Source: Nannobrachium achirus
Lineage: Eukaryota; Chordata; Actinopteri; Myctophiformes; Myctophidae
NCBI GenBank assembly: GCA_963921795.1
Contig: OY997643.1
Coordinates: 72,594,164-72,658,163 of the forward strand
Reading direction: 5' to 3'
Length of the DNA: 64,000 bases
Positions within the stretch are counted from its first letter, which is position 1. Every line of letters starts with the position of its first letter. Position numbers and translations under genes: made by a program. The notes beneath the pieces are model-generated. The model had not been told where the DNA came from, did no database searches, and saw nothing but the letters and a program-made list of their open reading frames with translations. This document shows, in pieces, positions 1-64,000 of this stretch.

Positions 1-235
1 GTGTACACTCACAGAGCCATAAGGGTCCATTTGGTTCCATTTGTTCACTCTCAGAGTCACAGAGCCGTAAGGGTCCATTTGGTTCCATTTCTACACTCAG
101 AGTTACAGAGCCGTAAGGGTCCATTTGGTTCCGTTTGTACACTCTCAGAGTTACAGAGCCGTAAGGGTTACAGACAGACCCGTAGGGGTCCATTTGGTTC
201 CATTTGTACACTCTCAGAGTTACAGACAGACCCGT
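1..235. repeat. 48-bp minisatellite, cut by the window start
   Basis: About five head-to-tail copies of a roughly 48-bp unit containing GTAAGGGTCCATTTGGTTCC followed by CACTCTCAGAGTTACAGA. Later copies carry a small internal change (GACAGACCCGTA). The array runs into a short (TAA)n tract near 236-255. The open frame through it is a by-product of a unit length divisible by three and is not a gene. Confidence 0.9.
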
Positions 236-280
236 AATAATAATAATAATAAAATAGAGTCCCCCATAGAGGCCTGCTAA

Positions 281-510
281 TAGTGCATCCAGCTCACCAC
301 AGCGCTAACAAGACTGATAGCTTTTAATTTATCAATCAGAATGGAGTGATTTATGGTGTAAAATGCCTTCTGGAGGTCCAGTATGACTGCAATGTTGCAA
401 TATTTGCCCAAATCCACCTTAGATTTGATGCGGTCGTTCAAATAGAGAAGGCGTGTGTCAGTGGAGTGGGATTCTCTGAGGCCAGATTGTCAGAAATGAA
501 CATTTAGGCT
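281..510 (-). mobile_element. LINE reverse-transcriptase fragment, antisense
   Basis: Read on the minus strand, this stretch encodes a recognisable non-LTR reverse-transcriptase segment: ESHSTDTRLLYLNDRI, then VILDLQKAFYTINHSIL, then LIDKLKAISL. These correspond to the RT fingers/palm region around the first catalytic motif, where families usually read LDLSKAFDT. Here the Asp after F is replaced by Tyr (AFYT). No flanking endonuclease or 3' tail is attached, so it is a dead fragment. The same piece recurs at 21324-21545 and 38249-38470, always directly before the same hAT-like element, so the pair moved together. Confidence 0.75.
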
Positions 511-572
511 GAAACGACAACACAAAACAAAGTCCTGGGAACTTGTTTCCATTGTGGTCCTATACAGTAGAG

Positions 573-1103
573 CAGGGGTTTTCAAAGTGGGTGACGGGGC
601 ACCCTGGGGTGTCGGGGCACTCTGGGGTGCTGCGATGGCAGTCCAGGGGTGCCGCAACATAATTTGATAATTTGGAATTTATTTGGACACTTATATTTAG
701 TCTCATTTTAAACTTGAAGTACAAAGTTATTGTCAGTCAGTTCTAACCAAAATGGCTATTATCTCAACGTTTTTCCTTGCAACATAATCACTAAAATATC
801 ATCACTTGTCGGGCGGAAACCTCGTATCTCCAAGTTTCAAATGTGTACGTCTTTTCTTTTGGTAAAGCAAAGCCCTGCTTCATCATACAAGACTGATGCG
901 AGGCGTTGTGTTCTATTTTATAGATGATAAATACATAACTAACGGTTTTAGACATAAAAGGTTTCCACCTGACAACGACGATATGCTATGAATATAAGGT
1001 GCTGGGAGTGAAAATTATAATGTAGAGCCCAGGGGTGCCTCGGATTAAAAAATATATATATGTTCATGGGGTGTCCTGAGACAAAAAAGTTTGGGAACCA
1101 CTG
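573..1103. mobile_element. hAT-like non-autonomous element with intact 8-bp TSD
   Basis: The element starts CAGGGGTTTTCAAAG and ends TTTGGGAACCACTG, giving imperfect terminal inverted repeats. It is flanked by a perfect 8-bp duplication, CAGTAGAG, at 565-572 and 1104-1111. An 8-bp TSD and CAG-type ends are standard for hAT. There is no transposase. Related copies at 21611-23230 and 38536-39138 keep the left flank but have lost the matching right TSD. Confidence 0.88.
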
Positions 1104-1111
1104 CAGTAGAG

Positions 1112-2040
1112 TAGAGCATTAATACAATCACATCAACCTGTATTAGGAAATACCTTTGATCTAGCCAGCATGTCAACATGATGCTCTGTAGTCTGTTCTA
1201 TGAAGGTGTCCCTCACTGAAAATAGCAGATCTACAAGTTCACAACGCGTCTCACTGTGAGCTTGTAGATTTTGTAGAAACTAGCGCCATAATGTGTCATC
1301 TTCTTGTTCTTATTTTATTGACTGAGTGAAAACTGGATTTGCTGACGACATCCACTTGCATTTGTTCATGTTGTCCACACGAGGGCGACAAAGACTGTTG
1401 AATTTAAACATTGATTGATTGAAGACTTTATTCTAGGTTTGCATAGGAAAAAGGTACATGATAGTAGGCGTACAGTTCACTAGTACAAGGTAATCTAAAA
1501 GGATAAACACCAAAAGAAAGCTTAAGTCAAGCACGGTTTGGGTACAGCAAGTTGTGCAGCAAATACTGGGACCTGATGGTAGGTGTGGCGCTCCACCTCA
1601 GCAATCCATCTCCCAGGGGTCTAGGGGGTCTAGGGGGTCCGTGGGGATACTGCAGGGGGTCCCCGAAATTGTTTGAGAAAAGGGGAAAAAGATTGTCATT
1701 AAATATAAAAAAAAAAAAAAACATGATTCTGTCTCTTTTGAATAACTTGTATACGTGATTATTGTACAACTGACAGAGGTTAGTGATAATTTGATAGTAT
1801 TGACTTTGGTTCTCAGTTAATAAGGTATGTTGATAAATGGCAATGTTACAACCACTTGTACGTATCCAAGTTTAAAATAAAAGCATGCATATTATTATAA
1901 TAGCATAGTATTGAATGCACAATAATAACATGGTGATGGTATGTTTGCACATGAAACACAATTGTGTGTGTATATGTGGCGGAGAGAGTCGCAGCCCCAG
2001 CCTGAAGCCTCAAAAGTCTAGTATCTGCTCTCGTTCCATA
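1112..2040. other. Non-genic flank with repeat remnants
   Basis: No gene is supported here. Visible pieces are: an imperfect hairpin at about 1216-1275 of the ATCTACAAG-type family seen elsewhere in the window; a TTGATTGATTG plus ACTTTATT stretch near 1411-1435 resembling an antisense LINE 3' tail; and a G-rich tract at 1612-1660 (CAGGGGTCTAGGGGGTC, later GGGGGTCCCCGAAA) that looks like the eroded end of a hAT-type MITE. The rest is AT-rich and unassigned. Confidence 0.5.
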
Positions 2041-2044
2041 GGGA

Positions 2045-2215
2045 TAGGGATATCCCTTTGGAGTAATGGTTAAGATATTGGACTTTCGCGTGGGAGACCC
2101 GGGTGGGGAGGTTCGGATCACCTCCGTTACATTGGTGCCGTGACCCGGATCCGGGCTTCCCCGTAGGAGGAGGTCAAAGGGGGGTGAGTGTGGCGGAGAG
2201 TCGCAGCCCCAGCCC
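2045..2215 (+). mobile_element. tRNA-derived SINE-like repeat
   Basis: The stretch TGGAGTAATGGTTAAGAT resembles a Pol III A box. Downstream, GAGGTTCGGATCACC resembles a B box at tRNA-like spacing, with a GGGAGACCCGGG anticodon-arm-like segment between them. It is followed by TTGGTGCCGTGACCCGGAT, a tail I associate with an abundant fish repeat. It could instead be a tRNA pseudogene. No poly-A or LINE-like tail is clear. Confidence 0.5.
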
Positions 2216-2572
2216 CCCACTCAGCAGACGAGGAAGCAACCCGCTGCCCCAAGAAGGCTAGCCCGCTTGGCGGAGCGAGTTACGGCCTGATCTCTTGCTG
2301 GGTCGTTACACTACCCCCTCCTCACAGAAGCGCGCCCTCGCGCTTTACTGCACACGGCCGGTCCCTCACGTCCCTCACGTGAGGGCACGCTCCACGGGTT
2401 CGCCCGTCTGACACCAATGTAACGTTTAGCAGACTGAGTGAAGCAGTTCGCTCCAACCGGGACGCGAACCCCAGCCCCCCACTCAGCAGACGAGGAAGCA
2501 ACCCGCTGCCCAGAGAAGGCTAGCCCGCTTGGCGGTGCGAGTTACGGCCTGATCTCTTGCTGGGTCGTTACA
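2210..2572. repeat. Direct duplication of a ~100-bp GC-rich segment
   Basis: The segment at 2210-2310 (containing ACTCAGCAGACGAGGAAGC and ending TGGGTCGTTACA) recurs at 2472-2572, 262 bp later, with only a few changes. The intervening part carries ACGTCCCTCACGTGAGGG. The second copy runs directly into a (TA)n tract. No coding function is seen. Confidence 0.85.
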
Positions 2573-2594
2573 ATATATATATATATATATATAA
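2573..2594. repeat. (TA)n microsatellite at the left edge of the duplicated block
   Basis: A short TA tract followed by ATTCTAT. The same tract plus ATTCTAT sits at 23676-23728 and 39575-39592, at each unit boundary of the segmental duplication. It may have served as a recombination point. Confidence 0.8.
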
Positions 2595-2606
2595 TTCTAT
2601 TTTTAT

Positions 2607-4526
2607 TGTCTCCACCAGCCGAAGGCATGGGGGAGAGTATGTTTTCCCTTCCGTCTGTCCGTGTGTCCGTCCGTCCGTCCGTGCGTCCGTGCGTGCGTGC
2701 GTGCGTCCTCGCACTTTGTGAGCACCTAATCTCAGTCGCTGTTGGCCCGGTCGCTGCTAAAGTGAGCACACACACTCCCTGGATGCCAATCTAGAACCTC
2801 TGCCCTAAATCTTTAAAATGGGCGCTTTCTAGCGCCACCTAGTGGCTGATGTTCGCAAAAGACATTTCTGTGCACTACTCTTACAGATTTTGTCCAAAAA
2901 TCCTACAAATCGGTAGGCAGTATCTCAACAGTCATGTGATCAACACGGATCTGTCCGATTTTGCATATTCCATCCTGATTGGCTAAGATTGGCTTCCAAA
3001 GTTTGTAGAATTGAGCAGTTTTGAACAAAATGCCTCAAATCACAAACGCAAAGTGCAATTATCATGAAATCGCGCATACACGTTCCCACTAGGCCGAGGA
3101 AGAAATTACACTTATTTCTTTTTTAAATCAGCCTCACGTCTTGAGTGAGGCCTATATTTAAGCGCATTCTGAACAGGCACAGCACAGGACAGTACTGTGG
3201 GTCCTCGACACTGCAGGTAGCGTGTCGAGTGAGGGAGAGTTTGAAACTGTCTGTCTGTACTGGTAAGCCTGTCTTATTTGTAGTTTATCCTCGCTTTGAC
3301 TGTTTTATGTTTGTTTCTATGGTTTACAATGACAATGTTTTATATTACCAGGTCAGTACCTCGATGCCAGTATATGGTCATGGATGTTGGTCGTGTCCAT
3401 TGACTTGACTTGAATTGTTTGGGGTGGAGCCCACCCGCTCCTTAATGGGTAGACTTTGAACTTGAAGAAATGTGAGTAGTATTCTAATATGAACGTGAAA
3501 AGGAAATGGGTTGACACATTCTGTAATTATGAGCTTTGTGTAACTGTGCCTAACATATCACTGTCTTTGTTCAGCTGCAGGTGGTGAACTGTTTAGTGTG
3601 CTGGCCTGAGGTGTTCATGTTGGCCTGGGTTTATAAACAAGAAGCCTTGGTAAATAAACATTATGGGCTATCTTTTGTTTTGATACAATGCATTGGTTGC
3701 AGTACCTGTACCCGTGACATGACTTATTTTGTATTTTTGATTGGGCTGGGTTATATACTGTTGGGATGATATTGTTCTAGATAATACTGTACATGCTTTT
3801 GAACTAATAGTTTCTTGTCATTATTGCACTGTAGGTCTTGGAACAAGCGGCACCTACCGTTGTTCCTTTCCCCTCCTTATTAGTTTTGATCATTGTTAGC
3901 CATTCTCCCCATGTGACATTGAGATCTCAGAAATAACACTTTTTATTAACTTTTAAGATTTTTTCTGATTACTTCTTTTCTAAATAAAATAATTGTTATA
4001 CTTGTACCAAGCGTTGGAGTTGTTATATTTCTAGCGGGTCACATATGTAAAACACATTTCTGGAGATTACTCCTTGAGATTTTATCCAAAAATCACGCAA
4101 ATCGGTACACAGTATCTCTATAGTCATGTGATCAAGTCCGATCCGTCTGATATTTCATATTCCATCCTGATTGGCTAATATTAGCTTCCAAAGTTTGCAG
4201 GATTGCTCCGTTTTTTAACAAAATGCCTCAAATCATCAACGCAGCTTGCCATTACTGTGAAATTTGCCACACATATTCCCACTAGGTCAAGGAACAAATG
4301 CTACCTTTTTCACATTGGCCTGTTATAGCGCCACCAGCAGGTAGACTTTAGCAAAACAAATTTTTGGAACACAATGCTTCAAATCATGCATGCAGCATCC
4401 GATTGCCATGAAAGATCTAAGGTGAAGAACATATGCCACCCTTTTTACATTGGCCTATTATATAGTAGCACCACCAGGACACACGGCCTGGTGGAGACCT
4501 GTGCTCGGAAGAGCACTGCTTCTAGT
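2607..4526 (+). mobile_element. Helitron2/Helentron-like non-autonomous element, family C
   Basis: The left end TGTCTCCACCAG is matched in inverse by CTGGTGGAGAC at 4488-4498, just inside the right end. It is followed by a hairpin GTGCTC-GGAA-GAGCAC (4501-4516), then TGCTT and CTAGT at the terminus. This asymmetric inverted repeat, subterminal hairpin and CTAG end is the Helitron2/Helentron plan. Removing the element joins TTTTAT to TCTATG, matching the uninterrupted site near 23721-23733, so it inserted between T and T without duplication. Internally a ~280-bp segment occurs twice (about 2860-3110 and 4050-4310), separated by a ~0.9-kb stretch of unknown origin. No Rep/helicase coding is present. 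Confidence 0.8.
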
Positions 4527-5616
4527 TCTATGTAGCCCTGTTATTATTTTGGGTTAATAAGAAGAGACATTATTTGAAATGCTGCTATTTTGAAAGATAT
4601 ACTGTAACAGTTGTTTTGTGATATATTTGATACATTGTGACATGGTTTATCGTTCAAAAGAAATTGGTACTTACTTATATTTACATATTAATACTTACCT
4701 TTACCTACCTGTGGGTTTATTTCATTACTGGGTTTTATTTCTGTGATGTTCTATATTTTGTCCAAGTGTACTTACCGTAGCCGAGTGGCAGAGCCAATCA
4801 GGAGTGTACTAGCAGGTCATGTGATAGGAAGTGAATGAGCGGTCGTTGTCGTTGTCTTAGAGCGTGGTATGATGCCGGTGATAACAGACGTGTTGAATGA
4901 TAAAGTGAAACAAGAAACATGACAAACGGTTTTACTTGGAAAGTCTTACAGTCGCCTGTGTAATGGCATGTTGCCGAGAAGATTTTAAGACTGTGGAGTG
5001 CCATTGCTTTTTCACCAAGATAAGTGACTGTGTCATGTGATTCTACTGAGTGAGTGTTTGCTAGCAGCTAGCTGGCTAACGTTAGCTGCGTCCGCATTGG
5101 CCCACAGTGTGTTTGGAGTAGCCGGCTAGTTAGCTACAGCTAGCTGGCAGAGTGTGAGTGTTGCTAAGCCAGCAACTTCAGCTGCTGTTTCAGAGGAGAG
5201 AGCGAGTCTTTTGTAAATCTACGTGGAGGATATGAAGGACCTCATCAATCCTGTTATAGCATGTGGAGCTAGACCCCTTTGACTCGTCATCGGATCATCA
5301 TTGTCGTTCTTTTGAAGATCTGTCTGTGGAACGTGTAATAAAGAAAGTCTCCTGAACAGTGAGTAAACATTCCTGAGTGAGGAGTCGGACGCCATCATCT
5401 GGAAGTAAACAACAGGCCTGCAAGTTGCAACGTGGGTGGGTTTTGTTTTCTTTTATTTAGATGCCGCCTTAGGTAGAAATACAGTGCACTGTGGTATTAT
5501 TGGGACCGTAGCCTACCTATGTTCCCAAGGTTCTATGTTCCCCACTTACCACCTGAACCTAACTTCGCCCACCAGGCGTAACAACGGGCGGTTTGATCCG
5601 GTCTAGGCGGAAACTA
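4527..5616 (+). other. Candidate upstream exon/promoter region of the zinc-finger gene
   Basis: This is non-repeat-like sequence conserved in both units. At 5060-5150 it contains repeated GCTAGC/TAACGTTAGC words, which in my reading are frequent around teleost promoters and 5' UTRs. A short ATG frame at 4963 reads MACCREDFKTVECHCFF before stopping. A good donor-like GTGAGT follows CTCCTGAACA at about 5358-5364. A transcribed 5' exon ending there is possible, but no coding exon with the right phase (one base) to join the exon at 12933 was identified. Treat it as a candidate only. Confidence 0.3.
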
Positions 5617-5720
5617 CAAGCCGACAGTGTTGGGTATCGTTACATTTTGAAGTAACTCGTTATGTTACTTTAGTTACTGACTTGAAAAACGAATCCGTTA
5701 AGTTACTCCGCTACCCAATG

Positions 5721-6748
5721 CAGGGGCGTAGCCAGGAATTAAATTTTGGTAGGCGAAATGCCAACCCCCCCCCCCCCCCCCCCCCCCCCTTTCAAAAAGC
5801 ACAGTATGGAGCATTACAAACAAGGCGAACATTGCTCCCAAATAGTGACATATAGGCCTATTTCAACTTGTGATTACAACACTAGCTAAATTAGTTCAAA
5901 GTAAACTTGTGTCCCTTAAAATACATGGCTCACAACAACATGCGGCGGGGCTTGAGCTTGAAAATATCGATAATTTTGAGAGTGAACTACTCCTTTAATG
6001 AAATACATTTTATTTTTTATTTAAGGCCCATTCCCACTGGGCCAGATAACAGATAAAAAAAACTCTTTCTTTAGATATTTTTCCATTCAAAGTGGATGGT
6101 AGATACAGATAAAAAAATATATATATCTACCATGCACAGATATTTGCCACAGGTACTTCTATCTGTGGTAGATATTATAGATATATTTTTTATCTGTTAT
6201 CTGGCCCAGTGGGAATGGGCCTTACATTTATGGAAGAGGCTTGCTTAATGAGTTTTAATATGCTACAGCTGGAGAGACAACAAGATGTCAATTCTTAATC
6301 CAGCAGTGCTGGATTTAAACAACACAATGATCACGTATTGTGTTTGGAAGCTGTTTACCTACTACATTAAGGACTTTATTCATTTGGAACAGAGGATATC
6401 CTACAGGTAGGAGGAAAGCAGAATGGACTTTGTTCAGTGTGTTATTGTCTCTGTTGTTGCGACTTGAGTTAAATAGCCCGGCAGCCCAAATTTACATATC
6501 TCTAAAAGGGTAACACTTTCTCAATGGCCAGGCCGCCTACTAGTCAATGAATGGAACTGGTTGAGCGACATTCTATAGGCCTATGGTCCTCTCCACACTG
6601 TAGGCCTACTGCCCAGTCAGGCCTTTACACAATGGAAATAAGAGACTTTTTTTTTTTTTTTTTTTTAGATTTTTTTTTTTTTTTTTGCCAGATCATTTCT
6701 CAGTTGGTAGGCGGTCGCCTCGTTCGCCTACCGCTGCCTACGCCCCTG
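5721..6748. mobile_element. hAT-like element nested in the 5625-7556 element
   Basis: The terminal repeats are CAGGGGCGTAG and CTACGCCCCTG, with more inverse similarity inward (GGTAGGCG / CGCCTACC). A perfect 8-bp TSD, ACCCAATG, lies at 5713-5720 and 6749-6756. A run of about 24 C residues follows the left end, and long T runs lie near the right end. It has no transposase. A ~200-bp palindromic MITE sits inside it. Confidence 0.92.
6023..6223. mobile_element. Palindromic MITE, third level of the nest
   Basis: The arms AAGGCCCATTCCCACTGG... and their exact inverse near 6190-6223 pair over more than 35 bp, with a TATCTGTTATCTGG inner part. The flanks read TTAA on the left and TTAC on the right, which hints at a TTAA-type (piggyBac-like) target but is not exact. 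The superfamily is left open. Confidence 0.8.
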
Positions 6749-7564
6749 ACCCAATGACAATTGTAACTTAACGAGTTACCGTTACCGACCATTAAAACCC
6801 ACCAGCGTGGACGTTTGGTAAACATAAAAACACAAGAATGCAGCCTCCTTTTAGCTCATGCGTCCTCTTCAATCGACCAACGCTCCCCAGCATTAAACTG
6901 TACAGTACCTCGGTGCCATGGCATTGATATGGAGGCTCTATCCGGAGTTAAATGGCCGGTCCGGGTCGAATCCACCGTTGTCCGCCGTTCACTCCAGATA
7001 CGATCCAATGATGTACAGTAAATCCATTTGAATACCCTACCGACGCGGACTTTTACACACAGTCAACTAAAGGCACGGACGCTACTATATCTCCCCGTTA
7101 TGAGGAACGATCAACACGTAGGCAATAGTAGCCATAAATTATAACTTCCAGTTGTTTCGTGGGACATGCACTAGCACCGTAGAAGTCAACAACAGAGTGA
7201 ATTGATTTCCTGGTTGAGCTGCAGAGGAAGGAACGTGATTGGCTGACATACAAGGGAGGCAGACAGGCAGGCAGGCAGAGCCGCAGACAGACAGCTACAC
7301 ACACACGTGTATTTGTTGACAGAATAAGACAGGAGGAGGAAATGTGACTCGGGGCTTCTTTTTTAATCGGTGGCAACAAAATGAACAGGGAAAATGGGAC
7401 ACTTTAAAAAAAAAATAACGAGATTACTTTTTCGAAAATATAACTAAGTAACTAACCGTTATATTGTAAAATGTAACTCGTTAAGTTCCTCCGCTACCGC
7501 CAAACTAACGTCGTTACGTAACGTCGTTAGTTATAACGACGTTACACCCAACACTGCAAGCCGA

Positions 7565-8663
7565 AGAAGCGGCGTCGCTTTGTTTTGCTTCCCTCCGTTT
7601 GTTTCCCCTATTAAAATGCTCGAGTAGCCTAGTGTAGTCTTGCCAGTCGCTACGAGTTGGAATAAAAGATGCATATCCCAAAAAATGAATAAATTCAAAA
7701 GCAAAACTATGCCGCATCAAGGAGTTTATTAGTTAGGCCCTAAAAGTATGTCCTTGAGCGACCCCGGGTGGGGACGCTGTCATCTCTATCAGGCACGTAG
7801 CGCGTTACTTTAACAATAACCCGACACGTTATAAGTTATCTTGAGTATGACAGTAGTTCGGGTTGAAGTGTTAAAGTAAAGGCGAATTCGAATAAGCTTT
7901 AAGGAAATGCTGAGTAGACGTTAATTCACATTTTATGGTTTCCTTAATTGTTTCCTTAATTGTTTCCTACAGCCCATGTTTTACAACTGTATTAAATTCT
8001 TGGCTGTTGTAAATAAACAGTTATGTCTTCTAAGTTATGTCTGCATTTTCTAGTAGTGAACAAAACAAGACAGTATATTTTTATCTTTTCAAAGTGTGTT
8101 GTGAGCCGTTTTCAGTCTTTTCACTAATTCTAATTTCTCTTTACGTACCATGCCAACCCATTAAAAAAACACCCAGCACAGAAGATAAATAAAATGAGAG
8201 GCCTTTCAAAGTACAAGTGTCAAGTTTATTTTGAGCACAGCACAAAAGTGTCAAGTGCAGGCTTTAACAGTTAATGTGTGTGTGTTGTTAAGAGGGGCGT
8301 CTCTATAGAGTATAGGGGCGTCTCCACTCGCCGAACTGCGCCGTTATTTTGAATCACGCCTTTGAGCACTACAACATGACGTAAAGTGGTTTCCTCTCCC
8401 GACCGGATCAAATCTCGAAAAGTGAAGTGATCCCAGACTACCTGAAACTAGCTCTGGTCCATCGCTTCACCTCCAGTGACGCTCTGACAGACCCGTCGGC
8501 AAATGAATAGACCGCGTTTTCTCAGCCCCTACCAGCGCTCACCTTAAGTCAAAATAAACAAAACAACTTCACTACTCACCAAACCAAAGGTAGTTTATCG
8601 TTGTTGAAAGTCTATTCTCCGTGGTGGTGAACCCCTCAGATTGTCATGAAGCTTGATCAGTGC
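7565..8663. other. Non-genic stretch shared by both units
   Basis: No gene is supported. It has AT-rich parts and a GC-richer part at 8290-8480 containing CGCCGTTATTTTGAATCACG. In unit 2 an inverse copy of that segment lies about 0.6 kb upstream, in a ~130-bp piece that unit 1 lacks. The arms could be remnants of an old inverted-repeat element. Confidence 0.5.
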
Positions 8664-8671
8664 ATTCATTC

Positions 8672-9486
8672 TAGGGATGTTAATCGACGCATTATTTGCG
8701 AATTGACGCGTCGATCACTTTTTCCGACGCGTCGATCACTTTTTTTCCCCCCGCAAAGCTGCAGCTGAGAGAAGAGCACAACGGCGCATTACTTTAAGCA
8801 ACACAACTTGCAGCAGCACCCACCAGAACTTGCATCAAAGCCCTAACAATAATTATAATAAACAATTGCTCTTCCTTGCGTTAGCATGGAGTCTGTTCTC
8901 TATAGGCTAGAAGCGGAGTGACAAAGTCCATGAAACCGTTCCGTTGTGGGAGCGCTCAGGCTGGCACTCCAGAATAGTGTATTAAATGTGGAGCTTTGTT
9001 TGGTCTGCCTCGCTGGCTCACTCTCCCTCCTTGACTGTGCCCACGGGTGTGTCGCATTAACGGCGAGTAGTGTATTTATTTTGTGTTGTGTTTTATTGTC
9101 AATCTTGACAAAATCACTACAAACGAGGCGATGTTGCCATTAAATAAGCGTGCATGCATGCAAAGGCAGGAGGTAAACAACACACATCCAGTCAGCGCGC
9201 ACTGCTATGACGCGGCACACGAACGGACCAGCAGTGTTTCTCAACCAGCAGTCCGCGGACCTGACCAGCGCCGCATGCATGCGAATCTGCGATCCATGCA
9301 TGCAACACAGACATTCACTCATCCCCGACACACACACACACCGGTCCTCTCACATTTGGAAAACATTGACGCTTATAACGAACAAGCGATTAAAACATTT
9401 TTGTGGGGAAAAAAAAAAAAAATGTTTTTCGATTTTTCGACTCATACTTTTGAGTCGATTTTCGAGTCCATTTTTTCACAACCCTA
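8672..9486. mobile_element. hAT-like non-autonomous element with 8-bp TSD (unit 1 copy)
   Basis: It begins TAGGGATGTTAATCGACGC and ends TTTTTTCACAACCCTA, flanked by a perfect ATTCATTC duplication at 8664-8671 and 9487-9494. The subterminal region has repeated GACGCGTCGATCAC words. Several open frames run through it, but none resembles a transposase. The same insertion with the same TSD is present in unit 2 (26053-26857), so it predates the duplication. Confidence 0.88.
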
Positions 9487-9616
9487 ATTCATTCTTCTTG
9501 GAAGTTTAACCCCAACTAAGTGTTCTAGCGCTTAGTTGATTCTAAAATAATCAAGTTTCACAGAATTCACAAAAGGTTAAGGGCTGTTTGATTATGGCTA
9601 AAATTAAATTAAAGTA

Positions 9617-9942
9617 AATTCACTGATCCGATCCGATCGGTGCATCCGATCAACCAGCCGTTCAGTATGCCCACTTGAGGCCATTTTGGGGTATTGATTT
9701 CCACAGTGCTGAAGGAATAATTAGTTACTGCTATGATAATAAATACATAGTAATGCTGGTAAATAACTATAAGGCAAATATATAATGAGTGAATTAATTA
9801 ATTAAAGTTAAAACATTAACATTTAGAAAATATAAATGATATATAAATAATAACTTGATCGGATCGGTGATTGATCGGTATCGGGTGATCGAACTTTTGT
9901 GATCGGTGATCGGTTCCAAAAAACCTGATCGGACCATCCCTA
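9617..9942. mobile_element. Truncated hAT-like MITE (GATCGG-rich)
   Basis: The right end TGATCGGACCATCCCTA is intact and the left end is missing. The full form is at 27016-27436 in unit 2. The remaining sequence shows the clustered GATCGG words of that element. The loss is specific to unit 1. Confidence 0.75.
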
Positions 9943-9986
9943 TTATTAAGTGTGCCTGCCATGCAACGCAATGGCAAAACACTTAT

Positions 9987-10906
9987 TAGTGTGGTTGCCC
10001 AACAGGGCAACACACTATAGTTCTAGGGAAACTTTATTTCTTTCTTTCTATACTAACTAGGGTAACCAAAAGTTTGACGGCTTTCTTCGCCCACAGTTTT
10101 TGCGCCACACATTCGCGCCATATGTCAAATCGACCGGCTTCATCGGGAATCGTGTGCTATGACTTTGCTAAGAGAAAAATTGTATAGTTTAATTGATATT
10201 AATTTATTAGTGAATTAATTTTCCCCATTGACTTATAATGGGAATCGCAAAAACTCACATTCATGTATTTTTCTCTCGCAAACCATAGGGTTTACAGTTT
10301 CAAAACAGTTTCATAAAAATCGGTACACATGATCTATGGACCCATGCGATAAACATATTCAAGCGATATTTTGATAGTCCATATACCGTTCCTCCGGAAC
10401 AGGCTTACAAAGTTAGCAAGAGGGGCCCGTTTCGCCAAAAATAGCCATAAATCACAAACGAAACATCCAGTCAACACCAAATTTTAACCACAAGTCGCGG
10501 GTGGGAGATTCAACAAATCCCCAAAAGCATTTCCACTTCGACCCTTAGGGGGCGCCACAAACGCGCAAAACATAACCGTTTCATGCCAAAACGTGTTTTT
10601 CAGGGGGAACGACCCTCTCAAAACGAAACACAAACGATCTCAGGAGAGACGCGACAACGTAATCGCCTTGCGGAACTCGTGGGAGGAGCCTATTTCTTAA
10701 AAACAAGAAACCACATCCTTACTTCAGGAACGCAGGATCCGACCGGCACCTTTTCCAGTCGCACGGCCCCGACGCTATCCTTCCCGACGTCGTCTCCCTC
10801 GGACCCCTGCGTTTTGTTCAGGGTCCCGACGGCGCATCCCAGCGACTCGCGCCGGGGCAGGGAAGGCAACCACACTCGCAATTTCCCAAATTGCACATTT
10901 TCTAGT
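9987..10906 (+). mobile_element. Helitron2/Helentron-like element, family B, inside family A
   Basis: The left end TAGTGTGGTTGCCC folds on itself with GGGCAACACACTA. The inverse GCAACCACACT lies at 10866-10876. A hairpin GCAATTT-CCC-AAATTGC (10878-10894) is followed by ACATTTT and the CTAGT end. Unit 2 and the satellite copy of family A carry the uninterrupted site (ACTTATTGTAATCCGCC), so the insertion is T|T without duplication and is specific to unit 1. The open frame at 10583-10933 has no recognised domain. Confidence 0.85.
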
Positions 10907-11521
10907 TGTAATCCGCCATACTTAAGTAATTAATTAAGTTCCTTGAAAATTTCGGCACGTAATAACTGCCGCACGATTTACACCACCGACGCAATATATA
11001 CATCAAAACGTGCGGCTCGGCCGGGAATGGGGTGCTATTACTTTTCTTTCCGATCCGCGTTACCATTGCGACGTAATTTGCAAAAAACGACGCCAAAAAA
11101 CCCCATTGACTTAGAATGGGGGAAACTTCGGCACGTAATAACTGCCGCACGATTTACGCCACCCCCGCAATATATACATCAAAATGTGCGGCTCGGCCGG
11201 GAATGGTGTGCTATTACTTTTCTTTCCCATCCGCGATACGATTGCGATGTAATTCGCAAAAAACGACGCCCAAAAACTCCATTGACTTTGAATGGGGGAC
11301 TCCGAAAAAACCCCAGAAACTTTGGCGCCACATACTTTTGCCTAGCAACGTCATTTAAAATGTAAAATGCTCACACAACTTAGGTCTTTTTCCGACCAAT
11401 AGGGATGAGCTGTAATTGATTAAGCCCCGCCCCCTCTATAACAGGAAGTGCCCTTCACCAAACAGGAAGTGCCTCTATAACTCATGAACCGTTTGTCGTA
11501 CAGACTCGAGACTGGTGTCAT

Positions 11522-11820
11522 ACATTTTTTTTTCTCAAATTTTTTTTTTCTCAAATTTTTTTTTCTCAATTTTTTTTTTCTCAAAAAATGTTTTTCTAAA
11601 TTTTTTTAAAAAAAAATTTTTTTCTCAAATTTTTTTTCTCAAATTTTTTTTTCTCAAAAATTTTTTTTTCTAATTTTTTTTTTCTTACATTTTTTTTTCT
11701 CAAAAAAAGTTTTTTCTCTAATTTTTTTTCCCTCAATTTTTCCTCAACTTTTTTTTTTCTCAAAACTTTTTTTTTCTCACAACTTTTTTTTTCTCACAAA
11801 ACAATTTTTTCTCAAAAAAC
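11522..11820. repeat. T-rich (T8-9CTCAA) tract inside Helitron family A
   Basis: An irregular repeat of TTTTTTTTCTCAAA. The homologous tracts at 28097-28480 and 60235-60705 differ in length, so the tract changes size independently in each copy of the element. Confidence 0.9.
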
Positions 11821-12566
11821 TGTCGTTAATGTGCGACCCGTGATAACGGCCAAAAATGCGCCAAAACGCCACTAATTAGTCGAAATGGCTCACTTCCTGT
11901 TTGGTTTCTGATTGGCTGCTGGCCTTGTGACATGGGTAGAGCTGCGAGGGCCCGGTCATCGCTGCTTGCAGCTTTAATTCATTAATCGTCCATGACCTTA
12001 ATTGGGGCCTATTTCGCCAAACAGGAAGTGCCCCTCACCAAACAGGAAGTGACCCTTGATCTCGTGAACCGTTTGTCATACAGACACGCGGGTTGCGTCA
12101 AATGACAAGATTAAGAGTCCTTAAACTTAATTGGGGCCATTTCGCCAAACAGGAAGTGACCCGTTTTCTCGTGAACCGTTTGTCGTACAGACATGTGGGT
12201 GGTGTCATATGAAGAACAATAATGTTAAAGTTTATGCAAAAAATGCTAATGTTAATAACGCTAATGCTAACACCAACCGCTACACAAGGTTGCACAGACT
12301 TAGCGAGCTGCAGGCACACTTAAAATTTCTTAGAAATTTTCTTTTCTAGTTTACTAATTGAAACCAAAGTGTTAACAAACAGATTGGTCTGTTACCAAAA
12401 GGTTGTCGTCTTTCCACAAGATATTAGAAAACGCTCAATAGTGGGCTGGATAAAAGCCTGGCTCAATAAGCAGGATCGATAAGGTGCTCATTATCAATAA
12501 AAAGTAACAAGCTCCATCCTTACTACCGTATCTGGCCGATTCACCCGATACTACTGTATAAACACC

Positions 12567-12656
12567 ATGGACATGGCAATGCTTTGGTGCAGTATTGAAA
12601 TGTATTATATATTGTTTTAACAGTGCAGGCCTGCACCAAAGAATTGCCATGTCCAT
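12567..12656. repeat. Palindromic MITE-like hairpin
   Basis: The arm ATGGACATGGCAAT plus CTTTGGTGCAG pairs with CTGCACCAAAG plus ATTGCCATGTCCAT, around an AT-rich stretch and GTGCAGGCCTGCAC. The unit 2 copy is at 29608-29697. No duplication at the ends is clear. Confidence 0.8.
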
Positions 12657-12746
12657 ATATATCCTATATTTATTTTATAAACCCTTTTCACCATAAAGCA
12701 TAGCAGCAGTATGACAGTCTTCCAAATCAAATGCTATGATGTATAG

Positions 12747-12880
12747 CAGGTGTGGGCAACTTTGATGATGGTGAGGGCCACTATATTTCCACCGTCACTC
12801 CAGAGGGCCACATTGCATATTACTTTGTCATTCTAGTATCTCATACAAATGAAGCAACAATAGCAGTAATTAATGTAATT
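12747..12880. mobile_element. hAT-type repeat remnant upstream of the gene
   Basis: The left end CAGGTGTGGGCAACTTTGAT and an internal GAGGGCCAC repeated with CCAGAGGGCCACATTG resemble the ends of a common vertebrate hAT-derived family. The right end is not defined. It lies immediately upstream of the acceptor of the first recognised exon. Confidence 0.4.
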
Positions 12881-12964
12881 TGCTCGAATAAATAAAAAAT
12901 AAAAAACATTTGAAACGATTACTTCATTTCAGACCAGTGCTTGGAGTCCAGACTGCAGGTGAAG

Positions 12965-15900
12965 ATGAACTCTCCAGACTCAGCCAGGGCCATTTCTATT
13001 AAACAGGAGGAACCTGAAGACCACCCACACTTCAGTAAGTTTAACTTACATGAACCCTAGCATCCCTATGCACTGAGAACATTTGCTGAAATAGTCAATC
13101 TACAAGCTCAAGTATTGATTTGAAATTGCATTGTTTTCCCCACTCTTATTCGTTGTGTCTATACCACGTGACCAGGGGAGGTAGTAATGTTTCCTATACG
13201 GCCGCAACTTCCGGAATGTCTAAAACGGACAAAATGAGCGATATAAACTCTTTATTTCAACACGCTGCTTCGATTTTCTTCCACGCTTGAAGTAAACCTA
13301 TGAGAAACCGGTTTAGGACCTTTACTTTTTGAATAGGATGTTCACAAAAGGTAAGAAGTGTTCCTTGGTGGTGGAGCTTTCCCCCAACCGAAAGATTGTG
13401 GGTGGCTTGGGAGCGGAGGGAGAGGTTACGAAATAATATAATAATAACTAGAGATGCTGTTCCTACAAAACAGTGTGGGCTCGCTCGTGACTATATTCTG
13501 CAGCGTGCTAACTGTCATGTGAAGCTCATCCAATACACCTGCTTAACCGATTTAGTGCCATTCCCGAGAATACTCGTGAAAAATACTCGAGTACCCAGAG
13601 TGTCATTCCCGAGTATACTCGCGAAAAGTAATATATTACTGTAACGGCGGTTATATTACCGGATACAATGGGGGATGGTCCCGAGCAAATCTCCGTCGCT
13701 GATTTATGATCATCACGGATCCACGAGCACAAAATAGTAATCCCATAACATTGAGGCAGACGGGGGATCTCATCTTTAATGTCCATTATCTCCAAACAAG
13801 ACTTTAAAGTGGTAGGATGGCAATAGATGCTCGTTTAATAATACACATGTTGAAAGGCTCCGTTCCGCCATTACACAATAACACGTGTACGACCAGCGTC
13901 ATGACGTCATGACGCGATGACGTCAGACCGGAAGTGTTAACGCTATGGACTTCTGGCCTTCAAAATAAGATAGTGGCCGTTAATGGAGCCAGCGAGAGGC
14001 ACTCTGGACATTATAATCCGTTAATTTCTGGGGCTCAGAATGGGTTCTTAACACCACTCCCAGATTTTCCTCAATTGCGCCTCATTGGCTAAGGGCCCTG
14101 CCTTTGTACTGTCTGCGACGGAACTCACGCGGCGGAACTCTATAAATAATGAAGATAACATAGTGTTCTCGCCTTTCAGGCGAGCCCACAATAATACAAC
14201 TTTATTTGTATAGCACCTTTCATGACATGAAATGCAGCTCAAAGCGCTTTACAGAGCAGAAAATGAAGCACAAGTGCTGAGAGGTGACTAGTTGAACACG
14301 CAAATGCACACTTTGGTCACCATTGCAACGCCCAGCGACCAGAATGGCACGAGTCAAGCACTAGGTGGGAATGAACCGTGAGCACAGAATACCTAATTCT
14401 GTACATGGCACATGGAGGAAGGAGATGTTTATTTACACTTAAGTAATCCAGTGTTTGACTGTCTTGTTATTTTATTTTTCTGCTCCCAGACATCCTGCAC
14501 ATGGTTGTGTGTAAAGAGGAGTTTTCTCCTGGAGAGGAGAAGAGCTCCAGTCTGCTCCAGGAGGAACCAGAGCCTCCACACATCAAGGAGGAACAGGAGG
14601 AACCAGAGCCTCCACACATTAAGGAGGAACAGGAGGAACCAGAGCCTCCACACATCAAGGAGGAACAGGAGGAACCAGAGCCTCCACACATCAAGGAGGA
14701 ACAGGAGGAACAAGAGCCTCCACACATTAAGGAGGAACAGGAGGAACCAGAGCCTCCACACATCAAGGAGGGACAGGAGGAACCAGAGCCTCCACACATC
14801 AAGGAGGAACAGGAGGAACCAGAGCCTCCACACATCAAGGAGGAACAGGAGGAACCAGAGCCTCCACACATTAAGGAGGAACAGGAGGAGCTACTTCAAA
14901 GACCAGAGGAGCCTGGTGGGTCAACGTCGACATTACCAGCTGTGAAAAATGAAGACTTTGATGAAAACGTTTCTTCGCACCGTTCTGAAGTTGAAGTGGA
15001 GCTTGAATCTGACTCTGAAGTCACTGAAGACAGTGAGGATTGGGAGGAGACCAGTGAAGGTCAGTCAGTGTAAAGTAAGGTTTTAACCACACCGATTCGG
15101 CCACGAATCGGCGGCGGAAAGCGTCTACTGCCGACCGGGAGCCATCTGCAACTTGTCGGCAAGAGGCGCTTGCCGTCGATAGGGCTGTCGAAACCCGTCG
15201 ATCGAAAGCCGACCCTGCTCAGTCTTTTGCAATCGGTCAGTAGACGACTTGAGGCGACTTGATACTCCTGTATAGTGGACTAATTAGTTTGCTGCAGCTG
15301 CAGAAACAAAGCCTAAATAAGCCAGAGACATTTTCCCGTCGCACATTTTAACTAAATGGCATATTCTCAATCTCAACTCTCAATTTCCTATACGAATCAA
15401 CTCCAAAGCAACGCTAGTAATGCTGCTGAGTGTTGTTTTGGTGAGAGCGCTGCAGGAAAAACCACCGCAGGAGTAAACATCTCTGCCTCCGGTTGCCAGA
15501 TTTTGTGAGTGAAACAAGCGGCCAGGTCTATGAAAATAAGCCCAGAAATAGCGACCAGTTTCACCTATTGAGCTCTATTACATTAGCTATTTTCTAAAAG
15601 AATGTTGAAAGCAAGGCCAAATAAGCAACTACATTTCAGAAACAAGCCCAAACTGAAGTTAGCAACATTATATTATTATTATTATTACAACTAGCAACAT
15701 TATAGGAAAACAGGATCAGGATCAAAGTGCATGCGCACGACTGCGTACAGTAACTACAGTCGGCGTACAGTCGTCTGGAGAACAATGTGCTTAGTTTTTT
15801 GCAGTTATTTGCACTTCTTTGCAGTCTGTGAACAGTTAGAAAGAGTCATCTGTAGTATCTTGGGTGTGGAGGCACCTTTACACACAGGGACTGGACTTGC

Positions 15901-17001
15901 ATGATGTGTGGGGGAAAGAAACTGGGAGTTGGAATAAAAGAGGTTGATGAAAAATATAATTAAATCAGAAATATTAACAGGGAAGCTGTAATTGCTCCTT
16001 TTTCACCAACCAGCTTTAACCTGCCCCCCCCCCCCCCTTCTCTCTCTCTCTCTCTCTCAGGAGACACTGGAGAAAAACCTTTTCACTGTAAAGATTGTGA
16101 CAAGAGTTTCAGTGACTTATATAATCTGAAGAGACACCTGCGTACCCACACCGGAGAAAAACCTTTTCACTGTGAACATTGTGACAAGAGTTTCAGTGAC
16201 TTATCTAACCTGAAAACCCACCAGTTTGTTCACACCGGAGAAAAACCTTTTCACTGTGAACATTGTGACAAGAGTTTCAATCAGTCATTTACTCTGAAAA
16301 CCCACCAGCGTCTCCACACTGGAGAAAAACCTTTTAACTGTAAACATTGTGACAAGAGTTTCAATCAGTTATCTCACTTGAAAAGCCACCAGCGTGTTCA
16401 CACTGGAGAAAAACCTTTTCACTGTAAACATTGTGACAAGAGTTTCAGTGTGTCATCTACCCTGAAGACCCACACACGTGTTCACACTGGAGAAAAACCT
16501 TTTCACTGTAAACATTGTGATAAGAGTTTCAATGTCTTATCTACCCTGAAGAGACACCAGGGAGTTCACACTGGAGAAAAACCTTTTCACTGTAAACATT
16601 GTGACAAGAGTTTCAGTGTCTTATCTACCCTGAAGAGACACCAGGGAGTTCACACTGGAGAAAAACCTTTTCACTGTAAACATTGTGACAAGAGTTTCAG
16701 TGTGTCATCTACCCTGAGGAAACACGAGCGTGTTCACACTGGAGAAAAACCTTTTCACTGTAAACATTGTGACAAGAGTTTCAGTGTGTCATCTACCCTG
16801 AAGAGCCACCAGCGTGTTCACACTGGAGAAAAACCTTTTCCCTGTAAACATTGTGACAAGAGTTTCAGTGAGTCATCTAATCTGAGGAACCACCAGCGTG
16901 TTCATACTGGAGAAAAACCTTTTCACTGTAAACATTGTGACAAGAGTTTCAATCAGTCATCTACCCTGAAGAAACACCAGGGTGTCCACAAAAAAACCTG
17001 A
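12965..17001 (+). CDS. C2H2 zinc-finger protein with acidic EPPHIKEEQ repeats, 11 fingers (unit 1)
   Basis: A predicted nuclear DNA-binding regulator of the lineage-expanded teleost poly-zinc-finger type. Three exons join in one frame: 12933-13034 (acceptor TTTCAG, donor GTAAGT), 14490-15059 (acceptor CTCCCAG, donor GTCAGT) and 16061-17001 (acceptor after a C- and TC-rich tract). All junctions are phase 1. From the ATG at 12965 (A at -3) the product is 526 aa: MNSPDSARAISIKQEEPED, then nine 12-residue acidic repeats (about residues 45-152), an acidic Ser/Glu stretch, and 11 C2H2 fingers with TGEKP linkers. No KRAB, SCAN or BTB domain is seen. The frame is also open 5' of the ATG to the acceptor, so an unseen upstream exon could extend it. 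No AATAAA was found soon after the stop. The gene looks intact; its target is unknown. Confidence 0.85.
13902..13925. promoter_or_regulatory. Two TGACGTCA (CRE/ATF-type) sites
   Basis: Two perfect 8-bp palindromes with their starts 16 bp apart, in a CpG-containing context. Matching the CREB/ATF motif is direct; activity is inference. The unit 2 counterparts are at 30943-30950 and 30959-30966. Confidence 0.4.
14190..14285. mobile_element. Interspersed repeat tail in intron 1
   Basis: ACTTTATTTGTATAGCACCT followed by AGCTCAAAGCGCTTTACA resembles a 3'-tail module very common in fish genomes (LINE/SINE-associated). The family is not assigned. Unit 2 has the same piece at about 31230-31326. Confidence 0.45.
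14561..14884 (+). repeat. Nine in-frame 36-bp coding repeats (EEPEPPHIKEEQ)
   Basis: Nine tandem 36-bp units inside exon 2, each coding a 12-residue acidic unit. Unit 5 reads EEQEPPHIKEEQ and unit 6 ends KEGQ. Each HIKEE core fits the hydrophobic-K-x-E SUMO consensus, as does SIKQEE in exon 1. Unit 2's gene has eight repeats, so the array is changing by whole units. The antisense open frames across it (CGGSGSSCSS and WRLWFLLFLL) are shadows. Confidence 0.95.
15060..16060 (+). other. Intron 2
   Basis: No gene is supported. The first ~250 bp are GC-rich with CCGATTCGGCCACGAATCGG (inverted) and CGTCGATCGAAAGCCGA-type words, suggesting the remains of an insertion. It ends in a long C tract plus (TC)n directly before the acceptor AG at 16059-16060. 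The C tract is 14 or so residues and longer in unit 2. Confidence 0.6.
16061..17001 (+). other. Zinc-finger exon, 11 C2H2 fingers
   Basis: It reads in frame from the acceptor (DTGEKPF) to a TGA. Every finger has the form C-x2-C-x3-F-x5-L-x2-H-x3-H. Inferred contact residues (-1,2,3,6) for fingers 1-11 are DYNR, DSNT, QFTT, QSHS, VSTT, VSTR, VSTR, VSTK, VSTS, ESNN and QSTK. Fingers 6 and 7 are near-identical and share QGV before the linker, the mark of a recent whole-finger duplication. The last finger ends HKKT without a further linker. Six of the eleven contact sets are ESNN or begin with V and share S,T in the middle, so much of the array is of low diversity. Confidence 0.93.
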
Positions 17002-17010
17002 TTGATGTCA

Positions 17011-17067
17011 CTACTTGACACACTGAAACACTTGTTACACTAACAAGTGTTTCAGTGTGTCAAGTAG
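17011..17067. repeat. Perfect 27-bp inverted repeat just after the stop
   Basis: The arm 17011-17037 (CTACTTGACACACTGAAACA...) pairs perfectly with 17041-17067 across a 3-base CAC loop. The right arm is finger-coding sequence (…CFSVSSSLK…) and the left arm is its inverse copy. In an mRNA it would form a very stable stem in the 3' UTR. Unit 2 has the same at 33934-33990. Confidence 0.95.
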
Positions 17068-17140
17068 TCTGAAGGCACACCAGCGTATCCACATTCCACA
17101 CTGGAGAGAAAAACCTCCAGTGTACAGCATGCATTGTGAC
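17041..17140 (+). pseudogene. Degenerate C-terminal finger remnant after the stop
   Basis: Sequence after the stop still reads KCFSVSSSLKAHQRIH, followed by a decayed linker (HWREKP) and a decayed HCD. This shows the ancestral gene had at least one more finger. An inverse duplication of its first part now forms the hairpin. It is present in both units, so it predates the duplication. Confidence 0.75.
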
Positions 17141-17498
17141 AGACACTGGATGTTGGTGTATTTTCTGTAAGCTAAATAAGTCGCTCTGCCCCAAGTAACC
17201 CATGTAAACCCGGGAACATGACGGTCGTGAGCGTTTACACATATACATATACTGTATTAGGAACAATAGAGGTCCAAGTATGCTACCTTGAGGAACGCCA
17301 CAGCTTATGGGGGAAGAGACAGGGTACCGTTCACCTCCACCTCCACCTTAACACATGGGATGCTCAGGTTTATAACATTTCTAGCTGTTGCTGCTGCCGC
17401 CGTTCACTCACGCTTTATTTTGAAGAGTCTCGGAAGCTTTGTGCGTGTGTACGTGGGTGTCCACTGACGATTGATTAAGATAATCCATTTGTTTACAA
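17141..17498. other. Gene-LINE interval
   Basis: No gene is supported. There is no AATAAA here. An open frame over 17218-17478 has no recognisable domain. It may belong partly to the 5' UTR of the following LINE or to the zinc-finger 3' UTR. Confidence 0.4.
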
Positions 17499-18640
17499 AT
17501 GCTCGCGAAACTAAAATCCAAACCGCGGCCGACCATCGCGAATGAACACCTGCAATCGGACCAAGGCCACATCTATCTTAAGATAAAACGGAGTCAACGT
17601 GACCGGGCGTTATTTTGCAACAAAGACACATGGCTCACAGACTCTCATGGGACATCTGGACGTGCACGTGGACGCACGAGCACCCTCACCGGAGTGTGGA
17701 TATGTATGTGTGTGTATGCATGCGTGCATGGTGTGTGGGTATATGTTGACCCTGAAAATAACTTTTTCATAAATGTGGAAAACAATTGTCGCTATACTCA
17801 GAGGATCAACTTAAGAATACCATAATGGCAGTTAATGGCTTATCTATCATTCATTTTAACAGCAGAAGTTTGTATAAGAACTTTGAATCTATCAGAAGCT
17901 TTCTGAGGCGTATTGAAAGTCCCTTTAATATAATAGCAATTTCTGAGACCTGGTTAAACGAAGAGAAAGGTGTTGATTTTAATTTGGAAGGGTATGAACT
18001 GAATTTCTCAAATAGGACAAATAAGAAATGTGGGGGGACGGCTATTTATGTAGACAATAGATTAAAATACAAGCTTATTGAAAGTATGACTATTGCTATT
18101 GACGATGTATGTGTGAATGTATCTCAATAGAGATAATTATGGAAAAAAAGAAAGTGTCATGATAAGCTGTGTGTACAGAGCCCCTGAAAACACCATTGAA
18201 TCTTTTAAAAACTTTATGGAAGAGATATGTGCTAAAACGGACAAAGCTTGCTATATCTGCGGGGACTATAACATAGACCTTTTAAACCCCAATCACAATA
18301 TATTAATTGATGAATTTACAAATGCTATGTACAGTATGAGTTTTTATCCAATGATAACGAAACCAACATGAATAACATCTCACTCTGTACAATTATAGAC
18401 AATATTCACAAACAACATGAAGGAAAACTTGACTTATATAAATTATCTCTAAATCAAAAAAAGAAAAAAAAAGTCCTCCTAACACTCAGGTTGAACTAAA
18501 AATGTACAGGGTTAATTTAGAAAGAGTTTACAAAAATATGTTTTTGGATGTTTTAATAGATCACAGATTAAACTGGAAATCCCACATACAGTTATTTTAC
18601 TGTGTGGAAGTGTGGGGAAATACATACAGTAATGATCTAC

Positions 18641-19588
18641 TAGAGATGGGACGTTCGCGAACGAATCGAGTCTTTTGAACGGCTCTTTGAAATGAACGAT
18701 GGGATCCGATTCGCAGTAGGGAGCCGTTGGGAAAGGTAGGCAACTCCACAGATATAAAGAGCTAGATGCATGCCTCGTTCGCCTCTGCAGTTAATTGGAG
18801 TGATGTGCAAAAGTTCTAGACCGGACTTCCTGAAAAAACCAAGGGAACGCTGTCAGTCAAAGTGACTACTGGCCAATCACAGCGTGTCTTTTCCGTGACT
18901 TATCCAAGGACCACAAATCAATTCAACAGAGCCAGTTCCGATGTTGCGCTGCTCAGCTGTTCTTATAGGCTGCATACGTAAAGACCCGCCCACACCTGCC
19001 TCTGATTGGCTTACCGACTTCCGTATGTGTGACGCACGCGGAGGCAATGAACACGGAAGTGACGAAGATTCCCTTGGTTGCTAGATGCATACGCCCTCTA
19101 GCCGAAGGAGGCGTCTAGCTTTATATGTCTGTGGGCAACTCCTTTACATAAGTATACTGCAATCAATGTGGAAATACTCTGCCACAGTAGAAGTTTGGAA
19201 TGTTAATGTGTACTTGAGTAAATGTACACAAGTATGGGTATCAAAATATAGTAGAAAATCGCAAAGTACTCATCATGGAGAATGTCCTGTTTCACAGGTT
19301 TCCCCAATTAATAAAATGTAGAAAAATCATTTGAAAATAGCAGATCTACAAGCTCACAAGCATTGCGAGCTTGTAGATCGGCTATTTTCAAATGGCAGGT
19401 AGGCCTATGTACCGATATATGTCCGACATAAATGTATATAGGGTTGTATAATTATTTGTAATTATAAACAAAATCTACAAAGTAAGTAACTATAGTAACT
19501 GAAATGAGCCAGTCTATTGAACGGCTCTTTGAAAGGAACGGATCCCAGAGATCCGGCTCACTTCAACAAGCCATAAATCCCATCTCTA
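18641..19588. mobile_element. hAT-like element inserted in the LINE (unit 1)
   Basis: The ends TAGAGATGGGA and TCCCATCTCTA form the inverted repeat, with subterminal GAACGGCTCTTTGAAA words at both ends. The right flank TAATATAC (19589-19596) is duplicated on the left as TAATCTAC in unit 2 (35559-35566); unit 1's left flank has acquired three extra bases. It has no transposase. A 67-bp hairpin MITE lies inside. Confidence 0.88.
19328..19394. repeat. Hairpin MITE of the GATCTACAAGCTC family
   Basis: CATTTGAAAATAGC-A-GATCTACAAGCTC pairs with GAGCTTGTAGATC-G-GCTATTTTCAAATG around an ~11-base loop. Relatives with the same core are at about 1216-1275, 22741-22802 and 38857-38921, plus a weaker copy inside the MITE at 22822-23000. 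Confidence 0.85.
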
Positions 19589-20376
19589 TAATATACATCC
19601 TTTATCCATATTACAAAAGAGGGCAATCAGAATAGTACATAAGGAATGGTACCATGAAGATACATATAATTTATTTTTGAGGTCTTGTACATTGAAGCTT
19701 CCTGACCTAGTTGAGTTCAAAACTGCTCAACTAATGTTTAAAGCAAGAAACAAACTGCTCCCACCGAACATTCTGGCTTTGTTTACTGATAGGGAGGGTG
19801 GCTATGACCTTCGGTGGGAACTACATTTCAAACAAGCAAGTGCTCAGACCACCCTTAAGAGTATGTGCATTTCAGTTTGTGGAGTTAAGTTCTGGAACAG
19901 TTTGACAGAAGAGATCAAACATAGTAAAAATATTTTACAATAAAAAAAAAAACTACTCAAATCCAATATCCTTGCTAAATACAGTATAATATAATCTTTC
20001 TACTTCTAGCATTTCTTTTAAATTTTTCATCAAATTGTCTGTTTATTTTTTTCATCGAATTAATTATTTGTCGTTGGAGTTTCATTTTTAATTTCACATT
20101 TCTGTACATTTATCCATTTATTCATTTAATCATTTATGCATGTATTCAGTATCTATTCATTTATCTCATTATCGTTAATATTCTCATTATCACTATTACT
20201 AGAAGGTAACATTGTATACTCTTATAAAATATTTTGATGTAGATGGAAATTCCCTTTATCATGGTTCCTTTATATTCATTTATTTTAGTTATTCTCTTTT
20301 TTTCTGTTTTTTCTTTTTTTCTTCCTTTTCTTCATTCTTTTCTCATATCTGCTATAGGCCGATGTATCCTTGAATT

Positions 20377-21160
20377 TTAAACACTGCAACAACCAATCAT
20401 TGTAATTACACCTGGTTCGAATGATATCAACGCACTTAATGCGTAATATTCACGTGCTTTCAGACTCTTCAATGCAGAAAGTATCCAGGATACTTGGATC
20501 TCCAGTATCCAATATCTCACCAATGCAGAGATATTAGTAGTAAAATGTCGAGATCTAGTGGTCAACCTCAGAGGAGCGCAAAAATAAAACCTGAGGTGAA
20601 TACCAGCCTCGAACCAGATGCCAAGTATGCTCTGTTCCCCGGTGTAACGCTCCACGCCACAGACCCCGACGGAGCGGCGCGGTATTGGGCGCCGATGACC
20701 CCCGTGAGTCGCCACCGAGGCGAGCGCTAGCGAGCCGAGTTGCCGCGACGAGCGGTGGGAACGGCGCCCAATCCCACTCAGCCGTGTTACCGAGTTATGT
20801 GCCGTTATGGACAGAATAGTAAATATTCAGTCCCTTACTATCCACGTCTACCCCACTAACCACGTCAAAGATAAATGCACAAAAAAGGAGTCACATCATC
20901 CGTTCATTAGCTCAGTCAGTAGAGCACGGATGCAACAAACCCACGGTTTGGGTTGGATTCCCCTGAGGGGAATAATATTCAAGGCGAGAGATATCGGCGC
21001 ATGCGTACTTCAAAGTGCACAGAGAACAGGATACCGTGGATACTCCACCGTGGATACTCCTCCGTGGATACCCAGTGGATATTCTCTGCATTCAAACGTC
21101 GGAGAAATGGTGAAAAAGTCGGATTGAATGCGAAGAGAGCAGTCGAAGCCGGTGGTAATT
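20377..21160. mobile_element. Unclassified insertion in the LINE 3' region, with tRNA-like part
   Basis: It separates the AT-rich LINE 3' UTR from its GGATAGGC...AGCCTATTCC 3'-terminal segment. It includes an inverted pair TATTGGGCGCCG / CGGCGCCCAAT (about 20681-20775), several GGATAC words and a tRNA-like stretch at 20901-20975. The ends are approximate and there is no recognised protein. The unit 2 copy is at about 37302-38085. Confidence 0.5.
20901..20975 (+). tRNA. tRNA-like sequence (probable tRNA-derived repeat or pseudogene)
   Basis: TTAGCTCAGTCAGTAGAGCA matches a D-arm/A box, and GGTTGGATTCC at 20951-20961 approximates a B box (consensus GGTTCGANTCC, one mismatch at the invariant C). 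Acceptor-stem pairing is not convincing. It is most likely a SINE head or tRNA pseudogene. The unit 2 counterpart is at about 37825-37899. Confidence 0.4.
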
Positions 21161-21323
21161 ACTCCATGTATACTAGGATAGGCATTCATAAGCTTTCAGC
21201 TTCAGCCTATTCCTTTTGATCACCTGTAACAATGAATAAGTGGATGTATGACCTGATAAATGTATGTGAGTGATCAAATAAACTAAACTAAACTAAACCA
21301 CCTGTTCCCTCCCCACCAGGAAA

Positions 21324-21545
21324 TAGTGCATCCAGCTCACAGCAGCGCTAACAAGACTGATAGCTTTTAATTTATCCATCAGAATGGAGTTATTTATGGT
21401 GTAAAATGCCTTCTGGAGGTCCAGCATGACTGCAATGTTGCAATATTTGTCCAAATCCACCTTAGATTTGATGCAGTCGTTCAGAGAAGGCGTGTGTCAG
21501 TGGAGTGGGATTCTCTGAGGCCAGATTGTCAGAAATGAACATTTA
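21324..21545 (-). mobile_element. LINE reverse-transcriptase fragment, antisense (unit 1)
   Basis: Homologous to 281-510 and reads the same minus-strand RT peptide (VILDLQKAFYT core region), with a short internal loss before the Asn-Asp segment. It directly precedes the hAT-like element at 21611. Confidence 0.7.
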
Positions 21546-21810
21546 GGCTGAAACGACAACACAAAACAAGTCCTGGGAACTTGTTTCCATTGTGGTCCTA
21601 TACAGTAGAGCAGGGGTTTTCAAAGTGGGTGACGGGGCACCCTGGGGTGACGGGGCACCCTGGGGTGCCGCGACGGCAGTCCAGGGGTGCCGCGAGATAA
21701 TTTGATAATATTTGGAATTCATTTGAAAAAAATATTTATCATTTTAAACTTGAAGTACAACGTTATTTTCAGTCAGTTCTAACCACATCTAACCAAATCT
21801 CAACGTTTTC

Positions 21811-22640
21811 CTCTTAACATAATCACTAACATTTAACTTAACTTAACTTAACATAATCACTAACATTTCCTCTTAACATAATCACTAACATTTAACTTAA
21901 CTTAACTTAACATAATCACTAACATTTCCTCTTAACATAATCACTAACATTTAACTTAACTTAACTTAACATAATCACTAACATTTCCTCTTAACATAAT
22001 CACTAACATTTAACTTAACTTAACTTAACATAATCACTAACATTTTCCTCTTAACATAATCACTAACATTTAACTTAACTTAACTTAACTTAACATAATC
22101 ACTAACATTTAACTTAACTTAACTTAACATAATCACTAACATTTAACTTAACATAATCACTAACATTTAACTTAACTTAACTTAACATAATCACTAACAT
22201 TTCCTCTTAACATAATCACTAACATTTCCTCTTAACATAATCACTAACATTTCCTCTTAACATAATCACTAACATTTCTCTTAACATAATCACTAACATT
22301 TCTCTTAACATAATCACTAACATTTCCTCTTAACATAATCACTAACATTTCTCTTAACATAATCACTAACATTTCCTCTTAACATAATCACTAACATTTC
22401 TCTTAACATAATCACTAACATTTCTCTTAACATAATCACTAACATTTCTCTTAACATAATCACTAACATTTCTCTTAACATAATCACTAACATTTCTCTT
22501 AACATAATCACTAACATTTCTCTTAACATAATCACTAACATTTCTCTTAACATAATCACTAACATTTCTCTTAACATAATCACTAACATTTCTCTTAACA
22601 TAATCACTAACATTTCTCTTAACATAATCACTAACATTTC
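21811..22640. repeat. 24-bp minisatellite expanded only in unit 1
   Basis: Many tandem copies of AACATAATCACTAACATTTC followed by TCTT, plus a longer variant in the first half carrying TTAACTTAACTTAAC. The equivalent site in unit 2 (about 38737-38757) and in the flank (about 779) has one unit. The minus-strand open frames (NVSDYVKR and REMLVIML repeats) are translations of the 24-bp unit. Confidence 0.95.
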
Positions 22641-22740
22641 GTGAATGTCGGGCAGAAACCTCGTATCTCCAAGTTTCAAATGTGTACGTCTTTTGCCCTG
22701 CTTCATCATACATACAAGACCGTCGCACAAAACTATTGAA

Positions 22741-22802
22741 GAACAGCCGATCTACAAGCACACAACGCCTCACATTTGTGTGCTTGTAGATCTGCTGTTT
22801 TC
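22741..22802. repeat. Hairpin of the GATCTACAAG family
   Basis: GAACAGCCGATCTACAAGCA pairs with TGCTTGTAGATCTGCTGTTTTC around a short loop. The unit 2 counterpart is at 38857-38921. Confidence 0.8.
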
Positions 22803-22821
22803 ACTAGTTTAGTACATTTTA

Positions 22822-23000
22822 TCCACAAGTTTCCGCGGGAGTTTACTGGAGACTATCAGGACCAAACTTCCGGGTTTAACAGCAGACATACAAGCTCACG
22901 TTGCGTCGCAGATGCAACCCGTTGTGAGCTTGTAAATCGGCGGCGGAAGATCGATGCAGACGTTTGCGCAATGCACTATGGGGCGTAGGAAACTCGTGGA
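22822..23000. mobile_element. 179-bp MITE with TA target duplication, unit 1 only
   Basis: The ends TCCACAAGTTTCC and GGAAACTCGTGGA are inverted repeats with one mismatch, flanked by TA on both sides (22820-22821 and 23001-23002). Unit 2 has the empty site TTTTATAGATG near 38936. A TA duplication fits Tc1/mariner-type mobilisation; the family is not otherwise known to me. It contains an inner hairpin built on ACAAGCTCACGTTGC. Confidence 0.85.
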
Positions 23001-23230
23001 TAGATGATAAATACAAAACAAACAGTTTTGGACATACAAGGTTTCCACCCGACAACGATGATATGCTATAAATATAAGGTGCTGGGAGTGAAAATTATAA
23101 TGTAGGGGTGCCTCGGATAAAAAGATATAATGTAGGGGTGCCTCGGATTAAAAGATATAATGTAGGGGTGCCTCGGATTAAAAAATATATTTATGGGGTG
23201 CCCTGAGACAAAAAGGTTTGGGAACCCCTG

Positions 23231-23673
23231 GTGTAGGGTATCTTGTACAGCAGGCCCATTGCGATACCATACGTGGACCCCACAGTCAAAGTGGCTCTTG
23301 CTAGAGTCTTTTGTGTATTTTTACTGACCAGCGGGGCAATCCTCTGTAAAAAAAGATTTTTTTTTCCTTTTTTGATTACCTTAGTGTTTTCATTATCATT
23401 ATTCAGTGTTGATTTTTTTTTTATTTTTCATTTTTTTCATTTTCACAGACGAAAACGAAATAAAAACGAAATAAAAACTGAGCTGTGATGACTAAAACCA
23501 AGACTAAACATATAAACAATGTCGTCAACAAAATAAAAACTAGACTAAAACATTACAGTTTACAGTTTAGGCATTTAGCAGACGCTTTTAATCCAAAGCG
23601 ATTTACAAGCGGTAGCTTGGGAAATGGAAGTTCAAACCATGGCTCCCCCAGAGTTGGTGTTGAAGTGTCCTTG

Positions 23674-23719
<46 letters not shown>

Positions 23720-23728
23720 TTCTATTAT
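23231..23728. other. Unit 1 tail: MITE remnant, SINE/LINE-tail module, (TA)n
   Basis: No gene. At 23450-23540 an ACGAAAACGAAATAAAAACG-type stretch resembles a widespread fish hAT MITE. At about 23560-23610 is GCATTTAGCAGACGCTTTTA plus CCAAAGCGATTTACA, a module very common in teleost SINE/LINE repeats. A (TA)n tract at 23676-23709 closes the unit. Confidence 0.6.
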
Positions 23729-25015
23729 TCTATATGTAGCCCTGTTATTATTTTGGGTTAATAAGAAGAGACATTATTTGAAATGTTGCTATTTTGAAAG
23801 ATATAGGCTACTGTAACAGTTATTTTGTGATATATTTGATATATTGTGACATGGTTTATGGTTCAAAATAAATTGGTATACTTACATGTATTAATACTTA
23901 CCTTTACCTGTGGGTTTATTTGTTATTTCATATTTACTGGGTTTTATTTCTGTGATGTTCTGTATTTTGTCCAAGTGTACTTACCGTAGCCGAGTGGGTG
24001 AGCCAACCAGGAGTGTACTAGCAGGTCATGTGATAGAAAGTAGATGAGCACTGAGCGGTCGTTGTCTTTTAGAGAGGTGTGAACAGACGTGTTGAATGAT
24101 AAAGTGAAACAAGAAACGTGACAAACGGTTTTATTTGGAAAGTCTTACAGTCGCCTGTGTAATGGCATGTTGCCGAGAAGATTTTAAGACTGTGGAGTGC
24201 CATTGCCTTTTCAGCAAGATAAGTGACTGTGTCATTTGATTCTACTGAGTGAGTGTTTGCTAGCAGCTAGCTGGCTAACGTTAGCTGCGTCCGCATTGGC
24301 CCACAGTGTGTTTGGAGTAGCCGGCTAGTTAGCTACAGCTAGCTGGCAGAGTGTGAGTGTTGCTAAGCCAGCAACTTCAGCTGCTGTTTCAGAGGAGAGA
24401 GCGAGTCTTTTGTAAATCTACGTGGAGGATATGAAGGACTTCATCAATCCTGTTATAGACTGTGGAGCTAGACCCCTTTGACTCGTCATCGGATCATCAT
24501 TGTCGGTCTTTTGAAGATCTGTCTGTGGAACGTGTAATAAAGAAAGTCTCCTGAACAGTGAGTAAACATTCCTGAGTGAGGAGTCAGACGCCATCATCTG
24601 GAAGTAAACAGGCCTGCAAGTTGCAACGTGGGTGGGTTTTGTTTTCTTTTATTTAGATGCCGGCTTAGGTAGAAATACAGTGCACTGTGGTATTATTGGG
24701 ACCGTACCTATGTTCCCCAGGTTCTATGTTCCCCACTTACCACCTGAACCTAACCTCGCCCACCAGGCATAACAACGGGCGGTTTGATCCGGTCTAGGCG
24801 GAAACCACAAGCTGAAGAAGCGGCGTCGCTTTGTTTTGCTTCCCTCCGTTTGTTTCCCCTATTAAAATGCTCGAGTAGCCTAGTGTAGTCTTGCCAGTCG
24901 CTACGAGTTGGAATAAAAGATGCATATCCCAAAAAATGAATAAATTCAAAAGCAAAACTATGCCGGATCAAGGAGTTTATTAGTTAGGCCCTAAAAGTAT
25001 GTCCTTGAGCGCAAG
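23729..25015 (+). other. Candidate upstream region of the unit 2 gene
   Basis: Counterpart of 4527-5616 without the transposon nest. The GCTAGC/TAACGTTAGC words (about 24260-24340), the short MACCREDFKTVECHC frame and the donor-like GTGAGT (about 24558) are preserved. No coding exon was recognised. Confidence 0.3.
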
Positions 25016-25080
25016 GGAATTATTTTGGGTTAAAACTGAATCTGATTTGATAGTTCCGGCAAATTGTAGTCCTTTGAGCA

Positions 25081-25741
25081 GCGTGATTCAAAATAACGGC
25101 ATAGTTCGGTTACGCTTGCCTCTGATTGGCCCGTGGCAGCACCCGGGTGGGGACGCTGTCATCTCTATCAGGCACGTAGCGCGCTACTTTAACAATAATC
25201 CGACACGTTATAAGTTATCTTGAGTATGACAGTAGTTCGGGTTGAAGTGTTAAAGTAAAGGCGAATTCGAATAAGCTTTAAGGAAATGCTGAGTATGAAC
25301 GTTAATTCACATTTTATGGTTTCCTTAATTGTTTCCTTAATTGTTTCCTACAGCCCATGTTTTACAACTGTATTAAATTTTTGGCTGTTGTAAATAAACA
25401 GTTATGTCTTCTAAGTTATGTCTGCATTTTCTAGTAGTGAACAAAACAAGACAGTATATTTTTATCTTTTCAAAGTGTGTTGTGAGCCGTTTTCAGTCTT
25501 TTCACTAATTCTAATTTCTCTTTACGTACCATGCCAACCCATTAAAAAAACACCCAGCACAGAAGATAAATAAAATGAGAAGCCTTTCAAAGTACAAGTG
25601 TCAAGTTTATTTTGAGCACAGCACAAACGTGTCAAGTGCAGGCTTTAACAGTTAATGCGTGTGTGTTGTTAAGAGGGGCGTCTCTATAGAGTATAGGGGC
25701 GTCTCCACTCGCCGAACTGCGCCGTTATTTTGAATCACGCC
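25081..25741. repeat. Separated inverted repeat, ~29-bp arms, complete only in unit 2
   Basis: GCGTGATTCAAAATAACGGC plus AGTTCGG at 25081-25109 is the inverse, with two mismatches, of 25713-25741. Unit 1 lacks the first arm. It could be the ends of an old inverted-repeat transposon. The remaining interval to 26044 holds no gene. Confidence 0.6.
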
Positions 25742-26052
25742 TTTGAGCACTACAACATGACGTAAAGTGGTTTCCTCTCCCGACCGGATCAAATCTCGAA
25801 AAGTGAAGTGATCCCAGACTACCTGAACCTAGCTCTGGTCCATCGCTTCACCTCCAGTGACGCTCTGACAGACCCGTCGGCAAATGAATAGACCGCGTTT
25901 TCTCAGCCCCTACCAGCGCTCACCTTAAGTCAAAATAAACAAAACAACTTCACTACTCACCAAACCAAAGGTAGTTTATCGTTGTTGAAAGTCTATTCTC
26001 CGTGGTGGTGAACCCCTCAGATTGTCATGAAGCTTGATCAGTGCATTCATTC

Positions 26053-26857
26053 TAGGGATGTTAATCGACGCATTATTTGCGAATCGACGCGTCGATCACT
26101 TTTTCCGACGCGTCGATCACTTTTTTTTCCCCCCGCAAAGCTGCAGCTGAGAGAAGAGCACAACGGCGCATTACTTTAAGCAACACAACTTGCAGCAGCA
26201 CCCACCAGAACTTGCATCAAAGCCCTAACAATAATTATAATAAACAATTGCTCTTCCTTGCGTTAGCATGGAGTCTGTTCTCTATAGACTAGAAGCGGAG
26301 TGACAAAGTCCATGAAACCGTTCCGTTGTGGGAGCGCTCAGGCTGGCACTCCAGAATAGTGTATCAAATGTGGAGCTTTGTTTGGTCTGCCTCGCTGGCT
26401 CACTCTCCCTCCTTGACTGTGTCCACGGGTGTGTCGCATTAACGGCGAGTAGTGTATTTATTTTGTGTTGTGTTTTATTGTCAATCTTGACAAAATCACT
26501 GCAAACGAGGCGATGTTGCCATTAAATAAGCGTGCATGCATGCAAAGGCAGGAGGTAAACAACACACATCCAGTCAGCGCGCACTGCTATGACGCGGCAC
26601 ACGAACGGACCAGCGGTGTTTCTCAACCAGCAGTCCGCGGACCTGACCAGCGCCGCATGCATGCGAATCTGCGATCCATGCATGCAACACAGACATTCAC
26701 TCATCCCCGACACAGACACACACACACACCGGTCCTCTCACATTTGGAAAACATTGACGCTTATAACGAACAAGCGATTAAAACATTTTTGTGGGAAATA
26801 ACTCTAGAAAAAATATACTTTTGAGTCGATTTTCGAGTCCATTTTTTCACAACCCTA
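26053..26857. mobile_element. hAT-like element with 8-bp TSD (unit 2 copy)
   Basis: Same insertion as 8672-9486, with TSD ATTCATTC at 26045-26052 and 26858-26865. It is slightly shorter near the right end, where unit 1 has an A-rich run. Confidence 0.88.
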
Positions 26858-27015
26858 ATTCATTCTTCTTGGAAGTTTAACCCCAACTAAGTGTTCTAGC
26901 GCGACCACCAGGTAAAAATAATCAAGTTTCACAGAATTCACAAAAGGTTAAGGGCTGTTTGATTATGGCTAAAATTAACACAAATTATCTTTTGATGATC
27001 CATATTATTATTTAC

Positions 27016-27436
27016 TAGAGATGTTACCGATCAATCGGCAATGGATCGGATCGGGCAGATCAAAGCGTGATCGGCGATAATCGGTGGTTTAGATCAAAAG
27101 GTAAATTCACTGATGATCCGATCGTTGCATCCGATCAACCAGCCGTTCAGTATGCCCACTTGAGGCCATTTTGGGGTATTGATTTCCACAGTGCTGAAGG
27201 AATAATTAGTTACTGCTATGATAATAAATACATAGTAATGCTGGTAAATAACTATAAGGCAAATATATAAATGAATTCATGAGTGAATTAATTAATTAAA
27301 GTTAAAACATTAACATTTAGAAAATATAAATGATATATAAATAATAACTTGATCGGATCGGTGATTGATCGGTATCGGGTGATCAAACTTTTGTGATCGG
27401 TGATCGGTTCCAAAAAACCTGATCGGACCATCCCTA
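27016..27436. mobile_element. Full-length GATCGG-rich hAT-like MITE
   Basis: It begins TAGAGATGTTACCGATCA and ends TGATCGGACCATCCCTA. The left TSD TTATTTAC is at 27008-27015. The right copy is split by the Helitron-like element: TTAT at 27437-27440 and TTAC at 29010-29013. Confidence 0.88.
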
Positions 27437-27440
27437 TTAT

Positions 27441-29009
27441 TAAGTGTGCCTGCCATGCAACGCAATGGCAAAACACTTATTGTAATCCGCCATACTTAAG
27501 TAATTAATTAAGTTCCTTGCAAATTTCGGCACGTAATAACTGCCGCACGATTTACACCACCGACGCAATATATACATCAAAACGTGCGGCTCGGCCAGGA
27601 ATGGGGTGCTATTACGTTTCTTTCCGATCCGCGTTACCATTGCGACGTAATTCGCAAAAAACGACGCCAAAAAACCCCATTGACTTAGAATGGGGGAAAC
27701 TTCGGCACGTAATAACTGCCGCACGATTTACGCCACCCCCGCAATATATACATCAAAATGTGCGGCTCGGCCGGGAATGGTGTGCTATTACTTTTCTTTC
27801 CGATCCGCGATACGATTGCGATGTAATTCGCAAAAAACGACGCCCAAAAACTCCATTGACTTTGAATGGGGGACTCCGAAAAAAAAACAGAAACTTTGGC
27901 GCCACATACTTTTGCCTAGCAACGTCATTTAAAATGTAAAATGCTCACACAACTTTGGTCTTTTTCCGACCAATAGGGATGAGCTGTAATTGATTAAGCC
28001 CCGCCCCCTCTATAACAGGAAGTGCCCTTCACCAAACAGGAAGTGCCTCTATAACTCATGAACCGTTTGTCGTACAGACTCGCGGCTGCTGTCATACATT
28101 TTTTTTTTCTCAAATATTTTTTTCTCAAAAATCTTTTTTTTCTAAATTTTTTTTTCTCCAATTTTTTTTTCTAAATTTTTTTTTCTCAATTTTTTTTTTC
28201 TCAAAAACTTTTTTTCTCAAAACATTTTTTTTCTCAATTTTTTTTTTCTCAAATTTTTTTTTCTCATTTTTTTTTTCTCAAATTTTTTTTTCTCAAATTT
28301 TTCTCAAAATTTTTTTTTTCTCAAATGTTTTTTTCTCACTTTTTTTTTCTCAAAAAAAATTTTTTCTCAAAATTTTTTTTTCCTCAAAATTTTTCCTCAA
28401 AACTTTTTTTTTTTCTCAAAAAACGTTTTTTTTTTCTCAATTTTTTGTTTCTCACAAAACATTTTTTTCTCAAAAAACTGTCGTTAATGTGCGACCCGTG
28501 ATAACGGCCAAAAATGCGCCAAAACGCCACTAATTAGTCGAAATGGCTGACTTCCTGTTTGGTTTCTGATTGGCTGCTGGCCTTGTGACGTGGGTAGAGC
28601 TGCGAGAGCCCGGTCATCGCTGCTTGCAGCTTTAATTCATTAATCGTCCATGACCTTAATTGGGGCCTATTTCGCCAAACAGGAAGTGACCCTTGATCTC
28701 GTGAACCGTTTGTCATACAGACACGCGGGTTGCGTCAAATGACAAGATTAAGAGTCCTTAAACTTAATTGGGGCCTATTTCGCCAAACAGGAAGTGCCCC
28801 TCACCAAACAGGAAGTGACCCGTTTTCTCGTGAACCGTTTGTCGTACAGACATGTGGGTGGTGTCATATGAAGAACAATAATGTTAAAGTTTATGCAAAA
28901 AATGCTAATGTTAATAACGCTAATGCTAACACCAACCGCTACACAAGGTTGCACAGACTTAGCGAGCTGCAGGCACACTTAACATTTCTTAGAAATTTTC
29001 TTTTCTAGT
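27441..29009 (+). mobile_element. Helitron2/Helentron-like element, family A (unit 2 copy)
   Basis: Same ends as 9947-12350 (TAAGTGTGCCTGC; GCAGGCACACTTA; ATTTCTTAGAAAT hairpin; CTAGT), without the family B insertion. It inserted T|T inside the right TSD of the preceding hAT MITE, which gives an exact boundary on both sides. Open frames through it have no recognised domain. Confidence 0.85.
28097..28480. repeat. T-rich tract inside Helitron family A (unit 2)
   Basis: Repeats of TTTTTTTTCTCAAA, longer than the unit 1 counterpart. Confidence 0.9.
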
Positions 29010-29060
29010 TTACTAATTGAAACCAAAGTGTTAACAAACAGATCGGTCTGTTACCAAAAG

Positions 29061-29447
29061 GCTCTCTTTCCATCATCTTGGCGAGTTCAGAACTAAACCT
29101 CTCTCTGTTTAACTGAGATTGAGTTCTGGTTTTTAGGTTTTTCGTGAGTCAAAGTGCACACACAGATGTAAAATAATGATCTTTCAGCCCTACATTTATT
29201 GAGTACCTGGTATGAGTAAGCTTTGGGCTTATCCCATGACGTCATGTTTAAACAAAGAGTTCAAGACAAGAGCCGATCAAGAAAATTATTACAGTACTAT
29301 TTATTATATAAAGCCATTTAACACAACATTGTTTTAATGATAATATGTGTTACTTTTGTTAATTGTCATCTTCATAGATGGTGGTCAGCCACAAACTCAC
29401 AGTCACAACAACTGGCCAATGAAAAAAGATACCAGTTCTGTTCAGAA
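29061..29447. other. Segment present in unit 2, missing from unit 1
   Basis: In unit 1, ACCAAAAGG joins directly to TTGTCGTCTTTCC near 12408. No terminal repeats or duplication are seen here, so loss from unit 1 is more likely than insertion. It has no coding content that I recognise. Confidence 0.75.
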
Positions 29448-29607
29448 ATTGTCGTCTTTCCACAAGATATTAGAAAACGCTCAATAGTGGATAAAAGCCT
29501 GGCTCAATAAGCAGGATCGATAAGGTACTCATTGTCAATAAAAAGTAACAAGCTCCATCCTTACTACCGTATCTGGCCGATTCACCCGATACTACTGTAT
29601 AAACACC

Positions 29608-29697
29608 ATGGACATGGCAATGCTTTGGTGCAGTATTGAAATGTATTGTATATTGTTTTAACAGTGCAGGCCTGCACCAAAGAATTGCCATGTCCAT
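29608..29697. repeat. Palindromic MITE-like hairpin (unit 2)
   Basis: Copy of 12567-12656 with the same arms (ATGGACATGGCAAT / ATTGCCATGTCCAT). Confidence 0.8.
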
Positions 29698-30005
29698 ATA
29701 TATCCTATATTTATTTTATAAACCCTTTTCACCATAAAGCATAGCAGCAGTATGACAGTCTTCCAAATCAAATGCTATGATGTATAGCAGGTGTGGGCAA
29801 CTTTGATGATGGTGAGGGCCACTATATTTCCACCGTCACTCCAGAGGGCCACATTGCATATTACTTTGTCATTCTAGTATCTCATACAAATGAAGCAACA
29901 ATAGCAGTAATTAATGTAATTTGCTCGAATAAATAAAAAATAAAAAACATTTGAAACGATTACTTCATTTCAGACCAGTGCTTGGAGTCCAGACTGCAGG
30001 TGAAG

Positions 30006-33000
30006 ATGAACTCTCCAGACTCAGCCAGGGCCATTTCTATTAAACAGGAGGAACCTGTAGACCACCCACACTTCAGTAAGTTTAACTTACATGAACCCTA
30101 GCATCCCTATGCACTGAGAACATTTGCTGAAATAGTCAATCTACAAGCTCAAGTATTGATTTGAAATTGCATTGTTTTCCCCACTCTTATTCGTTGTGTC
30201 TATACCACGTGACCAGGGGAGGTAGTAATGTTTCCTATACGGCCGCAACTTCCGGAATGTCTAAAACGGACAAAATGAGCGATATAAACTCTTTATTTCA
30301 ACACGCTGCTTCGATTTTCTTCCACGCTTGAAGTAAACCTATGAGAAACCGGTTTAGGACCTTTACTTTTTGAATAGGATGTTCACAAAAGGTAAGAAGT
30401 GTTCCTTGGTGGTGGAGCTTTCCCCCAACCGAAAGATTGTGGGTGGCTTGGGAGCGGAGGGAGAGGTTACGAAATAATATAATAATAACTAGAGATGCTG
30501 TTCCTACAAAACAGTGTGGGCTCGCTCGTGACTATATTCTGCAGCGTGCTAACTGTCATGTGAAGCTCATCCAATACACCTGCTTAACCGATTTAGTGCC
30601 ATTCCCGAGAATACTCGTGAAAAATACTCGAGTACCCAGAGTGTCATTCCCGAGTATACTCGCGAAAAGTAATATATTACTGTAACGGCGGTTATATTAC
30701 CGGATACAATGGGGGATGGTCCCGAGCAAATCTCCGTCGCTGATTTATGATCATCACGGATCCACGAGCACAAAATAGTAATCCCATAACATTGAGGCAG
30801 ACGGGGGATCTCATCTTTAATGTCCATTATCTCCAAACAAGACTTTAAAGTGGTAGGATGGCAATAGATGCTCGTTTAATAATACACATGTTGAAAGGCT
30901 CCGTTCCGCCATTACACAATAACACGTGTACGACCAGCGTCATGACGTCATGACGCGATGACGTCAGACTGGAAGTGTTAACGCTATGGACTTCTGGCCT
31001 TCAAAATAAGATAGTGGCCGTTAATGGAGCCAGCGAGAGGCACTCTGGACATTATAATCCGTTAATTTCTGGGGCTCAGAATGGGTTCTTAACACCACTC
31101 CCAGATTTTCCTCAATTGCGCCTCATTGGCTAAGGGCCCTGCCTTTGTACTGTCTGCGACGGAACTCACGCGGCGGAACTCTATAAATAATGAAGATAAC
31201 ATAGTGTTCTCGCCTTTCAGGCGAGCCCACAATAATACAACTTTATTTGTATAGCACCTTTCATGACATGAAATGCAGCTCAAAGCGCTTTACAGAGCAG
31301 AAAATGAAGCACAAGTGCTGAGAGGTGACTAGTTGAACACGCAAATGCACACTTTGGTCACCATTGCAACGCCCAGCGACCAGAATGGCACGAGTCAAGC
31401 ACTAGGTGGGAATGAACCGTGAGCACAGAATACCTAATTCTGTACATGGCACATGGAGGAAGGAGATGTTTATTTACACTTAAGTAATCCAGTGTTTGAC
31501 TGTCTTGTTATTTTATTTTTCTGCTCCCAGACATCCTGCACATGGTTGTGTGTAAAGAGGAGTTTTCTCCTGGAGAGGAGAAGAGCTCCAGTCTGCTCCA
31601 GGAGGAACCAGAGCCTCCACACATTAAGGAGGAACAGGAGGAACCAGAGCCTCCACACATCAAGGAGGAACAGGAGGAACCAGAGCCTCCACACATCAAG
31701 GAGGAACAGGAGGAACAAGAGCCTCCACACATTAAGGAGGAACAGGAGGAACCAGAGCCTCCACACATCAAGGAGGAACAGGAGGAACCAGAGCCTCCAC
31801 ACATCAAGGAGGAACAGGAGGAACCAGAGCCTCCACACATCAAGGAGGAACAGGAGGAACCAGAGCCTCCACACATTAAGGAGGAACAGGAGGAGCTACT
31901 TCAAAGACCAGAGGAGCCTGGTGGGTCAACGTCGACATTACCAGCTGTGAAAAATGAAGACTTTGATGAAAACGTTTCTTCGCACCGTTCTGAAGTTGAA
32001 GTGGAGCTTGAATCTGACTCTGAAGTCACTGAAGACAGTGAGGATTGGGAGGAGACCAGTGAAGGTCAGTCAGTGTAAAGTAAGGTTTTAACCACACCGA
32101 TTCGGCCACGAATCGGCGGCGGAAAGCGTCTACTGCCGACCGGGAGCCATCTGCAACTTGTCGGCAAGAGGCGCTTGCCGTCGATAGGGCTGTCGAAACC
32201 CGTCGATCGAAAGCCGACCCTGCTCAGTCTTTTGCAATCGGTCAGTAGACGACTTGAGGCGACTTGATACTCCTGTATAGTGGACTAATTAGTTTGCTGC
32301 AGCTGCAGAAACAAAGCCTAAATAAGCCAGAGACATTTTCCCGTCGCACATTTTAACTAAATGGCATATTCTCAATCTCAACTCTCAATTTCCTATACGA
32401 ATCAACTCCAAAGCAACGCTAGTAATGCTGCTGAGTGTTGTTTTGGTGAGAGCGCTGCAGGAAAAACCACCGCAGGAGTAAACATCTCCGCCTCCGGTTG
32501 CCAGATTTTGTGAGTGAAACAAGCGGCCAGGTCTATGAAAATAAGCCCAGAAATAGCGACCAGTTTCACCTATTGAGCTCTATTACATTAGCTATTTTCT
32601 AAAAGAATGTTGAAAGCAAGGCCAAATAAGCAACTACATTTCAGAAACAAGCCCAAACTGAAGTTAGCAACATTATATTATTATTATTATTACAACTAGC
32701 AACATTATAGGAAAACAGGATCAGGATCAAAGTGCATGCGCACGACTGCGTACAGTAACTACAGTCGGCGTACAGTCGTCTGGAGAACAATGTGCTTAGT
32801 TTTTTGCAGTTCTTTGCAGTTCTTTGCAGTCTGTGAACAGTTAGAAAGAGTCATCTGTAGTATCTACGGTGTGGAGGCACCTTTAAACACAGGGACTGGA
32901 CTTGCATGATGTGTGGGGGAAAGAAACTGGGAGTTGGAATAAAAGAGGTTGATGAAAAATATAATTAAATCAGAAATATTAACAGGGAAGCTGTAATTGC

Positions 33001-33924
33001 TCCTTTTTCACCAACCAGCTTTAACCTGCCCCCCCCCCCCCCCCTTCTCTCTCTCTCTCTCTCTCAGGAGACACTGGAGAAAAACCTTTTCACTGTAAAG
33101 ATTGTGACAAGAGTTTCAGTGACTTATATAATCTGAAGAGACACCTGCGTACCCACACCGGAGAAAAACCTTTTCACTGTGAACATTGTGACAAGAGTTT
33201 CAGTGACTTATCTAACCTGAAAACCCACCAGTTTGTTCACACCGGAGAAAAACCTTTTCACTGTGAACATTGTGACAAGAGTTTCAATCAGTCATTTACT
33301 CTGAAAACCCACCAGCGTCTCCACACTGGAGAAAAACCTTTTAACTGTAAACATTGTGACAAGAGTTTCAATCAGTTATCTCACTTGAAAAGCCACCAGC
33401 GTGTTCACACTGGAGAAAAACCTTTTCACTGTAAACATTGTGACAAGAGTTTCAGTGATTCATCTACCCTGAAGACCCACACACGTGTTCACACTGGAGA
33501 AAAACCTTTTCACTGTAAACATTGTGATAAGAGTTTCAATGTCTTATCTACCCTGAAGAGACACCAGGGAGTTCACACTGGAGAAAAACCTTTTCACTGT
33601 AAACATTGTGACAAGAGTTTCAGTGTGTCATCTACCCTGAGGAAACACGAGCGTGTTCACACTGGAGAAAAACCTTTTCACTGTAAACATTGTGACAAGA
33701 GTTTCAGTGTGTCATCTACCCTGAAGAGCCACCAGCGTGTTCACACTGGAGAAAAACCTTTTCCCTGTAAACATTGTGACAAGAGTTTCAGTGAGTCATC
33801 TAATCTGAGGAACCACCAGCGTGTTCACACTGGAGAAAAACCTTTTCCCTGTGAACATTGTGACAAGAGTTTCAATCAGTCATCTAACTTGAAGACACAC
33901 CAAGGTGTCCACAGAAAAACCTAA
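30006..33924 (+). CDS. C2H2 zinc-finger protein with acidic EPPHIKEEQ repeats, 10 fingers (unit 2)
   Basis: Duplicate of the gene at 12965-17001, with the same exon plan: 29974-30075, 31531-32064 and 33068-33924, and the same splice dinucleotides and phases. The predicted product is 486 aa: short N-terminus (MNSPDSARAISIKQEEPVD, with Val where unit 1 has Glu), eight acidic repeats, an acidic Ser/Glu region and 10 fingers. Relative to unit 1 it lacks one acidic repeat and the 7th finger. Finger 5 changes its first contact residue from Val to Asp, and the last finger is rebuilt (QSTK to QSNT contacts, ending HRKT). Role and location are inferred as for the unit 1 gene. Both frames are open, so both copies may be expressed. 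An upstream exon is equally unresolved. Confidence 0.85.
30076..31530 (+). other. Intron 1 of the unit 2 gene
   Basis: Almost base-for-base the same as 13035-14489. The paired TGACGTCA sites lie at 30943-30950 and 30959-30966. There is no coding content. Confidence 0.65.
31602..31889 (+). repeat. Eight in-frame 36-bp coding repeats (EEPEPPHIKEEQ)
   Basis: Unit 4 is the EEQEPPHIKEEQ variant, which is unit 5 in the other gene. The size change therefore lies at least partly in the units before the variant. All eight keep the IKEE core. Confidence 0.95.
32065..33067 (+). other. Intron 2 of the unit 2 gene
   Basis: Near-identical to 15060-16060, including the C tract plus (TC)n before the acceptor. 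Small changes cluster at about 32808-32890 (a TTCTTTGCAG duplication and TCTACGGTG versus TCTTGGGTG). No gene is seen. Confidence 0.6.
33068..33924 (+). other. Zinc-finger exon, 10 C2H2 fingers
   Basis: Contact residues (-1,2,3,6) of fingers 1-10 are DYNR, DSNT, QFTT, QSHS, DSTT, VSTR, VSTR→absent duplicate, then VSTK, VSTS, ESNN and QSNT; that is, one of the paired VSTR fingers of unit 1 is missing. The last finger differs from its unit 1 counterpart at about nine bases within ~100 bp, far above the rate in the neighbouring 3' sequence. Confidence 0.9.
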
Positions 33925-33933
33925 TTGATGTCA

Positions 33934-33990
33934 CTACTTGACACACTGAAACACTTGTTACACTAACAAGTGTTTCAGTGTGTCAAGTAG
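33934..33990. repeat. Perfect 27-bp inverted repeat after the stop (unit 2)
   Basis: Arms 33934-33960 and 33964-33990 around a CAC loop, identical in layout to 17011-17067. The decayed finger continues after it. Confidence 0.95.
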
Positions 33991-35566
33991 TCTGAAGGCA
34001 CATCAGCGTATCCACATTCCACACTGGAGAGAAAAACCTCCAGTGTACAGCATGCATTGTGACAGACACTGGATGTTGGTGTATTTTCTGTAAGCTAAAT
34101 AAGTCGCTCTGCCCCAAGTAACCCATGTAAACCCGGGAACATGACGGTCGTGAGCGTTTACACATATACATATACTGTATTAGGAACAATAGAGGTCCAA
34201 GTATGCTACCTTGAGGAACGCCACAGCTTATGGGGGAAGAGACAGGGTACCGTTCACCTCCACCTCCACCTTAACACATGGGATGCTCAGGTTTATAACA
34301 TTTCTAGCTGTTGCTGCTGCCGCCGTTCACTCACGCTTTATTTTGAAGAGTCTCGGAAGCTTTGTGCGTGTGTACGTGGGTGTCCACTGACGATTGATTA
34401 AGATAATCCATTTGTTTACAAATGCTCGCGAAACTAAAATCCAAACCGCGGCCGACCATCGCGAATGAACACCTGCAATCGGACCAAGGCCACATCTATC
34501 TTAAGATAAAACGGAGTCAACGTGACCGGGCGTTATTTTCCAACAAAGACACATGGCTCACAGACTCTCATGGGACATCTGGACGTGCACGTGCACGTGG
34601 ACGCACGAGCACCCTCACCGGAGTGTGGATATGTATTTGTGTGTATGCATGCGTGCATGGTGTGTGGGTATATGTTGACCCTGAAAATAACTTTTTCATA
34701 AATGTGGAAAACAATTGTCGCTATACTCAGAGGATCAACTTAAGAATACCATAATGGCAGTTAATGGCTTATCTATCATTCATTTTAACAGCAGAAGTTT
34801 GTATAAGAACTTTGAATCTATCAGAAGCTTTCTGAGGCGTATTGAAAGTCCCTTTAATATAATAGCAATTTCTGAGACCTGGTTAAACGAAGAGAAAGGT
34901 GTTGATTTTAATTTGGAAGGGTATGAACTGAATTTCTCAAATAGGACAAATAAGAAATGTGGGGGGACGGCTATTTATGTAGACAATAGATTAAAATACA
35001 AGCTTATTGAAAGTATGACTATTGCTATTGACGATGTATGTGTGAATGTATCTCAATAGAGATAATTATGGAAAAAAAGAAAGTGTCATGATAAGCTGTG
35101 TGTACAGAGCCCCTGAAAACACCATTGAATCTTTTAAAAACTTTATGGAAGAGATATGTGCTAAAACGGACAAAGCTTGCTATATCTGCGGGGACTATAA
35201 CATAGACCTTTTAAACCCCAATCACAATATATTAATTGATGAATTTACAAATGCTATGTACAGTATGAGTTTTTATCCAATGATAACGAAACCAACATGA
35301 ATAACATCTCACTCTGTACAATTATAGACAATATTCACAAACAACATGAAGGAAAACTTGACTTATATAAATTATCTCTAAATCAAAAAAAGAAAAAAAA
35401 AGTCCTCCTAACACTCAGGTTGAACTAAAAATGTACAGGGTTAATTTAGAAAGAGTTTACAAAAATATGTTTTTGGATGTTTTAATAGATCACAGATTAA
35501 ACTGGAAATCCCACATACAGTTATTTTACTGTGTGGAAGTGTGGGGAAATACATACAGTAATCTAC

Positions 35567-36514
35567 TAGAGATGGGACGTTCGCGAACGAATCGAGTCTT
35601 TTGAACGGCTCTTTGAAATGAACGATGGGATCCGATTCGCAGTAGGGAGCCGTTGGGAAAGGTAGGCAACTCCACAGATATAAAGAGCTAGATGCATGCC
35701 TCGTTCGCCTCTGCAGTTAATTGGAGCGATGTGCAAAAGTTCTAGACCGGACTTCCTGAAAAAACCAAGGGAACGCTGTCAGTCAAAGTGACTACTGGCC
35801 AATCACAGCGTGTCTTTTCCGTGACTTATCCAAGGACCACAATTCAATTCAACAGAGCCAGTTCCGATGTTGCGCTGCTCAGCTGTTCTTATAGGCTGCA
35901 TACGTAAAGACCCGCCCACACCTGCCTCTGATTGGCTTACCGACTTCCGTATGTGTGACGCACGCGGAGGCAATGAACACGGAAGTGACGAAGATTCCCT
36001 TGGTTGCTAGATGCATACGCCCTCTAGCCGAAGGAGGCGTCTAGCTTTATATGTCTGTGGGCAACTCCTTTACATAAGTATACTGCAATCAATGTGGAAA
36101 TACTCTGCCACAGTAGAAGTTTGGAATGTTAATGTGTACTTGAGTAAATGTACACAAGTATGGGTATCAAAATATAGTAGAAAATCGCAAAGTACTCATC
36201 ATGCAGAATGTCCTGTTTCACAGGTTTCCCCAATTAATAAAATGTAGAAAAATCATTTGAAAATAGCAGATCTACAAGCTCACAAGCATTGCGAGCTTGT
36301 AGATCGGCTATTTTCAAATGGCAGGTAGGCCTATGTACCGATATATGTCCGACATAAATGTATATAGGGTTGTATAATTATTTGTAATTATAAACAAAAT
36401 CTACAAAGTAAGTAACTATAGTAACTGAAATGAGCCAGTCTATTGAACGGCTCTTTGAAAGGAACGGATCCCAGAGATCCGGCTCACTTCAACAAGCCAT
36501 AAATCCCATCTCTA
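35567..36514. mobile_element. hAT-like element in the LINE (unit 2)
   Basis: 948 bp, the same size as 18641-19588. TSD TAATCTAC / TAATATAC at 35559-35566 and 36515-36522 (7 of 8 match). The inner hairpin is at 36254-36320. Confidence 0.9.
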
Positions 36515-37301
36515 TAATATACATCCTTTATCCATATTACAAAAGAGGGCAATCAGAATAGTACATAAGGAATGGTACCATGAAGATACATATAATTTAT
36601 TTTTGAGGTCTTGTACATTGAAGCTTCCTGACCTAGTTGAGTTCAAAACTGCTCAACTAATGTTTAAAGCAAGAAACAAACTGCTCCCACCGAACATTCT
36701 GGCTTTGTTTACTGATAGGGAGGGTGGCTATGACCTTCGGTGGGAACTACATTTCAAACAAGCAAGTGCTCAGACCACCCTTAAGAGTATGTGCATTTCA
36801 GTTTGTGGAGTTAAGTTCTGGAACAGTTTGACAGAAGAGATCAAACATAGTAAAAATATTTTACAATAAAAAAAAAACTACTCAAATCCAATATCCTTGC
36901 TAAATACAGTATAATATAATCTTTCTACTTCTAGCATTTCTTTTAAATTTTTCATCAAATTGTCTGTTTATTTTTTTCATCGAATTAATTATTTGTCGTT
37001 GGAGTTTCATTTTTAATTTCACATTTCTGTACATTTATCCATTTATTCATTTAATCATTTATGCATGTATTCAGTATCTATTCATTTATCTCATTATCGT
37101 TAATATTCTCATTATCACTATTACTAGAAGGTAACATTGTATACTCTTATAAAATATTTTGATGTAGATGGAAATTCCCTTTATCATGGTTCCTTTATAT
37201 TCATTTATTTTAGTTATTCTCTTTTTTTCTGTTTTTTCTTTTTTTCTTCCTTTTCTTCATTCTTTTCTCATATCTGCTATAGGCCGATGTATCCTTGAAT
37301 T

Positions 37302-38085
37302 TTAAACACTGCAACAACCAATCATTGTAATTACACCTGGTTCGAATGATATCAACGCACTTAATGCGTAATATTCACGTGCTTTCAGACTCTTCAATGC
37401 AGAAAGTATCCAGGATACTTGGATCTCCAGTATCCAATATCTCACCAATGCAGAGATATTAGTAGTAAAATGTCGAGATCTAGTGGTCAACCTCAGAGGA
37501 GCGCAAAAATAAAACCTGAGGTGAATACCAGCCTCGAACCAGATGCCAAGTATGCTCTGTTCCCCGGTGTAACGCTCCACGCCACAGACCCCGACGGAGC
37601 GGCGCGGTATTGGGCGCCGATGACCCCCGTGAGTCGCCACCGAGGCGAGCGCTAGCGAGCCGAGTTGCCGCGACGAGCGGTGGGAACGGCGCCCAATCCC
37701 ACTCAGCCGTGTTACCGAGTTATGTGCCGTTATGGACAGAATAGTAAATATTCAGTCCCTTACTATCCACGTCTACCCCACTAACCACGTCAAAGATAAA
37801 TGCACAAAAAAGGAGTCACATCATCCGTTCATTAGCTCAGTCAGTAGAGCACGGATGCAACAAACCCACGGTTTGGGTTGGATTCCCCTGAGGGGAATAA
37901 TATTCAAGGCGAGAGATATCGGCGCATGCGTACTTCAAAGTGCACAGAGAACAGGATACCGTGGATACTCCACCGTGGATACTCCTCCATGGATACCCAG
38001 TGGATATTCTCTGCATTCAAACGTCGGAGAAATGGTGAAAAAGTCGGATTGAATGCGAAGAGAGCAGTCGAAGCCGGTGGTAATT
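37302..38085. mobile_element. Unclassified insertion in LINE 3' region (unit 2)
   Basis: Counterpart of 20377-21160, including the TATTGGGCGCCG inverted pair and the tRNA-like stretch at about 37825-37899. Confidence 0.5.
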
Positions 38086-38248
38086 ACTCCATGTATACTA
38101 GGATAGGCATTCATAAGCTTTCAGCTTCAGCCTATTCCTTTTGATCACCTGTAACAATGAATAAGTGGATGTATGACCTGATAAATGTATGTGAGTGATC
38201 AAATAAACTAAACTAAACTAAACCACCTGTTCCCTCCCCACCAGGAAA

Positions 38249-38470
38249 TAGTGCATCCAGCTCACAGCAGCGCTAACAAGACTGATAGCTTTTAATTTAT
38301 CCATCAGAATGGAGTTATTTATGGTGTAAAATGCCTTCTGGAGGTCCAGCATGACTGCAATGTTGCAATATTTGTCCAAATCCACCTTAGATTTGATGCA
38401 GTCGTTCAGAGAAGGCGTGTGTCAGTGGAGTGGGATTCTCTGAGGCCAGATTGTCAGAAATGAACATTTA
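38249..38470 (-). mobile_element. LINE reverse-transcriptase fragment, antisense (unit 2)
   Basis: Third copy of the fragment at 281-510, with the same minus-strand RT peptide. Confidence 0.7.
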
Positions 38471-38535
38471 GGCTGAAACGACAACACAAAACAAGTCCTG
38501 GGAACTTGTTTCCATTGTGGTCCTATACAGTAGAG

Positions 38536-39138
38536 CAGGGGTTTTCAAAGTGGGTGACGGGGCACCCTGGGGTGACGGGGCACCCTGGGGTGCCGCGACG
38601 GCAGTCCAGGGGTGCCGCGAGATAATTTGATAATATTTGGAATTCATTTGGACACTTGAAAAAAATATTTATCATTTTAAACTTGAAGTACAAAGTTATT
38701 TTCAGTCAGTTCTAACCAAATCTCAACGTTTTCCTCTTAACATAATCACTAACATTTCGTGAATGTCGGGCAGAAACCTTGTATCTCCAAGTTTCAAATG
38801 TGTACGTCTTTTGCCCTGCTTCATCATACATACAAGACCGTCGCACAAAACTATTGAAAACAGCCGATCTACAAGCACACGATGCCTCACATTTGTGTGC
38901 TTGTAGATCTGCTGTTTTCACTAGTTTAGTACATTTTATAGATGATAAATACAAAACAAACAGTTTTGGACATACAAGGTTTCCACCCGACAACGATGAT
39001 ATGCTATAAATATAAGGTGCTGGGAGTGAAAATTATAATGTAGTGGTGCCTCGGATTAAAAGATATAATGTAGGGGTGCCTCGGATTAAAAAATATATTT
39101 ATGGGGTGCCCTGAGACAAAAAGGTTTGGGAACCCCTG
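38536..39138. mobile_element. hAT-like element (unit 2 copy)
   Basis: Ends CAGGGGTTTTCAAAG and TTTGGGAACCCCTG. The left flank is CAGTAGAG and the right flank GTGTAGGG, the same mismatch as in unit 1. It contains a single AACATAATCACTAACATTTC unit and one GATCTACAAG hairpin. Confidence 0.85.
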
Positions 39139-39680
39139 GTGTAGGGTATCTTGTACAGCAGGCCCATTGTGATACCATACGTGGACCCCACAGTCAAAGT
39201 GGCTCTTGCTAGAGTCTTTTGTGTATTTTTACTGACCAGCGGGGCGATCCTCTGTAAAAAAAAGATTTTTTTTCTTCCTTTTTTCATTATCATTATTCAG
39301 TGTTGATTTCGTCGACAAACTATGACGTGTTTTTTTTTCCACAGACGAAAACGAAATAAAAATGAAATAAAAACTGCTGTGATGACTAAAACTAAGACTG
39401 AACATATAAACAATGTCGTCAGCAAAATAAAAACTACACTAAAACATTACAGTTTACAGTTTAGGCATTTAGCAGACGCTTTTAATCCAAAGCGATTTAC
39501 AAGCGGTAGCTTGGGAAATGGAAGGCTCCTAGTTCAAACCATGGCTCCCCCAGAGTTGGTGTTGAAGTGTCCTTATATATATATATATAATTCTATATGT
39601 AGCCCTGTTATTATTTTGGGTTAATAAGAAGAGACATTATTTGAAATGCTGCTATTTTGAAAGATATACTGTAACAGTTA
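39139..39680. other. Unit 2 tail and stub of a third unit
   Basis: 39139-39591 repeats the MITE remnant, SINE/LINE-tail module (about 39460-39510) and (TA)n of unit 1. 39592-39680 (TCTATATGTAGCCCTG to CTGTAACAGTTA) is the start of a third unit, cut off where unrelated sequence begins. No gene. Confidence 0.85.
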
Positions 39681-39785
39681 TGTATGCGATAAGGTCTTGC
39701 TGCGCGGTCATTACGGCTTATATGGACACGACGGGGTGATAATTCCCCGAGGCGGAGCCGAGGGGAATTATCAGCCCGAAGTGTG
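39681..39785. mobile_element. Transposon-like edge of the satellite
   Basis: GGTGATAATTCCCC and GGGGAATTATCA are inverted around GAGGCGGAGCCGA, then CCCGAAGTGTGTAATGGATTATG leads without a break into the first satellite monomer. The layout suggests the monomer was amplified from within or beside this element. The family is not assigned. Confidence 0.45.
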
Positions 39786-42700
39786 TAATGGATTATGTGT
39801 AATGGATTATGGTAATATTTGTCGAATTTATTATAAATTATTGGCACTGTAAAACAGGTTGGGAATATTTTTAGAGGTACTTAGGTACATCATGAACAAG
39901 GTGATATAGTTGTTTTATGGTAACAAACTTCTTAATTTTTATCAGATTTTAAACTTTTTGCTGTATAGCGAATGGATGGTATTATTTGTCGAATTTATTA
40001 TACTTTATTGGCACAGTAAAACAGGTTGGGAATATTTTTAGAGGTACTTAGGTACATCATGAACAAGGTGACATAGTTGTTTTATGGTAACAAACTTCTT
40101 AATTTTTATCTGATTTTATACTATTTGCTGTATAGCGAATGGATGGTATTATTTGTCGAATTTATTATAAATTATTGGCACAGTAAAACAGGTTGGGAAT
40201 ATTTTTAGAGGTACTTAGGTACATCATGAACAAGGTGACATAGTTGTTTTATGGTAACAAACCTTCCTAATTTTTATCTGATTTTATACTATTTGCTGTA
40301 TAGCGAATGGATGGTATTATTTGTCGAATTTATTATAAATTATTGGCACAGTAAAACAGGTTGGGAATATTTTTAGAGGTACTTAGGTACATCATGAACA
40401 AGGTGATATAGTTGTTTTATGGTAACAAACCTTCCTAATTTTTATCTGATTTTATACTATTTGCTGTATAGCGGATGGATTATGTTAATATTTGTAGAAT
40501 TTATTATAAATTATTGGCACAGTTAAACAGGTCGGGAATATTTTTAGAGGTACTTAGGTACATAATGAACAAGGGGATATAGTTGTTTTATGGTAACAAA
40601 CTTCTTAATTTTTATCTGATTTTATACTATTTGCTGTATAGCGAATGGATTATGGTAATATTTGTCGAATTTATTATAAATTATTGGCACTGTAAAACAG
40701 GTTGGGAATATTTTTAGAGGTACTTAGGTACATCATGAACAAGGTGATATAGTTGTTTTATGGTAACAAACCTTCTTAATTTTTATCTGATTTTATACTA
40801 TTTGCTGTTTAGCGAATGGATTATGGTAATATTTGTCGAATTTATTATAAATTATTGGCACTGTAAAACAGGTTGGGAATATTTTTAGAGGTACTTAGGT
40901 ACATCATGAACAAGGTGATATAGTTGTTTTATGGTAACAAACTTCTTAATTTTTATCAGATTTTAAACTTTTTGCTGTATAGCGAATGGATGGTAATATT
41001 TGTCGAATTTATTATACTTTATTGGCACAGTAAAACAGGTTGGGAATACTTTTTAGAGGTACTTAGGTACATCATGAACAAGGGGATATAGTTGTTTTAT
41101 GGTAACAAATCTTCTTAATTTTCATCAGATTTAATACTTTTTGCTGTATAGCGAATGGATGGTAATATTTGTCGAATTTATTATAATTTATTGGCACAGT
41201 AAAACAGGTTGGGAATATTTTTTAGAGGTACTTAGGTACATCATGAAGAAGGGGATATAGTTGTTTAATGGTAACAAATCTTCTTAATTTTTATCAGATT
41301 TTAAACTTTTTGATGTATAGCGAATGGATGGTAATATTTGTCGAATTTATTATAATTTATTGGCACAGTAAAACAGGTTGGGAATACTTTTTAGAGGTAC
41401 TTAGGTACATCATGAACAAGGGGATATAGTTGTTTTATGGTAACAAACCTTCTTAATTTGTATCTGATTTTATACTATTTGCTGTATAGCGAATGGATTA
41501 TGGTAATATTTGTAGAATTTATTATAAATTATTGGCACAGTTAAACAAGTTGGGAATATTTTTAGAGTTACTTAGGTACATCATGAACAAGGTGATATAG
41601 TTGTTTTATGGTAACAAACCTTCCTAATTTTTATCTGATTTTATACTATTTGCTGTATAGCGAATGGATGGTATTATTTGTCGAATTTATTATAAATTAT
41701 TGGCACAGTAAAACAGGTTGGGAATATTTTTAGAGGTACTTAGGTACATCATGAACAAGGTGACATAGTTGTTTTATGGTAACAAACTTCTTAATTTTTA
41801 TCTGATTTTATACTATTTGCTGTATAGCGAATGGATGGTATTATTTGTCGAATTTATTATAAATTATTGGCACAGTAAAACAGGTTTGGAATATTTTTAG
41901 AGGTACTTAGGTACATCATGAACAAGGTGATATAGTTGTTTTATGGTAACAAACCTTCCTAATTTTTATCTGATTTTATACTATTTGCTGTATAGCGGAT
42001 GGATTATGTTAATATTTGTAGAATTTATTATAAATTATTGGCACAGTTAAACAGGTCGGGAATATTTTTAGAGGTACTTAGGTACATCATGAACAAGGGG
42101 ATATAGTTGTTTTATGGTAACAAACTTCTTAATTTTTATCTGATTTTATACTATTTGCTGTATAGCGAATGGATTATGGTAATATTTGTAGAATTTATTA
42201 TAAATTATTGGCACTGTAAAACAGGTTGGGAATATTTTTAGAGGTACTTAGGTACATCATGAACAAGGTGATATAGTTGTTTTATGGTAACAAACCTTCC
42301 TAATTTTTATCTGATTTTATACTATTTGCTGTATAGCGGATGGATTATGTTAATATTTGTAGAATTTATTATAAATTATTGGCACAGTTAAACAGGTCGG
42401 GAATATTTTTAGAGGTACTTAGGTACATAATGAACAAGGGGATATAGTTGTTTTATGGTAACAAACTTCTTAATTTTTATCTGATTTTATACTATTTGCT
42501 GTATAGCGAATGGATTATGGTAATATTTGTCGAATTTATTATAAATTATTGGCACTGTAAAACAGGTTGGGAATATTTTTAGAGGTACTTAGGTACATCA
42601 TGAACAAGGTGATATAGTTGTTTTATGGTAACAAACCTTCTTAATTTTTATCTGATTTTATACTATTTGCTGTTTAGCGAATGGATTATGGTAATATTTG

Positions 42701-45700
42701 TCGAATTTATTATAAATTATTGGCACTGTAAAACAGGTTGGGAATATTTTTAGAGGTACTTAGGTACATCATGAACAAGGTGATATAGTTGTTTTATGGT
42801 AACAAATCTTCTTAATTTTCATCAGATTTAATACTTTTTGCTGTATAGCGAATGGATGGTAATATTTGTCGAATTTATTATAATTTATTGGCACAGTAAA
42901 ACAGGTTGGGAATATTTTTTAGAGGTACTTAGGTACATCATGAAGAAGGGGATATAGTTGTTTAATGGTAACAAATCTTCTTAATTTTTATCAGATTTTA
43001 AACTTTTTGATGTATAGCGAATGGATGGTAATATTTGTCGAATTTATTATAATTTATTGGCACAGTAAAACAGGTTGGGAATACTTTTTAGAGGTACTTA
43101 GGTACATCATGAACAAGGGGATATAGTTGTTTTATGGTAACAAACCTTCTTAATTTGTATCTGATTTTATACTATTTGCTGTATAGCGAATGGATTATGG
43201 TAATATTTGTAGAATTTATTATAAATTATTGGCACAGTTAAACAAGTTGGGAATATTTTTAGAGTTACTTAGGTACATCATGAACAAGGTGATATAGTTG
43301 TTTTATGGTAACAAACCTTCCTAATTTTTATCTGATTTTATACTATTTGCTGTATAGCGAATGGATGGTATTATTTGTCGAATTTATTATAAATTATTGG
43401 CACAGTAAAACAGGTTGGGAATATTTTTAGAGGTACTTAGGTACATCATGAACAAGGTGACATAGTTGTTTTATGGTAACAAACTTCTTAATTTTTATCT
43501 GATTTTATACTATTTGCTGTATAGCGAATGGATGGTATTATTTGTCGAATTTATTATAAATTATTGGCACAGTAAAACAGGTTTGGAATATTTTTAGAGG
43601 TACTTAGGTACATCATGAACAAGGTGATATAGTTGTTTTATGGTAACAAACCTTCCTAATTTTTATCTGATTTTATACTATTTGCTGTATAGCGGATGGA
43701 TTATGTTAATATTTGTAGAATTTATTATAAATTATTGGCACAGTTAAACAGGTCGGGAATATTTTTTGAGGTACTTAGGTACATCATGAACAAGGGGATA
43801 TAGTTGTTTTATGGTAACAAACTTCTTAATTTTTATCTGATTTTATACTATTTGCTGTATAGCGAATGGATTATGGTAATATTTGTAGAATTTATTATAA
43901 ATTATTGGCACTGTAAAACAGGTTGGGAATATTTTTAGAGGTACTTAGGTACATCATGAACAAGGTGATATAGTTGTTTTATGGTAACAAACCTTCTTAA
44001 TTTTTATCTGATTTTATACTATTTGCTGTTTAGCGAATGGATTATGGTAATATTTGTCGAATTTATTATAAATTATTGGCACTGTAAAACAGGTTGGGAA
44101 TATTTTTAGAGGTACTTAGGTACATCATGAACAAGGTGATATAGTTGTTTTATGGTAACAAACCTTCTTAATTTTTATCTGATTTTATACTATTTGCTGT
44201 TTAGCGAATGGATTATGGTAATATTTGTCGAATTTATTATAAATTATTGGCACTGTAAAACAGGTTGGGAATATTTTTAGAGGTACTTAGGTACATCATG
44301 AACAAGGGGATATAGTTGTTTTATGGTAACAAACTTCTTAATTTTTATCTGATTTTATACTATTTGCTGTATAGCGAATGGATTATGGTAATATTTGTAG
44401 AATTTATTATAAATTATTGGCACTGTAAAACAGGTTGGGAATATTTTTAGAGGTACTTAGGTACATCATGAACAAGGTGATATAGTTGTTTTATGGTAAC
44501 AAACCTTCTTAATTTTTATCTGATTTTATACTATTTGCTGTTTAGCGAATGGATTATGGTAATATTTGTCGAATTTATTATAAATTATTGGCACTGTAAA
44601 ACAGGTTGGGAATATTTTTAGAGGTACTTAGGTACATCATGAACAAGGTGATATAGTTGTTTTATGGTAACAAACTTCTTAATTTTTATCAGATTTTAAA
44701 CTTTTTGCTGTATAGCGAATGGATGGTATTATTTGTCGAATTTATTATACTTTATTGGCACAGTAAAACAGGTTGGGAATATTTTTAGAGGTACTTAGGT
44801 ACATCATGAACAAGGTGACATAGTTGTTTTATGGTAACAAACTTCTTAATTTTTATCTGATTTTATACTATTTGCTGTATAGCGAATGGATGGTATTATT
44901 TGTCGAATTTATTATAAATTATTGGCACAGTAAAACAGGTTGGGAATATTTTTAGAGGTACTTAGGTACATCATGAACAAGGTGACATAGTTGTTTTATG
45001 GTAACAAAACTTCCTAATTTTTATCTGATTTTATACTATTTGCTGTATAGCGAATGGATGGTATTATTTGTCGAATTTATTATAAATTATTGGCACAGTA
45101 AAACAGGTTGGGAATATTTTTAGAGGTACTTAGGTACATCATGAACAAGGTGATATAGTTGTTTTATGGTAACAAACCTTCCTAATTTTTATCTGATTTT
45201 ATACTATTTGCTGTATAGCGGATGGATTATGTTAATATTTGTAGAATTTATTCTAAATTATTGGCACAGTTAAACAGGTCGGGAATATTTTTAGAGGTAC
45301 TTAGGTACATCATGAACAAGGGGATATAGTTGTTTTATGGTAACAAACTTCTTAATTTTTATCTGATTTTATACTATTTGCTGTATAGCGAATGGATTAT
45401 GGTAATATTTGTCGAATTTATTATAAATTATTGGCACTGTAAAACAGGTTGGGAATATTTTTAGAGGTACTTAGGTACATCATGAACAAGGTGATATAGT
45501 TGTTTTATGGTAACAAACCTTCTTAATTTTTATCTGATTTTATACTATTTGCTGTTTAGCGAATGGATTATGGTAATATTTGTCGAATTTATTATAAATT
45601 ATTGGCACTGTAAAACAGGTTGGGAATATTTTTAGAGGTACTTAGGTACATCATGAACAAGGTGATATAGTTGTTTTATGGTAACAAACTTCTTAATTTT

Positions 45701-48700
45701 TATCAGATTTTAAACTTTTTGCTGTATAGCGAATGGATGGTAATATTTGTCGAATTTATTATACTTTATTGGCACAGTAAAACAGGTTGGGAATACTTTT
45801 TAGAGGTACTTAGGTACATCATGAACAAGGGGATATAGTTGTTTTATGGTAACAAATCTTCTTAATTTTCATCAGATTTAATACTTTTTGCTGTATAGCG
45901 AATGGATGGTAATATTTGTCGAATTTATTATAATTTATTGGCACAGTAAAACAGGTTGGGAATATTTTTTAGAGGTACTTAGGTACATCATGAAGAAGGG
46001 GATATAGTTGTTTAATGGTAACAAATCTTCTTAATTTTTATCAGATTTTAAACTTTTTGATGTATAGCGAATGGATGGTAATATTTGTCGAATTTATTAT
46101 AATTTATTGGCACAGTAAAACAGGTTGGGAATACTTTTTAGAGGTACTTAGGTACATCATGAACAAGGGGATATAGTTGTTTTATGGTAACAAACCTTCT
46201 TAATTTGTATCTGATTTTATACTATTTGCTGTATAGCGAATGGATTATGGTAATATTTGTAGAATTTATTATAAATTATTGGCACAGTTAAACAAGTTGG
46301 GAATATTTTTAGAGTTACTTAGGTACATCATGAACAAGGTGATATAGTTGTTTTATGGTAACAAACCTTCCTAATTTTTATCTGATTTTATACTATTTGC
46401 TGTATAGCGAATGGATGGTATTATTTGTCGAATTTATTATAAATTATTGGCACAGTAAAACAGGTTGGGAATATTTTTAGAGGTACTTAGGTACATCATG
46501 AACAAGGTGACATAGTTGTTTTATGGTAACAAACTTCTTAATTTTTATCTGATTTTATACTATTTGCTGTATAGCGAATGGATGGTATTATTTGTCGAAT
46601 TTATTATAAATTATTGGCACAGTAAAACAGGTTGGGAATATTTTTAGAGGTACTTAGGTACATCATGAACAAGGTGACATAGTTGTTTTATGGTAACAAA
46701 CCTTCCTAATTTTTATCTGATTTTATACTATTTGCTGTATAGCGAATGGATGGTATTATTTGTCGAATTTATTATAAATTATTGGCACAGTAAAACAGGT
46801 TTGGAATATTTTTAGAGGTACTTAGGTACATCATGAACAAGGTGATATAGTTGTTTTATGGTAACAAACCTTCCTAATTTTTATCTGATTTTATACTATT
46901 TGCTGTATAGCGGATGGATTATGTTAATATTTGTAGAATTTATTATAAATTATTGGCACAGTTAAACAGGTCGGGAATATTTTTAGAGGTACTTAGGTAC
47001 ATCATGAACAAGGGGATATAGTTGTTTTATGGTAACAAACTTCTTAATTTTTATCTGATTTTATACTATTTGCTGTATAGCGAATGGATTATGGTAATAT
47101 TTGTAGAATTTATTATAAATTATTGGCACTGTAAAACAGGTTGGGAATATTTTTAGAGGTACTTAGGTACATCATGAACAAGGTGATATAGTTGTTTTAT
47201 GGTAACAAAACTTCTTAATTTTTATCTGATTTTATACTATTTGCTGTTTAGCGAATGGATTATGGTAATATTTGTCGAATTTATTATAAATTATTGGCAC
47301 TGTAAAACAGGTTGGGAATATTTTTAGAGGTACTTAGGTACATCATGAACAAGGTGATATAGTTGTTTTATGGTAACAAACCTTCCTAATTTTTATCTGA
47401 TTTTATACTATTTGCTGTATAGCGGATGGATTATGTTAATATTTGTAGAATTTATTATAAATTATTGGCACAGTTAAACAGGTCGGGAATATTTTTAGAG
47501 GTACTTAGGTACATAATGAACAAGGGGATATAGTTGTTTTATGGTAACAAACTTCTTAATTTTTATCTGATTTTATACTATTTGCTGTATAGCGAATGGA
47601 TTATGGTAATATTTGTCGAATTTATTATAAATTATTGGCACTGTAAAACAGGTTGGGAATATTTTTAGAGGTACTTAGGTACATCATGAACAAGGTGATA
47701 TAGTTGTTTTATGGTAACAAACCTTCTTAATTTTTATCTGATTTTATACTATTTGCTGTTTAGCGAATGGATTATGGTAATATTTGTCGAATTTATTATA
47801 AATTATTGGCACTGTAAAACAGGTTGGGAATATTTTTAGAGGTACTTAGGTACATCATGAACAAGGTGATATAGTTGTTTTATGGTAACAAATCTTCTTA
47901 ATTTTCATCAGATTTAATACTTTTTGCTGTATAGCGAATGGATGGTAATATTTGTCGAATTTATTATAATTTATTGGCACAGTAAAACAGGTTGGGAATA
48001 TTTTTTAGAGGTACTTAGGTACATCATGAAGAAGGGGATATAGTTGTTTAATGGTAACAAATCTTCTTAATTTTTATCAGATTTTAAACTTTTTGATGTA
48101 TAGCGAATGGATGGTAATATTTGTCGAATTTATTATAATTTATTGGCACAGTAAAACAGGTTGGGAATACTTTTTAGAGGTACTTAGGTACATCATGAAC
48201 AAGGGGATATAGTTGTTTTATGGTAACAAACCTTCTTAATTTGTATCTGATTTTATACTATTTGCTGTATAGCGAATGGATTATGGTAATATTTGTAGAA
48301 TTTATTATAAATTATTGGCACAGTTAAACAAGTTGGGAATATTTTTAGAGTTACTTAGGTACATCATGAACAAGGTGATATAGTTGTTTTATGGTAACAA
48401 ACCTTCCTAATTTTTATCTGATTTTATACTATTTGCTGTATAGCGAATGGATGGTATTATTTGTCGAATTTATTATAAATTATTGGCACAGTAAAACAGG
48501 TTGGGAATATTTTTAGAGGTACTTAGGTACATCATGAACAAGGTGACATAGTTGTTTTATGGTAACAAACTTCTTAATTTTTATCTGATTTTATACTATT
48601 TGCTGTATAGCGAATGGATGGTATTATTTGTCGAATTTATTATAAATTATTGGCACAGTAAAACAGGTTTGGAATATTTTTAGAGGTACTTAGGTACATC

Positions 48701-51700
48701 ATGAACAAGGTGATATAGTTGTTTTATGGTAACAAACCTTCCTAATTTTTATCTGATTTTATACTATTTGCTGTATAGCGGATGGATTATGTTAATATTT
48801 GTAGAATTTATTATAAATTATTGGCACAGTTAAACAGGTCGGGAATATTTTTTGAGGTACTTAGGTACATCATGAACAAGGGGATATAGTTGTTTTATGG
48901 TAACAAACTTCTTAATTTTTATCTGATTTTATACTATTTGCTGTATAGCGAATGGATTATGGTAATATTTGTAGAATTTATTATAAATTATTGGCACTGT
49001 AAAACAGGTTGGGAATATTTTTAGAGGTACTTAGGTACATCATGAACAAGGTGATATAGTTGTTTTATGGTAACAAACCTTCTTAATTTTTATCTGATTT
49101 TATACTATTTGCTGTTTAGCGAATGGATTATGGTAATATTTGTCGAATTTATTATAAATTATTGGCACTGTAAAACAGGTTGGGAATATTTTTAGAGGTA
49201 CTTAGGTACATCATGAACAAGGTGATATAGTTGTTTTATGGTAACAAACCTTCTTAATTTTTATCTGATTTTATACTATTTGCTGTTTAGCGAATGGATT
49301 ATGGTAATATTTGTCGAATTTATTATAAATTATTGGCACTGTAAAACAGGTTGGGAATATTTTTAGAGGTACTTAGGTACATCATGAACAAGGGGATATA
49401 GTTGTTTTATGGTAACAAACTTCTTAATTTTTATCTGATTTTATACTATTTGCTGTATAGCGAATGGATTATGGTAATATTTGTAGAATTTATTATAAAT
49501 TATTGGCACTGTAAAACAGGTTGGGAATATTTTTAGAGGTACTTAGGTACATCATGAACAAGGTGATATAGTTGTTTTATGGTAACAAACCTTCTTAATT
49601 TTTATCTGATTTTATACTATTTGCTGTTTAGCGAATGGATTATGGTAATATTTGTCGAATTTATTATAAATTATTGGCACTGTAAAACAGGTTGGGAATA
49701 TTTTTAGAGGTACTTAGGTACATCATGAACAAGGTGATATAGTTGTTTTATGGTAACAAACTTCTTAATTTTTATCAGATTTTAAACTTTTTGCTGTATA
49801 GCGAATGGATGGTATTATTTGTCGAATTTATTATACTTTATTGGCACAGTAAAACAGGTTGGGAATATTTTTAGAGGTACTTAGGTACATCATGAACAAG
49901 GTGACATAGTTGTTTTATGGTAACAAACTTCTTAATTTTTATCTGATTTTATACTATTTGCTGTATAGCGAATGGATGGTATTATTTGTCGAATTTATTA
50001 TAAATTATTGGCACAGTAAAACAGGTTGGGAATATTTTTAGAGGTACTTAGGTACATCATGAACAAGGTGACATAGTTGTTTTATGGTAACAAAACTTCC
50101 TAATTTTTATCTGATTTTATACTATTTGCTGTATAGCGAATGGATGGTATTATTTGTCGAATTTATTATAAATTATTGGCACAGTAAAACAGGTTGGGAA
50201 TATTTTTAGAGGTACTTAGGTACATCATGAACAAGGTGATATAGTTGTTTTATGGTAACAAACCTTCCTAATTTTTATCTGATTTTATACTATTTGCTGT
50301 ATAGCGGATGGATTATGTTAATATTTGTAGAATTTATTCTAAATTATTGGCACAGTTAAACAGGTCGGGAATATTTTTAGAGGTACTTAGGTACATCATG
50401 AACAAGGGGATATAGTTGTTTTATGGTAACAAACTTCTTAATTTTTATCTGATTTTATACTATTTGCTGTATAGCGAATGGATTATGGTAATATTTGTCG
50501 AATTTATTATAAATTATTGGCACTGTAAAACAGGTTGGGAATATTTTTAGAGGTACTTAGGTACATCATGAACAAGGTGATATAGTTGTTTTATGGTAAC
50601 AAACCTTCTTAATTTTTATCTGATTTTATACTATTTGCTGTTTAGCGAATGGATTATGGTAATATTTGTCGAATTTATTATAAATTATTGGCACTGTAAA
50701 ACAGGTTGGGAATATTTTTAGAGGTACTTAGGTACATCATGAACAAGGTGATATAGTTGTTTTATGGTAACAAACTTCTTAATTTTTATCAGATTTTAAA
50801 CTTTTTGCTGTATAGCGAATGGATGGTAATATTTGTCGAATTTATTATACTTTATTGGCACAGTAAAACAGGTTGGGAATACTTTTTAGAGGTACTTAGG
50901 TACATCATGAACAAGGGGATATAGTTGTTTTATGGTAACAAATCTTCTTAATTTTCATCAGATTTAATACTTTTTGCTGTATAGCGAATGGATGGTAATA
51001 TTTGTCGAATTTATTATAATTTATTGGCACAGTAAAACAGGTTGGGAATATTTTTTAGAGGTACTTAGGTACATCATGAAGAAGGGGATATAGTTGTTTA
51101 ATGGTAACAAATCTTCTTAATTTTTATCAGATTTTAAACTTTTTGATGTATAGCGAATGGATGGTAATATTTGTCGAATTTATTATAATTTATTGGCACA
51201 GTAAAACAGGTTGGGAATACTTTTTAGAGGTACTTAGGTACATCATGAACAAGGGGATATAGTTGTTTTATGGTAACAAACCTTCTTAATTTGTATCTGA
51301 TTTTATACTATTTGCTGTATAGCGAATGGATTATGGTAATATTTGTAGAATTTATTATAAATTATTGGCACAGTTAAACAAGTTGGGAATATTTTTAGAG
51401 TTACTTAGGTACATCATGAACAAGGTGATATAGTTGTTTTATGGTAACAAACCTTCCTAATTTTTATCTGATTTTATACTATTTGCTGTATAGCGAATGG
51501 ATGGTATTATTTGTCGAATTTATTATAAATTATTGGCACAGTAAAACAGGTTGGGAATATTTTTAGAGGTACTTAGGTACATCATGAACAAGGTGACATA
51601 GTTGTTTTATGGTAACAAACTTCTTAATTTTTATCTGATTTTATACTATTTGCTGTATAGCGAATGGATGGTATTATTTGTCGAATTTATTATAAATTAT

Positions 51701-52440
51701 TGGCACAGTAAAACAGGTTGGGAATATTTTTAGAGGTACTTAGGTACATCATGAACAAGGTGACATAGTTGTTTTATGGTAACAAACCTTCCTAATTTTT
51801 ATCTGATTTTATACTATTTGCTGTATAGCGAATGGATGGTATTATTTGTCGAATTTATTATAAATTATTGGCACAGTAAAACAGGTTTGGAATATTTTTA
51901 GAGGTACTTAGGTACATCATGAACAAGGTGATATAGTTGTTTTATGGTAACAAACCTTCCTAATTTTTATCTGATTTTATACTATTTGCTGTATAGCGGA
52001 TGGATTATGTTAATATTTGTAGAATTTATTATAAATTATTGGCACAGTTAAACAGGTCGGGAATATTTTTAGAGGTACTTAGGTACATCATGAACAAGGG
52101 GATATAGTTGTTTTATGGTAACAAACTTCTTAATTTTTATCTGATTTTATACTATTTGCTGTATAGCGAATGGATTATGGTAATATTTGTAGAATTTATT
52201 ATAAATTATTGGCACTGTAAAACAGGTTGGGAATATTTTTAGAGGTACTTAGGTACATCATGAACAAGGTGATATAGTTGTTTTATGGTAACAAAACTTC
52301 TTAATTTTTATCTGATTTTATACTATTTGCTGTTTAGCGAATGGATTATGGTAATATTTGTCGAATTTATTATAAATTATTGGCACTGTAAAACAGGTTG
52401 GGAATATTTTTAGAGGTACTTAGGTACATCATGAACAAGG
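39786..52440. repeat. Higher-order repeat regime A, 5086 bp (30 monomers)
   Basis: Rare markers repeat at exactly 5086 bp: the GAAGAAGGGG monomer at 42938 and 48024, and at 45988 and 51074; a TTTTTTGAG variant at 43761 and 48847; and TTCTAAATTA at 45251 and 50337. The left part (39786 to about 42.7 kb) aligns at 4747 bp instead, two monomers short, so it is a shortened copy. Confidence 0.88.
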
Positions 52441-55400
52441 TGATATAGTTGTTTTATGGTAACAAACTTCTTAATTTTTATCAGATTTTAAACTTTTTGC
52501 TGTATAGCGAATGGATGGTATTATTTGTCGAATTTATTATACTTTATTGGCACAGTAAAACAGGTTGGGAATATTTTTAGAGGTACTTAGGTACATCATG
52601 AACAAGGTGACATAGTTGTTTTATGGTAACAAACTTCTTAATTTTTATCTGATTTTATACTATTTGCTGTATAGCGAATGGATGGTATTATTTGTCGAAT
52701 TTATTATAAATTATTGGCACAGTAAAACAGGTTGGGAATATTTTTAGAGGTACTTAGGTACATCATGAACAAGGTGACATAGTTGTTTTATGGTAACAAA
52801 CTTCTTAATTTTTATCTGATTTTATACTATTTGCTGTATAGCGAATGGATGGTATTATTTGTCGAATTTATTATAAATTATTGGCACAGTAAAACAGGTT
52901 GGGAATATTTTTAGAGGTACTTAGGTACATCATGAACAAGGTGACATAGTTGTTTTATGGTAACAAACCTTCCTAATTTTTATCTGATTTTATACTATTT
53001 GCTGTATAGCGAATGGATGGTATTATTTGTCGAATTTATTATAAATTATTGGCACAGTAAAACAGGTTTGGAATATTTTTAGAGGTACTTAGGTACATCA
53101 TGAACAAGGTGATATAGTTGTTTTATGGTAACAAACCTTCCTAATTTTTATCTGATTTTATACTATTTGCTGTATAGCGGATGGATTATGTTAATATTTG
53201 TAGAATTTATTATAAATTATTGGCACAGTTAAACAGGTCGGGAATATTTTTAGAGGTACTTAGGTACATCATGAACAAGGGGATATAGTTGTTTTATGGT
53301 AACAAACTTCTTAATTTTTATCTGATTTTATACTATTTGCTGTATAGCGAATGGATTATGGTAATATTTGTAGAATTTATTATAAATTATTGGCACTGTA
53401 AAACAGGTTGGGAATATTTTTAGAGGTACTTAGGTACATCATGAACAAGGTGATATAGTTGTTTTATGGTAACAAAACTTCTTAATTTGTATCTGATTTT
53501 ATACTATTTGCTGTTTAGCGAATGGATTATGGTAATATTTGTCGAATTTATTATAAATTATTGGCACTGTAAAACAGGTTGGGAATATTTTTAGAGGTAC
53601 TTAGGTACATCATGAACAAGGTGATATAGTTGTTTTATGGTAACAAACTTCTTAATTTTTATCAGATTTTAAACTTTTTGCTGTATAGCGAATGGATGGT
53701 ATTATTTGTCGAATTTATTATACTTTATTGGCACAGTAAAACAGGTTGGGAATATTTTTAGAGGTACTTAGGTACATCATGAACAAGGTGACATAGTTGT
53801 TTTATGGTAACAAACTTCTTAATTTTTATCTGATTTTATACTATTTGCTGTATAGCGAATGGATGGTATTATTTGTCGAATTTATTATAAATTATTGGCA
53901 CAGTAAAACAGGTTGGGAATATTTTTAGAGGTACTTAGGTACATCATGAACAAGGTGACATAGTTGTTTTATGGTAACAAAACTTCCTAATTTTTATCTG
54001 ATTTTATACTATTTGCTGTATAGCGAATGGATGGTATTATTTGTCGAATTTATTATAAATTATTGGCACAGTAAAACAGGTTGGGAATATTTTTAGAGGT
54101 ACTTAGGTACATCATGAACAAGGTGATATAGTTGTTTTATGGTAACAAACCTTCCTAATTTTTATCTGATTTTATACTATTTGCTGTATAGCGGATGGAT
54201 TATGTTAATATTTGTAGAATTTATTATAAATTATTGGCACAGTTAAACAGGTCGGGAATATTTTTAGAGGTACTTAGGTACATCATGAACAAGGTGATAT
54301 AGTTGTTTTATGGTAACAAACCTTCCTAATTTTTATCTGATTTTATACTATTTGCTGTATAGCGAATGGATGGTATTATTTGTCGAATTTATTATAAATT
54401 ATTGGCACAGTAAAACAGGTTGGGAATATTTTTAGAGGTACTTAGGTACATCATGAACAAGGTGACATAGTTGTTTTATGGTAACAAACTTCTTAATTTT
54501 TATCTGATTTTATACTATTTGCTGTATAGCGAATGGATGGTATTATTTGTCGAATTTATTATAAATTATTGGCACAGTAAAACAGGTTGGGAATATTTTT
54601 AGAGGTACTTAGGTACATCATGAACAAGGTGACATAGTTGTTTTATGGTAACAAACCTTCCTAATTTTTATCTGATTTTATACTATTTGCTGTATAGCGA
54701 ATGGATGGTATTATTTGTCGAATTTATTATAAATTATTGGCACAGTAAAACAGGTTTGGAATATTTTTAGAGGTACTTAGGTACATCATGAACAAGGTGA
54801 TATAGTTGTTTTATGGTAACAAACCTTCCTAATTTTTATCTGATTTTATACTATTTGCTGTATAGCGGATGGATTATGTTAATATTTGTAGAATTTATTA
54901 TAAATTATTGGCACAGTTAAACAGGTCGGGAATATTTTTAGAGGTACTTAGGTACATCATGAACAAGGGGATATAGTTGTTTTATGGTAACAAACTTCTT
55001 AATTTTTATCTGATTTTATACTATTTGCTGTATAGCGAATGGATTATGGTAATATTTGTAGAATTTATTATAAATTATTGGCACTGTAAAACAGGTTGGG
55101 AATATTTTTAGAGGTACTTAGGTACATCATGAACAAGGTGATATAGTTGTTTTATGGTAACAAAACTTCTTAATTTTTATCTGATTTTATACTATTTGCT
55201 GTTTAGCGAATGGATTATGGTAATATTTGTCGAATTTATTATAAATTATTGGCACTGTAAAACAGGTTGGGAATATTTTTAGAGGTACTTAGGTACATCA
55301 TGAACAAGGTGATATAGTTGTTTTATGGTAACAAACTTCTTAATTTTTATCAGATTTTAAACTTTTTGCTGTATAGCGAATGGATGGTATTATTTGTCGA

Positions 55401-58400
55401 ATTTATTATACTTTATTGGCACAGTAAAACAGGTTGGGAATATTTTTAGAGGTACTTAGGTACATCATGAACAAGGTGACATAGTTGTTTTATGGTAACA
55501 AACTTCTTAATTTTTATCTGATTTTATACTATTTGCTGTATAGCGAATGGATGGTATTATTTGTCGAATTTATTATAAATTATTGGCACAGTAAAACAGG
55601 TTGGGAATATTTTTAGAGGTACTTAGGTACATCATGAACAAGGTGACATAGTTGTTTTATGGTAACAAACTTCTTAATTTTTATCTGATTTTATACTATT
55701 TGCTGTATAGCGAATGGATGGTATTATTTGTCGAATTTATTATAAATTATTGGCACAGTAAAACAGGTTGGGAATATTTTTAGAGGTACTTAGGTACATC
55801 ATGAACAAGGTGACATAGTTGTTTTATGGTAACAAACCTTCCTAATTTTTATCTGATTTTATACTATTTGCTGTATAGCGAATGGATGGTATTATTTGTC
55901 GAATTTATTATAAATTATTGGCACAGTAAAACAGGTTTGGAATATTTTTAGAGGTACTTAGGTACATCATGAACAAGGTGATATAGTTGTTTTATGGTAA
56001 CAAACCTTCCTAATTTTTATCTGATTTTATACTATTTGCTGTATAGCGGATGGATTATGTTAATATTTGTAGAATTTATTATAAATTATTGGCACAGTTA
56101 AACAGGTCGGGAATATTTTTAGAGGTACTTAGGTACATCATGAACAAGGGGATATAGTTGTTTTATGGTAACAAACTTCTTAATTTTTATCTGATTTTAT
56201 ACTATTTGCTGTATAGCGAATGGATTATGGTAATATTTGTAGAATTTATTATAAATTATTGGCACTGTAAAACAGGTTGGGAATATTTTTAGAGGTACTT
56301 AGGTACATCATGAACAAGGTGATATAGTTGTTTTATGGTAACAAAACTTCTTAATTTTTATCTGATTTTATACTATTTGCTGTTTAGCGAATGGATTATG
56401 GTAATATTTGTCGAATTTATTATAAATTATTGGCACTGTAAAACAGGTTGGGAATATTTTTAGAGGTACTTAGGTACATCATGAACAAGGTGATATAGTT
56501 GTTTTATGGTAACAAACTTCTTAATTTTTATCAGATTTTAAACTTTTTGCTGTATAGCGAATGGATGGTATTATTTGTCGAATTTATTATACTTTATTGG
56601 CACAGTAAAACAGGTTGGGAATATTTTTAGAGGTACTTAGGTACATCATGAACAAGGTGACATAGTTGTTTTATGGTAACAAACTTCTTAATTTTTATCT
56701 GATTTTATACTATTTGCTGTATAGCGAATGGATGGTATTATTTGTCGAATTTATTATAAATTATTGGCACAGTAAAACAGGTTGGGAATATTTTTAGAGG
56801 TACTTAGGTACATCATGAACAAGGTGACATAGTTGTTTTATGGTAACAAAACTTCCTAATTTTTATCTGATTTTATACTATTTGCTGTATAGCGAATGGA
56901 TGGTATTATTTGTCGAATTTATTATAAATTATTGGCACAGTAAAACAGGTTGGGAATATTTTTAGAGGTACTTAGGTACATCATGAACAAGGTGATATAG
57001 TTGTTTTATGGTAACAAACCTTCCTAATTTTTATCTGATTTTATACTATTTGCTGTATAGCGGATGGATTATGTTAATATTTGTAGAATTTATTATAAAT
57101 TATTGGCACAGTTAAACAGGTCGGGAATATTTTTAGAGGTACTTAGGTACATCATGAACAAGGTGATATAGTTGTTTTATGGTAACAAACCTTCCTAATT
57201 TTTATCTGATTTTATACTATTTGCTGTATAGCGAATGGATGGTATTATTTGTCGAATTTATTATAAATTATTGGCACAGTAAAACAGGTTGGGAATATTT
57301 TTAGAGGTACTTAGGTACATCATGAACAAGGTGACATAGTTGTTTTATGGTAACAAACTTCTTAATTTTTATCTGATTTTATACTATTTGCTGTATAGCG
57401 AATGGATGGTATTATTTGTCGAATTTATTATAAATTATTGGCACAGTAAAACAGGTTGGGAATATTTTTAGAGGTACTTAGGTACATCATGAACAAGGTG
57501 ACATAGTTGTTTTATGGTAACAAACCTTCCTAATTTTTATCTGATTTTATACTATTTGCTGTATAGCGAATGGATGGTATTATTTGTCGAATTTATTATA
57601 AATTATTGGCACAGTAAAACAGGTTTGGAATATTTTTAGAGGTACTTAGGTACATCATGAACAAGGTGATATAGTTGTTTTATGGTAACAAACCTTCCTA
57701 ATTTTTATCTGATTTTATACTATTTGCTGTATAGCGGATGGATTATGTTAATATTTGTAGAATTTATTATAAATTATTGGCACAGTTAAACAGGTCGGGA
57801 ATATTTTTAGAGGTACTTAGGTACATCATGAACAAGGGGATATAGTTGTTTTATGGTAACAAACTTCTTAATTTTTATCTGATTTTATACTATTTGCTGT
57901 ATAGCGAATGGATTATGGTAATATTTGTAGAATTTATTATAAATTATTGGCACTGTAAAACAGGTTGGGAATATTTTTAGAGGTACTTAGGTACATCATG
58001 AACAAGGTGATATAGTTGTTTTATGGTAACAAACCTTCTTAATTTTTATCTGATTTTATACTATTTGCTGTTTAGCGAATGGATTATGGTAATATTTGTC
58101 GAATTTATTATAAATTATTGGCACTGTAAAACAGGTTGGGAATATTTTTAGAGGTACTTAGGTACATCATGAACAAGGTGATATAGTTGTTTTATGGTAA
58201 CAAACTTCTTAATTTTTATCAGATTTTAAACTTTTTGCTGTATAGCGAATGGATGGTATTATTTGTCGAATTTATTATACTTTATTGGCACAGTAAAACA
58301 GGTTGGGAATATTTTTAGAGGTACTTAGGTACATCATGAACAAGGTGACATAGTTGTTTTATGGTAACAAACTTCTTAATTTTTATCTGATTTTATACTA

Positions 58401-59564
58401 TTTGCTGTATAGCGAATGGATGGTATTATTTGTCGAATTTATTATAAATTATTGGCACAGTAAAACAGGTTGGGAATATTTTTAGAGGTACTTAGGTACA
58501 TCATGAACAAGGTGACATAGTTGTTTTATGGTAACAAAACTTCCTAATTTTTATCTGATTTTATACTATTTGCTGTATAGCGAATGGATGGTATTATTTG
58601 TCGAATTTATTATAAATTATTGGCACAGTAAAACAGGTTGGGAATATTTTTAGAGGTACTTAGGTACATCATGAACAAGGTGATATAGTTGTTTTATGGT
58701 AACAAACCTTCCTAATTTTTATCTGATTTTATACTATTTGCTGTATAGCGGATGGATTATGTTAATATTTGTAGAATTTATTATAAATTATTGGCACAGT
58801 TAAACAGGTCGGGAATATTTTTAGAGGTACTTAGGTACATCATGAACAAGGGGATATAGTTGTTTTATGGTAACAAACTTCTTAATTTTTATCTGATTTT
58901 ATACTATTTGCTGTATAGCGAATGGATTATGGTAATATTTGTCGAATTTATTATAAATTATTGGCACTGTAAAACAGGTTGGGAATATTTTTAGAGGTAC
59001 TTAGGTACATCATGAACAAGGTGATATAGTTGTTTTATGGTAACAAACCTTCTTAATTTTTATCTGATTTTATACTATTTGCTGTTTAGCGAATGGATTA
59101 TGGTAATATTTGTCGAATTTATTATAAATGATTGGCACTGTAAAACAGGTTGGGAATATTTTTAGAGGTACTTAGGTACATCATGAACAAGGTGATATAG
59201 TTGTTTTATGGTAACAAACTTCTTAATTTTTATCAGATTTTAAACTTTTTGCTGTATAGCGAATGGATGGTATTATTTGTCAAATTTATTATACTTTATT
59301 GGCACAGTAAAACAGGTTGGGAATATTTTTAGAGGTACTTAGGTACATCATGAACAAGGTGATATAGTTGTTTTATGGTAACAAACTTCTTAATTTTTAT
59401 CTGATTTTATGCTATTTGCTGTATAGCGGATGGATTATGTTAATATTTGTAGAATTTATTATAAATTATTGGCACAGTAAAACAGGTTGGGAATATTTTT
59501 AGAGGTACTTAGGTACATCATGAACAAGGGGATATAGTTGTTTTATGGTAACAAACTTCTTAAT
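52441..59564. repeat. Higher-order repeat regime B, 2869 bp (17 monomers)
   Basis: The CTTTATTGGCACAG variant recurs at 52541, 53722, 55410, 56591 and 58279, alternating 1181 and 1688 bp (7 and 10 monomers), a 2869-bp period. The GAAGAAGGGG monomer of regime A is absent after 51074. The switch occurs near 52441, where sequence stops matching the 5086-bp partner. Confidence 0.85.
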
Positions 59565-60938
59565 TAAGTGTGCCTGCCATGCAATGCAATGGCAAAACAC
59601 TTATTGTAATCCGCCATACTTAAGTCAGTAAGTCATGTTCTGGCAAATTTCGGCACGTAATAAGTGCCGCACGATTTACGCCACCGCCGCAATATATACA
59701 TCAAAACGTGCGGCTCGGCCGGGAATGGGGTGCTATTACTTTTCTTTCCGATCCGCGTTACCATTGCGACGTAATTCGCAAAAAACGACGCCAAAAAACC
59801 CCATTCACTTAGAATGGGGGAAATTTCGGCACGTAATAACTGCCGCACGATTTACGCCACCCCCGCAATATACACATCAAAATGTGCGGCTCGGCCGGGA
59901 ATGGGGTGCTATTACTTTTCTTTCCGATCCGCGATACGATTGCGATGTAATTCGCAAAAAACGACGCCCAAAAACCCCATTGACTTAGAATGGGGGACTC
60001 CGAAAAAAACCCAGAAACTTTGGCGCCACATAACTCTGCCATACTTTTGCCTAGCAACGTGATTTAAACTTTAAAATGCACACACAACTTTGGTCTTTTT
60101 CCGGCCAATAGGGATGAGCTGTAATTGATTAAGCCCCGCCCCCTCTGTAACAGGAAGTGTCCTTCGCCAAACAGGAAGTGCCTCTATAACTCATGAACTG
60201 TTTGTCGTACAGACTCGCGGCTGGTGTCATAATTCTTTTTTTTTCTCAATTTTTTTTTTTCAAAATTTTTTTCTCAATTTTTTTTTTCTCAAAAACATTT
60301 TTTTTCTCAATTTTTTTTTTCTCAAAATTTTTTTTTCTCAAAATTTTTTTTTGTCAAAAATGTTTTTTTCTCAAAAAAAATTTTTTCTCAAATTTTTTTT
60401 TCTCAAAATTTTTTTTTCTCAAAATTTTTTTTTCTCAAAAAATTTTTTTTTCTCAAATTTTTTTTTTCTCAAATTTTTTTTTCTCAAAAATTTTTTTTTT
60501 CAAAATTTTTTTTCTCAAAAATGTTTTTTTTCTCAAATTTTTTTTTTCTCAAAAAAATTTTTTTTCTCAATTTTTTTTTCTCAAATTTTTTTTTCTCAAT
60601 TTTTTTTTCTCAAAAAATTTTTTTTTCTCAAAATTTTTTTTCTCAAAAAACTTTTTTTTTCTCACAACAATTTTTTTCTCACAAAACAATTTTTTCTCAA
60701 AAAAACTGTTGTTAAAGTGCGACCCGTGATAACGGCCAAAAATGCGCCAAAACGCCACTAATTAGTCGAAATGGCTGTGGGTGGTGTCATATGAAGAACC
60801 ATAATGTTAAAGCTTATGCAAAAAATGCTAATGTTAAAAAATGTAACGCTAATGCTAACACCAACCGCTACACAAGGTTGCACAGACTTAGCGAGCTGCA
60901 GGCACACTTAAAATTTCTTGGAAATTTTCTTTTCTAGT
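59565..60938 (+). mobile_element. Helitron2/Helentron-like element, family A, inside the satellite
   Basis: Left TAAGTGTGCCTGC (59565), inverse GCAGGCACACTTA (60898-60910), a perfect AAAATTTC-TTG-GAAATTTT hairpin and CTAGT at 60934-60938. Removing it restores the monomer sequence CTTCTTAATTTTTATCTG exactly. It is missing about 300 bp found in the unit copies, before GTGGGTGGTGTCAT. It contains the tandem ~175-bp unit (59647-60000) and a long T-rich tract. No transposition genes. Confidence 0.9.
60235..60705. repeat. T-rich tract inside the satellite Helitron
   Basis: The longest of three TTTTTTTTCTCAAA tracts. Open frames rich in Phe, Ser, Lys and Gln here are low-complexity artefacts. Confidence 0.92.
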
Positions 60939-63900
60939 TTTTATCTGATTTTATACTATTTGCTGTATAGCGAATGGATTATGGTAATATTTGTCGAATT
61001 TATTATAAATTATTGGCACAGTAAAACAGGTTGGGAATATTTTTTAGAGGTACTTAGAGACATCATGAACAAGGTGATATAGTTTTTTTATAGTAACAAA
61101 TCTTCTTAATTTTTATCAGATTTTATACTTATTGCAGTATAGCGAATGGATTATGGTAATATTTGTCGAATTTATTATAAATTATTGGCACAGTAAAACA
61201 GGTTGGGAATATTTTTAGAGGTACTTAGGTACATCATGAACAAGGTGACATAGTTGTTTTATGGTAACAAAACTTCCTAATTTTTATCTGATTTTATACT
61301 ATTTGCTGTATAGCGAATGGATGGTATTATTTGTCGAATTTATTATAAATTATTGGCACAGTAAAACAGGTTGGGAATATTTTTAGAGGTACTTAGGTAC
61401 ATCATGAACAAGGTGATATAGTTGTTTTATGGTAACAAACCTTCCTAATTTTTATCTGATTTTATACTATTTGCTGTATAGCGGATGGATTATGTTAATA
61501 TTTGTAGAATTTATTATAAATTATTGGCACAGTTAAACAGGTCGGGAATATTTTTAGAGGTACTTAGGTACATCATGAACAAGGTGATATAGTTGTTTTA
61601 TGGTAACAAACCTTCCTAATTTTTATCTGATTTTATACTATTTGCTGTATAGCGAATGGATGGTATTATTTGTCGAATTTATTATAAATTATTGGCACAG
61701 TAAAACAGGTTGGGAATATTTTTAGAGGTACTTAGGTACATCATGAACAAGGTGACATAGTTGTTTTATGGTAACAAACTTCTTAATTTTTATCTGATTT
61801 TATACTATTTGCTGTATAGCGAATGGATGGTATTATTTGTCGAATTTATTATAAATTATTGGCACAGTAAAACAGGTTGGGAATATTTTTAGAGGTACTT
61901 AGGTACATCATGAACAAGGTGACATAGTTGTTTTATGGTAACAAACCTTCCTAATTTTTATCTGATTTTATACTATTTGCTGTATAGCGAATGGATGGTA
62001 TTATTTGTCGAATTTATTATAAATTATTGGCACAGTAAAACAGGTTTGGAATATTTTTAGAGGTACTTAGGTACATCATGAACAAGGTGATATAGTTGTT
62101 TTATGGTAACAAACCTTCCTAATTTTTATCTGATTTTATACTATTTGCTGTATAGCGGATGGATTATGTTAATATTTGTAGAATTTATTATAAATTATTG
62201 GCACAGTTAAACAGGTCGGGAATATTTTTAGAGGTACTTAGGTACATCATGAACAAGGGGATATAGTTGTTTTATGGTAACAAACTTCTTAATTTTTATC
62301 TGATTTTATACTATTTGCTGTATAGCGAATGGATTATGGTAATATTTGTAGAATTTATTATAAATTATTGGCACTGTAAAACAGGTTGGGAATATTTTTA
62401 GAGGTACTTAGGTACATCATGAACAAGGTGATATAGTTGTTTTATGGTAACAAACCTTCTTAATTTTTATCTGATTTTATACTATTTGCTGTTTAGCGAA
62501 TGGATTATGGTAATATTTGTCGAATTTATTATAAATTATTGGCACTGTAAAACAGGTTGGGAATATTTTTAGAGGTACTTAGGTACATCATGAACAAGGT
62601 GATATAGTTGTTTTATGGTAACAAACTTCTTAATTTTTATCAGATTTTAAACTTTTTGCTGTATAGCGAATGGATGGTATTATTTGTCGAATTTATTATA
62701 CTTTATTGGCACAGTAAAACAGGTTGGGAATATTTTTAGAGGTACTTAGGTACATCATGAACAAGGTGACATAGTTGTTTTATGGTAACAAACTTCTTAA
62801 TTTTTATCTGATTTTATACTATTTGCTGTATAGCGAATGGATGGTATTATTTGTCGAATTTATTATAAATTATTGGCACAGTAAAACAGGTTGGGAATAT
62901 TTTTAGAGGTACTTAGGTACATCATGAACAAGGTGACATAGTTGTTTTATGGTAACAAAACTTCCTAATTTTTATCTGATTTTATACTATTTGCTGTATA
63001 GCGAATGGATGGTATTATTTGTCGAATTTATTATAAATTATTGGCACAGTAAAACAGGTTGGGAATATTTTTAGAGGTACTTAGGTACATCATGAACAAG
63101 GTGATATAGTTGTTTTATGGTAACAAACCTTCCTAATTTTTATCTGATTTTATACTATTTGCTGTATAGCGGATGGATTATGTTAATATTTGTAGAATTT
63201 ATTATAAATTATTGGCACAGTTAAACAGGTCGGGAATATTTTTAGAGGTACTTAGGTACATCATGAACAAGGGGATATAGTTGTTTTATGGTAACAAACT
63301 TCTTAATTTTTATCTGATTTTATACTATTTGCTGTATAGCGAATGGATTATGGTAATATTTGTCGAATTTATTATAAATTATTGGCACTGTAAAACAGGT
63401 TGGGAATATTTTTAGAGGTACTTAGGTACATCATGAACAAGGTGATATAGTTGTTTTATGGTAACAAACCTTCTTAATTTTTATCTGATTTTATACTATT
63501 TGCTGTTTAGCGAATGGATTATGGTAATATTTGTCGAATTTATTATAAATGATTGGCACTGTAAAACAGGTTGGGAATATTTTTAGAGGTACTTAGGTAC
63601 ATCATGAACAAGGTGATATAGTTGTTTTATGGTAACAAACTTCTTAATTTTTATCAGATTTTAAACTTTTTGCTGTATAGCGAATGGATGGTATTATTTG
63701 TCAAATTTATTATACTTTATTGGCACAGTAAAACAGGTTGGGAATATTTTTAGAGGTACTTAGGTACATCATGAACAAGGTGATATAGTTGTTTTATGGT
63801 AACAAACTTCTTAATTTTTATCTGATTTTATGCTATTTGCTGTATAGCGGATGGATTATGTTAATATTTGTAGAATTTATTATAAATTATTGGCACAGTA

Positions 63901-64000
63901 AAACAGGTTGGGAATATTTTTAGAGGTACTTAGGTACATCATGAACAAGGGGATATAGTTGTTTTATGGTAACAAACTTCTTAATTTTTATCTGATTTTA
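60939..64000. repeat. Satellite array continues, running off the window
   Basis: About 18 monomers. The first one and a half (to about 61190) are the most divergent in the array (TTAGAGACATCATG, ATTGCAGTATAGCG). The rest matches 56.8-59.58 kb at an offset of exactly 4421 bp (markers 59126/63547, 59293/63714, 59410/63831). Confidence 0.95.

Follow-up and report, generated by a model that had tools for sequence, protein, structure and literature searches.

Tetris of Drosophila virilis, with its TIR-220 repeats, is a non-autonomous foldback element that carries tandem repeats of ~220 bp in its inverted arms around a variable middle domain without coding capacity, and its complete copies are flanked by target-site duplications of 8-9 bp. 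Its arrays, which reach 66 repeats, have grown inside the element, and unequal crossing-over is invoked for this growth in the available part of the report (PMC4079207). Galileo, a member of the P superfamily in Drosophila, has a known transposase and 7-bp target-site duplications; in the accessible sections of its description, solo-TIR copies and variable numbers of tandem repeats are reported, the F subfamily having 0-3 tandem repeats of ~210 bp per arm (PMC3573991). The centromere arrays of medaka, given as 20-345 kb in the part of that study available, are a different kind of array (PMC5705604).

The DNA considered here, called the window, is a stretch of 64,000 nucleotides from the fish Nannobrachium achirus (C6:72594164-72658163 of a 1.66-Gb assembly in 564 contigs). 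An earlier note described a satellite in its right part as two higher-order repeat regimes side by side and likened them to primate centromeres. The evidence does not bear that likeness out: the array consists of overlapping tandem block duplications within a transposon arm of ~24.6 kb, next to C2H2 zinc-finger units. With a probability of roughly 0.87, a giant foldback transposon, apparently non-autonomous, has this array as its right satellite arm, the arm has grown by recent block duplications, and the long periods are nascent higher-order units. The arm and the sequences adjoining it are as follows.

39679-39784, + strand: truncated palindromic MITE-like repeat, putative left deletion breakpoint
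39785-59565, + strand: 170-bp satellite, left block, read as the inner arm (right half) of the foldback element
59566-60939, + strand: 1374-bp insert, presumably Helentron/Helitron-like, with a 14-bp subterminal inverted repeat, a 3' hairpin and a CTAG end, recognised by eye
60940-64000, + strand: 170-bp satellite after the insert, with a boundary ambiguous by ~2 bases
64820-66968: outer arm, ending in the element terminus, after the 441-bp insertion that follows the array end at 64378

According to Tandem Repeats Finder, a single array (consensus 171 bp) occupies the window from 39801 onwards; wraparound alignment cuts it into 137 pieces; 135 of these are longer than 135 bp and represent 31 distinct sequences. 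The array had been thought to end at 59564, but it picks up again at ~60940 and stops at 64378 (L009:378), just beyond the window; the arm holds about 136 monomers. The insert that interrupts it, which we take to be Helentron-like, has at its 5' end TTAAGTGTGCCTGC, the reverse complement of GCAGGCACACTTAA near the 3' end, which is followed by the hairpin and CTAG; relatives lie at 27442-29002 and 10906-12343, within zinc-finger units. The 441-bp insertion between satellite and outer arm (L009:379-819, window 64379-64819) is flanked by a repeat of GGTTTATGGTAACC and is missing from the seven other arm ends compared.

Four stretches of the array are organised in multi-monomer blocks.

42191-52467, + strand: two copies of a 5086-bp (30-monomer) block, 0 mismatches over 5191 bp
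39799-44546, + strand: 30-mer block in a 28-monomer variant (99.2% at offset 4747 over 39793-42014)
51402-58538, + strand: 2.5 copies of a 2869-bp (17-monomer) block, 2 mismatches over 4268 bp, 1066 bp shared with the 30-mer block
56739-64000, + strand: two copies of a 3047-bp (18-monomer) block, exact except for the insert in copy 1; copy 2 reaches 64276

Both long periods reported before, of 5086 bp or 30 monomers and of 2869 bp or 17 monomers, are confirmed. At offset 5086, positions 42191-47381 match 47277-52467 without a mismatch (~2.0 copies, the first opening as the 28-monomer variant from 39799), and at offset 2869, positions 51402-55669 match 54271-58538 with two. Runs of identical monomers reach 29, at offset 30, whereas in 200 shuffles of the 135 pieces the longest run averages 2.6 and never exceeds 4; the order of the monomers is therefore far beyond chance and the 30-mer and 17-mer periods are real. 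A third unit of 3047 bp (18 monomers, about 2 copies), missing from the earlier note, is exact over 2827 bp before the insert at ~59566-60939 and over 290 bp after it. Because the 1.37-kb insert is found only in copy 1 of this unit, while copy 2 is uninterrupted, it is later than the duplication.

Copies of a block are much more alike than monomers are, as expected of higher-order repeats, differing by 0-2 mismatches against a median of nine differences between monomers. Homogenisation over many tandem copies, the other property of such repeats, is not seen, as the copy numbers are 2.0, 2.5 and about 2. The higher-order organisation claimed for the array thus stands in so far as the multi-monomer duplications resemble higher-order repeats, but not as two regimes with a switch point, the units being present in only 2-2.5 copies. 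A sharp switch had been placed near 52.44 kb, and the 5086-bp match does end at 52467; however, the 2869-bp match already starts at 51402, an overlap of 1066 bp, and what was taken for a switch is thus a duplication edge that falls within another duplication. Likewise, the statement that large multi-monomer units are known mainly from primates is probably too narrow, as papers on beetle satellites use the term higher-order repeats in the portions available.

Monomer classes, clustered at three differences, are partly shared across this edge. The claim that the same variants are used on both sides is correct for classes A-E, whereas F-K are confined to the left part, which uses A-K, and L and the single M-P occur only to the right of 52.34 kb, the latter close to the insert and at the end of the window. 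Several classes are mosaics of others, including the following.

42679-42849, + strand: chimeric monomer J, exact A/F, second copy at 47765
44206-44375, + strand: chimeric monomer K, exact A/D, second copy at 49292
54193-54363, + strand: chimeric monomer L, D-like on the 5' side and I-like on the 3' side (0 differences), repeated at 57062 and 61483

Exact two-parent chimeras make up 4 of the 14 classes compared over 35 variable columns (M and P, which are cut short, were left out): J (A/F), K (A/D), L (D/I) and D (L/K), each at least three differences from any single class. With column order shuffled in 200 trials the mean is 0.1 and the maximum 3, and with alleles shuffled within columns the mean is 0.005. 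The second 17-mer copy begins inside L, its first monomer, and L equals D before the duplication edge and I after it; the switch columns of L are no independent proof of that edge, as the same I/L differences underlie both. As D can also be composed from L and K, a derivation of L from D is not proved. The chimeric monomers show the pattern that in-register unequal exchange between distant monomers leaves, and slippage or template switching could give the same.

A growth mechanism of this kind would account for the array as a whole. Unequal exchange, or else strand slippage or template switching, probably took place between in-register monomers from several to 30 apart, and every such event would duplicate a whole block. 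The 30-, 17- and 18-mer blocks would then represent three recent events, one atop another, and the switch at 52.4 kb would be the edge of overlapping duplications, with no border between two mature satellite domains. Since the three near-identical or identical blocks can be read as successive events, the supposed regimes would be nascent higher-order units at two to three copies.

That the array belongs to a transposon is supported by the distribution of the element termini. A two-monomer query finds the satellite on C4, C6, C9, C10, C13, C16 and C20 among the best 15 of 223 candidates, and the outer segments of the fetched loci finish in a common terminus. The 30-bp terminus has 73 matches in the genome with at most two mismatches (37 forward, 36 reverse; control 0), and a 17-base terminal pattern likewise has 73 exact matches. 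Adjacent forward and reverse termini form 30 pairs, 7.3-111 kb apart, or 31 once C4 is added, with a median span of 17.8 kb and 30 of the 31 at 7-44 kb. The remaining pair (G000:C9:67747829-67859240), at 111 kb, is far above this median. Nested insertions or an autonomous copy may lie inside the longer pairs, namely this one and that of C16 (43.5 kb); a further long pair, on C8, spans 38.8 kb.

Two patterns that span the junction of satellite and outer arm occur 40 times genome-wide (21 + 19), and 30 of these lie within the 31 pairs, where 0.017 are expected by chance, all 30 in the predicted orientation. Twenty-nine are located 1.06-2.28 kb from the terminus and the last is shifted by an insertion of ~3.1 kb. 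At least one junction is present in 19 of the 31 pairs; of the 12 others, one was read in part, that on C12, and it has satellite. The ten junctions outside pairs are on C8, C10, C13, C16 and C18, where they have no complete pair around them.

A complete element reads, in order, terminus, 46-bp minisatellite, (in one subfamily) a GC-rich segment, satellite (-), core, satellite (+) and the mirror image of the outer parts, the whole flanked by an 8-bp target-site duplication. Several copies have as their core a GC-rich block of 0.9-1.5 kb; in others the core is short or absent. Mirror-image satellite arms, with a shared outer segment on each side, are found in C1, C4, C9, C13, C20 and two C10 copies, and satellite is present in both halves of each fully read pair (C1, C4, C9 and C20; 4/4). 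The C1 copy, selected on no other basis than its termini, is a foldback of 8246 bp whose 3147-bp arms are 98.8% identical and both hold arrays of the 46-bp minisatellite and of a 172-bp satellite. In the C12 pair, of which 7 kb were read, satellite (-) is followed by a core rich in GC, behind which ~25 bases of satellite (+) are recognisable by eye, and the arms of C16 are very unequal (3.3 kb of satellite against 85 bp). Exact 8-bp target-site duplications flank C20, C9 and C1. In C4, the fourth copy for which termini and flanks were read on both sides, the flanking 8-mers agree at 6 of 8 positions and the left terminal 26 bases are lost to a ~3.1-kb insertion. The element has the features by which foldback (long-TIR) elements are recognised: long inverted repeats that make up most of it, tandem repeats in the arms, a target-site duplication and an empty site, the last being paralogous and found for the right side of the window copy.

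No support was found for either of two transposase families as driver, for a role of the monomers in transposition or for an RNA-related origin. Genome matches exist for the KDZ and P-type transposases, but among the best candidates of the genome search none of 68 KDZ hits and none of 20 P-type (TNP-like_GBD) hits falls inside a terminal pair, a minority of the pairs having been read inside. Secondary transposase sites in the monomers are not indicated, as 142 of 200 shuffles align as well as the terminus does with the monomer, and 61 of 200 as well as it does with the minisatellite. The GC-rich core and the outer segments are reminiscent of an rDNA spacer, but Rfam gives no match at the gathering threshold to a known RNA in the window and nine loci.

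The copy in the window appears to be a solo right half. The terminus that closes it on the right lies at 66968 (C6:72661131), and no partner is found among the termini. On the left, the truncated palindromic repeat gives way to satellite at 39784/39785; this MITE-like repeat is dispersed and abundant (the best 40 of 586 candidates were scored) and measures ~148 bp in one other copy. A paralogous empty site is present in the spacer behind the next zinc-finger unit, where the target site has a single TCGTGTGC and the right flanks are 96% identical over 296 columns. The 532 bp to the left of the empty site are not found at the left border of the array, and elsewhere they recur in two other units with no more than the first 46-48 bases. 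These sequence features suggest that a deletion at the MITE removed the left arm and the core and spared the right half, although this loss is less than proved, because spacers between zinc-finger units vary anyway.

The surroundings are three tandem units, each roughly 16-19 kb long, followed by the beginning of a fourth (window ~4529-39691 and C6 rightward ~66969-82736), whose matching pieces are mostly 92-99% alike. The two units in the window carry C2H2 zinc-finger exons at 15964-16998 (11 zf-C2H2 stretches) and 33025-33921 (10 stretches), and near their border lies an A/T-rich minisatellite (21807-22640) with units of 12, 24 and 59 bp. Two weak, stop-bearing TNP-like_GBD (P-type) matches with an E-value of 4.8e-4 (C6:72700877-72701158 and C6:72709104-72709385) occur in opposite orientation about 40-48 kb to the right of the element terminus.

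Long arms of other copies are built in a similar way. Tandem block units of 3089 and 1372 bp (C9), 1026 and 856 bp (C10) and 1710 bp (C12) correspond to 18-, 8-, 6-, 5- and 10-mers, and as their size differs across copies, block duplication recurs in long arms. An exact repeat run of at least 600 bp at any offset is present in all six arms above 5 kb, one of which has 2500 N, and in one of ten arms below 4 kb; this cut-off was chosen post hoc and longer arms offer more chances. The two C10 left arms share a run and are thus not independent. Identical monomers in different copies account for 32 of the 207 distinct monomers, and in six of the seven two-armed copies, C9 being the exception, the nearest monomer is closer (median) in another element than in the sister arm, in a comparison for which the pool of monomers from other elements is the larger. 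Homogenisation of the two arms within one copy is therefore not claimed, while the prevalence of nearest monomers in other elements is compatible with growth before transposition or with exchange between copies.

The reading of the array as a transposon arm has to be weighed against three others. If this were a satellite of the centromere or its surroundings, made up of two mature higher-order domains next to each other as in alpha satellite, a monomer of ~170 bp and multi-monomer periods would be expected, as they are found here; however, the array measures merely ~24.6 kb, its units reach only 2-2.5 copies, its surroundings are duplicated zinc-finger units, and the satellite recurs at many loci and contigs in mirror-image arms that are bounded by transposon ends with target-site duplications. 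A centromeric origin is thus hardly tenable. It is also very improbable, if by a little less, that a free satellite, arranged in large inverted arrays, was merely invaded or flanked by the transposon. The 10 of 40 junctions outside terminal pairs would fit such a history, as would the finding that the monomer has no motif in common with the terminus above chance, but all 30 junctions within pairs face the termini in the same orientation, 29 at a distance of 1.06-2.28 kb, and both halves of all four fully read pairs (C1, C4, C9 and C20) contain the satellite.

Assembly deserves more consideration, as the block identity of 99.95-100% could stem from assembly error. The exact repeats of 5.1, 4.3 and 3.1 kb, with 0, 2 and 0 mismatches over 5191, 4268 and 3117 bp, would then be in part duplicated or mis-joined contigs, and the 2500 N in the left arm of one C10 copy are in keeping with this. 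On the other hand, the window is without N, only one of the two 18-mer copies has the 1.37-kb insert, chimeric monomers at and within the blocks exceed chance, and similar duplications of other sizes occur in other arms, which together make an artefact unlikely. Growth of a foldback arm by block duplication remains the preferred reading.

Should it be correct, the first steps of higher-order repeats become legible at this locus, as exact block duplications at two to three copies, chimeras of the exchange type and a later insertion that orders the events. The origin of higher-order repeats is usually inferred from mature centromeres, in which these first steps are erased. As the transposon that carries these arrays has ~31 paired copies, satellite growth may have been replicated separately at each site from one shared starting point; if the sites are indeed replicates, the rate and step size of block duplication could become directly measurable across insertion sites. 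A broader proposal, for which the odds are at present somewhat below even, is that a vertebrate transposon family with satellite arms seeds arrays at dozens of sites, each of which evolves its own higher-order structure in place via exchange within the long palindromic arms, and that higher-order repeats may start in this way outside centromeres, as independent replicates of a common ancestor.

In the higher-order repeats of alpha satellite in primate centromeres, blocks consist of many distinct monomers and the identity between blocks is far above that between neighbouring monomers. The fish array is similar in that blocks of many monomers are repeated at far higher identity than neighbours, but differs in that there are two to three copies per block, that the blocks overlap, and that the array is transposon-borne and of ~24.6 kb. 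A fish case of such an element is mentioned neither in the available parts of PMC12628747 and PMC6431247 nor, for a foldback element with satellite arms, in those titles and abstract openings of the open-licence literature that were surveyed. A Xenopus MITE with tandem repeats (Hikosaka and Kawahara) is, by its title, likewise a vertebrate element bearing tandem repeats. Compared with Galileo, as described in the accessible sections, the fish element generates 8-bp rather than 7-bp duplications, and its pairs contain none of the 20 P-type (TNP-like_GBD) hits listed. The closest known case is Tetris, which, as far as its available description goes, has in common with the fish element the non-autonomous foldback structure, tandem repeats in the arms, a variable middle domain, a similar length of the target-site duplication and an array growth for which unequal exchange is invoked, a likeness of structure. 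Relative to that description, the fish element has two tandem families (46 and 170 bp) in its arms, about 136 monomers in the arm of the window and pairs that in 30 of 31 cases span 7-44 kb (one spans 111 kb), and its multi-monomer blocks and chimeric monomers can be read.
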